38,882 bases of DNA, taken from Rhodocyclaceae bacterium. GTDB taxonomy: Bacteria > Pseudomonadota > Gammaproteobacteria > Burkholderiales > Rhodocyclaceae. Shown here one piece after another: positions 1 to 38,882 of this stretch. The DNA lies in assembly GCA_019455325.1 (NCBI GenBank), contig JACFMQ010000021.1, forward strand, positions 1 to 38,882, in the 5' to 3' direction. Positions within the stretch are counted from its first letter, which is position 1. Every line of letters begins with the position of its first letter. The notes below the pieces were generated by a model. That model ran no database searches, was not told where the DNA came from, and saw nothing but the letters and a program-made list of their open reading frames with translations. Both the position numbers and the translations under genes were made by a program.

Positions 1-52
1 CCCCTATTTCTTCCTGAAGATCAAGGCTGCCTTCCCCGGTAAAGCGCGATGA
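1..52 (+). CDS. C-terminal end of an unidentified protein, cut by the window edge
   Basis: In the second forward frame, bases 2-52 read PYFFLKIKAAFPGKAR and then stop at TGA 50-52. The other two forward frames look less protein-like. A hydrophobic and aromatic stretch followed by a short basic tail would suit the end of a membrane transporter, and a permease would fit beside a catabolic operon. Only 16 residues are visible, so the family cannot be named and it may not be a gene. Confidence 0.3.
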   Translation, partial: PYFFLKIKAAFPGKAR

Positions 53-80
53 ACCAAGAAATTCCCTGTTTTTGTTTTCC

Positions 81-115
81 TTTGCGAAACCTTTGCGCCT
101 TTGCGCCTCTGCGGT
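81..115. repeat. Half copy of an intergenic GCAGAG/GCAAAG heptad repeat
   Basis: Read on the minus strand, the segment contains spaced CGCAGAG/CGCAAAG units ending in ACCGCAGAGG. It matches one arm of the larger inverted element at 11773-11863. Only one arm is present here, downstream of the truncated gene and upstream of the molybdenum hydroxylase operon. Similar heptad tracts are common between genes in environmental bacteria; no function is assigned. Confidence 0.6.
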
Positions 116-153
116 GGACGTTCGCCTGCGCTTGCGGCGCGCGCACGGATAGT

Positions 154-203
154 CAATAGAATAGCTCTGCACGACAAGAACCGACCGGCGCTTCGCTCTA
201 TTG
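154..203. promoter_or_regulatory. Possible operator region upstream of the molybdenum hydroxylase operon
   Basis: CAATAGA (154-160) is repeated inverted as TCTATTG (197-203). Between them lies TGCACGACAA (168-177), a near match to TGCACGACCA at 24705-24714 upstream of the stand-alone coxG-like gene. The region is 50-100 nt upstream of the first operon start at 255, a usual place for activator binding. No convincing sigma70 pair is visible, consistent with activator dependence. This is a weak prediction from sequence alone. Confidence 0.3.
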
Positions 204-254
204 TCGATTCCGGCCACCGCTCCGCAGGATGAACCCGTTTCGAGGACTCGCCGC

Positions 255-1151
255 ATGTATCCAGCGCCTTTCCGGTACCACCGCCCCGCCTCCCTGAAGG
301 AGGCCATAGAGATGCTGTCCGCCCTCGGCGAGCGCGCCAAGCCGCTCGCCGGCGGGCAGACGCTGATCCCCATCCTCAAGCTGCGCATGGACGAACCGAG
401 CGACCTCGTCGACATCGGCCGCCTGCCCGACCTGCGCTTCGCCGAAGAGCAGGCCGGCTGGGTCCGCATCGGCGCGCTGTCGCCGCACGCCTGGGTGGCG
501 AAGTCCGCCGTCGCCGCCGCCGTGCCCATCGTCCGCGACTGCGCCGGCGGCATCGCCGACGCGCAGGTGCGCAGCCGCGGCACGATCGGCGGCTCGGTCA
601 GCGCCGCCGACCCGAACTGCGACTGGCCGACCCTGCTGCACGCGCTCGACGCCGAGATCGTCTGCGCCGGCCCGGCCGGCGAGCGCACGCTGCCGATCCG
701 CGAGTTCATCACCGCCGCCTACACCACCGCGCTCGCCGTCGGCGAACTGGTGGTCGGCGTCCGCTTCCGGGCGCCCGAGAAAGGCAGCGGCGGCGCCTAC
801 ATCGCCTACAAGAAATCGGCGGCGGCCTTTCCGGTGTGCTCGGTCGGCGTCCAGCTCACGCTCGACGGCGGCGAGGTCTGCCGCGACGTGCGCATCGTCC
901 TCGGCGGCGCCGGCCCGACCGCGCGCCGCGCCGAGGCGGCCGAGGCGGAGCTGCGCGGCAAGACCCTGTCGGACGCGCTGTGGGCCCGCGCGGCCGAGGC
1001 CGCGGTGGCGATCGCCGAACCCACCGGCGACGTGCGCGGCACCGCCGAATACAAACGCAGCCTGCTGCGCGGGCTCCTGCGCCAGGCCGCCGGCGTCGCC
1101 GTGCGCCGCTGCGCGAACGCAAGCATCGAGGGAAGCCATGTCTACGCCTGA
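255..1151 (+). CDS. Molybdenum hydroxylase FAD-binding (medium) subunit, CoxM/XdhB-like
   Basis: A 298-residue protein of the FAD-binding molybdopterin dehydrogenase family, the usual length. It passes electrons from the 2Fe-2S subunit to an acceptor through FAD. Both FAD-loop motifs are visible: AGGQ at about residues 32-35 and TIGG at about 110-113, the latter followed by SVSAADPNCDWP. ATG 255 is chosen because GAGGA lies 8 nt upstream and MYPAPF is a typical family N-terminus; the frame is open back to 201. The 3' end overlaps the next gene by 14 nt, indicating translational coupling. The family also includes CO dehydrogenase, xanthine dehydrogenase and many N-heterocycle hydroxylases, so the subunit does not identify the substrate. 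Confidence 0.93.
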   Translation: MYPAPFRYHRPASLKEAIEMLSALGERAKPLAGGQTLIPILKLRMDEPSDLVDIGRLPDLRFAEEQAGWVRIGALSPHAWVAKSAVAAAVPIVRDCAGGIADAQVRSRGTIGGSVSAADPNCDWPTLLHALDAEIVCAGPAGERTLPIREFITAAYTTALAVGELVVGVRFRAPEKGSGGAYIAYKKSAAAFPVCSVGVQLTLDGGEVCRDVRIVLGGAGPTARRAEAAEAELRGKTLSDALWARAAEAAVAIAEPTGDVRGTAEYKRSLLRGLLRQAAGVAVRRCANASIEGSHVYA

Positions 1152-1635
1152 CGCCATTCCGCCGGTCACCATCGAACTGACCGTCAACGGCCGCAAATAC
1201 TGCCGCGAGGTCGAACCGCGCCTGCTCCTCGTCGAATTCCTGCGCGAGGAGCTGGGGCTCACGGGCACGCACATCGGCTGCGACACCAGCTACTGCGGCG
1301 CCTGCACCGTGCAGTTGAACGGCGCGCCGATCAAGTCCTGCACGCTGTTCGCGGTGCAGGCGGACGGCGGCGAGGTGCTCACCGTCGAAGGGCTGGAACA
1401 GGACGGCGAGCTGCATCCCCTGCAGAAATCCTTCTCCGAACACCACGGCCTGCAGTGCGGCTACTGCACGCCGGGCATGCTGATGTCCGCGCACGCGCTG
1501 CTCGCCGGCAACCCCGGCGCCGACCGCAAGGCGATCAAGAAGGCGATCGCCGGCAACGTCTGCCGCTGCACCGGCTACCAGAACATCCTGAAGGCGATCG
1601 AGGCGGTGGCGAACGACGCCGGGGAGGGCAAATAA
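1138..1635 (+). CDS. Molybdenum hydroxylase 2Fe-2S (small) subunit, CoxS/XdhA-like
   Basis: A 165-residue two-cluster iron-sulfur subunit of normal length. The plant-type ferredoxin domain has C48, C53, C56 and C68; the C-terminal helical domain carries C107, C110, C142 and C144 (CGYC and CRC). It relays electrons from the molybdenum centre to FAD in the medium subunit. It overlaps the upstream gene by 14 nt, and its stop shares bases with the next start (TAATG), so the three structural genes form one translation unit. No Tat signal is visible, which fits a cytoplasmic enzyme. Confidence 0.95.
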   Translation: MSTPDAIPPVTIELTVNGRKYCREVEPRLLLVEFLREELGLTGTHIGCDTSYCGACTVQLNGAPIKSCTLFAVQADGGEVLTVEGLEQDGELHPLQKSFSEHHGLQCGYCTPGMLMSAHALLAGNPGADRKAIKKAIAGNVCRCTGYQNILKAIEAVANDAGEGK

Positions 1636-4600
1636 TGGAAATGAAGTTCTCCGGCCAGTTCGAGGTCTCGCCGCCGCCCGCGGAAGTCTTCGCGCTGCTC
1701 TCCGACCCGCAGAAGTTCGCGCCGCTGCTGCCGACCTTCTCCAGCCTCGAAATGAAGGACGCGAACACCGCGCTGGTGAAGGTCTCCGTCGGCATCGGCA
1801 AGATCCGCGGCACGGCCTCGACGCAGCTCACGCTGCAGAAGAAGACGGAGCCGACGCACGCCACCTACCTCGGCACCGGCAAGGTGATGGGCGGCGCCTA
1901 CACCATGATCTCCTCCTACGACCTCGAACCCAAGGGCAGCGGCACGCTGGTCAAGTGGCGGGGCGAGGTGCAGCTCGTCGGCAAGATCCTCTCGCTGGCC
2001 GGCGGCGGCATGCAGGGCTACGCCGAGCAGCAGATCAACGCTGTCATCACCAGCCTGCAGCAGGCCATGTCGCCCGAGGGCCGGCGCGGCGCGCCGGCGC
2101 CGGCGGACGAGGCGGGCTGGCTGCAGCGCCTGCTGCGCCTGCTCGGACTGGCGCCGGCAGCCGATCAGCCGGGCGGCACGCCGCCGGCGGACGCCGCGGC
2201 GGCGACGGCGAAGCTCACCGCGGGCTGGACCGGCACCGCCAGAGCCGAGCGCGGCGCGAGGGCGCTGTCGCCGCTCAAGTCCGCCGGCCGCAGCAAGGAT
2301 TTCTCCGCGATCGTCGACCGCCAGGCGAGCGACAAATGGGTGCACGCCGCCCTGTCGCGCAAGGAGGACGGCCGCCTGATCCGCGGCCAGGGGCTGTTCG
2401 TCGACGACTACAGGGTCGACGGCATGCTCTACATGAACCTGGTGCGCTCGCCCTACGCGCACGCCCGCATCGTCAGGATCGACACCGCCCGCGCCGAGGC
2501 CCTGCCCGGCGTCGTGTGCACGCTCACCGGGCCGGAGATCGCCGCCGTGTGCAGCCCGTTCATGCAGATCGGCCCGGGCACCGCGCAGAACATCCGCGAC
2601 TTTCCGCTGGCCGTGGAAAAGGCCATCTACCAGGGCGAGCCGGTGGTCGCCGTGATCGCCGAGAATGCGCGCATCGCCGCCGACGCCGCGCAGCTCGTCG
2701 AGGTCGAGTACGAGGCGCTGCCGGTCGCCACCGACTGGAAATCGGCACTGGAGGACAAGGCCGTCCTCCACCCCGGCATGGGCACCAACCACCACTGGCA
2801 CGGCGTCTACGATTTCGGCGACGTGGACAAGGCCTTCGCCGAGGCCGCGCACGTGGTGAAGATCGACCAGATGGATTTCCACCGCACCGCCAGCACGCCG
2901 CTGGAAACGCACGCCGTGGTCGCCACCTGGCAGCCCACCGGCGGCGTGGACTTCTTCTGCAACAACTCCTTCCCGGCCATCGCCATCCAGATGATCGCGC
3001 CGGCGCTCGGCCTGGGCATCGACCAGATCCGCTGCAAGACGCAGGACATCGGCGGCAGCTTCGGCATCAAGATCGGCAACTATCCGTACATGGCGCTCGC
3101 CGCGCTGGCCTCGAAGAAGTGCGGCGGCCGGCCGGTGAAGTGGGTGGAGACGCGCAACGAGCACATGCTGGCCGGCGGCCACGGCGGCGAGCGCACCTTC
3201 CTCGACACCGAGGTGGCGCTCGACAAGGACGGCACGATCACCGCCATCCGCGCCCGCCACATCGACGACTGCGGCGCCTATCCGCGCTACGAGCCGCTCG
3301 GCTGCGTGATCTGGTCGCAGGTGCTGCCGGCCTGCTACAAGCTGCGCAACATCCGCATCGACTTCAACCAGGTGGTCACCAACAAGGGGCCGGCCTCGCC
3401 CAACCGCGGCTACTCGCGCCTGCAGCACCTGTGGTTCATGGAGCGCGTCATCGACATCTGCGCGCACGCGCTGAACATTCCGGGCGACGCGATGCGTCTG
3501 GCCAACTACGTCCGCGAGTTCCCCTACACGACGCCCAACGGCTGCGTCTACGACTCCGGCGACTACCCGCTGATGCTGGAAAAGGCGAAGGCGCTGATCG
3601 GCTGGGACGAGTGGAAGAAGAAGCAGGCCGAGGCGCGCGCCGAGGGCCGCTGGTTCGGCATCGGCATCGGCACCACGCTCGACTCGGGCACCAACAACTT
3701 CGGCCAGTCGCGCATCGTCAATCCCTACCTGCCGTTCTCCGGCAACTCGGAGGTGGCGACGATCAAGCTCGACCTCGACGGCACCGTCGTCGTCACGCTC
3801 GGCAGCACGCCTTCCGGCCAGGGCCACGAGACGACGACCGCGCAGGTGGTGGCCGACGAGCTCGGCATCCGCCCGGACATGGTCGAAGTGCGCACCGGCT
3901 TCGACACCGCCGCCAACAGCCACGGCGGCCACTCCGGCTCCTACGCCAGCCAGTTCGCCGTGACCGGCCTCTCGGCGGTGCACGGCGCCTGCCAGAAGCT
4001 CAAGCGCGAGATGAAGACGCTCGCCGCCTTCGCCCTCGAAGCCAACGAGGACGACCTCGAGTTCACCATCGGCCAGCAGGGCCCGGAGCTGCGCGTCAAG
4101 GGCACGGAGCGCGGCATCAACTACTGGGCGCTGTCGGCGATGGTGAACATCAACACCGCCGGCCAGCCGGCGCACTTCACCGACATCACGCTGAACATCC
4201 GCCACGTCTACCGGCCGCCGTTCAAGATTCCGGACGTCGACAAGAAGATGGGCAACCTGACGCTGACCTACGCCTCGCAACTGCACATCGCCGTCGTCGA
4301 GGTGGACCGCCTGACCTGCGTGCCGAAGATCCTCGCCTACGCCGCGATCGACGACTGCGGCAAGGTGATCAACCCGAAGATCGTCGCCGGCCAGGTGCAC
4401 GGCGCGGTGGCGCACGGCATCGGCGCGGCGCTGATGGAGGCGCACATCTACGACCGGGACGGCAACCTCCTGACCAGCACCTTCACCGACTACGCGCCGA
4501 TCACCGCGATGAGCATGCCGGACCTGCTCTACGACGACATCGAGACGCCCTCGCCGTTCAGCTACAACGGCGCCAAGGGCATGGGCGAAGGCGGCGGCGC

Positions 4601-4754
4601 GCCGCTGCACACGATCTCGGCGGCGATCCAGGACGCGCTCGCCGGCGAGGACGTGGTCATCCGCAAGTCGATCAACTCACCGAACGACCTCTACGAAGCG
4701 CTCAAGCGCGCCGACCGCGCTTCGGCGGTCAAGGTAGAATCGCGCATCGGCTGA
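1635..4754 (+). CDS. CoxG-CoxL fusion: SRPBCC domain joined to molybdopterin-binding large subunit
   Basis: A 1039-residue protein, about 250 longer than a normal CoxL/XdhA-type large subunit. Residues 1-145 resemble CoxG (SRPBCC fold). A Pro/Ala-rich linker follows, with a Leu/Arg amphipathic stretch (AGWLQRLLRLLG) like the membrane-associating tail of CoxG. From about residue 240 to the end is the molybdenum hydroxylase catalytic subunit, with GGSFG at 473-477 and GMGEGG near the C-terminus; E985 is the expected catalytic glutamate. The CO dehydrogenase loop AYxCxxR is absent and the corresponding region reads SPNRGYSR (590-595), so this is not a CO dehydrogenase. The start ATG overlaps the upstream stop as TAATG. 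The likely reaction is hydroxylation of an aromatic N-heterocycle or oxidation of an aldehyde; the substrate is unknown. Confidence 0.9.
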   Translation: MEMKFSGQFEVSPPPAEVFALLSDPQKFAPLLPTFSSLEMKDANTALVKVSVGIGKIRGTASTQLTLQKKTEPTHATYLGTGKVMGGAYTMISSYDLEPKGSGTLVKWRGEVQLVGKILSLAGGGMQGYAEQQINAVITSLQQAMSPEGRRGAPAPADEAGWLQRLLRLLGLAPAADQPGGTPPADAAAATAKLTAGWTGTARAERGARALSPLKSAGRSKDFSAIVDRQASDKWVHAALSRKEDGRLIRGQGLFVDDYRVDGMLYMNLVRSPYAHARIVRIDTARAEALPGVVCTLTGPEIAAVCSPFMQIGPGTAQNIRDFPLAVEKAIYQGEPVVAVIAENARIAADAAQLVEVEYEALPVATDWKSALEDKAVLHPGMGTNHHWHGVYDFGDVDKAFAEAAHVVKIDQMDFHRTASTPLETHAVVATWQPTGGVDFFCNNSFPAIAIQMIAPALGLGIDQIRCKTQDIGGSFGIKIGNYPYMALAALASKKCGGRPVKWVETRNEHMLAGGHGGERTFLDTEVALDKDGTITAIRARHIDDCGAYPRYEPLGCVIWSQVLPACYKLRNIRIDFNQVVTNKGPASPNRGYSRLQHLWFMERVIDICAHALNIPGDAMRLANYVREFPYTTPNGCVYDSGDYPLMLEKAKALIGWDEWKKKQAEARAEGRWFGIGIGTTLDSGTNNFGQSRIVNPYLPFSGNSEVATIKLDLDGTVVVTLGSTPSGQGHETTTAQVVADELGIRPDMVEVRTGFDTAANSHGGHSGSYASQFAVTGLSAVHGACQKLKREMKTLAAFALEANEDDLEFTIGQQGPELRVKGTERGINYWALSAMVNINTAGQPAHFTDITLNIRHVYRPPFKIPDVDKKMGNLTLTYASQLHIAVVEVDRLTCVPKILAYAAIDDCGKVINPKIVAGQVHGAVAHGIGAALMEAHIYDRDGNLLTSTFTDYAPITAMSMPDLLYDDIETPSPFSYNGAKGMGEGGGAPLHTISAAIQDALAGEDVVIRKSINSPNDLYEALKRADRASAVKVESRIG

Positions 4755-4773
4755 GTCGGGGAGGCACCAGGTC

Positions 4774-5727
4774 ATGGCAGGCAGCGGCAAGGAAACGCCC
4801 CCGGGCTTCGGTTCGATCGACGAGATCCGGGAACGCCTCGCCGCCGAAGGCTACATCGCCGACCGCATGCTGGCGACCGCCGTCTTCCTCTCGGTGTCGC
4901 TCGGCAAGCCGATGTTCGTCGAGGGCGAGCCGGGCGTCGGCAAGACCGAGATCGCCAAGGTCATGGCCCGCCTGCTCGACACCGAGCTGATCCGCCTGCA
5001 GTGCTACGAAGGCCTGGACAGCAGCGCCGCGCTCTACGAGTGGAACTACACCCGCCAGTTGCTGGAACTGCGCCTGCAGGAAGCGCGCGGCGTCGACCGC
5101 GCCGAGATCGGGCGCAACCTCTTCGCCGAGGAGTTCCTGCTGCAACGCCCGCTGCTCAAGGCGCTGCGCAGCGAGGGCGCACGGCCGCCGGTGCTGCTGA
5201 TCGACGAGGTGGACCGCTCGGACGAGGAGTTCGAGGCTTTCCTGCTCGAAGTGCTCTCCGACTTCCAGATCACCATCCCGGAGATCGGCACGCTGCGCGC
5301 GCGGCACATCCCCTTCGTCGTCCTCACCTCGAACCGCACGCGCGAGGTGCACGACGCGCTCAAGCGCCGCTGCCTCTACCACTGGATCGACTATCCGAGC
5401 TTCGCCCGCGAGACGGCGATCCTGCGCGCGCGCCTGCCCGAGGTCGAGCTGCGCCTCGCCGGCCAGGTCTGCCGCTTCATGGAGCTGCTGCGCCAGCACG
5501 ATTTCTACAAGCGGCCGGGGATCGCCGAGACCATCGACTGGGCGCGCGCGCTGCTCGCGCTCGGCGTCGCCGAACTGAGCGAAGCGGCCGTCGAGGAAAC
5601 GCTCGGCTGCATCCTCAAGTACCGCGGCGACGGCGACAAGCTGCGCCAGCTCGGGCTCGGCGGCCTGGTCGAGATGGCCCTGATGCCCGGCCACGACCCG
5701 TCGGCCGCGGCGGCGGTCTGCGCCTGA
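4774..5727 (+). CDS. coxD: CoxD-type MoxR AAA+ ATPase, molybdenum hydroxylase maturation
   Basis: A 317-residue AAA+ ATPase. Walker A is GEPGVGKT (51-58), Walker B is VLLIDEVD (about 140-147), and a sensor-like LTSNRTRE follows. In carboxydotrophs CoxD is required for building the sulfido-molybdenum-copper site of CO dehydrogenase. Homologues accompany many molybdenum hydroxylases that contain no copper. Here it follows the large subunit by 19 nt and is paired with a CoxE-type VWA gene, the standard MoxR/VWA chaperone pair. It probably remodels the apo-enzyme for cofactor insertion or sulfuration. Confidence 0.9.
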   Translation: MAGSGKETPPGFGSIDEIRERLAAEGYIADRMLATAVFLSVSLGKPMFVEGEPGVGKTEIAKVMARLLDTELIRLQCYEGLDSSAALYEWNYTRQLLELRLQEARGVDRAEIGRNLFAEEFLLQRPLLKALRSEGARPPVLLIDEVDRSDEEFEAFLLEVLSDFQITIPEIGTLRARHIPFVVLTSNRTREVHDALKRRCLYHWIDYPSFARETAILRARLPEVELRLAGQVCRFMELLRQHDFYKRPGIAETIDWARALLALGVAELSEAAVEETLGCILKYRGDGDKLRQLGLGGLVEMALMPGHDPSAAAAVCA

Positions 5728-5741
5728 GCGGACGCCCGGAC

Positions 5742-6881
5742 ATGGCCGCGCCGACCGTGCTCGAACATGTCGTCGGATTCTCCCGGGTCCTGCACGACGC
5801 CGGCCTGACGGTCAATCCGGGCCGGCTGATCGACCTCTGCCAGTGCTTCGACTTCATCGACATCGCGCAGCGCGACGACTTCCACGCCGCGGCGCGGGCG
5901 ACGCTGGTCTCGCGGCGCGAGGACATCGCGCGCTTCGACGCCGCCTTCGCGCAGTACTGGGAAGCGCCGGCGCGGACGCCGATCCGCCGCCGGCGGCAGA
6001 ACGCCGACGACGAAGACGACGCGGCCGCCGGTGAGCGCGGCGCCCGCGTCGCGCTGCCGGACGACGAAGGCGGCGGCGACGGCGGCGAGGGCAAGCCGCT
6101 CAGGCTCGCCTGGAGCCCCGACGAGGCGCTTGCCCAGCGCGACCTCGGCACGCTCACCGACGACGACGTCGAGCGCGCGCAGCGCCTGATCCGCGACATC
6201 GTCGCCGCGCTCGCCAACCGGCGCGGCCGCCGCCGCGCGTCGCACCGCCACGGCCGCATCCCCGACCTGCGCCGGCTGCTGCGCAGCCGTTCCTTCTATC
6301 TCGCCGACGGCATCTGCCCGCTGACCTGGCGCCGCCGCCGCGTCACCCGCACGCGCCTGGTGCTGATCTGCGACGTCAGCGGCTCGATGCAGCGCTACAG
6401 CCGCTTCCTCATCGAATTCATGTACGCCCTGCGCCGCGAGCTGTCCGACCTCGAAGTCGCGGTCTTCTCGACCCGGCTGACGGTGATCACCGACCTGCTG
6501 CGCCGGAAGGGCGTCGCCGACTCGCTGCGGCAGGTGGCCGACCGCATCCACGACTGGGCCGGCGGCACCGACATCGGCGGCAGCCTGCGCGAATTCAACG
6601 AGCGCCACGCGCCGCACATGCTCGACGGGCGCACCGCCGTCATCCTCCTCAGCGACGGCTGGGACCGCGGCAGCGCCGCCGAGATGCGGAACGAAATGGC
6701 CCGGCTGCGCCAGCGCGCGCAGACCGTGCTCTGGCTCAACCCGCTGCTCGGCACGCCGGGCTACAAGCCGCTGACGCAGGGCATGCAGTGCGCGCTGCCC
6801 TACCTCGACCACTTCCTGCCGGCGCACGACCTGCACAGCCTGGCGCGGCTCGCCGGCACCCTGCGCGCGATCGGCGCCTAG
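5742..6881 (+). CDS. coxE: CoxE-type VWA-domain protein, partner of CoxD
   Basis: A 379-residue protein with a C-terminal von Willebrand A domain. The MIDAS motif DVSGS lies at 211-215, with GGTDIGGS and LLSDGWDRG supplying the remaining metal ligands. The N-terminal half is charged and contains an acidic/Gly-rich low-complexity stretch (about 85-125). ATG 5742 is preferred, 14 nt after the coxD stop; the reading frame is open much further upstream, but that part lies inside coxD. MoxR ATPases and VWA proteins act as paired metallo-chaperones, so this gene probably docks the ATPase on the molybdenum enzyme. Confidence 0.9.
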   Translation: MAAPTVLEHVVGFSRVLHDAGLTVNPGRLIDLCQCFDFIDIAQRDDFHAAARATLVSRREDIARFDAAFAQYWEAPARTPIRRRRQNADDEDDAAAGERGARVALPDDEGGGDGGEGKPLRLAWSPDEALAQRDLGTLTDDDVERAQRLIRDIVAALANRRGRRRASHRHGRIPDLRRLLRSRSFYLADGICPLTWRRRRVTRTRLVLICDVSGSMQRYSRFLIEFMYALRRELSDLEVAVFSTRLTVITDLLRRKGVADSLRQVADRIHDWAGGTDIGGSLREFNERHAPHMLDGRTAVILLSDGWDRGSAAEMRNEMARLRQRAQTVLWLNPLLGTPGYKPLTQGMQCALPYLDHFLPAHDLHSLARLAGTLRAIGA

Positions 6882-6884
6882 GCC

Positions 6885-7856
6885 ATGCTCCTCGACAGCG
6901 CCGGACGCCGCATCGAATACCTCAGGCTGTCGGTCACCGACCGCTGCGACCTGCGCTGCACCTACTGCCTGCCCGAGGATTTCAAGGGCTACGAGACGCC
7001 GGCGCACTGGCTCGATTTCGACGAGATCGAGCGCCTCGTCGCCGTCTTCGCCCGCCTCGGCGTGCGGCGGGTGCGCCTCACCGGCGGCGAGCCGCTGCTG
7101 CGGCGCGGCCTGCCGGAGCTGGCCGGCCGCCTGGCGGCGCTGCCCGGCGTCGAGGATCTGTCCCTGTCCACCAACGGTACGCGGCTCGCCCGCTACGCCG
7201 CCGCGCTCCGGCGGAACGGCGTCGCGCGGCTCAACGTCAGCCTCGATTCGCTGGACGCGGCGCGCGTCGAGGCGATCAGCCGGCGCGACGTGCTGGCGCA
7301 GGTGCTCGCCGGGCTGGACGCGGCGCGCGCCGAGGGCTTCACGCAGATCAAGATCAACATGGTGGCGATGCCGGGCGTCGGCGAGGACGAGGTCGACGCC
7401 ATGGTCGACTACTGCATGGGCAAGGGCTTCATCCTGCGCCTGATCGAGACCATGCCCATGGGCGACAGCGGGCGCGGCGCCGGCCACGTCGACCTGCGGC
7501 CGATCCAGGCGCGCCTGCGCGCCCGCTTCGGCCTGATCGACGGCCTCGTCGCCGGCGGCGGTCCGGCGCGCTACCTGGTGTCGCCGGACGGGCGCTTCCA
7601 GGTCGGCTTCATCACGCCGCTGTCGCAGCACTTCTGCGAGACCTGCAACCGCGTCCGCCTGTCGGTCGACGGCATCCTCTACCTGTGCCTCGGCCAGGAG
7701 GACACCGTCGATTTCCGCAGCCTGCTGCGCGCCGGCGGCAGCGACGCCGACATCGAAGCGGCGCTGGTCGCCGGCCTCGAACGCAAGCCGCTGCGCCACG
7801 AATTCCGCGAACGGCCGGGGAAGGTCGTGCGCATCATGTCATCGACCGGCGGCTGA
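6885..7856 (+). CDS. moaA: MoaA, GTP 3',8-cyclase for molybdenum cofactor synthesis
   Basis: A 323-residue radical SAM protein of normal MoaA length. The N-terminal 4Fe-4S cluster motif is C21-x3-C25-x2-C28. The C-terminal second cluster is carried by C251, C254 and C268 (CETC, then YLC). The chain ends in a Gly-Gly tail, typical of MoaA. It converts GTP to 3',8-cyclo-dihydro-GTP, the first step of molybdopterin synthesis. It begins 3 nt after the coxE stop, so it is co-transcribed with the enzyme it serves. A dedicated copy inside a molybdoenzyme operon is probably additional to a housekeeping moaA. Confidence 0.93.
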   Translation: MLLDSAGRRIEYLRLSVTDRCDLRCTYCLPEDFKGYETPAHWLDFDEIERLVAVFARLGVRRVRLTGGEPLLRRGLPELAGRLAALPGVEDLSLSTNGTRLARYAAALRRNGVARLNVSLDSLDAARVEAISRRDVLAQVLAGLDAARAEGFTQIKINMVAMPGVGEDEVDAMVDYCMGKGFILRLIETMPMGDSGRGAGHVDLRPIQARLRARFGLIDGLVAGGGPARYLVSPDGRFQVGFITPLSQHFCETCNRVRLSVDGILYLCLGQEDTVDFRSLLRAGGSDADIEAALVAGLERKPLRHEFRERPGKVVRIMSSTGG

Positions 7857-7890
7857 CGCACGCGCGCCGCGAACGGAAAGGAGAGGACGC

Positions 7891-8898
7891 ATGGCATCCG
7901 AACTCGACGACATCCTGCAGCGGGCGCTCGCCTGGCAGGAAAGCGGACGCGGCGCGGCGCTGGCGACGGTGGTGCGCACCTGGGGCTCGTCGCCGCGCCC
8001 GGTCGGCAGCCACCTGGCGGTCGGCGGCGACGGCGACTTCGCCGGCTCGGTGTCCGGCGGCTGCATCGAGGGCGCGGTCGTCCAGGAGGCGCTGGCGACC
8101 ATCGCCGACGGCCGGCCGCGCCTGCTCGAATTCGGCGTCAGCGACGAGCAGGCCTGGGAGGTCGGCCTGGCCTGCGGCGGCCGCGTGCAGGTCTACGTCG
8201 AGCGGCCCGGCAGCCTCGCCCGCCTGCTGGCGGCGCGCGCCGCCGGGCGGCCGGCGGCACTGGTCACGCGCCTCGCCGACGGCGCCCAGTGCCTGCTCGA
8301 CGCCGAGGAGGCGAGCGGCGATCTCGAACTCGACGCGGCCGCGCGCGACGCGCTGCGCCGGCGCTTCGTCAGCGGCGAGAGCGGGCCGCTCGACGCCGCC
8401 GGCGAGCTCTTCGCCCGCGTCTACGCGCCGGCGCCGCGCCTGATCATCGTCGGCGCGGTGCACGTCGCCCAGGCCCTGGCGCCGATGGCGGCGATCGTCG
8501 GCTACGCGGTGACCATCGTCGACCCGCGCAGCGCCTTCGCCAGCGCGCAGCGCTTCCCCGGCGTCACGCTCGTCGACGACTGGCCGGACGAGGCCATGGC
8601 TCGCCTCGCGCCCGACGCGCAGACCGCCGTCGTCACGCTGACGCACGACCCCAAGCTCGACGACCCGGCGCTCGCCGCCGCGCTCGCCGGCCCGGCCTTC
8701 TACGTCGGCGCGCTGGGCAGCGCGCGCACGCACGAGAAACGCCTCGACCGCCTGCGCGAGCTTGGCCTGGAAGAACAGTTCGGCCGCATCCACGCGCCGG
8801 TCGGCCTCGACCTCGGCGGCCGCCTGCCGGCGGAGATCGCCGTCGCCATCCTCGCCGAGATCATCCGCGTGCGCCGCAAGGGAACGGCCCCGCGATGA
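7891..8898 (+). CDS. xdhC: XdhC/CoxF-family molybdenum cofactor chaperone
   Basis: A 335-residue XdhC/CoxI-family protein. The N-terminal half has SVSGGCIEG, the conserved Cys-containing family motif. The C-terminal half has a Rossmann-like segment (LIIVGAVHVAQAL) and the closing YVGALGSARTHEKR motif. XdhC binds the molybdenum cofactor, promotes exchange of its oxo for a sulfido ligand with a NifS-type desulfurase, and delivers it to xanthine dehydrogenase-type enzymes. That desulfurase partner is plausibly the gene at 10532. A clear AAAGGAGAGG ribosome site precedes ATG 7891. The stop overlaps the next start as ATGA. Confidence 0.92.
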   Translation: MASELDDILQRALAWQESGRGAALATVVRTWGSSPRPVGSHLAVGGDGDFAGSVSGGCIEGAVVQEALATIADGRPRLLEFGVSDEQAWEVGLACGGRVQVYVERPGSLARLLAARAAGRPAALVTRLADGAQCLLDAEEASGDLELDAAARDALRRRFVSGESGPLDAAGELFARVYAPAPRLIIVGAVHVAQALAPMAAIVGYAVTIVDPRSAFASAQRFPGVTLVDDWPDEAMARLAPDAQTAVVTLTHDPKLDDPALAAALAGPAFYVGALGSARTHEKRLDRLRELGLEEQFGRIHAPVGLDLGGRLPAEIAVAILAEIIRVRRKGTAPR

Positions 8899-10535
8899 TC
8901 TTCGGCGACTTCCCCGCCGCCGAGGCCGAGGGCGTGCGCCTGGCGCACACGCTCAGGCTGCCCAACCTGCTGCTGAAGAAGGGCCGCGTGCTCTCCGCCG
9001 GCGACGTCGCCGCGCTGACCGCGGCCGGCGTCGAGCGCGTCGCCGGCGCCCGGCTCGATGCCGGCGAACTCGACGAGGACGCCGCCGCGCGCACCGTCGC
9101 CGGCCTCCTCGCCAACACCGGCATCGTCCCGCGCCCGCCCTACACCGGGCGCTGCAACCTCTACGCGCAGGGCGCCGGCGTGCTCGTCGTCGACCGCGAG
9201 CGCATCGACCGCCTGAACCGCATCAGCGAGGCCATCACCCTCGCCACCCTGCCGCAGCACGCCTGCGTCGGCCGGGACCAGCGCGTGGCCACGGTCAAGA
9301 TCATCCCCTTCGCCGTCGGCCCGGGCTGCGTCGACGCCTGGCGCGAGCTGGTCGGCACGCGCTCGCCGCTGCACCTGGCGCCGCTGCGCACCTGCCGCGC
9401 GGCGCTGATCATGGGCGTCTCGCCGAGCACCGGCGAGCGCCTGCTCGACCTCACCGTGGCCGCCACGCGCGGCCGGCTCGAAGCCCTCGGCAGCACGCTC
9501 GCGCTGACGCTGCGCTGCGCCCACGACGGCCCGGCCGTGACGCAGGCGCTGCAGCAGGCGCTGGCCGCGGGCTGCGACCTGGTGCTGGTGATGGGCGCGA
9601 CGGTGAGCAAGGACCGCGCCGACGTGGTGCCCGCGGCCATCGTCGCCGCCGGCGGCGTCATCGAGCACTTCGGCATGCCGGTGGAGCCCGGCAACATGCT
9701 GCTCACCGCGCGCATCGGCCAGGTGCCGGTGTTCAACCTGCCCGGCTGCGCGCGCTCTCGCAACCACAACGGCATCGACCTGCTGCTGCAGCGGCTGCTC
9801 GCCGGCCTGCTGCTGGCGCCCTACGACATCATGAGGCTCGGCGTCGGCGGCCTCCTGCACAGCCGCGAGGACGACGAGGCGATCGTCGATCCCGGGCAGG
9901 AATCCGTACCGGCGGCGGCGCCCGCCGAAGCGCCCGCGCCCGAGCCGCCGCGGGTCGCGGCGCTGGTGCTGGCGGCCGGGCGCTCGACACGCATGGGCGA
10001 GCGCAACAAGCTGCTCTGCGCCGTCGACGGCGTGCCGCTGGTGCTGCGCGCGGCCAACGCCGCCTGCGCCTCGCGCGCCTGCCAGGTGATGGTCGTCACC
10101 GGCCACGAGGCCGAGCGCGTCGAGGCCGCGCTCGACGGCCGCCCGGTATCCTTCACGCACAACCCGGACTACGCGCAGGGCATGGCCGGTTCGCTGCGGC
10201 GCGGGCTGCGCGCGCTGCGCTGCGACGTCGACGCGGTCATCGTGCTGCTCGCCGACATGCCCGGCATCGACGCCGCCGTCGTCGACCGCATGATCGACGC
10301 CTTCGACCCGGCGCAGCCGGCCATCCTGGTGCCGGAACACGCCGGCCGGCGCGGCAACCCGATCCTCTGGCCGCGCCGCTTCTTCGCCGAGATGGCGGCG
10401 CTCTCCGGCGACACCGGCGCGCGCGGCCTGCTCGAACAGTACGCCAGGGAAGTGCGGCGCGTGCCCTTCGACTCGCCGGCGATCTTCGCCGACGTCGACA
10501 CGCCCGAGGCGCTGCGCGCGCTGGAGCGGAAATGA
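8895..10535 (+). CDS. MoeA-like molybdopterin-binding / MocA-like nucleotidyltransferase fusion
   Basis: A 546-residue two-domain protein. Residues 1 to about 335 resemble a molybdopterin-binding (MoeA/MogA-type) domain, including VMGATVSKDRADVVP and GNMLL. From about 353 there is a MobA/MocA nucleotidyltransferase domain starting VAALVLAAGRSTRMGERNK (nucleotide-binding loop), with LLADMPGID as the metal-binding region. MocA attaches CMP to molybdopterin to form MCD, the cofactor form used by CO-dehydrogenase-like hydroxylases. The fusion probably inserts Mo and/or cytidylylates the cofactor for the enzyme at 255-4754. The start is ATG 8895, overlapping the xdhC stop. CofC of F420 synthesis is distantly related, but the motif is MocA-like. 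Confidence 0.85.
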   Translation: MIFGDFPAAEAEGVRLAHTLRLPNLLLKKGRVLSAGDVAALTAAGVERVAGARLDAGELDEDAAARTVAGLLANTGIVPRPPYTGRCNLYAQGAGVLVVDRERIDRLNRISEAITLATLPQHACVGRDQRVATVKIIPFAVGPGCVDAWRELVGTRSPLHLAPLRTCRAALIMGVSPSTGERLLDLTVAATRGRLEALGSTLALTLRCAHDGPAVTQALQQALAAGCDLVLVMGATVSKDRADVVPAAIVAAGGVIEHFGMPVEPGNMLLTARIGQVPVFNLPGCARSRNHNGIDLLLQRLLAGLLLAPYDIMRLGVGGLLHSREDDEAIVDPGQESVPAAAPAEAPAPEPPRVAALVLAAGRSTRMGERNKLLCAVDGVPLVLRAANAACASRACQVMVVTGHEAERVEAALDGRPVSFTHNPDYAQGMAGSLRRGLRALRCDVDAVIVLLADMPGIDAAVVDRMIDAFDPAQPAILVPEHAGRRGNPILWPRRFFAEMAALSGDTGARGLLEQYAREVRRVPFDSPAIFADVDTPEALRALERK

Positions 10536-11749
10536 GCTTCGACGCCCTCGCCCTGCGCCGGGAATTCCCGCTGTTCGCCGCCGTCCCGGCGCCGTTCCAC
10601 TACCTCGACAGCGCGGCGACGAGCCAGATCCACGGCGCCGCGCTCGACGCGCTGGTGCGCCACGAAAGCACGCGGCGCGCCAACGTCGCGCGCGGCACCT
10701 ACCGCCTGGCCGAGGCCGCCACCGCCGCCTACGAGGAAGCGCGCGCGGCCGCGGCGCGCTTCCTGAACGCGGCCGACGCCGGCGAGATCGTATTCACCTC
10801 CGGCGCCACCGCCGCGCTGAACCTCGTCGCCGGCGCCTTCGGCGCCACGCTGCAAGCCGGCGACGAGGTCATCGTCTCGCTCGCCGAGCACCACAGCAAC
10901 CTCGTTCCCTGGCAACTGCTGCGCGACCGCACCGGCGTCGTCCTCCGCTTCCTGCCGCTCGCCGCCGACGGCCGCATCGCCACCGAGGCGCTGCCGGCGA
11001 TGCTGACGCCGCGCAGCCGCCTGATCGCGCTGACGCACTGCTCGAACGTGACCGGCGCGCTCACCGACGTGCCGGCGGTGGTCGCCGCCGCCCGCGCGGT
11101 CGGCGCGCGCGTCCTGCTCGACGGTGCGCAGCGCGTGCAGCACGGGCCGGTCGACGTGCAGGCCCTCGGCGTCGACTTCTACGCCTTTTCCGGCCACAAG
11201 TGCTACGGGCCGGGCGGCGTCGGCGTGCTCTGGGGGCGCGGCGAGGCGCTCGCCGCGCTGCCGCCGGTGGTCGCCGGCGGCGGCATGGTCGGCGAGGTGA
11301 CGCCCGAACGGACGGACTTCGCGCCGCCGCCGCAGCGCTTCGAGGCCGGCACGCCGCCGATCGCCGCCGCCGTCGGCCTCGGCGCCGCGCTCGACTGGAT
11401 GGCGGGCCTGCCGTGGCCGGCGATCCACGCCCACGAGCGGGCGCTGCTCGACCGCCTGCTGCGCGGGCTGGCCGGGCTGCCCGGCCTCCGCCTGCTCGGC
11501 CCGGCCGACGCGGCGGCGCGGCACCCCATCGTCAGCTTCGATCTCGCCGGCCTGCATCCGCACGACGTCTGCCAGGTGCTCGACCGGCACGGCGTCGCGC
11601 TGCGCGGCGGCAACCTCTGCGCGCAGCCGCTGATGCGCCACTTCGACGTGGCAGGCGCGAACCGCGCCAGCATCGCCCCCTACACCACGGCCGAGGACGT
11701 CGACGCCCTGCTCGCCGGCCTCGCCGACGCCATCCGCGTACTCACATGA
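10532..11749 (+). CDS. Class V cysteine desulfurase (SufS/NifS4-like)
   Basis: A 405-residue PLP enzyme of SufS/CsdA size. K223 in FSGHKCYGP is the PLP lysine, and C363 in RGGNLCAQ is the persulfide-forming cysteine. It releases sulfur from cysteine as an enzyme-bound persulfide. It overlaps the MocA fusion by four bases (ATGA), so it belongs to the molybdenum operon. A comparable arrangement is NifS4 working with XdhC to sulfurate the molybdenum cofactor of Rhodobacter xanthine dehydrogenase; that role is inferred here. A role in iron-sulfur assembly for the 2Fe-2S subunit is the alternative. Confidence 0.9.
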   Translation: MSFDALALRREFPLFAAVPAPFHYLDSAATSQIHGAALDALVRHESTRRANVARGTYRLAEAATAAYEEARAAAARFLNAADAGEIVFTSGATAALNLVAGAFGATLQAGDEVIVSLAEHHSNLVPWQLLRDRTGVVLRFLPLAADGRIATEALPAMLTPRSRLIALTHCSNVTGALTDVPAVVAAARAVGARVLLDGAQRVQHGPVDVQALGVDFYAFSGHKCYGPGGVGVLWGRGEALAALPPVVAGGGMVGEVTPERTDFAPPPQRFEAGTPPIAAAVGLGAALDWMAGLPWPAIHAHERALLDRLLRGLAGLPGLRLLGPADAAARHPIVSFDLAGLHPHDVCQVLDRHGVALRGGNLCAQPLMRHFDVAGANRASIAPYTTAEDVDALLAGLADAIRVLT

Positions 11750-11772
11750 GCCTGAAACCGCAGTCAACCCCC

Positions 11773-11863
11773 ACCGCAGAGACGCAGAGGCGCAGAGGGA
11801 ACGCAGAGAAGATCAGACCATCCTTGCTTTGGTTTTCTCTGCGAATCTCTGCGCCTCTGCGGT
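11773..11863. repeat. Large inverted repeat of GCAGAG heptads
   Basis: The left arm (11773-11810) begins ACCGCAGAGACGCAGAGG and continues with further CGCAGAG units. The right arm (11836-11863) is its reverse complement, ending CGCCTCTGCGGT. The two arms can pair over most of their length around an AT-richer centre. The element sits between the cysteine desulfurase and the scaffold gene. A half copy with variant units lies at 81-115. The folded RNA could attenuate transcription or stabilise mRNA; this is inference. Confidence 0.8.
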
Positions 11864-11895
11864 AGGTGTTCTCGTCTTTAATTGAGGTTTTCAGG

Positions 11896-12324
11896 ATGAG
11901 CGAAGAGATCTACCAGCAGGCGATCAAGGAACTGGCGCAGGCCGCGCACGGCGCCGGCCGCCTGGCGCAGCCGACGGCGAGCGTCCGCCTCGACAACGCG
12001 CTGTGCGGGGACCGCGTCACGCTCGACCTGCGCAGCGAAGGCGACACCATCGCCGAGCTGGCGCACGAAACGCGCGGCTGCCTGCTCTGCCGCGCCGCGG
12101 CCTCGCTGCTCGCGCGCGAGGCGCCCGGCAAAAGCGCCGACGAACTGGCGCGCGCGCACGCCGCGCTGACGGCGCTGCTGCAAGGCGATCCGGCGGAGCC
12201 GCTGCCCTGGCCGGCGCTGTCGATCTTCGCTCCGGTCCGCGCCTACAAGAGCCGCCACGGCTGCGTGCTGCTGCCGTTCCGCGCGCTGCGCGAGGCCATC
12301 GGAAGCAGCGATCGCACCGATTGA
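11896..12324 (+). CDS. SufU/IscU-like iron-sulfur scaffold or sulfur-transfer protein
   Basis: A 142-residue protein with the three-cysteine layout of SufU/IscU scaffolds: C in DNALCGDRV, C in RGCLLCRAA and a late C in RHGCVLLPF. ATG 11896 follows an AGG-containing site; an upstream in-frame ATG at 11866 would read out of the repeat and is less likely. SufU-type proteins accept persulfide sulfur from SufS-type desulfurases, and such a gene lies just upstream. In this setting it probably serves the molybdenum enzyme's clusters or cofactor. The 146-nt gap filled by the inverted repeat may reduce its expression relative to upstream genes. Confidence 0.8.
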   Translation: MSEEIYQQAIKELAQAAHGAGRLAQPTASVRLDNALCGDRVTLDLRSEGDTIAELAHETRGCLLCRAAASLLAREAPGKSADELARAHAALTALLQGDPAEPLPWPALSIFAPVRAYKSRHGCVLLPFRALREAIGSSDRTD

Positions 12325-12338
12325 CCGTCCGCCGCCGG

Positions 12339-12962
12339 TCAAGCCCCTAACAAAACACGTGCCCGCGCTTTAATCGCAGGATCATCGCCGCGATAGGGAA
12401 AAGGCGGCGCGGGATCATATTCGATGCCGACCTGAATCGCCTGGGCAGTCGCGGCGTCCGCCAGATCCGCGCATAGCGCCAGCGCCATGTCGATGCCGGC
12501 AGACACGCCGGCGGACGTGATTATCTTTCCGGTCTTGGTAATGCGCTCTCCGGTATAGCAGAGCCCCATGCCTTCGATCGCCTCGGCGGCCTCCCAATGG
12601 GACGACACGCCGCCTTCGGTGAGGATGCCGGCGGCGATCAGGATCAGGGACCCCGTACAAACGGAAGCCGTATAGCGAGAGGATTCATGCTGGCGTCGAA
12701 GCCATTCCTGCACCTCGGGATTCCGGGCCACCCGCATCACGTTCCCGGGCGGCCCGCCGGGAACCAGCAGAACCTCGCACTGACCGGAAGAAGCCAGCCC
12801 GCAGGTCGGCAAAAGCGTCACGAACCCCGTGTCGGAGCGGATCGCCTCGGCATCGGGGGCGACGAATTGAATGCGTGCATCGGGCAGCCTGCTTAGCACC
12901 TCATAGGGGCCGATCGCGTCCAGCATCGTCATGCCGGGATAGGCAAGAATATTGACCAGCAT
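12339..12962 (-). CDS. DJ-1/PfpI-family protein, isonitrile hydratase-like
   Basis: A 207-residue DJ-1/PfpI-superfamily protein. The nucleophile elbow is SVCTGS with C102, followed by T103, and D15 lies in MLDAIGPYE. This Asp/Cys/Thr set matches the residues described as catalytic in Pseudomonas isonitrile hydratase, which converts isonitriles to N-substituted formamides. GGAGG precedes the start at 10 nt. The gene is the last of the minus-strand group, 15 nt after the SDR, and its base composition looks slightly less GC-rich than its neighbours. Other members of the group are transcriptional regulators or glyoxalases, but the HTH domain is missing. Substrate is inferred only. Confidence 0.8.
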   Translation of the reverse strand: MLVNILAYPGMTMLDAIGPYEVLSRLPDARIQFVAPDAEAIRSDTGFVTLLPTCGLASSGQCEVLLVPGGPPGNVMRVARNPEVQEWLRRQHESSRYTASVCTGSLILIAAGILTEGGVSSHWEAAEAIEGMGLCYTGERITKTGKIITSAGVSAGIDMALALCADLADAATAQAIQVGIEYDPAPPFPYRGDDPAIKARARVLLGA

Positions 12963-12977
12963 GGTTTTGCACCTCCT

Positions 12978-13724
12978 TCACCCGAGACCGCCGGTGACGT
13001 AGTACGACTCCCCGGTGATCCAGGAAGCGTCGTCGGAGGCGAGAAAGACGACGAGCGGGGCGATGTCGTCGGGGCGGCCGATCCGCTGCAGGGATCGCTG
13101 CCTGCCCACTTCCCGAAGCAGCTCGATCGAGCCGCGGGCGTGCGCGCCTTCGGTCTCGGTCGGGCCGGGGTTGACGGCGTTCACGCGGATGTTGCGCGGC
13201 CCCAGCTCCTTCGAGAAGGTCCGGGTCAGGCTGTCGACGGCCGACTTGCTGGCGCTGTAGACCGCCATGCCGGGCGGCGCGATGGTGCTCACGTCGGAAC
13301 TGGTGTTGACGATGCTGCCCCCCTCGGGCCGGAAATGCTTGATGGCCTCCTGGGTGACGAGAATCACGCCGAGCACGTTGACCTCGAACAGGCGACGGAA
13401 ATGCGCCGGCGTGATCGCGCCGAGCGGCGCGGCATCGACCACGCCGGCGTTGTTCACGAGAATGTCGATCGGCCCGAAGGCGCGGACGCTCTCGGCGAAC
13501 AGGCGCTCGACGCCGCCGGGATCGGAGACGTTGGCGCCGACGGCGACGGCCCGGCCGCCGCCGGCGACGATGTCGGCGACGACGCGCTCGGCGCCCTCGC
13601 GGTCCGAGCCGTAATTGACGACGACGGCGGCGCCGGCCGCGGCCAGGCGGCCGGCGATGCCGGCGCCGATGCCCTTGGACGCGCCGGTGACGACGGCGAC
13701 CTTTCCGGAAAGATTCTGCGACAC
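12978..13724 (-). CDS. Short-chain dehydrogenase/reductase (SDR)
   Basis: A 248-residue classical SDR. It has the cofactor loop TGASKGIG near residue 14, NNAG near 91, the catalytic YSASK and the C-terminal PGPTETEG. An N rather than D at the end of the second strand (VVVNYGSD) favours NADP(H). It oxidises or reduces an alcohol/ketone; the substrate cannot be told from sequence. It is separated from the AraC gene by 82 nt and from the DJ-1 gene by 15 nt, so these three may form a unit controlled with the operon further upstream. Confidence 0.9.
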   Translation of the reverse strand: MSQNLSGKVAVVTGASKGIGAGIAGRLAAAGAAVVVNYGSDREGAERVVADIVAGGGRAVAVGANVSDPGGVERLFAESVRAFGPIDILVNNAGVVDAAPLGAITPAHFRRLFEVNVLGVILVTQEAIKHFRPEGGSIVNTSSDVSTIAPPGMAVYSASKSAVDSLTRTFSKELGPRNIRVNAVNPGPTETEGAHARGSIELLREVGRQRSLQRIGRPDDIAPLVVFLASDDASWITGESYYVTGGLG

Positions 13725-13806
13725 GGCGGCAATGCTCCTCGCTGCGTAGGCCCGTACGGGCGAACGGAAAAACGGCGGCGACGCGGCCGCCGGAAGAAAA
13801 CGGGCC

Positions 13807-14763
13807 TCAGCCCTCGATCAGCGCGCCGCTGCGCGCCTTGGTGCGGAGCTGCCCCGGCGAGATGCCGAAGCGGTCCTTGAAGGCCCGGCTGAAGTGGGCG
13901 GAATCGTTGAAGCCGCGGCTGTAGGCGATCTCGCAGATGGTCAGCGACGCCTTCGACGGGTCGAGCAGATCCTCGCGCCCGGCCCGCAGCCGGCGGTCCC
14001 AGATCCATTTGCTGACGGTCGTGCCGCACTGCTGGAACAGCCCGTGCAGGTGGCGCACGGAAACGAAGTTGGCCTGGGCGATGCGCGTCGGCGTCAACTG
14101 GTGGTCGGAGAAGTTCTCCTCCAGGTAGGACAGGATGCGGCACAGGCGCGCGCCCTGGTTCTTCTCGTTCTCGCGGGCGCCGGACTTGCTGCGCGAGCGG
14201 ATCACCGAGCCGATCAGCGACAGGAAGCTCTCGGCCAGCGTGAACTGTTCGATGTCGGTGAGTTCGGATTCACCTTCGAGGGTCAGCGACTTGAGCAGGG
14301 AGACGACGATCGGCACCAGTCCGTCGCTGCCGAACGCGGCCGCGCCGAAATCGCGCACTTCCCGCCCGAGCAGGCGTTCGTGGAACACGCGGTAGGGAAT
14401 GCGCAGGATGATCTTGCGCCCCTTGTCCGGGTAATTGACGCTGTAGGGAACGCCGCTGTGAACGATCGCCAGCGCGTTCTCGCGCAGGGTGAAGGTCCTG
14501 CCGTCCTGGGTGATCTCGGCCGTGCCTTCGAGCTGGATGTGCAGCAGCACGTCGAAGATGCGGTCGGCGAGGATGTCCTCGGCCAGCCGGGAGACGGTGA
14601 TCGGATCGCTCTCGATGCTGTGCACGGTCAGGTTCGAGATCTTGATGCGATTCACCGCGTAATGCTCGAACGGTTCGCCGTGCTGCTGCGCGGTGACGCG
14701 CACCACCGCGTTGCGGACGTTGTCCAGCAACGGACTTTCGACAAGCGCCATACCCATGACCAT
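13807..14763 (-). CDS. AraC-family transcriptional regulator (first of three)
   Basis: A 318-residue regulator. The N-terminal ligand/dimerisation domain resembles the AraC_binding_2 type (ITQDGRTFTL, LRIPYRVF). The C-terminal double helix-turn-helix runs from about residue 215, with the signature IAYSRGFNDSAHFSRAFKDRFGISPGQ given in part as RGFNDSAHFSRAF. AGGAGGAG lies just upstream of ATG 14763; ATG 14757 is an alternative. It lies downstream of the FO synthase operon on the same strand, so it is the likely local regulator of that operon or of the SDR/DJ-1 genes. Confidence 0.92.
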   Translation of the reverse strand: MVMGMALVESPLLDNVRNAVVRVTAQQHGEPFEHYAVNRIKISNLTVHSIESDPITVSRLAEDILADRIFDVLLHIQLEGTAEITQDGRTFTLRENALAIVHSGVPYSVNYPDKGRKIILRIPYRVFHERLLGREVRDFGAAAFGSDGLVPIVVSLLKSLTLEGESELTDIEQFTLAESFLSLIGSVIRSRSKSGARENEKNQGARLCRILSYLEENFSDHQLTPTRIAQANFVSVRHLHGLFQQCGTTVSKWIWDRRLRAGREDLLDPSKASLTICEIAYSRGFNDSAHFSRAFKDRFGISPGQLRTKARSGALIEG

Positions 14764-14932
14764 CTCTCCTCCTAAGCGGGTCCGGCTGAGAACGACGCCG
14801 GACCCCGGTGAAACTGTCTCGTGCGATATGCCGGATTAATCCGGTCTTGACATCGTCGTTTTTTTGTTTTTCTGTTTTGTCACCGCGTGATTATTGCACT
14901 CTCCCTGCCCAGGTCAACAGGATCATCGCACT
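14764..14932. promoter_or_regulatory. Regulator upstream region with a 14-bp palindrome
   Basis: This 169-bp gap between two minus-strand genes contains the perfect palindrome CCGGATTAATCCGG (14831-14844) and a T-rich plus-strand tract at 14855-14880 (A-rich on the coding strand). The palindrome is about 70 nt upstream of the AraC start and could be an operator or part of the operon-end hairpin. The A-rich coding-strand tract could act as an UP-like element. No definite -35/-10 pair was assigned. Confidence 0.35.
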
Positions 14933-16126
14933 TCAGCGAAGGGCGTTCGCCAGCTCGGTAAACGCCGCGTCGTCGACCAGGCGGCGCGTGCGCGTGGCCC
15001 GCGTCTTGACCGCGGCGAGCAGCGCCGGAAACTGCTCGGCGGGCACCGCCAGGCCCAGCTCCTTGACCTTGATCTCGATGTTGGCGAGACCGCTCTTCTT
15101 GCCCAGCACGATGCCGCGCCGCGCGGCGACGATCGCCGACGAATAGGGCTCGATGGCGTCGGGCATGTGGAACTGCGCCGCCACGGCGCCGCTCTCGCGG
15201 ACGAACAGCGCCTCGCCGACCACCGGCTTCCAGCGGTCGACCTGGTAGCCGCCTTCCCGGCAGACCAGCTCGGAGACGCGGCGCGCCTGCGTCAGGTCCA
15301 TCTCCACCGGCACGCCGTAGAGGCATTGCAGGGCCAGCGCGATCTCGCAGATGTCGGCGTTGCCGGCGCGTTCGCCCATGCCGTTCACCGTGCCCTGGAT
15401 CCAGGTGGCGCCGCCGCGGACGGCGGCGATGGCGGCGGCGGTGGCCAGGCCGAAGTCGTTGTGGCCGTGCCAGTGGATCGGCACGTCCGGCCCGACCCAG
15501 GCGGCCACCTGGCGGATCAGGAACTCGACGGCCTCGGGCGCGCAGGCGCCGATGGTGTCGACCACCGACACTTCTTCGGCGCCGGCGGCGATCGCCGCCT
15601 TGTAGACCTGCGCGAGGAAATCCATCTCCGAGCGCGTGCTGTCGACCGGGAAGAAGTTCACCCGCATGCCGTGCGCGCGCGCGTGCCGGATGGCGTCGGT
15701 CAGGCGCGCGATCACGGTTTCGCGCGTGAAGCCGTAGGCCTGCATCTTCTGTTCGCTGGTGGCGATCTCGATCAGCACCGCCGTCGTCCCCAGCTCGATG
15801 TGGGCGTCGATGTCGGCCTTGACCGCCCGCGCGAAGCCCCAGATCTCCGACTTCAGGCCGGCCGCCAGGATGCGCCGGACGGCCTCGGTGTCTTCGTCGG
15901 AGACGCGCGGGAAGCCGGATTCGATGCGGCCCACGCCGAGATCGGCGAGGCCGCGGGCGATGGCGAACTTGGCGTCGGCGGAGAAGACCACGCCGACCGC
16001 CTGCTCGCCGTCGCGCAGCGTCGTGTCGTAGAAGCGGACGGTCTTCGTGCGGTCGAAGCCGTCCTGGACCTCCGGCCGGCGGTTGATGCCGCCGGTCCAG
16101 ATCAGGTCGGGGGAAATCTGCGTCAT
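14933..16126 (-). CDS. Homocitrate-synthase/isopropylmalate-synthase-like DRE-TIM enzyme
   Basis: A 397-residue DRE-TIM metallolyase. The signature YDTTLRDGEQ places R38, D39 and E41; HWHGHND gives metal ligands H220 and H222; NGMGERAGN (about 246) is typical of the condensing subgroup (homocitrate, citramalate and isopropylmalate synthases). The regulatory domain of LeuA is absent and the length is near NifV homocitrate synthase. It would join an acyl-CoA to a 2-oxo acid, or run the reverse cleavage. A GAGGTGA site precedes ATG 16126, and the gene starts 14 nt after the cyclase gene, as last gene of the six-gene operon. The context suggests it handles an oxo-acid product of the pathway; this is inferred. 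Confidence 0.85.
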   Translation of the reverse strand: MTQISPDLIWTGGINRRPEVQDGFDRTKTVRFYDTTLRDGEQAVGVVFSADAKFAIARGLADLGVGRIESGFPRVSDEDTEAVRRILAAGLKSEIWGFARAVKADIDAHIELGTTAVLIEIATSEQKMQAYGFTRETVIARLTDAIRHARAHGMRVNFFPVDSTRSEMDFLAQVYKAAIAAGAEEVSVVDTIGACAPEAVEFLIRQVAAWVGPDVPIHWHGHNDFGLATAAAIAAVRGGATWIQGTVNGMGERAGNADICEIALALQCLYGVPVEMDLTQARRVSELVCREGGYQVDRWKPVVGEALFVRESGAVAAQFHMPDAIEPYSSAIVAARRGIVLGKKSGLANIEIKVKELGLAVPAEQFPALLAAVKTRATRTRRLVDDAAFTELANALR

Positions 16127-16140
16127 GTCGTCACCTCGGT

Positions 16141-16956
16141 TCAAGCGATTGCGATGGGGCGGATCAGCGAGGCCTCGCCGCCCTTGATCTTCAGGGGCAG
16201 CACGACCACCGTGCTGACGTAGGTCCGGTCCGCGGCCAGCGTCTCCAGGGTCAGGCTCTTCATCAGGTAGATGCCGGCCTCGACGAGGATGACGCGGTGG
16301 CTGGTGAACGGCGCCGGCACGCCGAGCGACAGGTTGTCGATGCCGACGAGCTTCGGCCGGCGGGCGGCGACCCAGCGCGCGGCCTCGTCGTCGAGCCCGG
16401 CCCACTTGTTCAGGTAGGTGTCGCGGTCGGTCTCGAAGTAGCGCCCGTAGCCGGTGCGGATCAGGATGCAGTCGCCCTCGCCGATGCTCACGCCCTGCGT
16501 CGCCGCCGCGCCTTCGAGGTCGTCGGGGGTGATGGCGTAGCGTTCGGGCAGCACGTCCACGCCCTTGTAGGCGGGAACGTCGAGCAGCACCGCGCGCAGC
16601 AGCAGCGGCGGCACCTTCTCCATGCTGTGCAGCGGCTCGGGCAGATTGACGAAGCCGGTGTCGCGCTGGTACGGCGTGACGTCGATGCCCATCACCTTCA
16701 GATCCTCGGACATGTGGATCGGCAGGTCGAAGTGCGTGCCGGAGTGCATGGAGGTGACGATCAGGCTGATGGCGTCGGAAAAGCCCGGCTGGATGCCCAT
16801 CTCGTCGAAGGACTTGCGCACGTACTCGTGGTACCGGTAGAGGAAGAACTGGAACGGCGGATCGAACGGGTGCACCGGCATGCTCGGCCAATAGGCCTGC
16901 CCCAGGTCGTAGACGCGGGCCGCCGACAGGCTGTCAATCAGGGAATGTCCGCTCAC
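16141..16956 (-). CDS. Cyclase-family metal-dependent hydrolase (KynB/isatin hydrolase type)
   Basis: A 271-residue cyclase-family protein. The metal-binding signature HSGTHFDLPIH is intact (HxGTHxDxPxH, about residues 91-101). Characterised relatives include kynurenine formamidase and isatin hydrolase, which hydrolyse formamides or cyclic amides with Mn or Zn. The gene lies between FO synthase (48 nt) and the DRE-TIM gene (14 nt). A ring-opening or amide-cleaving step in the operon's pathway is the natural reading; the substrate is unknown. Confidence 0.88.
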   Translation of the reverse strand: MSGHSLIDSLSAARVYDLGQAYWPSMPVHPFDPPFQFFLYRYHEYVRKSFDEMGIQPGFSDAISLIVTSMHSGTHFDLPIHMSEDLKVMGIDVTPYQRDTGFVNLPEPLHSMEKVPPLLLRAVLLDVPAYKGVDVLPERYAITPDDLEGAAATQGVSIGEGDCILIRTGYGRYFETDRDTYLNKWAGLDDEAARWVAARRPKLVGIDNLSLGVPAPFTSHRVILVEAGIYLMKSLTLETLAADRTYVSTVVVLPLKIKGGEASLIRPIAIA

Positions 16957-17004
16957 GCGCAGTTTCCTTTCTCGTATCGTCGTGGGTTCTGCCGGCCGCG
17001 CGCG

Positions 17005-19395
17005 TCACGCGCAGCCGACGGCGAGGCGCGGCTTCCATGCCGACGCGGAAAAATAGTCGCGGGCAGCCGCGGCTTCGTAGAGGGTGGTGCGCCGCTGCGG
17101 CGCGCGGCCGAGCGAACGGATCAGCGCCTCCATCTCGGTCGGCGTCATCTCCTGGCCGTTCCTGGCGCCGGCGGCGCGGCTGATGCTTTCGTTCATCAGC
17201 GTGCCGCCGAGGTCGTTGGCGCCGGCCTGCAGGCAGACGCCGGCGCCGTCGCGGCCCATCTTGGTCCACGAGGTCTGGATGTTGCCGATCAGCGGGTGCA
17301 GCACCAGGCGCGCCACGGCGTGCATCAGCACCGCCTCGCGGAAGGTCGGTCCCGGCCGCGCGCCGCCGCGCCGGTAGATCGGCGCCTCCATGTGCACGAA
17401 CGGCAGCGGCACGAATTCCGTGAAGCCGCCGCTGACTTCCTGCAGGTCGCGCAGGAAGAGCAGGTGCCGCGCCCAGTGCTCGGGCCGCTCGATGTGGCCG
17501 AACATGATGGTCGCCGTGCTCTTCAGGCCAAGGCCGTGGGCCGTGCGCATCACCTCGCCCCATTCGGCGACGGAAAGCTTGTCCGGACACAGCGTCCGGC
17601 GCACGCCGTCGTCGAGGATCTCGGCGGCGGTGCCCGGCAGCGAGCCGAGCCCGGCCGCCTTCAGCTCGGCGAGGTAGTCGCCGAGCGACAGGCCGAGCGT
17701 CGCCGCGCCCTGCCGGATCTCCAGCGGCGAGAAGGCGTGGATGTGCATCTCCGGACGCACGGCCTTGATCGCCCGGCAGATGTCGAGGTAGGTGCGGCCG
17801 GTGTAGGAAGGATGGATGCCGCCCTGCAGGCAGACCTCGCTCGCCCCGCGGTCCCACGCCTCGGCCGCCATCTCCTGGATCTCGGCGAGCGGCAGGTCGT
17901 AGGCCCGGCCGCGCAGCGGCTCGCCGGCCTTGCCCTTGGAGAAGGCGCAGAAGCGGCACTGGTAGGTGCAGATGTTGGTGTAGTTGATGTTGCAGTTGGG
18001 CACGTAGCTGACCGTGCGCCCGCTGACCTCGACGCGCAGCTCGTCGGCCGCCGCGCAGAGGATGTGGAACTCGCCGCCGCGCACGGCGAAGAGGCGCGCC
18101 ACTTCGCTTGCGGACAGGCGCACGCCGCGCGCCGCCCTTTCGGCGCAGCGGTAGGTCTCGTTGCCGATGAAATGGAAAAGCTGCTCGGCCGGCGGGAAGT
18201 CCGGCATCTTCGGCGGCGGCGTGCCGGCGCCGGGCGCCCAGGCGTCGGTGCGCGGCAGGCCGCCGGCGTCGATGCACGAGCGCACGGACTGCTGCAGCCC
18301 GGCATCGACCCATTCTTCCAGCCGCTGCGCCAGCCGCGGGTAGATGGGCAGGCGCGGCACCAGGATCTTGCCGGCCAGCTCCGTCTCCCGCGCCAGCAGG
18401 CGCAGGTGCGGCCACGGCGCCTCGGGGTTGACGTGGTCGGGCGTCACCGGCGAGACGCCGCCGAGATCGTTGATCCCGGAGTCGATCAGCGCGCGCACGG
18501 ACTGCGGCGACAGGTTCGGCGGCGCCTGGATGTTGGCCTCGGCGCCGAAGATGATGCGCGCGGCGGCGATCGTCCAGCACAGCTCCTCGGTCGACGGCTC
18601 CGGCGCTTCCGCCATCCGGGTGCCCGGCTTTCGGCGGAAGTTCTGGATGATGATTTCCTGCAGATGGCCGTGCGCGTCGTCGAGCTCGCGCAGGGCCAGC
18701 AGCGCCTCGATGCGCTGCCGCCGCGTCTCGCCGATGCCGATGAGGATGCCGGAGGTGAAGGGAATCTTCAGCCGGCCGGCGGCGGCGATCATTTCCAGGC
18801 GCGCGGCCGGCCGCTTGTCGGGCGAGCCGTGGTGCGGCCCGCCGGGTTCGCACAGGTTCTCGGCGGTGCTTTCGAGCATCAGCCCCTGCGACACGGAGAC
18901 CGCGCGCAGGGCCTGCAGGTCCCGCGCGTCCATGACGCCGGCGTTCAGGTGCGGCAGCAGCCCGGTCTCGTCATGAACCAGCCGCGCCATGGCGGCGAGG
19001 TAGGAGAGGGTGCTCTCGTGGCCGAGGGCGGCGAGCGCCTCGCGGGCCGCGCCGTAGCGCAGTTCCGGCTTGTCGCCGAGGGTGAACAGGGCCTCGTGGC
19101 AGCCGGCGCGCGCGCCGGCGCGGGCGATTTCGAGCACCTCGTCGGGCGTCAGGTACGGCGCCCGGTCCGCCGCCGGCGTCCTGGCGAAGGTGCAGTAGTG
19201 GCAGACGTCGCGGCACAACTGCGTGAGCGGGATGAACACCTTCGGCGAATAGGTGACCGCGGCGCCGTGGCCGCGGTCCCTGATCGCCGCCGCGATCACC
19301 CGGATTTCGCGCGCGTCCGCGCAGTCGGCCAGCGCCAGCGCGGTCTCGGCGTCGGGGCGCGCCAGCGCCGAAAGGCTGTCGGTCAGTGTGCTCAT
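17005..19395 (-). CDS. fbiC: Fused CofG-CofH FO synthase (FbiC-like), deazaflavin cofactor synthesis
   Basis: A 796-residue protein with two radical SAM halves. The CofG half has C61-x3-C65-x2-C68 (CRDVCHYC) and the CofH half, from about residue 400, has C476-x3-C480-x2-C483 (CTYQCRFC). Order and length match FbiC of actinobacteria; archaea usually have separate cofG and cofH. It makes FO (7,8-didemethyl-8-hydroxy-5-deazariboflavin) from tyrosine and the ribityl-aminouracil intermediate of riboflavin synthesis. The start is ATG 19395 with GGAGGT 9 nt upstream; an in-frame ATG at 19419 is less well placed. It is the fourth gene of an operon led by an F420-type LLM oxidoreductase. No CofC, CofD or CofE is seen nearby, so F420 itself would need genes elsewhere. 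Confidence 0.95.
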   Translation of the reverse strand: MSTLTDSLSALARPDAETALALADCADAREIRVIAAAIRDRGHGAAVTYSPKVFIPLTQLCRDVCHYCTFARTPAADRAPYLTPDEVLEIARAGARAGCHEALFTLGDKPELRYGAAREALAALGHESTLSYLAAMARLVHDETGLLPHLNAGVMDARDLQALRAVSVSQGLMLESTAENLCEPGGPHHGSPDKRPAARLEMIAAAGRLKIPFTSGILIGIGETRRQRIEALLALRELDDAHGHLQEIIIQNFRRKPGTRMAEAPEPSTEELCWTIAAARIIFGAEANIQAPPNLSPQSVRALIDSGINDLGGVSPVTPDHVNPEAPWPHLRLLARETELAGKILVPRLPIYPRLAQRLEEWVDAGLQQSVRSCIDAGGLPRTDAWAPGAGTPPPKMPDFPPAEQLFHFIGNETYRCAERAARGVRLSASEVARLFAVRGGEFHILCAAADELRVEVSGRTVSYVPNCNINYTNICTYQCRFCAFSKGKAGEPLRGRAYDLPLAEIQEMAAEAWDRGASEVCLQGGIHPSYTGRTYLDICRAIKAVRPEMHIHAFSPLEIRQGAATLGLSLGDYLAELKAAGLGSLPGTAAEILDDGVRRTLCPDKLSVAEWGEVMRTAHGLGLKSTATIMFGHIERPEHWARHLLFLRDLQEVSGGFTEFVPLPFVHMEAPIYRRGGARPGPTFREAVLMHAVARLVLHPLIGNIQTSWTKMGRDGAGVCLQAGANDLGGTLMNESISRAAGARNGQEMTPTEMEALIRSLGRAPQRRTTLYEAAAARDYFSASAWKPRLAVGCA

Positions 19396-19447
19396 CGTTC
19401 GATGACCTCCATGTCGCATCCCGGAAACCGCCCGGCGCCGGCCTGTC

Positions 19448-20719
19448 TCACTCGGCGACGCCGCAGAGGTTCATCATCACTTCGATGTAAACCTTGACGA
19501 TGTCCACCATGTCGCCGATGTGCACGTGCTCGCCCTGCGCCGTCGAGAAGCCGCCGCCGCCGGTGCGGATGCGGCCGGCCGAGCCGTAGTTCACGGTCGG
19601 GATGCCGTAGCGGTTCATGTGCGCGGCGTCGCTGTACCAGGTCTCGACGCCCATCTGCGGCGCCTTGCCGAGCTGGTTGGTGTGCGCCGAGACGATGCTC
19701 TCGACCAGCGCGTGGTCGTCCGGGATCGACGTGCCCGGCGCCGACAGGAAGATTTCCGTCTTGGTGCCGGCGAGCTGCGGGTTCTTGCCGACCACCGAGC
19801 GGACCAGGTCGCGCACCTCGTTGAACGCCTGCACCGGCAGAACGTCCGGCAGCGTGCGCACGTCGAGGTAGATGACGCAGTTGTCCGGCGTGCGCGCGCC
19901 GCGCCAGGGCCAGCCGCCCTCGATCGCCGAGACGTTCACGCGCGGCCGGAAGTCGCCCAGCGCGTTGCGCTGCACGTAGTCCGGAATCCACTCGTGGATG
20001 GCGTCGAGGATCACGCGCGCCTTGTTGATGGCGTTGCGGTCGACTTCCGACCAGGCGGTGTGGATCAGGTGGCCGGGGACGGTGATCTTGATCCAGGTCG
20101 TGCCGCAGTGGCGCGGGATCAGCATCATGTTGGTCGGCTCGCCGAGGATGCAGTAGTCGGCGACCGCGCCGTGGGTGATGGCGTACTTGGTGCCGACGCC
20201 GTAGCCCTGGTACTGGCGGCCTTCGTATTCGTTCACCGGCGCCTTCTCGATCTCGCCGGCGACGGCGGCGATGACCACGTCGCCGCCGAGCTTGATGCCG
20301 GCCTTGCGGATGGCCTCGACGGCGGTGACGTAGTTGGCCAGCGCGAACTTCATGTTGAACGAGCCCATGCCGTAGATCCACTCGTCGTCGACGAGCGTGC
20401 CCTTGCACTGGTAGCCGATGCCGCGGTGCGCCTGCTCCGGCCCGAACGAGGTGTCGAGGTGGCCGTTGAACATCAGCGACTTGCCGCCGCCCTCGCCCTG
20501 CAGGCGGCCGATGGCGTTGTAGCGCTCGTCGCCGATCGGCTGCAGCGTCGCCTCGAAGCCGGAGGTGCGCAGCACCTCGTGGTAGGCGCGCGCGACGTCG
20601 CCCTCGAAGCCGGTCGGGCTCGGGATGTCGGTCAGCGCGATGGTCAGGTCGACCAGCCGGCTGCGGTCGATCTGCTCGATCGCTTTCTTGACGAGTTCCT
20701 TGTTTGCGTTGTTTGCCAT
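19448..20719 (-). CDS. M20-family amidohydrolase with an altered dimetal site
   Basis: A 423-residue protein of the ArgE/DapE/CPG2-like M20 family. The first metal motif NGHLDT (H87, D89) and the GEPT glutamate (E194) are present, as is a C-terminal GEHVHIGD histidine. The residue that normally bridges the two metals, Asp in D-x-K, is Asn here (GSFNMKF, N122). The usual Glu-Glu pair is GEI (E156, I157), so one ligand is lost. It may be mono-metal, use a different chemistry or act on an unusual substrate. It lies 15 nt after the FAH gene and 52 nt before FO synthase. Typical members remove acyl groups from amines or hydrolyse small amides. Confidence 0.85.
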   Translation of the reverse strand: MANNANKELVKKAIEQIDRSRLVDLTIALTDIPSPTGFEGDVARAYHEVLRTSGFEATLQPIGDERYNAIGRLQGEGGGKSLMFNGHLDTSFGPEQAHRGIGYQCKGTLVDDEWIYGMGSFNMKFALANYVTAVEAIRKAGIKLGGDVVIAAVAGEIEKAPVNEYEGRQYQGYGVGTKYAITHGAVADYCILGEPTNMMLIPRHCGTTWIKITVPGHLIHTAWSEVDRNAINKARVILDAIHEWIPDYVQRNALGDFRPRVNVSAIEGGWPWRGARTPDNCVIYLDVRTLPDVLPVQAFNEVRDLVRSVVGKNPQLAGTKTEIFLSAPGTSIPDDHALVESIVSAHTNQLGKAPQMGVETWYSDAAHMNRYGIPTVNYGSAGRIRTGGGGFSTAQGEHVHIGDMVDIVKVYIEVMMNLCGVAE

Positions 20720-20734
20720 GTTCGCCTCGCCTGG

Positions 20735-21655
20735 TCAGTCGACGATGAAGGTGGTGAGCGTGCCGAGCTTCTCGACATTGCAGTCGATGCGGTCGCCGTT
20801 CTTGAGGTACACCGGGTTCTTGCTGCCGGCGATGACGCCCGGCGGGCTGCCGGAGGTGATCACGTCGCCCGGCTCCAGCGTGGTGTTCGACCACCAGGAC
20901 ACCATGTCGGCGATCTTGTAGTGGACGTGGCCGGAGTTCGAGGTCTGGCGCGCTTCGCCGTTGAGCGTGAGCTGCATGCTCAGGTTATTCACGTCGCCGA
21001 CCTCGTCGAGCGTCACCAGGTACGGGCCGAGCGGGCAGGAGCCGTCGAAGCTCTTGCCGAGCAGGATGACCTTGTTGGCGTGCTCGCGCGCCTGGATGTC
21101 GCGCGCCGACAGGTCGTTGAAGATGGTCAGGCCGGCGACGTAGTCGAGCGCCTCGTCGGGCGACACGCGGAACGCCTTCTTGCCGATGATGATGCCGATC
21201 TCGATCTCGTAGTCGAGCTGCTTGGTGAAGTGCGGGATGGCCACCGAGGCGTTGGTCGGCACCACGCTCGACGGCGCTTCGAGGAAGCCGGTGGGGTGCT
21301 CGAAGTGGAAATCGCCCCAGTTGTGCGCCTGCCACTCCGGCGCCTTCCACGTCGTCAGCTCGGAGAGGTGGCCGGGGAAGTTGCACGAGGTGTGCATGAT
21401 CTTGCCGGGGCGCGGCACCGGCGCCTGCAGCTCGACGTCGGCGGCGGCGAGCACGTGCGGCTGCCCGGCGGCGGCCTTCGCCGCCAGCGCGCGCGCCTGC
21501 GCCAGTGCGCCCTCGCCCGCTTCGAGGAAGGGAATCATCGCGTTCGGCAGCGCACCGTCGGTCGCGCCGTGGAGGTCGAGGCAACTGCCGTCGGCGAGGA
21601 CGACGCCGATCGTCGCCTTGCCGCTCGACCTGATCTTGAAGCTAGCCAATTTCAT
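20735..21655 (-). CDS. Fumarylacetoacetate hydrolase (FAH)-family protein
   Basis: A 306-residue FAH-family protein. The metal-binding acid residues appear in DYEIEIG and in FNDLSARD, and GKSFDG supplies the conserved lysine. The N-terminal 75 residues form the usual small domain. FAH-fold enzymes hydrolyse C-C bonds of 2,4-dioxo acids, hydrate 2-oxo-4-enoic acids or decarboxylate oxaloacetate-like acids, mostly late in aromatic ring catabolism. ATG 21655 is chosen because GGAGAG lies just upstream and MKLASFK is a typical family start. The gene is second in the operon, 57 nt after the LLM gene. Confidence 0.9.
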   Translation of the reverse strand: MKLASFKIRSSGKATIGVVLADGSCLDLHGATDGALPNAMIPFLEAGEGALAQARALAAKAAAGQPHVLAAADVELQAPVPRPGKIMHTSCNFPGHLSELTTWKAPEWQAHNWGDFHFEHPTGFLEAPSSVVPTNASVAIPHFTKQLDYEIEIGIIIGKKAFRVSPDEALDYVAGLTIFNDLSARDIQAREHANKVILLGKSFDGSCPLGPYLVTLDEVGDVNNLSMQLTLNGEARQTSNSGHVHYKIADMVSWWSNTTLEPGDVITSGSPPGVIAGSKNPVYLKNGDRIDCNVEKLGTLTTFIVD

Positions 21656-21712
21656 CTTTCTCTCCGTTTCGTTGGCCGCGCCGCGCAACATGCGCGGCGC
21701 GCGCCGTCACCC

Positions 21713-22810
21713 TCAGGCCGTGACCGCGGGGCCGGGCTTGAGGCGGGGCAGGACCTTCTCGCCCATCAGCCGGATCGTTTCCAGGTTGTCCTCGACGGTC
21801 TTGCCGACGACTTCGAGCAGCGGCAGGTTGAGGCCGGCGTCGATCAGCTCCTGGGTGATCTCCAGGCACTCGTCGGGCGTGCCGGAAATGACCGTGAAGC
21901 GGCGCATCATCTCGTCGGTGACGAGGTGCGTGACGTTGTCCTGGGTGCCCTCGGCGATGGCCTTGCGGAACGGCTCCCAGGCGCTGTCGGGCAGGCCGGA
22001 TCCGGCCAGGATGACGTCGTTCTTGATGTTGCGGATCTTGTTCACGACGTAGGTGCCGGTGTAGCTGCGCGTCGCGTTGCGCGCCTTGTCGCCGTCCTCG
22101 GAGCAGGCGCAGAGGATGACGCCGCCGACCGGGAAGTCGTCCGGCAGCGTGCGGCCGACGGCGGCGGCGCCGTCCTTCATGTTGCCGATCGCGTACTTGA
22201 CGAAGGCCGGCGAGGTCAGGCCGGCGAGCAGCATGCCGTCGCTTTCCTTGCCCGAGAGCTTCTGCATGAACGGGCCGGTGGCGCCGACGTACAGCGGGAT
22301 GCTGGTGCGCAGGCCCTTGCCGGCGCGGTCGAAGGCCGGCATCGACGACTTGTAGTGCTTGCCTTCGTAGGCGAACTTCTCGCCGCTGAAGACCTTGCGC
22401 ATGATGTCCATCGATTCGTGGTGCACCGCCACCGGGCGCATCTTCTCGATGTCGTACTCCAGGTACTCGATGCCGACCTTGCCGACGCCGATGCCCATGT
22501 TGAAGCGGCCGCCGGACAGCTCGTCGATGGCCGCGGCCTCGGACGCCTGGATGGTCGGGTGGCGCATGTAGGGCGAGGTGATGCCGAGGCCCACCGGAAT
22601 CTTCTTCGTCGCCTGCGCGACGACGGCGAGCGTCGTGAAGCAGCCGCGGGCCTCCAGCCCGTACTGGCGGAACCAGTGGTAGGCTTCGGCGATCCAGAAG
22701 CCGCCGCTCATGCCGGACGCCTCGGTCTGCTCGGCGTAGGCGCGGATCGCCGACAGGGGTTCGTAGGACTTGAAAATCACGCCCATCTTGGGCTGCACGG
22801 TCTTGGTCAT
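21713..22810 (-). CDS. LLM-class oxidoreductase, F420-type (methylene-H4MPT reductase-like)
   Basis: A 365-residue luciferase-like (LLM) TIM-barrel protein resembling 5,10-methylenetetrahydromethanopterin reductase and F420-dependent dehydrogenases in size and motifs, for example LGITSPYMRHP, ELSGGRFNMGIGVG and IPLYVGATGPFM. LLM proteins bind FMN or F420. The presence of FO synthase three genes downstream makes a deazaflavin cofactor likely. It heads the six-gene minus-strand operon, starting at ATG 22810 with GGAG about 10 nt upstream. It would reduce or oxygenate the pathway substrate. An FMN-dependent monooxygenase with a separate reductase, as in RutA, is the main alternative. Confidence 0.88.
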   Translation of the reverse strand: MTKTVQPKMGVIFKSYEPLSAIRAYAEQTEASGMSGGFWIAEAYHWFRQYGLEARGCFTTLAVVAQATKKIPVGLGITSPYMRHPTIQASEAAAIDELSGGRFNMGIGVGKVGIEYLEYDIEKMRPVAVHHESMDIMRKVFSGEKFAYEGKHYKSSMPAFDRAGKGLRTSIPLYVGATGPFMQKLSGKESDGMLLAGLTSPAFVKYAIGNMKDGAAAVGRTLPDDFPVGGVILCACSEDGDKARNATRSYTGTYVVNKIRNIKNDVILAGSGLPDSAWEPFRKAIAEGTQDNVTHLVTDEMMRRFTVISGTPDECLEITQELIDAGLNLPLLEVVGKTVEDNLETIRLMGEKVLPRLKPGPAVTA

Positions 22811-23112
22811 CTCTGGATATCTCCGAAAAAGGATTGCCACGTACGAAATCGACCGGGATGCATCCCCGGAGCGGCGTCGAACTCAGGCACATCCTAGGGG
22901 CCGCCTCCGGGTCGAGTCTTGCCCGCCCGAGCTAGGCGATTGATCAGCAGTGCAAATACGCGCGCCGGAAAGCGGGCGCTGCGCCGCCCGCGCGCGGCGT
23001 GCACGCCGAGTCAAGCCGCGCCGCGCGCGGAGCAAGACCGGAGCCGGTACAGGACGTATCTTTGCGAGCGGCCGGCGCCCTTGCCGGCAGACACCCGAAC
23101 GGAGGAAGCCGC
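22811..23112. promoter_or_regulatory. Divergent promoter region between the LLM operon and the FbiB-like gene
   Basis: This 302-bp gap holds no convincing gene. On the minus strand TGCACTGCTGATCAA (22954-22940) shares the pattern TGCAC-N5-ATCAA with the region upstream of the coxG-like gene (24705-24719). It lies about 130 nt upstream of the LLM start. TATCTT at about 23060 could be a plus-strand -10 for the nitroreductase gene, whose GGAGGA site is at 23101. The two divergent operons may share one activator. Confidence 0.4.
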
Positions 23113-23754
23113 ATGCCGCCCGCAGCATCCCGACCGGCCGTCGCCGGCTACGCGGCGCTCGTCGAAGCGATCGCCGGACGGCGCTCGATCCGGCGCTATC
23201 GCCCGGAGCGGCCGACGCGCGCCCTGATCGACGCGCTGCTGCAGGTGGCGACGAGCGCGCCGTCGGCCCACAACCGCCAGCCCTGGCGTTTCCGCGTGCT
23301 GATCGACGACGCCGAGAAGGCGGCGCTGGCCGAGGCCATGGGCGCGCGCCTCACCCGCGACCGCCTGGCCGACGGCGACGCCGAAGACCTCGTCGCGGCC
23401 GACGCCGCCCGCTCCCGCCAGCGCATCGCCGAGGCGCCGGCGATCGTCGTCGTCTGCCTGTCGATGGCGGACATGGACCGCTACCCCGACCTGCGGCGCA
23501 ACCGCGCCGAATACCTGATGGCGGTGCAGAGCGTCGCCATGGCCGGCCAGAACCTGCTGCTCGCCAGCCACGCCGCCGGGCTCGGCGCCTGCTGGCTGTG
23601 CGCGCCGCTGTTCTGTCCGGGCGTCGCCTGCCAGGTGCTCGACCTGCCCGATGACTGGCAGCCGCAGGGGCTGATCACGCTCGGCTATCCGGCCGACGCG
23701 GGCAAGCCCTTCGTCCGCCACCCGCTCGACCGGGTCCGCCGGCCTTCGCCGTAG
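23113..23754 (+). CDS. Nitroreductase-family protein resembling the FbiB C-terminal domain
   Basis: A 213-residue FMN-type nitroreductase-fold protein. The start is ATG 23113 with GGAGGA at 7 nt. Typical motifs are RRSIRRY near the N-terminus, TSAPSAHNRQPWRF, and the late GLGACWLCAPLF plus LPDDWQPQGLITLGYP. The last two resemble the C-terminal domain of mycobacterial FbiB, which reduces dehydro-F420 during F420 maturation. It is divergent from the LLM/FO synthase operon, which supports a deazaflavin link. It could instead be a substrate reductase or a flavin reductase serving the LLM protein. The N-terminal ligase domain of FbiB is absent. Confidence 0.8.
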   Translation: MPPAASRPAVAGYAALVEAIAGRRSIRRYRPERPTRALIDALLQVATSAPSAHNRQPWRFRVLIDDAEKAALAEAMGARLTRDRLADGDAEDLVAADAARSRQRIAEAPAIVVVCLSMADMDRYPDLRRNRAEYLMAVQSVAMAGQNLLLASHAAGLGACWLCAPLFCPGVACQVLDLPDDWQPQGLITLGYPADAGKPFVRHPLDRVRRPSP

Positions 23755-23762
23755 GCGCCGGC

Positions 23763-24569
23763 TCAGCGCCGGCCGCCCTCGATCCGCGCGTAGGCCGAGT
23801 GGTTGTGGATCGACTCGAAGTTCTCCGACTCGACGACGTAGGCGGCGATGCGCGGCTCGGCGTTGAGCCGGGCGGCAACGTCGCGCACCATGTCCTCGAC
23901 GAACTTCGGGTTGTCGTAGGCGCGCTCGGTGACGTACTTCTCGTCCGGCCGCTTCAAGAGGCCGAACAGCTCGCACGAGGCTTCGGCCTCGACCAGTTCG
24001 ACGATCTCTTCCAGCCACATGTGCGCGTTCAGCCGTGCGGTGACGGTGACGTGCGAACGCTGGTTGTGCGCACCGTAGTCGGCGATCTTCTTCGAGCACG
24101 GGCACAGGCTGGTCACCGGCACGACGACCTTGACCGTCGATTGCACCTGCCCGTTCTCGATGTCGCCGACGAAGGTCACGTCGTAGTCCATCAGGCTCTG
24201 CACGCCCGAGACCGGCGCCGTCTTGTTCACGAAGTACGGGAAGTTCATCTCGATGTGGCCGCTCTCGGCTTCCAGCCGCTCGACCATCGAGGCGAGCATG
24301 GCCGGGAAGTTCTCGACCGAGATCTCGCGCTCGCGGCCGTTCAGGATCTCGACGAAGCGCGACATGTGCGTGCCCTTGAAGTTGTGCGGCAGGCTGACGT
24401 ACATGTTGAAGACGGCGATGGTGTGCTGGATGCCGCCGCTGCGGTCCGCGACCTTCACCGGGTGGCGGATCGACTTGATGCCGACCCTGTCGATCGCCAG
24501 CCGGCGGGTGTCGGCCAGGCCCTGCACGTCGGCGATCGCCGCCGGGGATACATTCTTCACGCTTGCCAA
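23763..24569 (-). CDS. folE2: GTP cyclohydrolase FolE2 (type IB)
   Basis: A 268-residue FolE2 protein of normal length. The signature [10 protein letters not shown] with its metal-binding cysteine and the following NQRSHV match the family. It converts GTP to 7,8-dihydroneopterin triphosphate, the entry to folate and related pterins. No ATG fits the family N-terminus; TTG 24569 has GGAGG 6 nt upstream and gives MASVKNVSP, while GTG 24560 is the alternative. It is convergent with the FbiB-like gene, 8 nt apart. FolE2 is often housekeeping or low-zinc inducible, so a role in the neighbouring cofactor pathways is not established. Confidence 0.93.
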
Positions 24570-24704
24570 TCCTCGCCTCCTCGCATTCGCCGCGTACCGG
24601 CCAGGCCACTCTAGCGCCTTGGCGCGCGCGTTTCTTGCCCGGCCGGGCCCGGCGCTTGACTGCGCGCGCACGCGCGGCGCCCTACGTTCTCGATCATCCA
24701 TTTG

Positions 24705-24719
24705 TGCACGACCAATCAA
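24705..24719 (+). promoter_or_regulatory. Candidate regulator site upstream of the coxG-like gene
   Basis: TGCACGACCAATCAA matches TGCAC-N5-ATCAA, also found upstream of the LLM operon (22940-22954, minus strand). Its first ten bases are nearly the same as TGCACGACAA upstream of the molybdenum operon (168-177). All three lie roughly 80-130 nt before a gene start, where AraC-type activators bind. The match is short and could be chance. Confidence 0.3.
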
Positions 24720-24817
24720 GACGGGCTGCAGGAGATGGCCGAGAGTGCTGACGTGCCGAAATTTTTCGCGCCGTCCGACAAGAAAGAATCCGAAGCGGAT
24801 CAATGGAGGAGTTCAGG

Positions 24818-25366
24818 GTGTACATCGAACGCACATTCATTCTCGACGCCCCGCTGCAGCGGGCCTGGGCCTTCCTCAACGAGCCGCAGGAAATGGGCAA
24901 CTGCCTGCCGGGCTGCCACGCGGTCGAAGTGCTCGAACCGGGCAAGTACCGCGCCTCGGTCGGGCTCAAGGCCGGCCCGATCAAGGTCGGCTTCGACGTC
25001 CAGGTGGAGACCGGCGAGGAGCGCCCGCCCGAGTACGCCACCTACACCATGCGCGGCGCCGACAAGGACGGCGGCAGCAAGGTCAGCGCCCACTGCACGC
25101 TGGCGCTGAAGGCGGTCGAGAGCCGGCGCACCGAGATCACCTACACCTCGAACGTCCAGATCGTCGGCAAGCTCGGCAAATTCGCCGGCGGCGTCATGCA
25201 GAAGTTCGCCGACGGCGTGAACGACCAGTTCATCGCCGCGCTCACCCGGCGGGTCGCCGAACTCGAAAGCAGCGTGCCGGCGAGCGCCCCGGCGGAAACC
25301 GGCGTCGTCGGCCGGCTGAAGGCGGCGCTGGCGAAGCTGCTGGCGGTCTTCCGCCGCTATCTCTGA
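24818..25366 (+). CDS. coxG: Stand-alone CoxG-like SRPBCC protein
   Basis: A 182-residue CoxG-family protein. The SRPBCC fold spans residues 1-150 (FILDAPLQRAWAFL, NCLPGC, KVGFDVQV, KFAGGVMQKFADGV). A C-terminal amphipathic Leu/Lys/Arg helix (RLKAALAKLLAVFRR) could associate with the membrane, as CoxG does for CO dehydrogenase. GTG 24818 is preferred because GGAGGA lies 7 nt upstream; the in-frame ATG 24803 would put that ribosome site inside the gene. A second CoxG domain is fused to the large subunit at 1635, so the region has two versions. It is followed after 42 nt by an AraC gene. Confidence 0.85.
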   Translation: MYIERTFILDAPLQRAWAFLNEPQEMGNCLPGCHAVEVLEPGKYRASVGLKAGPIKVGFDVQVETGEERPPEYATYTMRGADKDGGSKVSAHCTLALKAVESRRTEITYTSNVQIVGKLGKFAGGVMQKFADGVNDQFIAALTRRVAELESSVPASAPAETGVVGRLKAALAKLLAVFRRYL

Positions 25367-25408
25367 GCCACGCCCGTTCCGATCCGATAGAGGAAGGAGG
25401 AAACCGAC

Positions 25409-26416
25409 ATGCTGCTCGCGCAAGGATCCTCTGAGGCGGCCCGCAGCCTGCTCTCCCGCCATCTGCTGTTCAAGACCTCCGACCCGACCGAGGCCAGGGA
25501 GCGCGTGGCGCGCGTCTACTGCCCGCACGAACTGGAGATCGTCGGCCGCGAAGAGCCGCTGGTCGACACCGCCATGAGCCGCGTGTCGCTCGGCGGCGTC
25601 ACGCTCAACCGCCTGCGCTACGGGCCGACCGTGCGCATCGACGCCGGCCGCCTGTCCAGCTTTGCACTGGTGATGATGCCGATCGCCGGCACGGCGCAGG
25701 TGACCTGCGGCGGCGAGCAGGCGCGCACCACCCCGCGCACCGCCGCCGTCATCTCGCCGACGCAGCCCCTCTACCAGACGATCCACGCCAACTGCGACCA
25801 GATCATGGTCCAGATCGACAGCGAGCTGCTCGAACGCATCTGCGCGCAGCACCTCGGCCACGACCTGCGCCGCTCCCTGCAGTTCCGGCTCGACCTGTGC
25901 ATGGACCCGTCCGGCGGCGGCGCCTGGCCGGCGCTCGTCTCCTACCTGCTGGCGATGTTCGGCGGCCCGGCGCCGCAGCCCGTGACGCCGGCGCTGCGCG
26001 CCTCGATCGAGCACCTGATCGTGGTCACGCTGCTGCACTCCCAGCCGAACAACTACAGCGAGGAGCTGCTGCAGCCGCCGCCGCCGATCGCGCCGAGCCA
26101 CGTCAAGCGCGTCGAGGACTACATCCGGGCGCACGCCGGCGAACCGCTGACCGTCGCCGACCTCGCCGCCTACGCCGGCGTCAGCGCCAGCGCCCTCTAC
26201 GCGGGCTTCCGCGACTTCCGCAACACCAGCCCGATGGCCTACCTGCGCAGCGAGCGGCTGCAGCGCGTGCGCGACGAGCTGCAGCGCACCTCCCCGGGCA
26301 CGGACACCGTCGCCGACGTCGCCAGCCGCTGGGGCTTCCAGCACCTCAGCCACTTCGCCACGCACTACCGGAAGAAGTTCGGCGAACTGCCGTCGGACAC
26401 CCTGCGCAAGCCCTAG
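25409..26416 (+). CDS. AraC-family transcriptional regulator (second)
   Basis: A 335-residue regulator with an AraC_binding_2-like N-terminal domain and a C-terminal double helix-turn-helix (about 235-335) including LTVADLAAYAGVSASALYAG and FQHLSHFATHYRKKFGELPS. AAGGAGG precedes the ATG. It lies just upstream of the aldehyde dehydrogenase operon, with a 222-bp gap that carries a tandem repeat placed like AraC-type sites. It is the best candidate activator of that operon. Confidence 0.92.
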   Translation: MLLAQGSSEAARSLLSRHLLFKTSDPTEARERVARVYCPHELEIVGREEPLVDTAMSRVSLGGVTLNRLRYGPTVRIDAGRLSSFALVMMPIAGTAQVTCGGEQARTTPRTAAVISPTQPLYQTIHANCDQIMVQIDSELLERICAQHLGHDLRRSLQFRLDLCMDPSGGGAWPALVSYLLAMFGGPAPQPVTPALRASIEHLIVVTLLHSQPNNYSEELLQPPPPIAPSHVKRVEDYIRAHAGEPLTVADLAAYAGVSASALYAGFRDFRNTSPMAYLRSERLQRVRDELQRTSPGTDTVADVASRWGFQHLSHFATHYRKKFGELPSDTLRKP

Positions 26417-26532
26417 GCGACCGCCCGGAGACGACGGGCGCCCCACCGTGATCCCCCTTTCGCACGCCGCATCCGGCGCGCCGCGCCGCCGCGCCCGGCC
26501 TTGCTGCGCGCCCGCACGAAAATTTCATCGTT

Positions 26533-26595
26533 TTGCGCAAACGCGGCATCCGTTGCGCGCAATCGCTAACGGCCGCGGCACGCCGTCGACATAAT
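26533..26595 (+). promoter_or_regulatory. Probable activator-dependent promoter of the aldehyde dehydrogenase operon
   Basis: TTGCGC occurs at 26533-26538 and again at 26553-26558, spaced exactly 20 nt in the same orientation (TTTTGCGCAAACG and CGTTGCGCGCAATCG). This near two-helix-turn spacing is typical of AraC-family half sites. CATAAT at 26590-26595 is a good -10 candidate, and the second repeat lies close to where a -35 would be. The gene start follows at 26639. Confidence 0.5.
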
Positions 26596-26638
26596 CGGCG
26601 GCAAAGGCACCCCGCCGCCGCACAACAGGAGACGAGAC

Positions 26639-28090
26639 ATGAACGAAAGCAGAAGAACCGACCGGACCATCGATCTGTGGATCGGCGGCGAGCGCGTCGC
26701 GCCGTCGTCCGGCCGCTACTTCGTCGACCGCAACCCGGAAGACGATTCCCCCTACGCCCGCGTCGCCGAAGGCAGCGCCGACGACATCGACCGCGCCGTG
26801 CAGAGCGCGCACGCGGCCTTCGCCGCCTACGGCAAGACGCTCGCCGCCGAGCGCGAAGCCTGGCTGTGCCGGGCGGCGGCGCTGGTCGAGCAATACCGCG
26901 ACGAGTTCGTGGACATCCTCATCGACGAGGTCGGCTCGCCCTTCGGCAAGGCGCAGTTCGAGGTGAACTACGCGGTCAGTTGCCTGCGCGCCGCCGCCGG
27001 CGTCGCCCGCCGCATCGCCGGGCAGACCATGCCTTCCGACATGCCGGGGCGCTTCAGCATGACCGTGCGCGAACCGCTCGGCGTCGTCGCCGGCATCACG
27101 CCGTTCAACGTGCCGCTCCTGAAGAACGTCAAGCTCAGCTCGTCGCCGCTGGCCACCGGCAACACGGTGGTGATGCTCGCCTCGGAAGAGGCGCCGATGG
27201 TCGCCAGCCGGCTCGCCGAGGTCTACCGCGAGGCCGGCGTGCCGGCCGGCGCCTTCAACCTGGTGACCGGCTTCGGCCACCAGATCGGCGACGCGCTGAC
27301 CACCCATCCGCTGGTGAAAGCGGTGATGTTCACCGGGTCGAGCCGCGTCGGCAGGCACATCGGCGGCCTGTGCGGCCCGCTGCTGCGGCGCGCGCTGCTC
27401 GAACTGGGCGGCAAGAGCCCGCTCGTCGTGCTCGCCGACGCCGACCTCGACGCCGCGGTCGACGCCGCCGCCTTCGGCCAGTTCTTCTTCCAGGGCCAGG
27501 CGTGCATGGCGTCGAGCCGGATCTACGTGGAACAAAGCGTCGCCGAGGAGTTCAGCCGCCGCTTCAAGGCGAAAGCCGAGGCGCTCGGCATGGGCGACCT
27601 GCGCGACCCCGACACCTGGGTCGGGCCGATCATCTCGGAGCGCCAGCGCCAGCGCGTGCGCACCCACATCGAGGACGCCCGGCTCAAGGGCGCGACGGTG
27701 CTCGCCGGCGGCGAGTGGATCGGCAACCGCTGCCGCCCGACCATCCTCACCGGCGTCGACGACAGCATGACCGTGTGCCGCGAGGAGACCTTCGGGCCGG
27801 TGACCTCGATCTACCCGGTGGCCGACCTCGACGAAGCCATCGCGCGCGCCAACGACACCGACTACGGCCTGAGCGCGGCGATCTTCACGCGCGACATCAC
27901 CAAGGCGCTGCTGTTCTCGCGGCGCGTGCGCTCCGGCATGGTGCACATCAACGCGCCGACGATCCACGACGAGCCGCACGTGCCCTTCGGCGGCGTCGGC
28001 GACAGCGGCTTCGGCCGCGAAGGCACCGACATCGACGTCGACACCCTGACCGAATGGAAGTGGGTGACGATCCAGCTCCCGCCCGCCTGA
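26639..28090 (+). CDS. Aldehyde dehydrogenase, aromatic (vanillin/benzaldehyde) type
   Basis: A 483-residue NAD(P)-dependent aldehyde dehydrogenase. The catalytic cysteine C289 is in GQACMASSR and the general base E255 in LELGGKSP. The closing motif PFGGVGDSGFGREG is typical. Members with similar motifs oxidise benzaldehyde, vanillin or salicylaldehyde to the acid. It is the first gene of the plus-strand operon, with ACAGGAG upstream, and is well placed to act after the alcohol dehydrogenase at 30093. Confidence 0.92.
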   Translation: MNESRRTDRTIDLWIGGERVAPSSGRYFVDRNPEDDSPYARVAEGSADDIDRAVQSAHAAFAAYGKTLAAEREAWLCRAAALVEQYRDEFVDILIDEVGSPFGKAQFEVNYAVSCLRAAAGVARRIAGQTMPSDMPGRFSMTVREPLGVVAGITPFNVPLLKNVKLSSSPLATGNTVVMLASEEAPMVASRLAEVYREAGVPAGAFNLVTGFGHQIGDALTTHPLVKAVMFTGSSRVGRHIGGLCGPLLRRALLELGGKSPLVVLADADLDAAVDAAAFGQFFFQGQACMASSRIYVEQSVAEEFSRRFKAKAEALGMGDLRDPDTWVGPIISERQRQRVRTHIEDARLKGATVLAGGEWIGNRCRPTILTGVDDSMTVCREETFGPVTSIYPVADLDEAIARANDTDYGLSAAIFTRDITKALLFSRRVRSGMVHINAPTIHDEPHVPFGGVGDSGFGREGTDIDVDTLTEWKWVTIQLPPA

Positions 28091-28133
28091 CCCTCCCCGA
28101 CCTTTCTCCGCCGCCAACCAAAGGAGCCGCACC

Positions 28134-29201
28134 ATGATCGAACCGTACAACTGCGTCGGCCTGATCCCCACCGTCTGGGGCATCCGCCGCCGCGAAGACA
28201 TCATGAAGAACATCGAGCATCTCGCCCACCTGACCAAGGCCGCGGCTTGGCTGTCGCGCCTGGACATCCCGGTGCGCCTGCTGGTCATCCCCGAGGGCGG
28301 CCTGCAGGGCTTCAACGACGAAGTGCTCGACGTGGACCACGCCGACTTCGCCAACACCTGCTGCATCGACATTCCCGGCCCGGAGACCGACGCGCTCGGC
28401 CAGATCGCGCGCGAGTACGGCGTCTTCATCATGGCCCAGGCCAAGGCCCGGCACCCGGAATGGAAGGACCGCTTCTTCAACGTCGGCTTCGTCATCGACC
28501 CGGACGGCGCGGTGATCATGCAGCACTACAAGCTGGCCACCCTGTACCCGGTCGAGCACAGCATGACGCCGCACGACGTCTTCGACTGGTGGATCGAGAA
28601 GTACGGCCGCACGCTGCAGGCTTTCTGGCCGGTGGTCGACACCGCCATCGGGCGGCTCGGCGTGATGATGGCCAACGAGGCGTCCTACCCGGAGAACGGC
28701 CGCGGCCTGGCGATGAACGGCTGCGAGGTGGCCTACCGCGCCTCCTTCCCGCATCCGGGCACCGGCAACGACTTCTTCGAGATCTCCTCGCGCGCCCGCG
28801 CCCTGGAAAACAACATGTACGTGCTGTCGCCGAACATGGGCACCTACTACCTGTTCCCGGATTCGACGACGCCGATCGACACCTTCGGCGGGCGCTCGTA
28901 CATCATCGACCACCGCGGCGCCATCGTCGGCAAGCAGGAGTACGGCGCCGGCTCGACCTACGTCGCCGGCGTCATCAACATCGAGCAGTTGCGCCACCAC
29001 CGCGCCAACGCGCAGGTGTCGAACTGGCTGAAGGACGTGCGCACCGAACTGGCGCAGATCATCTACGAGCAGCCGGTCTACCCGAAGAACCTGTACCTCG
29101 ACCGCGAGCCGATGAAGCACGAGGAATACAAGAAAGAGATCATCGACCGCCAGATCGCGCTGCTGCAGACGCGCGACGTCTGGAAGAAGCCCGGCCGCTG
29201 A
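28134..29201 (+). CDS. Nitrilase-superfamily protein lacking the catalytic cysteine
   Basis: A 355-residue carbon-nitrogen hydrolase fold protein resembling aliphatic amidase or formamidase. Two members of the triad are in place: E54 in VIPEGG and K133 in HYKLATL. The nucleophile region reads GVMMANEASYPENGR, aligning A180 with the Cys of the family pattern (I-C-x-D/E-x-x-x-P-E). The codon at 28671-28673 is GCC, so this is not a reading-frame artefact. The rest of the fold looks intact and the gene is not decayed. It may bind rather than cleave an amide or nitrile, or use another residue. It is 43 nt after the aldehyde dehydrogenase gene. Confidence 0.88.
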   Translation: MIEPYNCVGLIPTVWGIRRREDIMKNIEHLAHLTKAAAWLSRLDIPVRLLVIPEGGLQGFNDEVLDVDHADFANTCCIDIPGPETDALGQIAREYGVFIMAQAKARHPEWKDRFFNVGFVIDPDGAVIMQHYKLATLYPVEHSMTPHDVFDWWIEKYGRTLQAFWPVVDTAIGRLGVMMANEASYPENGRGLAMNGCEVAYRASFPHPGTGNDFFEISSRARALENNMYVLSPNMGTYYLFPDSTTPIDTFGGRSYIIDHRGAIVGKQEYGAGSTYVAGVINIEQLRHHRANAQVSNWLKDVRTELAQIIYEQPVYPKNLYLDREPMKHEEYKKEIIDRQIALLQTRDVWKKPGR

Positions 29202-29307
29202 AGGCCGCAGACGCGGGAGGAGGAACGCCGATGCAAGCGCGGGCCGCCGGGCGGACGCGCCATCGGCCGCCTCCGGCCCGGTGACGGACGCCCCAGGAGG
29301 ATCGACC

Positions 29308-30096
29308 ATGCCGCATCCCCACGCCTCGACCGCAGGCGCGCCGCTACGCCTGGCGGGCCTGCTCTACGGCGTCGCCGCCTACGCCGCCTTCAACGGCGTC
29401 GTCCTCTATTGCGTCGGCTTTCTCGGCAACTTTCTCGTCCCGCTTTCGATCGACGCCGGACGCGCCCCGGACGCGCCGGGCGCGCTGCCGATCGACCTCG
29501 CCCTGCTCGCGCTGTTCGGCGTCCAGCACAGCCTGATGGCGCGGCCGGGCTTCAAGGCGTGGATGACGCGCCGCGTACACGCCAGCCTCGAGCGCGCCAC
29601 CTACGTCGTCCTGTCGAGCGCGGCACTCGCCTTCGTGATGTGGCAATGGCGCCCGCTGCCGGCCATCGTCTGGCAGGTCGACGCCGCCTGGGCGCAGACC
29701 GCGCTGTGGCTCCTGTTCGCCGCGGGATGGACGCTGGCGCTGGCGGCGACCTTCTTCACCGACCATTTCGAACTGCTCGGCGTGAAGCAGGCGCTCGCCT
29801 ATTTCCGCGGCCGCCCGTACGTGCCGGGCGAGTTCCGCGAGGCGGCCGTCTACCGCTGGGTGCGCCATCCCATCATGCTCGGCCAGATCGTCGCCTTCTG
29901 GGCGACGCCGACGATGAGCGCCGGCCATCTGCTGTTCGCCGCCGCCATGCTGGCCTACACCCTGGTCGGCCTCTACTTCGAAGAACGCGATCTCGTCGCC
30001 GCCCACGGCGACGCCTACCGCGACTATCAGCGGCGCACGCCCAAACTGATCCCGCGGCCGCCGAGGCCGCAGACACGGAAGGAGGAACATCGATGA
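29308..30096 (+). CDS. NnrU/isoprenylcysteine-type membrane methyltransferase, MddA-like
   Basis: A 262-residue integral membrane protein with about five to six hydrophobic segments. The C-terminal part has RHPIMLGQIVAFWATP, EERDLVAAHG and the closing YRDYQRRTPKLIP, the SAM-binding region of the isoprenylcysteine methyltransferase-like fold. FGVQHSLMARPGFKAWM matches the MddA/NnrU group; MddA methylates methanethiol to dimethyl sulfide. ATG 29308 has AGGAGG at 7 nt. The stop overlaps the next start as ATGA. A thiol or other small-molecule substrate is likely; calling it MddA is inference. Confidence 0.8.
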   Translation: MPHPHASTAGAPLRLAGLLYGVAAYAAFNGVVLYCVGFLGNFLVPLSIDAGRAPDAPGALPIDLALLALFGVQHSLMARPGFKAWMTRRVHASLERATYVVLSSAALAFVMWQWRPLPAIVWQVDAAWAQTALWLLFAAGWTLALAATFFTDHFELLGVKQALAYFRGRPYVPGEFREAAVYRWVRHPIMLGQIVAFWATPTMSAGHLLFAAAMLAYTLVGLYFEERDLVAAHGDAYRDYQRRTPKLIPRPPRPQTRKEEHR

Positions 30097-31181
30097 AAAC
30101 CAAGGCCGCCGTCGTCGGCGGGAAATCCGGCAAATTCGAGATCGACGAGGTCGAGCTGGCCGAGCTGCGCGACGACGAGGTGCTGGTGCGCGTCGTCGGC
30201 GTCGGCGTCTGCCACACCGACCTGATCTGCCGCGACCAGCTCTATCCGGTGAGCTTCCCGGCGGTGTTCGGCCACGAAGGCTCGGGCGTCGTCGAGAAGG
30301 TCGGCGCCAAGGTCGGCAAGGTCCGGCCGGGCGACCACGTGGTCATGACCTACCGCGCCTGCGGCCGCTGTCCGGCCTGCCGGCGCGGCGACCCGACGCA
30401 CTGCGCCGAGATCTTCGGCTGCAACTTCGGCGGCCGGCGCGCCGACGGCTCGGCCACCGTGCACCGGCACGGCCTGCCGATCTTCGGCAACTTCTTCAAC
30501 CAGTCCTCCTTCGCCGCCTACGCGCTCGCCAACGAGGCGAACACGGTGAAGGTGGACAGCGAAGCGCCGCTCGAATACCTGGGGCCGCTCGGCTGCGGCA
30601 TCCAGACCGGCGCCGGCGCGGTGATGAACGTCCTCAGGCCGGCGGCCGGTTCGAGCATCGCCGTCTTCGGCTGCGGCTCGGTCGGGCTGGCGGCGATCAT
30701 GGCCGCGCACGTCGTCGGCTGCACCACCGTCGTCGCCGTCGATCCGCAGGAGAGCAGGCGCTCGCTGGCGCTGGAACTGGGCGCCAGCCACGCCTTCGAC
30801 CCGACGCAGGGCGACGTCGTCGCGGAAATCCAGAAGCTCGGCGGCGCCGACTTCTCGCTCGAATGCACCGGCATTCCGGCGGTCTTCCGCCAGGCCGTCG
30901 ACTGCCTCGCCGTGCCCGGCGTCTGCGGGCTGGTCGGCGCGGCGCCGCTCGGCACCGAGGTGACGCTGGACATGAACAACATCATGTTCGGCCGCAGCGT
31001 GGTCGGCATCATCGAAGGACAGAGCGTGCCCGACGAATTCATTCCGCGGCTGGTCGCCCTCTTCCGCCAGGGGCGCCTGCCGCTCGAAAAGCTGGTGCGC
31101 TTCTACGCGCTCGACGAGATCGACCAGGCCGTGCGCGACGCCGAGAGCGGCCAGGTGGTCAAGGCGATCCTGCGGCCCTGA
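30093..31181 (+). CDS. Zinc-dependent alcohol dehydrogenase, aryl-alcohol type
   Basis: A 362-residue medium-chain alcohol dehydrogenase. Catalytic zinc ligands are C40, H61 with E62 next, and the Cys in LGCGIQTG. The structural zinc site is C90, C93, C96 and C104. The NAD loop reads VFGCGSVGLAA, followed by VDPQ, where Asp favours NAD. It resembles benzyl/aryl-alcohol dehydrogenases (XylB type), which pair with a benzaldehyde dehydrogenase; such a gene is present at 26639. It overlaps the upstream methyltransferase gene by four bases. Confidence 0.93.
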   Translation: MKTKAAVVGGKSGKFEIDEVELAELRDDEVLVRVVGVGVCHTDLICRDQLYPVSFPAVFGHEGSGVVEKVGAKVGKVRPGDHVVMTYRACGRCPACRRGDPTHCAEIFGCNFGGRRADGSATVHRHGLPIFGNFFNQSSFAAYALANEANTVKVDSEAPLEYLGPLGCGIQTGAGAVMNVLRPAAGSSIAVFGCGSVGLAAIMAAHVVGCTTVVAVDPQESRRSLALELGASHAFDPTQGDVVAEIQKLGGADFSLECTGIPAVFRQAVDCLAVPGVCGLVGAAPLGTEVTLDMNNIMFGRSVVGIIEGQSVPDEFIPRLVALFRQGRLPLEKLVRFYALDEIDQAVRDAESGQVVKAILRP

Positions 31182-31222
31182 ACGCGGGCCGCGTCATCAT
31201 CAAAAAAAAGGAGGAGATTTCG

Positions 31223-31546
31223 ATGCACAAGCACTATTTGACGACGGCCGGCCGCTCGCTGCTGGCCTGCGCGCTCGCCGCGACGGCGACGACCGCCGCG
31301 GCCGCCGGCGACGCTGCCGCGGCCATGGCCAAGGTCGGCACCTGCGTCGCCTGCCACGGCGCCGACGGCATCGGCAAGGCGCCGCAGTACCCGAACCTGC
31401 AGGGGCAGAAGGCCGCCTACCTGGAAAAGCAGTTGCGCGCCTTCCGCTCCGGCGAGCGCAAGGATTCGAACATGAATGCGCTGGCCAGGCCGCTGTCGGA
31501 CGCCGACATCGTCAACCTGTCGGCCTATTTCGAGCAGCTCAGATAA
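31223..31546 (+). CDS. Small periplasmic class I cytochrome c (c553-like)
   Basis: A 107-residue protein with a signal peptide (about residues 1-28, ending in an Ala-rich region) and a single heme motif CVACH (41-45). M84 in SNMNALARP is the likely second axial ligand. It resembles c553/c5-type electron carriers. It sits 22 nt upstream of an exported FAD oxidoreductase, so it is the probable electron acceptor for that flavoprotein, by analogy with flavoprotein/cytochrome pairs such as p-cresol methylhydroxylase. An A-rich tract with GGAGGAG precedes the start. Confidence 0.93.
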   Translation: MHKHYLTTAGRSLLACALAATATTAAAAGDAAAAMAKVGTCVACHGADGIGKAPQYPNLQGQKAAYLEKQLRAFRSGERKDSNMNALARPLSDADIVNLSAYFEQLR

Positions 31547-31568
31547 GCGTCGAGAGAAGGAGGAAGGC

Positions 31569-33068
31569 ATGAACGAACAAGCATCGTCCCGCCGCCGGGC
31601 GCTCGAACGACTGGTCGGCCTGACCGCGCTCGGCGCGGCGAACGCCCTGCGCGTGCCGCAGGCGCTGGCCGCGGCCGCGCCCGCGCGCCTGTCGATTCCC
31701 GGCGTCGCCGGCAAGGTCATCCGGCGCCAGGACGCGGACTACGAAATGTGGCGCCAGTCCATGGTCTGGCACATGTCGAAGCCGAACCGCCGCCCCGACG
31801 TCATCGTCCAGGCGAAATCGACGCAGGACGTGATCGGCGCGGTCAACCACGCGGCGCGGAACAAGCTGAAGGTCGCGCTGCGCAGCGGCGGGCACAACTC
31901 CAACGGCGCCTCGCTGCGCGACGGCGGTCTGCTGATCGACGTCTCGGCGATGCAGGACATCCGCATCGACCGCGAGAAGCGCATCGCCTCCATCCAGACC
32001 GGCGTGCGCAGCCTGGAACTGGTCAAGGCGGCGCGCGAGCAGGGCCTGACCTTCCCGGTGCCGCACTGCCCCTCGGTCGGGCTCGGCGGCTTCACGATGG
32101 GCGGCGGCATCGGCTGGAACTATCCGCAGTGCGGCGGCATGTCGGTGCATTCGATCGTCGGCGCCGAGGTCGTCACCGCCGACGGCCGCGTGCTGCGCGC
32201 CGCGCCCGACGAGAACCCGGACCTGTACTGGGCGGTGCGCGGCGCCGGGCCGGGCTTCTTCGGCGCCGTCACCCGCCTCGACCTCAGGCTCTACGAGGCG
32301 CCGAAGGCGATCATGGCCAGTTCGTACATCCTCCCGCTGGCCGAACTGAAGACCGTCACCTCGGCGCTCGACGCCATCCGGCAGGCCGGCGGCACCGAGC
32401 GCATCGAGCTGATCACGGTGCTGATGCACCATCCGGAGGTGCCGGCCGACGCCCCGCCGGAAAAATCCAAGATCTGCTTCTTCACCGCCTTCGTCTTCGA
32501 GGACAGCGAGGAGAAGGCGCGCGCGGCGCTGGCACCGTTCGCGCGGTCGGCGCTGGGCGGCGACAAGTGCCTGATCAAGCAGGAATACCGGAGCTTCGAC
32601 TTCGAGGGCCTTTACGACCGCTTCTTCAGCCTCGACGACCCGGCCGGCCGCTGCGCCCGCTACGCCGTGGACAACGTGCTCACCGACCGGGGCAGCGAGG
32701 CGCTGCACGCGCTGGCCGGGCACTTCGCCAAGGCGCCGAGCCGGGACTGCCACGTGCTCGCCTCCTACAACATGGGCACGCGGGCGCTGCCGGATTCGTG
32801 CTTCTCCTGGAAGGCCGACTGCTTCGTCGGCAGCTACGCGATCTGGGACGAAGAGAAGGACGACGCGCGCAATTTCGCCTGGCTCAAGGAGACCCTGCCG
32901 CTGATGGACCCCTTCGCCGTCGGTCACTATGTGAACGAAGTCGAGGCGCGCACGAATCCGGGGCGCTACGTCCAGTGCTTCAGCGAAGCCAACTGGCGGC
33001 GCCTGCAGGAACTGCGCCGCAAGTACGACCCGGCGGGCGTGTTCCACAGCTACCTGGGGCACGCCTGA
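31569..33068 (+). CDS. Tat-exported FAD-dependent oxidoreductase, BBE-like family
   Basis: A 499-residue FAD_binding_4/berberine-bridge-like protein. The N-terminus (SRRRALERLVGLTALGAA) looks like a twin-arginine signal, so it is folded and exported. H109 in RSGGHNSNGAS is the expected covalent FAD histidine. The second, cysteine FAD link of bicovalent members is not at its usual place. The C-terminal RRKYDPAGVFH matches the BBE domain end. With the cytochrome c just upstream it could act as a periplasmic dehydrogenase rather than an O2-using oxidase. It is the last gene of the operon; the substrate, perhaps an aromatic alcohol or sugar-like alcohol, is unknown. Confidence 0.92.
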   Translation: MNEQASSRRRALERLVGLTALGAANALRVPQALAAAAPARLSIPGVAGKVIRRQDADYEMWRQSMVWHMSKPNRRPDVIVQAKSTQDVIGAVNHAARNKLKVALRSGGHNSNGASLRDGGLLIDVSAMQDIRIDREKRIASIQTGVRSLELVKAAREQGLTFPVPHCPSVGLGGFTMGGGIGWNYPQCGGMSVHSIVGAEVVTADGRVLRAAPDENPDLYWAVRGAGPGFFGAVTRLDLRLYEAPKAIMASSYILPLAELKTVTSALDAIRQAGGTERIELITVLMHHPEVPADAPPEKSKICFFTAFVFEDSEEKARAALAPFARSALGGDKCLIKQEYRSFDFEGLYDRFFSLDDPAGRCARYAVDNVLTDRGSEALHALAGHFAKAPSRDCHVLASYNMGTRALPDSCFSWKADCFVGSYAIWDEEKDDARNFAWLKETLPLMDPFAVGHYVNEVEARTNPGRYVQCFSEANWRRLQELRRKYDPAGVFHSYLGHA

Positions 33069-33162
33069 TCCGGCCGCGGCGCGCCGCCGGCCGCCGAACG
33101 CCCCTGGCGGCTCCGGCGCCCGGCGGAACGCGCCGTTTCTGCATCGTCAGTCATCGCACAGT

Positions 33163-33231
33163 GCATGCTGGAGCATGCGCGCCCGCCGCCCGGCGCTATC
33201 TTTGGAAGCAATTCCTGCCGGGCGGCAGGAA
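33163..33231 (+). promoter_or_regulatory. Two inverted repeats upstream of the third AraC gene
   Basis: GCATGCTGGAGCATGC (33163-33178) is a 6-bp-arm inverted repeat and TTCCTGCCGGGCGGCAGGAA (33212-33231) is an 8-bp-arm hairpin with a 4-nt loop. TATCTT at about 33197 could be a -10. The first repeat may be an operator. The second could be an mRNA hairpin or a terminator of the upstream operon, but no T tract follows it. Confidence 0.4.
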
Positions 33232-33273
33232 GCAGGACCGATTTCCCGCAGGCAAACCGACGGGGCTCATCCC

Positions 33274-34326
33274 ATGTCGCTGATCGTTCCCGGCATCGCC
33301 GGCTTTCCGATGGAAGTCGCCACCAAGCTGCGCGGCACGGATCTGTGCATCGTCGAAAGCATGGTGAGCGGCCTCATCGAGCCGCGCCGCATCCGCCCGT
33401 GCGCCGGCCGCTCGGCCCTGGACATCCGCGTCAGCCACGTGGCCATGAGCTTCGGCCACCTCTTCGGCGTGCAGCACGGCGCCGCGGTGCACGCCACCTC
33501 GGCGCCGATCGCCTCCTGGCAGATCATGGTGCCGCTGCGCGGACGCCTGCTCGGCCATGCCGACGGCGCCGAGATCGTCGCCGCGCCGGGCAGCGCGCTG
33601 GTGTATGCGCCGCAGGATCACCTGAACACCTACTGGAGCGAGGGCTGCGTCGCGCTCGTGCTCTCCGTTTCCGCCGACAGGCTCGACGCGCTCGCCCGCG
33701 CGACGCTCCCCGGCTTCGCGCTCGACGGCATGCCGGCGCGCTCGCTGATGCCGCTCTCCGGCGGCAGCGGGCGCAGCTTCGCCAACGCGCTCGGCGTCAT
33801 CTGCCAGGAAAGCGTGGACGCCGACTCGGCGTTCAACCGCGGCCTCACCGCCGGCTCGCTGGAAGAGACCCTGCTGCTCTCCCTGCTGCTGGCGCAGCAG
33901 CAGAACGCGCCCGCGGCCGCCGCCAGGGGCGCCTGCGTCAGCCGCCAGGCCTACGTCGGGCGCGCCCTCGACTACATCGACGCGCATCGCGCCGACGACG
34001 TCACCCTGGCCGACCTGGTCCGGGCCGCGGGCGTGTCGGCGCGCACGCTGCAATACGGCTTCATGGAGCAGTTCGGCGTCGGGCCGATGACCTACCTCAA
34101 GGAGTCGCGCATGCGCTGCATCCGCGACGCGCTGCGCGAGGCGCCGCCGGGCAGCCTGTCGGTCGGCGACGCGGCGGCGCAGTGGGGCTTCTACAACGGC
34201 AGCACCTTCGCCCGCCTCTACCGCCGGATGTTCGGCGAACTGCCCTCGGAGACGCTCTGCCGGCGCGGGGTTCAGCGCACGATCGAAAAGCCGACGCGCA
34301 ACTGCGGCGGCCGCTTCACGTCGTAG
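33274..34326 (+). CDS. AraC-family transcriptional regulator (third), 3' end overlapping pldA
   Basis: A 350-residue regulator with an N-terminal AraC_binding_2-type sensor domain and a C-terminal helix-turn-helix pair (about 225-330; VTLADLVRAAGVSARTLQYG and WGFYNGSTFARLYRRMFGE). The start is ATG 33274. The protein would normally finish soon after GELPSETL; here it continues about 20 residues (RTIEKPTRNCGGRFTS) read antisense through the last codons of pldA. The overlap of 55 nt suggests the native stop was lost when the region was joined to pldA. It probably regulates the upstream operon. Confidence 0.92.
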   Translation: MSLIVPGIAGFPMEVATKLRGTDLCIVESMVSGLIEPRRIRPCAGRSALDIRVSHVAMSFGHLFGVQHGAAVHATSAPIASWQIMVPLRGRLLGHADGAEIVAAPGSALVYAPQDHLNTYWSEGCVALVLSVSADRLDALARATLPGFALDGMPARSLMPLSGGSGRSFANALGVICQESVDADSAFNRGLTAGSLEETLLLSLLLAQQQNAPAAAARGACVSRQAYVGRALDYIDAHRADDVTLADLVRAAGVSARTLQYGFMEQFGVGPMTYLKESRMRCIRDALREAPPGSLSVGDAAAQWGFYNGSTFARLYRRMFGELPSETLCRRGVQRTIEKPTRNCGGRFTS

Positions 34327-35444
34327 TCGAGCAGCGTCTCGCCGTAGCCGGAGAACAACTGCACGTAGAAGAAGCCGCCGACGCGCGAGAAGAGCGGCTG
34401 GCGCAGCGGGTGCGAGAGGTCGAGCTGCGCGCTGCCGTAGCCGCCGCTGCCGCGGCGCAGGCGCGCCGACAGCAGCCAGCCGTTCTCGTCGCCGTAGCGC
34501 GCTTGCCAGTCGACGTAGCCGCGGTAGCGGCCGATGTCCGGGTTGTCGTCGCGCTCCAGGTAGGCGTAGAACTTCGGCGCGAAGAACAGCGTGCGGCCGT
34601 CGGCGAAATCCTTGCGCCAGGCCGGCTGCACGAAGAGCGTGTCGATGCTGCGCGAACGATCGCCGTCGCGGCCGTTCGATTCGTGCTCGTAGCCGCCGCG
34701 CAGGAAGGCCGGCGAGAGGCCGTTGCCGTCGCCGACGCGGCCCTGCCAGAACAGGCTGGGGCGGTAGCTGGTGTCGCGGAAGGGCTTGGAATTGCTGTGC
34801 AGATCCCACAGCGAGGTCTGCGTGTAGCCGAGATGCAGCCGCCCGAGCGCCGGCAGGACGCGGGCCGGCAGGCTGCGCTCGTCGAACAGGCGGTACTTGA
34901 AGCTCAACTGGAAGCGGGCGTCGAGCCCGTCGCGCGCACCGAGGACGATGTACGTCGGCTCGTTCGCCGACAGCGCCGGCTCGTCGTCGGGCAGCGGATC
35001 GAAGCGCGGCGGCGGGGATTCGGATTTGGATTCGGGCGCCGACGGCGCCATCATGCGCGCGACCGCGTCGGGCCGCCCGCCGCTCTCGGCGATCAGCGCC
35101 AGGCGGTTGGACGGCAGTTCGGCCAGCCCCAGGCGCAGGACGCCGGCCGCCGCCGGCAGGCGCCCCGCGTAGCGGCGCCGCGCCGCGTCCGCCGCGGCGG
35201 CCTCGCCGCGCAGTTCGAGCACCACCTCGCCGCCGTCCGGCCGCTGCACGCGCACGCGCAGCGTCTCCGGCCACGGCGTCGCCGCGTCCGGCCGGACCAC
35301 GTCGAGCGCGAATGCCTCGCCGCCGCGCACGCTCTCGCTCGGCGCGGCGATCAGCCAGGCGGGCGCCGCCTCGGCGGCGAAGGCGAGACACAGGGACAGC
35401 ACGGCGAAGGCCGACGACGACAGCGAGCGGAGCGGACGGTTCAT
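34272..35444 (-). CDS. pldA: Outer-membrane phospholipase A (PldA/OMPLA)
   Basis: A 390-residue OMPLA-family protein. The N-terminal signal peptide ends at about AEAA (residue 26). An N-terminal extension of about 130 residues, absent from the E. coli enzyme, precedes the beta barrel. The catalytic motif YEHESNGRDGD contains the His and Ser of the family and is followed by SRSIDTLFVQPAW. The last residues end in an aromatic/Arg barrel strand (VGFSIVR). It hydrolyses outer-membrane phospholipids when the membrane is disturbed. This is a core-genome function, marking the right limit of the catabolic region. Confidence 0.93.
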   Translation of the reverse strand: MNRPLRSLSSSAFAVLSLCLAFAAEAAPAWLIAAPSESVRGGEAFALDVVRPDAATPWPETLRVRVQRPDGGEVVLELRGEAAAADAARRRYAGRLPAAAGVLRLGLAELPSNRLALIAESGGRPDAVARMMAPSAPESKSESPPPRFDPLPDDEPALSANEPTYIVLGARDGLDARFQLSFKYRLFDERSLPARVLPALGRLHLGYTQTSLWDLHSNSKPFRDTSYRPSLFWQGRVGDGNGLSPAFLRGGYEHESNGRDGDRSRSIDTLFVQPAWRKDFADGRTLFFAPKFYAYLERDDNPDIGRYRGYVDWQARYGDENGWLLSARLRRGSGGYGSAQLDLSHPLRQPLFSRVGGFFYVQLFSGYGETLLDYDVKRPPQLRVGFSIVR

Positions 35445-35520
35445 GCCTGCGTTCTCCCGAAAGGCGATTGCGGGGCGGCGCGGCGGCGCCGTGCCGGCGA
35501 CCGCCGGCGCAGGCGGAATG

Positions 35521-35763
35521 TTACCCGCCCGGCCAGGAGAGACGCACGTTCAGTTGGTCGATGACCGGCGCCCAGTCGGCGTCCTCGATGATCTCCTCCT
35601 TGAGGAAGCTGCGCTGCGCCTCGTTCCAGAACGGCGCGCGATAGAGCGGAACGCCGTTGCCGAGCGGACGATGCGCGGCGATGAAGCGTTCGATGTCGGC
35701 GTCGTCCGCCGGCAGCCCGAGCTGGGCGAACAGGTGATTCAGGGTGTGCTGGCTGGCATCCAT
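35521..35763 (-). CDS. DUF2789-family small protein
   Basis: An 80-residue protein matching the DUF2789 pattern: HTLNHLFAQLGLP near the start, FIAAHRPL in the middle and the acidic KEEIIEDADWAPVIDQLN at the end. The length equals the family's usual size. The family is widespread in proteobacteria with unknown function. It lies 76 nt upstream of pldA on the same strand and may be co-transcribed with it. Confidence 0.85.
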   Translation of the reverse strand: MDASQHTLNHLFAQLGLPADDADIERFIAAHRPLGNGVPLYRAPFWNEAQRSFLKEEIIEDADWAPVIDQLNVRLSWPGG

Positions 35764-35981
35764 GACGGCTCCTTGTCGAAGGCGGCGGCGCGGGTCGACC
35801 GCTTTCTTGCGCGCGAGACTGTGTATGCTCGCACAGGATTCGATACGGGCGGCCGCCGACAGTTCCGCCGGCGGCGGCGAGCGACGCGATCGGGCGGGGC
35901 TGAACCGCGGCCGGGCGGCGCTGTCCGTCGTTCATGGGCCGACGACGCCGGCCCCGCGAGAGACCGCACGAACCGCCGACC

Positions 35982-36569
35982 ATGAACTTCCTCGCCCACG
36001 CCGTGCTTGCCGGCGACGACCCCGCGCTGATCGTCGGCGGCGTCGTCGGCGACTGGATCAAGGGCCCGCTGCCCGGCGCGCTGCCCGCCGACCTGGCGCG
36101 CGGCGTCGCGCTGCACCGCGCCATCGACGGCTTCGCCGAAACGCACCCGGCCTTCCGCGCCAGCCGCGCGCGCGTCTCGCCGGCGCGCCGCCGCTACGCC
36201 GGCGTGCTCGTCGACATCTTCTACGACCACCTGCTCGCCCGCGACTGGGCCGAGCACCGCGACGACGCCCTCGCCGCCTACTGCGCGCGGGTCTACCGCG
36301 ACATCGCCGGCCGTCTAGACGACCTGCCCGAACCCGCACACGAGGCGCTGCGGCGGATGGCGGACGAGGACTGGCTGCGCAGCTACGCCGGGATCGACGG
36401 CATCGCCGACGTGCTGCGCCGCATGTCCCGCCGCGCGCGGCAGCCGAATCCGCTGGCCGGCGGCGAGGCGGAATTCGTCGCGGAGGCGGCGGGGTTCGCG
36501 GCGGATTTCAGGGAGTGGCTGGGGGATGCGCGGGGGTTTGTGGCTGGGTGGCGGGAGAAGGGGGTTTGA
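35982..36569 (+). CDS. acpH: AcpH-like acyl-carrier-protein phosphodiesterase
   Basis: A 195-residue protein of the ACP phosphodiesterase family (DUF479), which removes phosphopantetheine from ACP. The N-terminal signature MNFLAHAVLAGDD, then VVGDWIKG and GVALHRAIDGF with conserved His/Asp residues, and the later DIFYDHLLARDW are all present and suggest the HD-like metal site. ATG 35982 is chosen over an upstream in-frame ATG because the family begins MNFLAH. It is convergent with the MocR-type gene, 35 nt apart. Confidence 0.88.
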   Translation: MNFLAHAVLAGDDPALIVGGVVGDWIKGPLPGALPADLARGVALHRAIDGFAETHPAFRASRARVSPARRRYAGVLVDIFYDHLLARDWAEHRDDALAAYCARVYRDIAGRLDDLPEPAHEALRRMADEDWLRSYAGIDGIADVLRRMSRRARQPNPLAGGEAEFVAEAAGFAADFREWLGDARGFVAGWREKGV

Positions 36570-36604
36570 TCGGGGCGGACGGAACCGGAGGCGGCGGCGG
36601 GGCG

Positions 36605-38122
36605 CTAGCCGGCGTTGCCGGGGGCAGAGGCGCTGCCGCCGAAGGACTCCAGCACCGGCACCATGGTCGCCACGCCTCGCCGGATCAATGCCTCGCCGCA
36701 GGCCGAAAAGCCCATCACCAGCCCCGGCGGTGCCGGCTGGCCCATGCCGTAGAAGGAGATGGGGCGCGCTTCGATGCCCCATTGCCCCAGGGCCGCGGCC
36801 ACGGCCCGGTCGTCGGCCTGTTGCGGCAGGAGGGCCGTGGCGTCGAGGCCGATGGCGATCGGCAGGACCGTCAGCAGGCCGTCGAGCTGCGTCCTGCACT
36901 CATGCTGGAAGCAGGCGGCGCGCTCGCCGTAGAGCCGGCGCATCTGGCGCAGATGGCGGGCGAAATGCCCTTCGGCGATGAAGGAGGCCAGCACCGCCTG
37001 AGGGAAAATCGGGGCGTGGCGCGTCGTCAGGGAAATGGCCGAGGCGAAGGCGTCGGCCAGCCATTCGGGCACCACCGCGTAGGCCAGGCGCAGGGAGGGG
37101 AAGAGCAGCTTGCTGAAGGTGCCCAGGTAGATGACCCGATCATGGCGGTCCAGGCTTTTCATGGCCGGCAGGGGCGCCCCGTCGAAACGGTACTCGCCGT
37201 CGTAGTCGTCCTCGACGATCACCCCGTTGCTGGCCTCGGCCCAGGCCAGCAGGGCCAGCCGGCGTTCCAGGGGCAGCATGCCGCCCAGGGGCGACTGGTG
37301 GGCGGCGGTGACGTAGGCCAGCTTCACGTCCGGCGTGGCCGGCAGGGCCTCGGTGCATAGGCCCAGCCGGTCCACCGGCACGCCCTGCACCCGCGCGCCG
37401 GTGAGGGCGAAGAGGCGGGCAGCCCCCGGATAGCCGGGGTCTTCCACCAGGGCCGTATCGCCCGGATCGAGCAGCAGGCGGCCGCACAGGTCGAGGGCCT
37501 GCTGGGCGCTGGCCAGGATCATCACCTGGCCGGCATGGCAGGAAATCCGCTGGGAGTAGCGCAGATGTTCGGCGATGGCCTGGCGCAGGGGCAGGTGGCC
37601 GGCCGGCTCGCCGTAGCCCATGTCGTCGGGCCGCAGCCCGCGGCTGTGCTGGTTCGACAGGCGCTGCCAGAGGGCATGGGGAAAGGCGCTCAGGTCCGGC
37701 TGGTTGGGACTGAAGGGCCGGCCCAGGGCCATACCTTCCCGGGAGAGGAAGGGGCTCCCGGCCAGCAGGCGGCCCTGACGCGACAGCCGGGCGTGATTCA
37801 CGGCTTCGCCGGTAGCGGCGGGCTGGGCCGCCTGAGTCCTCCTGGCTGTCACGGCGATGGGCAGGGCGGCGGCAACCGTGGTACCGCTGCCGGTGGTGCT
37901 GCTGAGGTAGCCTTCGGCGATCAACTGGTCATAGACGGCGACCACGGTGCCACGGGAAATGGCCTGCTGGCGGGCGAAGTCCCGGGTGGAGGGCAGGCGG
38001 CGGCCGGGCGGGAGGCGTCCGGCGAGGATGGCGGCCCGCAGTTCCCCGCACAGCCAGCGCTGCAAGGTGAGGTTCCGGGGCCGGGGTTCCAGGGCCAGTT
38101 CCAGCTCTTCGGCACGCTTCAT
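36605..38122 (-). CDS. MocR/PdxR-type GntR-aminotransferase regulator
   Basis: A 505-residue MocR-family regulator. The N-terminal winged helix (about 15-85) contains GRRLPSTRDFARQQAISRGT and VYDQLIAEGYL. The rest is an aminotransferase-like domain with the PLP lysine in YLGTFSKLLFPSLRLAY and DYDGEYRFDG. Such regulators sense PLP or amino compounds; PdxR controls vitamin B6 synthesis. ATG 38122 is chosen since the GntR domain starts just after it. It is divergent from an AhpD-like gene, and the 117-bp gap has three copies of a MocR-type site (38125-38176), so it probably regulates both. Confidence 0.93.
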   Translation of the reverse strand: MKRAEELELALEPRPRNLTLQRWLCGELRAAILAGRLPPGRRLPSTRDFARQQAISRGTVVAVYDQLIAEGYLSSTTGSGTTVAAALPIAVTARRTQAAQPAATGEAVNHARLSRQGRLLAGSPFLSREGMALGRPFSPNQPDLSAFPHALWQRLSNQHSRGLRPDDMGYGEPAGHLPLRQAIAEHLRYSQRISCHAGQVMILASAQQALDLCGRLLLDPGDTALVEDPGYPGAARLFALTGARVQGVPVDRLGLCTEALPATPDVKLAYVTAAHQSPLGGMLPLERRLALLAWAEASNGVIVEDDYDGEYRFDGAPLPAMKSLDRHDRVIYLGTFSKLLFPSLRLAYAVVPEWLADAFASAISLTTRHAPIFPQAVLASFIAEGHFARHLRQMRRLYGERAACFQHECRTQLDGLLTVLPIAIGLDATALLPQQADDRAVAAALGQWGIEARPISFYGMGQPAPPGLVMGFSACGEALIRRGVATMVPVLESFGGSASAPGNAG

Positions 38123-38124
38123 GG

Positions 38125-38176
38125 CAAGTGGACCAGTCGAATGGCCGATAAATGGACGTATGAATCGTACCACTGG
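38125..38176. promoter_or_regulatory. Predicted MocR/PdxR operator: three related sites
   Basis: CAAGTGGACCA (38125-38135) and AAATGGACGTA (38150-38160) are direct repeats 25 nt apart. CGTACCACTGG (38166-38176) is the same element inverted (CCAGTGGTACG). They resemble the AAAGTGGWCTA-type consensus reported for PdxR regulators, whose operators combine direct and inverted copies. They lie between the two divergent genes, next to the regulator start. Confidence 0.6.
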
Positions 38177-38239
38177 CCGGTTAGGATGGCCCCACCCTGC
38201 AGCGCGGGATTCCCTTCAACTCCCCAACGGATGGAAACC

Positions 38240-38680
38240 ATGGAACAACGCTTCGATATCGGCAAACTGATTCCTGACGGCTACAAGGCCATGTTCGGCG
38301 TGCACACCTACGTCCAGGGCGCCGGCCTGGACCTGGGCCTGCTCGAACTGGTGCGCCTGCGCGTCTCCCAGATCAACGGCTGCGCCTTCTGCGTCGCCAT
38401 GCACGTGCCCCTGGCGCGCAAGTACGGCCTCAGCGAAAACCAGATCAACCTGACCGCCACCTGGAAGGAAGCGCCGGTGTTCGATGCCCGCCAGCGCGCC
38501 GCCCTGACCTGGGCCGAGGCCGTCACCGCCCTGAGCGGCCAGGAGGTGCCGGACGCCGCCTACGAACAAATCAAGGCCCATTTCAGCCCCGAGGAAATCG
38601 CCAACCTGACCCTGTGCGTCGTCGAGATCAACAGCTGGAACCGCCTGATGGTGGCTTCGCGTACGCCGCCTCTGCTGTAA
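38240..38680 (+). CDS. AhpD-like carboxymuconolactone decarboxylase-family protein
   Basis: A 146-residue AhpD/CMD-family protein with the redox motif CAFC (C48, C51) followed by VAMH with H55. Thiol peroxidase-type members use this CxxC and His for alkylhydroperoxide reduction. Start ATG 38240 (MEQRF) is preferred; ATG 38231, three codons earlier, is also possible, and no strong ribosome site decides. It is divergent from the MocR-type regulator, its likely controller. It ends just before a strong terminator. Confidence 0.9.
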   Translation: MEQRFDIGKLIPDGYKAMFGVHTYVQGAGLDLGLLELVRLRVSQINGCAFCVAMHVPLARKYGLSENQINLTATWKEAPVFDARQRAALTWAEAVTALSGQEVPDAAYEQIKAHFSPEEIANLTLCVVEINSWNRLMVASRTPPLL

Positions 38681-38696
38681 GCCGCTGCCAGAAAAT

Positions 38697-38724
38697 AAAA
38701 AGCCAACCCTGGGGTTGGCTTTTT
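38697..38724 (+). terminator. Intrinsic terminator after the AhpD-like gene
   Basis: AAAAAGCCAACC (38697-38708), loop CTGG, then GGTTGGCTTTTT (38713-38724) form a 12-bp perfect stem ending in a U tract. It begins 16 nt after the stop at 38680. The symmetric A/T flanks could make it work in both directions. Confidence 0.93.
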
Positions 38725-38882
38725 GTTGGATATATCCGTATCAAACCTATGGATTTCCCTACAGATGCGATGGTGCGGGCATGGGTTGGGCTGATACGGG
38801 ATAGGTGGTTTGGAGGGCTACTATCGACTGCGGATTCAACCGGTCGATGCAACACACTAAAGCCTGCGCAAGCAGAAGGAGT
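38725..38882. other. Right-edge non-coding segment, lower GC
   Basis: No convincing gene is seen in the final 158 bases. GC content drops compared with the rest of the window. The last bases (AGAAGGAGT) look like a ribosome-binding site whose start codon would lie beyond the edge. CTGCGGATTCAACCGGTCG (38829-38847) may belong to an insertion-sequence end, which cannot be judged from this fragment. Confidence 0.4.

Follow-up and report, generated by a model that had tools for sequence, protein, structure and literature searches.

A conserved proteobacterial operon joining an FO synthase to a luciferase-like oxidoreductase suggests F420-dependent breakdown of a nitrogen-containing ring

The DNA examined here (the window) comprises positions 1-38,882, in all 38,882 nucleotides, of contig JACFMQ010000021.1 in assembly GCA_019455325.1 of a Rhodocyclaceae bacterium. 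Its minus strand carries an operon of six genes encoding, in order, a luciferase-like (LLM) oxidoreductase, an FAH hydrolase, an M20 hydrolase, a CofGH-type FO synthase, a cyclase-family hydrolase and a homocitrate-synthase-like enzyme (Table 1). All six genes had been proposed in an earlier sequence-only reading of this DNA and were confirmed in place, with gaps of 15-57 nt (57, 15, 28, 48 and 23 nt in order from the LLM gene), the first of which becomes 21 nt if the FAH gene starts at 21691. Five of the six frames are backed by GC content by codon position, while the HMGL frame lies inside a longer ORF that fails this filter and nonetheless matches PF00682 at 239.4 bits. Judging from the gene spacing alone, the six genes may well be co-transcribed. 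A promoter and terminator scan of 12900-23100 gave one promoter-like site, upstream of the AraC gene (0.8 in shuffled sequences), and seven terminator-like sites against 4.8 (sd 2.1) in shuffles, one of which is on the operon strand (17071-17058, at the 3′ end of the FO synthase gene).

Table 1. Features of the operon and of neighbouring genes in the window.
Feature	Position	Strand	Evidence and remarks
CoxM-like FAD subunit, molybdenum hydroxylase	201-1151	+	PF00941, PF03450; 57% to UBA4486 copy
CoxS-like 2Fe-2S subunit	1138-1635	+	PF01799, PF00111; 67% to UBA4486 copy
CoxG-CoxL fusion: molybdopterin large subunit, N-terminal CoxG domain	1635-4754	+	PF06240, PF01315, PF02738, PF20256
Molybdenum cofactor genes: MoaA-like, XdhC/CoxI, MobA-like/MoCF	6885-10535	+	PF04055+PF06463, PF02625+PF13478, PF12804+PF00994
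AraC-family regulator	13807-14763	-	PF12833, PF14525; 169 nt downstream of operon, same strand
HMGL/homocitrate-synthase-like enzyme	14933-16117	-	PF00682 239.4 bits; top PDB match homocitrate synthase 6ktq 195.3 bits
Cyclase-family hydrolase (arylformamidase / isatin hydrolase superfamily)	16141-16956	-	PF04199 94.5 bits
CofG-CofH fusion FO synthase	17005-19419	-	NF006687 1086.8 bits, cut-off 1018
M20-type hydrolase	19448-20719	-	PF01546 50.4 bits
FAH-family hydrolase	20735-21655 (alternative ATG 21691)	-	PF01557 201.9 bits; top PDB match 8sky 145.9 bits
LLM (luciferase-like) oxidoreductase, Mer-like	21713-22840	-	PF00296 171.5 bits; GTG at 22840 or ATG at 22810
FbiB-C-terminal-like nitroreductase	22999-23754	+	TIGR03553 127.8 bits, cut-off 249.55 not reached

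The FO synthase is identified as the bifunctional enzyme (CofGH/FbiC) by its passing of the NF006687 equivalog cut-off together with two CxxxCxxC radical SAM motifs, both intact as the earlier reading had them (CRDVCHYC at residue 69, CTYQCRFC at residue 484). PDB matches of the cyclase-family hydrolase are weak, isatin hydrolase being among them at 22.5 bits. Homologues of the AraC regulator (39-45% identity) lie directly upstream of the LLM gene in UBA4486, MH-Pat and G503. The nitroreductase gene diverges from the LLM gene at a distance of 158 nt; its product is a candidate dehydro-F420 reductase, and homologues (54-63%) are found near the FO synthases of three other loci (L013, L017, L034). 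A CO dehydrogenase/XDH-family molybdenum hydroxylase, with FAD, 2Fe-2S and molybdopterin subunits recognised by Pfam, is encoded at 201-4754. Its CoxG-CoxL fusion, listed as an ORF from 1455 with an ATG at 1635, is 61-62% identical over about 1037 aa to proteins of UBA4486, MH-Pat and OY282354, and 67% over 528 aa to a G615 piece at a contig edge. Among the molybdenum cofactor genes, the listed start of the MobA-like/MoCF ORF lies too far out, making the ORF too long.

The remaining genes for F420 biosynthesis are present elsewhere in the same genome. CofC, CofD and CofE are encoded on contig C25, all above their NCBIfam equivalog cut-offs (125.4/105, 255.9/180.65 and 287.9/257.45 bits/cut-off, respectively), and an NADPH:F420 reductase (NpdG), likewise above its cut-off, is encoded on another contig than the operon. 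Given these four genes, the predicted cofactor is most likely F420, completed elsewhere as one version of the sequence-only reading had it, and FO alone, its other version, need not be the cofactor. Of the other F420 enzyme families, the search covered PF04075; it had no match in this genome, but as its control likewise had no match anywhere, this absence carries no weight, and a dedicated system of the kind that the sequence-only reading suggested is therefore at most possible. The search of contig C25 for neighbourhood proteins covered the 21 proteins of the neighbourhood comparison. Bases 1-55 of C25 equal bases 3-57 of contig C27 in the same direction, indicating that both contigs begin with copies of one repeat; a direct join between them is thus not supported. 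FO synthase had been called rare in proteobacteria, which needs correcting to patchy: at least 588 FO synthase-related stretches were found, a count that possibly leaves out this genome itself, yet CofE occurs in only 7 of the 101 genomes searched, this one included.

The gene series LLM-FAH-M20-FO synthase is found again in Gammaproteobacteria and, with its order changed, in one alphaproteobacterial MAG; since the order is kept in other genomes, the arrangement is not due to chance. The objection that the neighbourhood might be conserved nowhere else therefore falls away. The FO synthase and LLM genes are neighbours both here and in records from Gamma- and Alphaproteobacteria, joined in locus L037 by CofC and CofD, and CofE was found in five of the six other operon-carrying genomes tested. 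Linkage of the CoxG-fused molybdenum hydroxylase to the operon is frequent elsewhere, and UBA4486 has nearly all components within about 23 kb; in G615 no FO synthase adjoins the LLM module. In the neighbourhood comparison, matches under half the query length were dropped unless they exceeded 150 bits, and homology links below 38% identity or under half length were left out of a linkage comparison. Six of the seven FO synthases from such loci group together in a tree built from one tblastn piece per locus, where L037 is placed only as lying somewhere outside these six. Carriers include Thiodiazotropha (clam symbionts), Thiotrichaceae and further MAGs of Gammaproteobacteria. A search with the LLM (E up to 1e-80) gave three carriers, UBA4486 among them, in 369 genomes of its class, and this genome was the only one both among 101 relatives and among 398 genomes of its phylum. 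Plasmid records with LLM matches numbered 226, all below 60% identity, and the 10 matches listed were at 25-29%. Among the matches listed, the open-licence PMC literature held no prior description of this cluster.

The LLM is the sole PF00296 protein found in the genome. Its best NCBIfam model is that of Mer (TIGR03555, 174.7 bits, cut-off 348.7 not reached), and it passed the cut-off of no F420-family model in NCBIfam. In both sequence and modelled fold (a TIM-barrel LLM fold, pLDDT 89.8, with Mer ranked first), its nearest solved relatives are F420-dependent Mer enzymes, ahead of all FMN enzymes, and in the ranks below FMN and F420 enzymes are intermixed. At the F420 backstop site (Gly-Val/Ile, a non-prolyl cis-peptide site) the aligned residues are Gly86-Ile87, and GIT occupies this site in all eight close LLMs, this one included, which is compatible with F420 use but not proof of it. 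Mer catalytic Glu6 and pterin-contacting Asp96, whose roles are described in the excerpted text of PMC11094777, align with Ile22 and Lys121. The LLM is therefore no Mer, and a role as Mer in C1 metabolism was ruled out on these losses. The FO synthase is likewise the sole one found in the genome (search at E up to 1e-10), so that cofactor supply is strongly tied to the LLM step, and the LLM probably uses F420. The sequence-only reading is thus supported in part: this tie stands, its statement on rarity needed correcting, and of its two options for the cofactor F420 is the likelier.

We consider it rather probable that the operon is a horizontally acquired module for reductive breakdown of a nitrogen-containing ring, with an F420H2-dependent LLM, a linked molybdenum hydroxylase and F420 finished elsewhere in the genome. 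The ring is probably heteroaromatic; homarine catabolism was dropped for want of supporting evidence. The CoxG-fused molybdenum hydroxylase would probably hydroxylate the ring first, after which the LLM, with F420H2 as hydride donor, would reduce and thereby dearomatise it. Opening and trimming of the reduced ring could then fall to the cyclase-family hydrolase (elsewhere PuuE-like) and to M20, M24 and FAH hydrolases, and the oxo acids formed could be processed by the homocitrate-synthase-like and ketopantoate-reductase-like enzymes. The embedded FO synthase would supply the deazaflavin head, CofC, CofD and CofE would complete F420, and NpdG would reduce it with NADPH; the operon genes are presumably co-expressed.

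That the substrate is instead a nitro- or amino-aromatic compound, reductively broken down much as picrate is attacked by F420H2-derived hydride in Actinobacteria, seems unlikely to us, although several observations point that way: the top PDB match of the M20 protein, by sequence, is 5-nitroanthranilic acid aminohydrolase (5k8m, 190.1 bits, E 5.1e-55), the AraC proteins of the window match the FeaR and AndR models at scores below cut-off, and picrate is attacked by F420H2-dependent LLM reductases (PMC8498797, in part). However, quinoline 2-oxidoreductase and CoxL are the closest matches of the linked CoxG-fused molybdenum hydroxylase, ring-amide hydrolases of the cyclase or PuuE-like kind would better suit nitrogen-containing rings, and symbiont MAG carriers would hardly live on nitroaromatics. 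Alternatively, the genes might serve a biosynthetic pathway or one of the C1 type, in which the homocitrate-synthase-like enzyme could, for instance, elongate a chain; homocitrate synthases are usually anabolic. Mer, the nearest solved relative of the LLM, is moreover a C1 enzyme (PMC11094777, in part). The lost pterin-site residues argue against such a pathway, and the AraC regulator, MFS or ABC transporters, molybdenum hydroxylase and several hydrolase families indicate catabolism, so that we regard it as decidedly improbable.

The cofactor could also be something other than F420. The LLM superfamily includes both FMN and F420 enzymes (PMC6279831, in part), and the failure to pass any F420 model, the mixed rankings below Mer and the G615 module lacking an adjacent FO synthase would all suit an ordinary FMN-dependent monooxygenase that oxygenates its substrate, with the FO synthase simply lying in the operon. 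We find this quite unlikely given that Mer precedes every FMN enzyme by sequence and fold, that FO synthase adjoins the LLM in records from two proteobacterial classes, in L037 together with CofC and CofD, and that the search of the genome turned up no other LLM to explain F420 production. Direct use of FO by the LLM would fit an operon whose only FO/Cof gene is the FO synthase, and FO already carries the redox-active ring. With CofC, CofD, CofE and NpdG all above cut-off in the genome and CofE in most of the other carriers tested, this is very improbable.

On the reading we favour, that of an F420H2-dependent reductive pathway, a genome with the remaining F420 genes carries one operon that ties the only FO synthase found to the only LLM found, so that F420 could be assigned a definite role in a proteobacterium; as the arrangement is common to several bacteria, it suggests a concrete and testable job for F420 in degradation. 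It could also reveal a reductive ring-degradation pathway in Thiodiazotropha, Thiotrichaceae and other gammaproteobacterial MAGs. More tentatively, a mobile module with its own FO synthase may spread with one F420H2-dependent LLM reductase, encoding an undescribed reductive route for nitrogen-containing rings and making F420 a single-purpose cofactor in proteobacteria; if so, F420 biosynthesis would have been gained together with one catabolic step.

Several known systems bear comparison. Methanogen Mer, the F420-dependent methylene-H4MPT reductase, differs in the two residues noted above and in the model score, and the LLM sits in a bacterial operon with hydrolases. In Cupriavidus and Alcaligenaceae (L013, L017, L034) an FO synthase is likewise near an FbiB-C-like nitroreductase, but no LLM, FAH or M20 homologue was seen near it, and these FO synthases fall in a different part of the tree. 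In the reduction of picrate and dinitrophenol by Rhodococcus, Nocardia and Nocardioides, LLM-family enzymes transfer hydride from F420H2 to the ring (PMC8498797, in part), and the likeness lies in the hydride transfer that we propose for the LLM in a degradation pathway. The comparison covers this chemistry; in the present system the proposed step is accompanied by a molybdenum hydroxylase, hydrolases of the M20, M24 and cyclase- or PuuE-like types, a homocitrate-synthase-like enzyme and an FO synthase within the operon. For the reductive uric-acid cluster (SsnA, HyuA, YgeY), of which a Chloroflexota variant has a putative F420-dependent LLM, a Pfam scan of 30 window ORFs gave no PF01979 amidohydrolase of the SsnA/HyuA type, and the YgeY model, whose cut-off is 321, matched the M20 protein at 99.5 bits. 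Shared with that cluster, as far as it is described in the excerpted text of PMC12507026, are an XDH-family molybdenum enzyme, an M20 hydrolase and a dearomatising reductase, which in Chloroflexota is the putative LLM; the FO synthase embedded in the present operon is a further difference.

The six genes lie on the minus strand as the sequence-only reading had described them, encoding an LLM (luciferase-like) oxidoreductase, an FAH hydrolase, an M20 hydrolase, an FO synthase, a cyclase-family hydrolase and a homocitrate-synthase-like (HMGL) enzyme, with intergenic gaps of 15-57 nt. In the FO synthase, CofG and CofH form one complete fusion protein, which scores above its equivalog cut-off and carries both radical SAM motifs. 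The proposal built on this arrangement, that the operon makes its own deazaflavin for the LLM step, is partly supported and is extended here. The neighboring nitroreductase (see table) is only a candidate for a role in F420 synthesis, since its 127.8 bits fall below the cut-off of the FbiB-C-terminal-like model (249.55), a predicted role that is strengthened by homologs (54-63%) that Cupriavidus and two Alcaligenaceae carry close to FO synthase (L013, L017, L034). The window also encodes FolE2 (300.9 bits, cut-off 215), whose ORF starts about 90 residues before the model, perhaps from a wrong start codon, and MddA (302.9 bits, NCBIfam cut-off 270).

Features on the window (the entire contig C27, 38,882 bases), on contig C25 of the same assembly (NpdG; loci L004, L123, L124, L125) and in the carrier OY282354 (locus L010)
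Feature	Locus	Position	Strand or setting
Shared 55-base start (100% identical)	window; L004	3-57; 1-55	same direction
CoxG-CoxL-fused molybdenum hydroxylase, CoxM, CoxS	window	201-4754	
CoxG domain fused to molybdopterin large subunit	window	1635-4754	
AraC regulator	window		169 nt beyond operon, same strand
FbiB-C-terminal-like nitroreductase	window		start 158 nt from operon, opposite strand
FolE2 GTP cyclohydrolase	window	23763-24803	near operon
MddA methanethiol S-methyltransferase	window	29281-30096	
NpdG	C25	12315-13148	
Acyl-CoA dehydrogenase	L004	11110-12492	directly downstream of npdG
Exporter-like gene	L004	14418-16790	
Second exporter-like gene (by eye)	L124	13531-15969	
XDH-family molybdenum enzyme set	L123	8875-12649	
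XDH-family molybdenum enzyme set	L125	604-4261	
Molybdopterin oxidoreductase, Fe4S4 domain (PF00384, PF04879)	L010	12474-14585	between FO synthase and PuuE-like gene

The neighborhood is conserved beyond its own genome. Using FO synthase as bait and keeping the best 80 of at least 588 related stretches, we found LLM (55-83% identity), FAH and M20 genes nearby in six: two Thiodiazotropha (L006, L007), OY282354 (L010), Thiotrichaceae UBA4486 (L050), MH-Pat-SR (L051) and, more distant and with changed gene order, the alphaproteobacterial MAG OFTM306 (L037). Baiting with the LLM instead (E up to 1e-80) recovered only the own genome from 101 relatives and from 398 genomes of the phylum, and three of 369 from the class of UBA4486, namely UBA4486, G615 and G503 (two contig-edge pieces). 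FO synthase is adjacent in eight of the nine carrier genomes, window included, a count to be read knowing that seven of the nine are the window or were found by FO synthase itself; among carriers from the LLM bait alone it is three of four. G615 keeps LLM-FAH-M20 with other neighbors and has its FO synthases on other contigs.

As to the cofactor, which the sequence-only reading had left as FO itself or F420 completed elsewhere, the evidence tends to F420 and away from FO alone, because CofC, CofD and CofE, clustered at the left end of C25, and NpdG all pass their NCBIfam cut-offs in the own genome (4.46 Mb; completeness 100%, contamination 2.03%). The FO synthase (E up to 1e-10) and the LLM (PF00296) are each the sole match there. 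CofE was present in five of six operon genomes tested and not found in the sixth, G006 (a 2.6 Mb MAG). A review states that betaproteobacterial F420 producers encode, among known F420-reducing enzymes, only Fno, of the NpdG type (PMC8498797), and the NpdG found here fits that pattern. The Cof genes of C25 adjoin an ORF recognized by eye as a PntB-like transhydrogenase, which shares 43% identity with an ORF some 4 kb away from the Thiodiazotropha operon. The acyl-CoA dehydrogenase on C25 (77% over 271 aa to a G615 gene) gives 203.3 bits with the glutaryl-CoA dehydrogenase model (cut-off 470), and the first exporter-like gene, 34% identical to one beside the UBA4486 operon, 167.4 bits with the HAE3 transporter model (cut-off 351.9). 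From their identical starts, the molybdenum hydroxylase end of C27 and the cofC end of C25 both abut copies of one repeat.

In a tree of 81 FO synthases (80 loci plus window; quick method, midpoint root), six of the seven operon copies form one group (SH-aLRT 99) and L037 falls outside; the operon label requires 2 changes where shuffles give 6.8, and not one of the 500 shuffles is as low. FO synthase has thus mostly travelled together with the operon; a second joining, to a related module, apparently took place in L037, where the one-strand order is CofD-CofC-FO synthase-LLM-KPR-FAH-M20 (KPR, ketopantoate-reductase-like). LLM and CofE are absent from all six congeners (65-99% complete), CofE turned up in 7 of the 101 genomes, the own one among them, and record titles place the named carriers in the Gamma- and Alphaproteobacteria. 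These observations fit horizontal spread with a joint gain of F420 genes and module, the Cof evidence being presence and absence and the tree that of FO synthase only.

The module extends further. In UBA4486, OY282354 and MH-Pat the operon is followed by two KPR genes and an M24 protein; Thiodiazotropha has M24 and one KPR about 5 kb from CofE-CofD-CofC; and the own genome has homologs of both KPRs and M24 (66, 74, 71%) on C25, preceded by ABC-transporter genes and followed by those for ETF and ETF-QO, with about 38 kb separating them from the Cof genes. About 23 kb of UBA4486 (L093, L106) unite molybdenum hydroxylase, CofC, CofD, CofE, NpdG, MFS, M24 and both KPRs with HMGL, cyclase, FO synthase, M20, FAH, LLM and AraC. 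Within the stretches read, HMGL occurs in six and AraC in four of nine genomes. In L006, L007, OY282354 and MH-Pat the place of the cyclase is taken by a PuuE-like protein, which in G615 is found close to the module; UBA4486, like the window, has the cyclase. Counterparts of the CoxG-CoxL fusion occur in UBA4486, MH-Pat and OY282354 (61-62% across about 1037 aa), and G615 has a 528-aa contig-edge piece (67%); in Thiodiazotropha L108 there is just an XDH-family enzyme of distant similarity (26%), and the stretches read of L006 (22 kb), G503 (19 kb, two pieces) and L037 (7.6 kb) gave no match. The fusion, conserved over its full length in the three genomes and seen in part in G615, might locate the enzyme at the membrane. 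The two XDH-family sets of C25 are 29-44% identical to the window subunits, and one of them precedes the ABC-transporter and KPR-M24 genes by a few kb.

The inferred pathway probably begins with the molybdenum hydroxylase, which would place oxygen from water on an N-ring; NpdG would reduce F420 with NADPH, LLM would transfer hydride to the ring, the cyclase or PuuE-like, M20, M24 and FAH enzymes would hydrolyze C-N and C-C bonds, and the KPR-like and homocitrate-synthase-like steps would take oxo acids onward. Whether the reaction is ring reduction of an N-heteroaromatic we regard as an even bet. Substrate hints are at odds with each other: for the molybdenum large subunit the closest matches are quinoline 2-oxidoreductase (350.1 bits) and CoxL (346.3 bits), for the M20 protein it is 5-nitroanthranilic acid aminohydrolase (190.1 bits), and the overall logic is uric-acid-like. 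The module gives a clear route for testing the role of F420 in proteobacteria. Its logic resembles the reductive uric-acid cluster, the Chloroflexota version of which has a putative F420-dependent LLM (PMC12507026). F420H2-dependent reductive catabolism is already known; the unusual part here is the embedded FO synthase.
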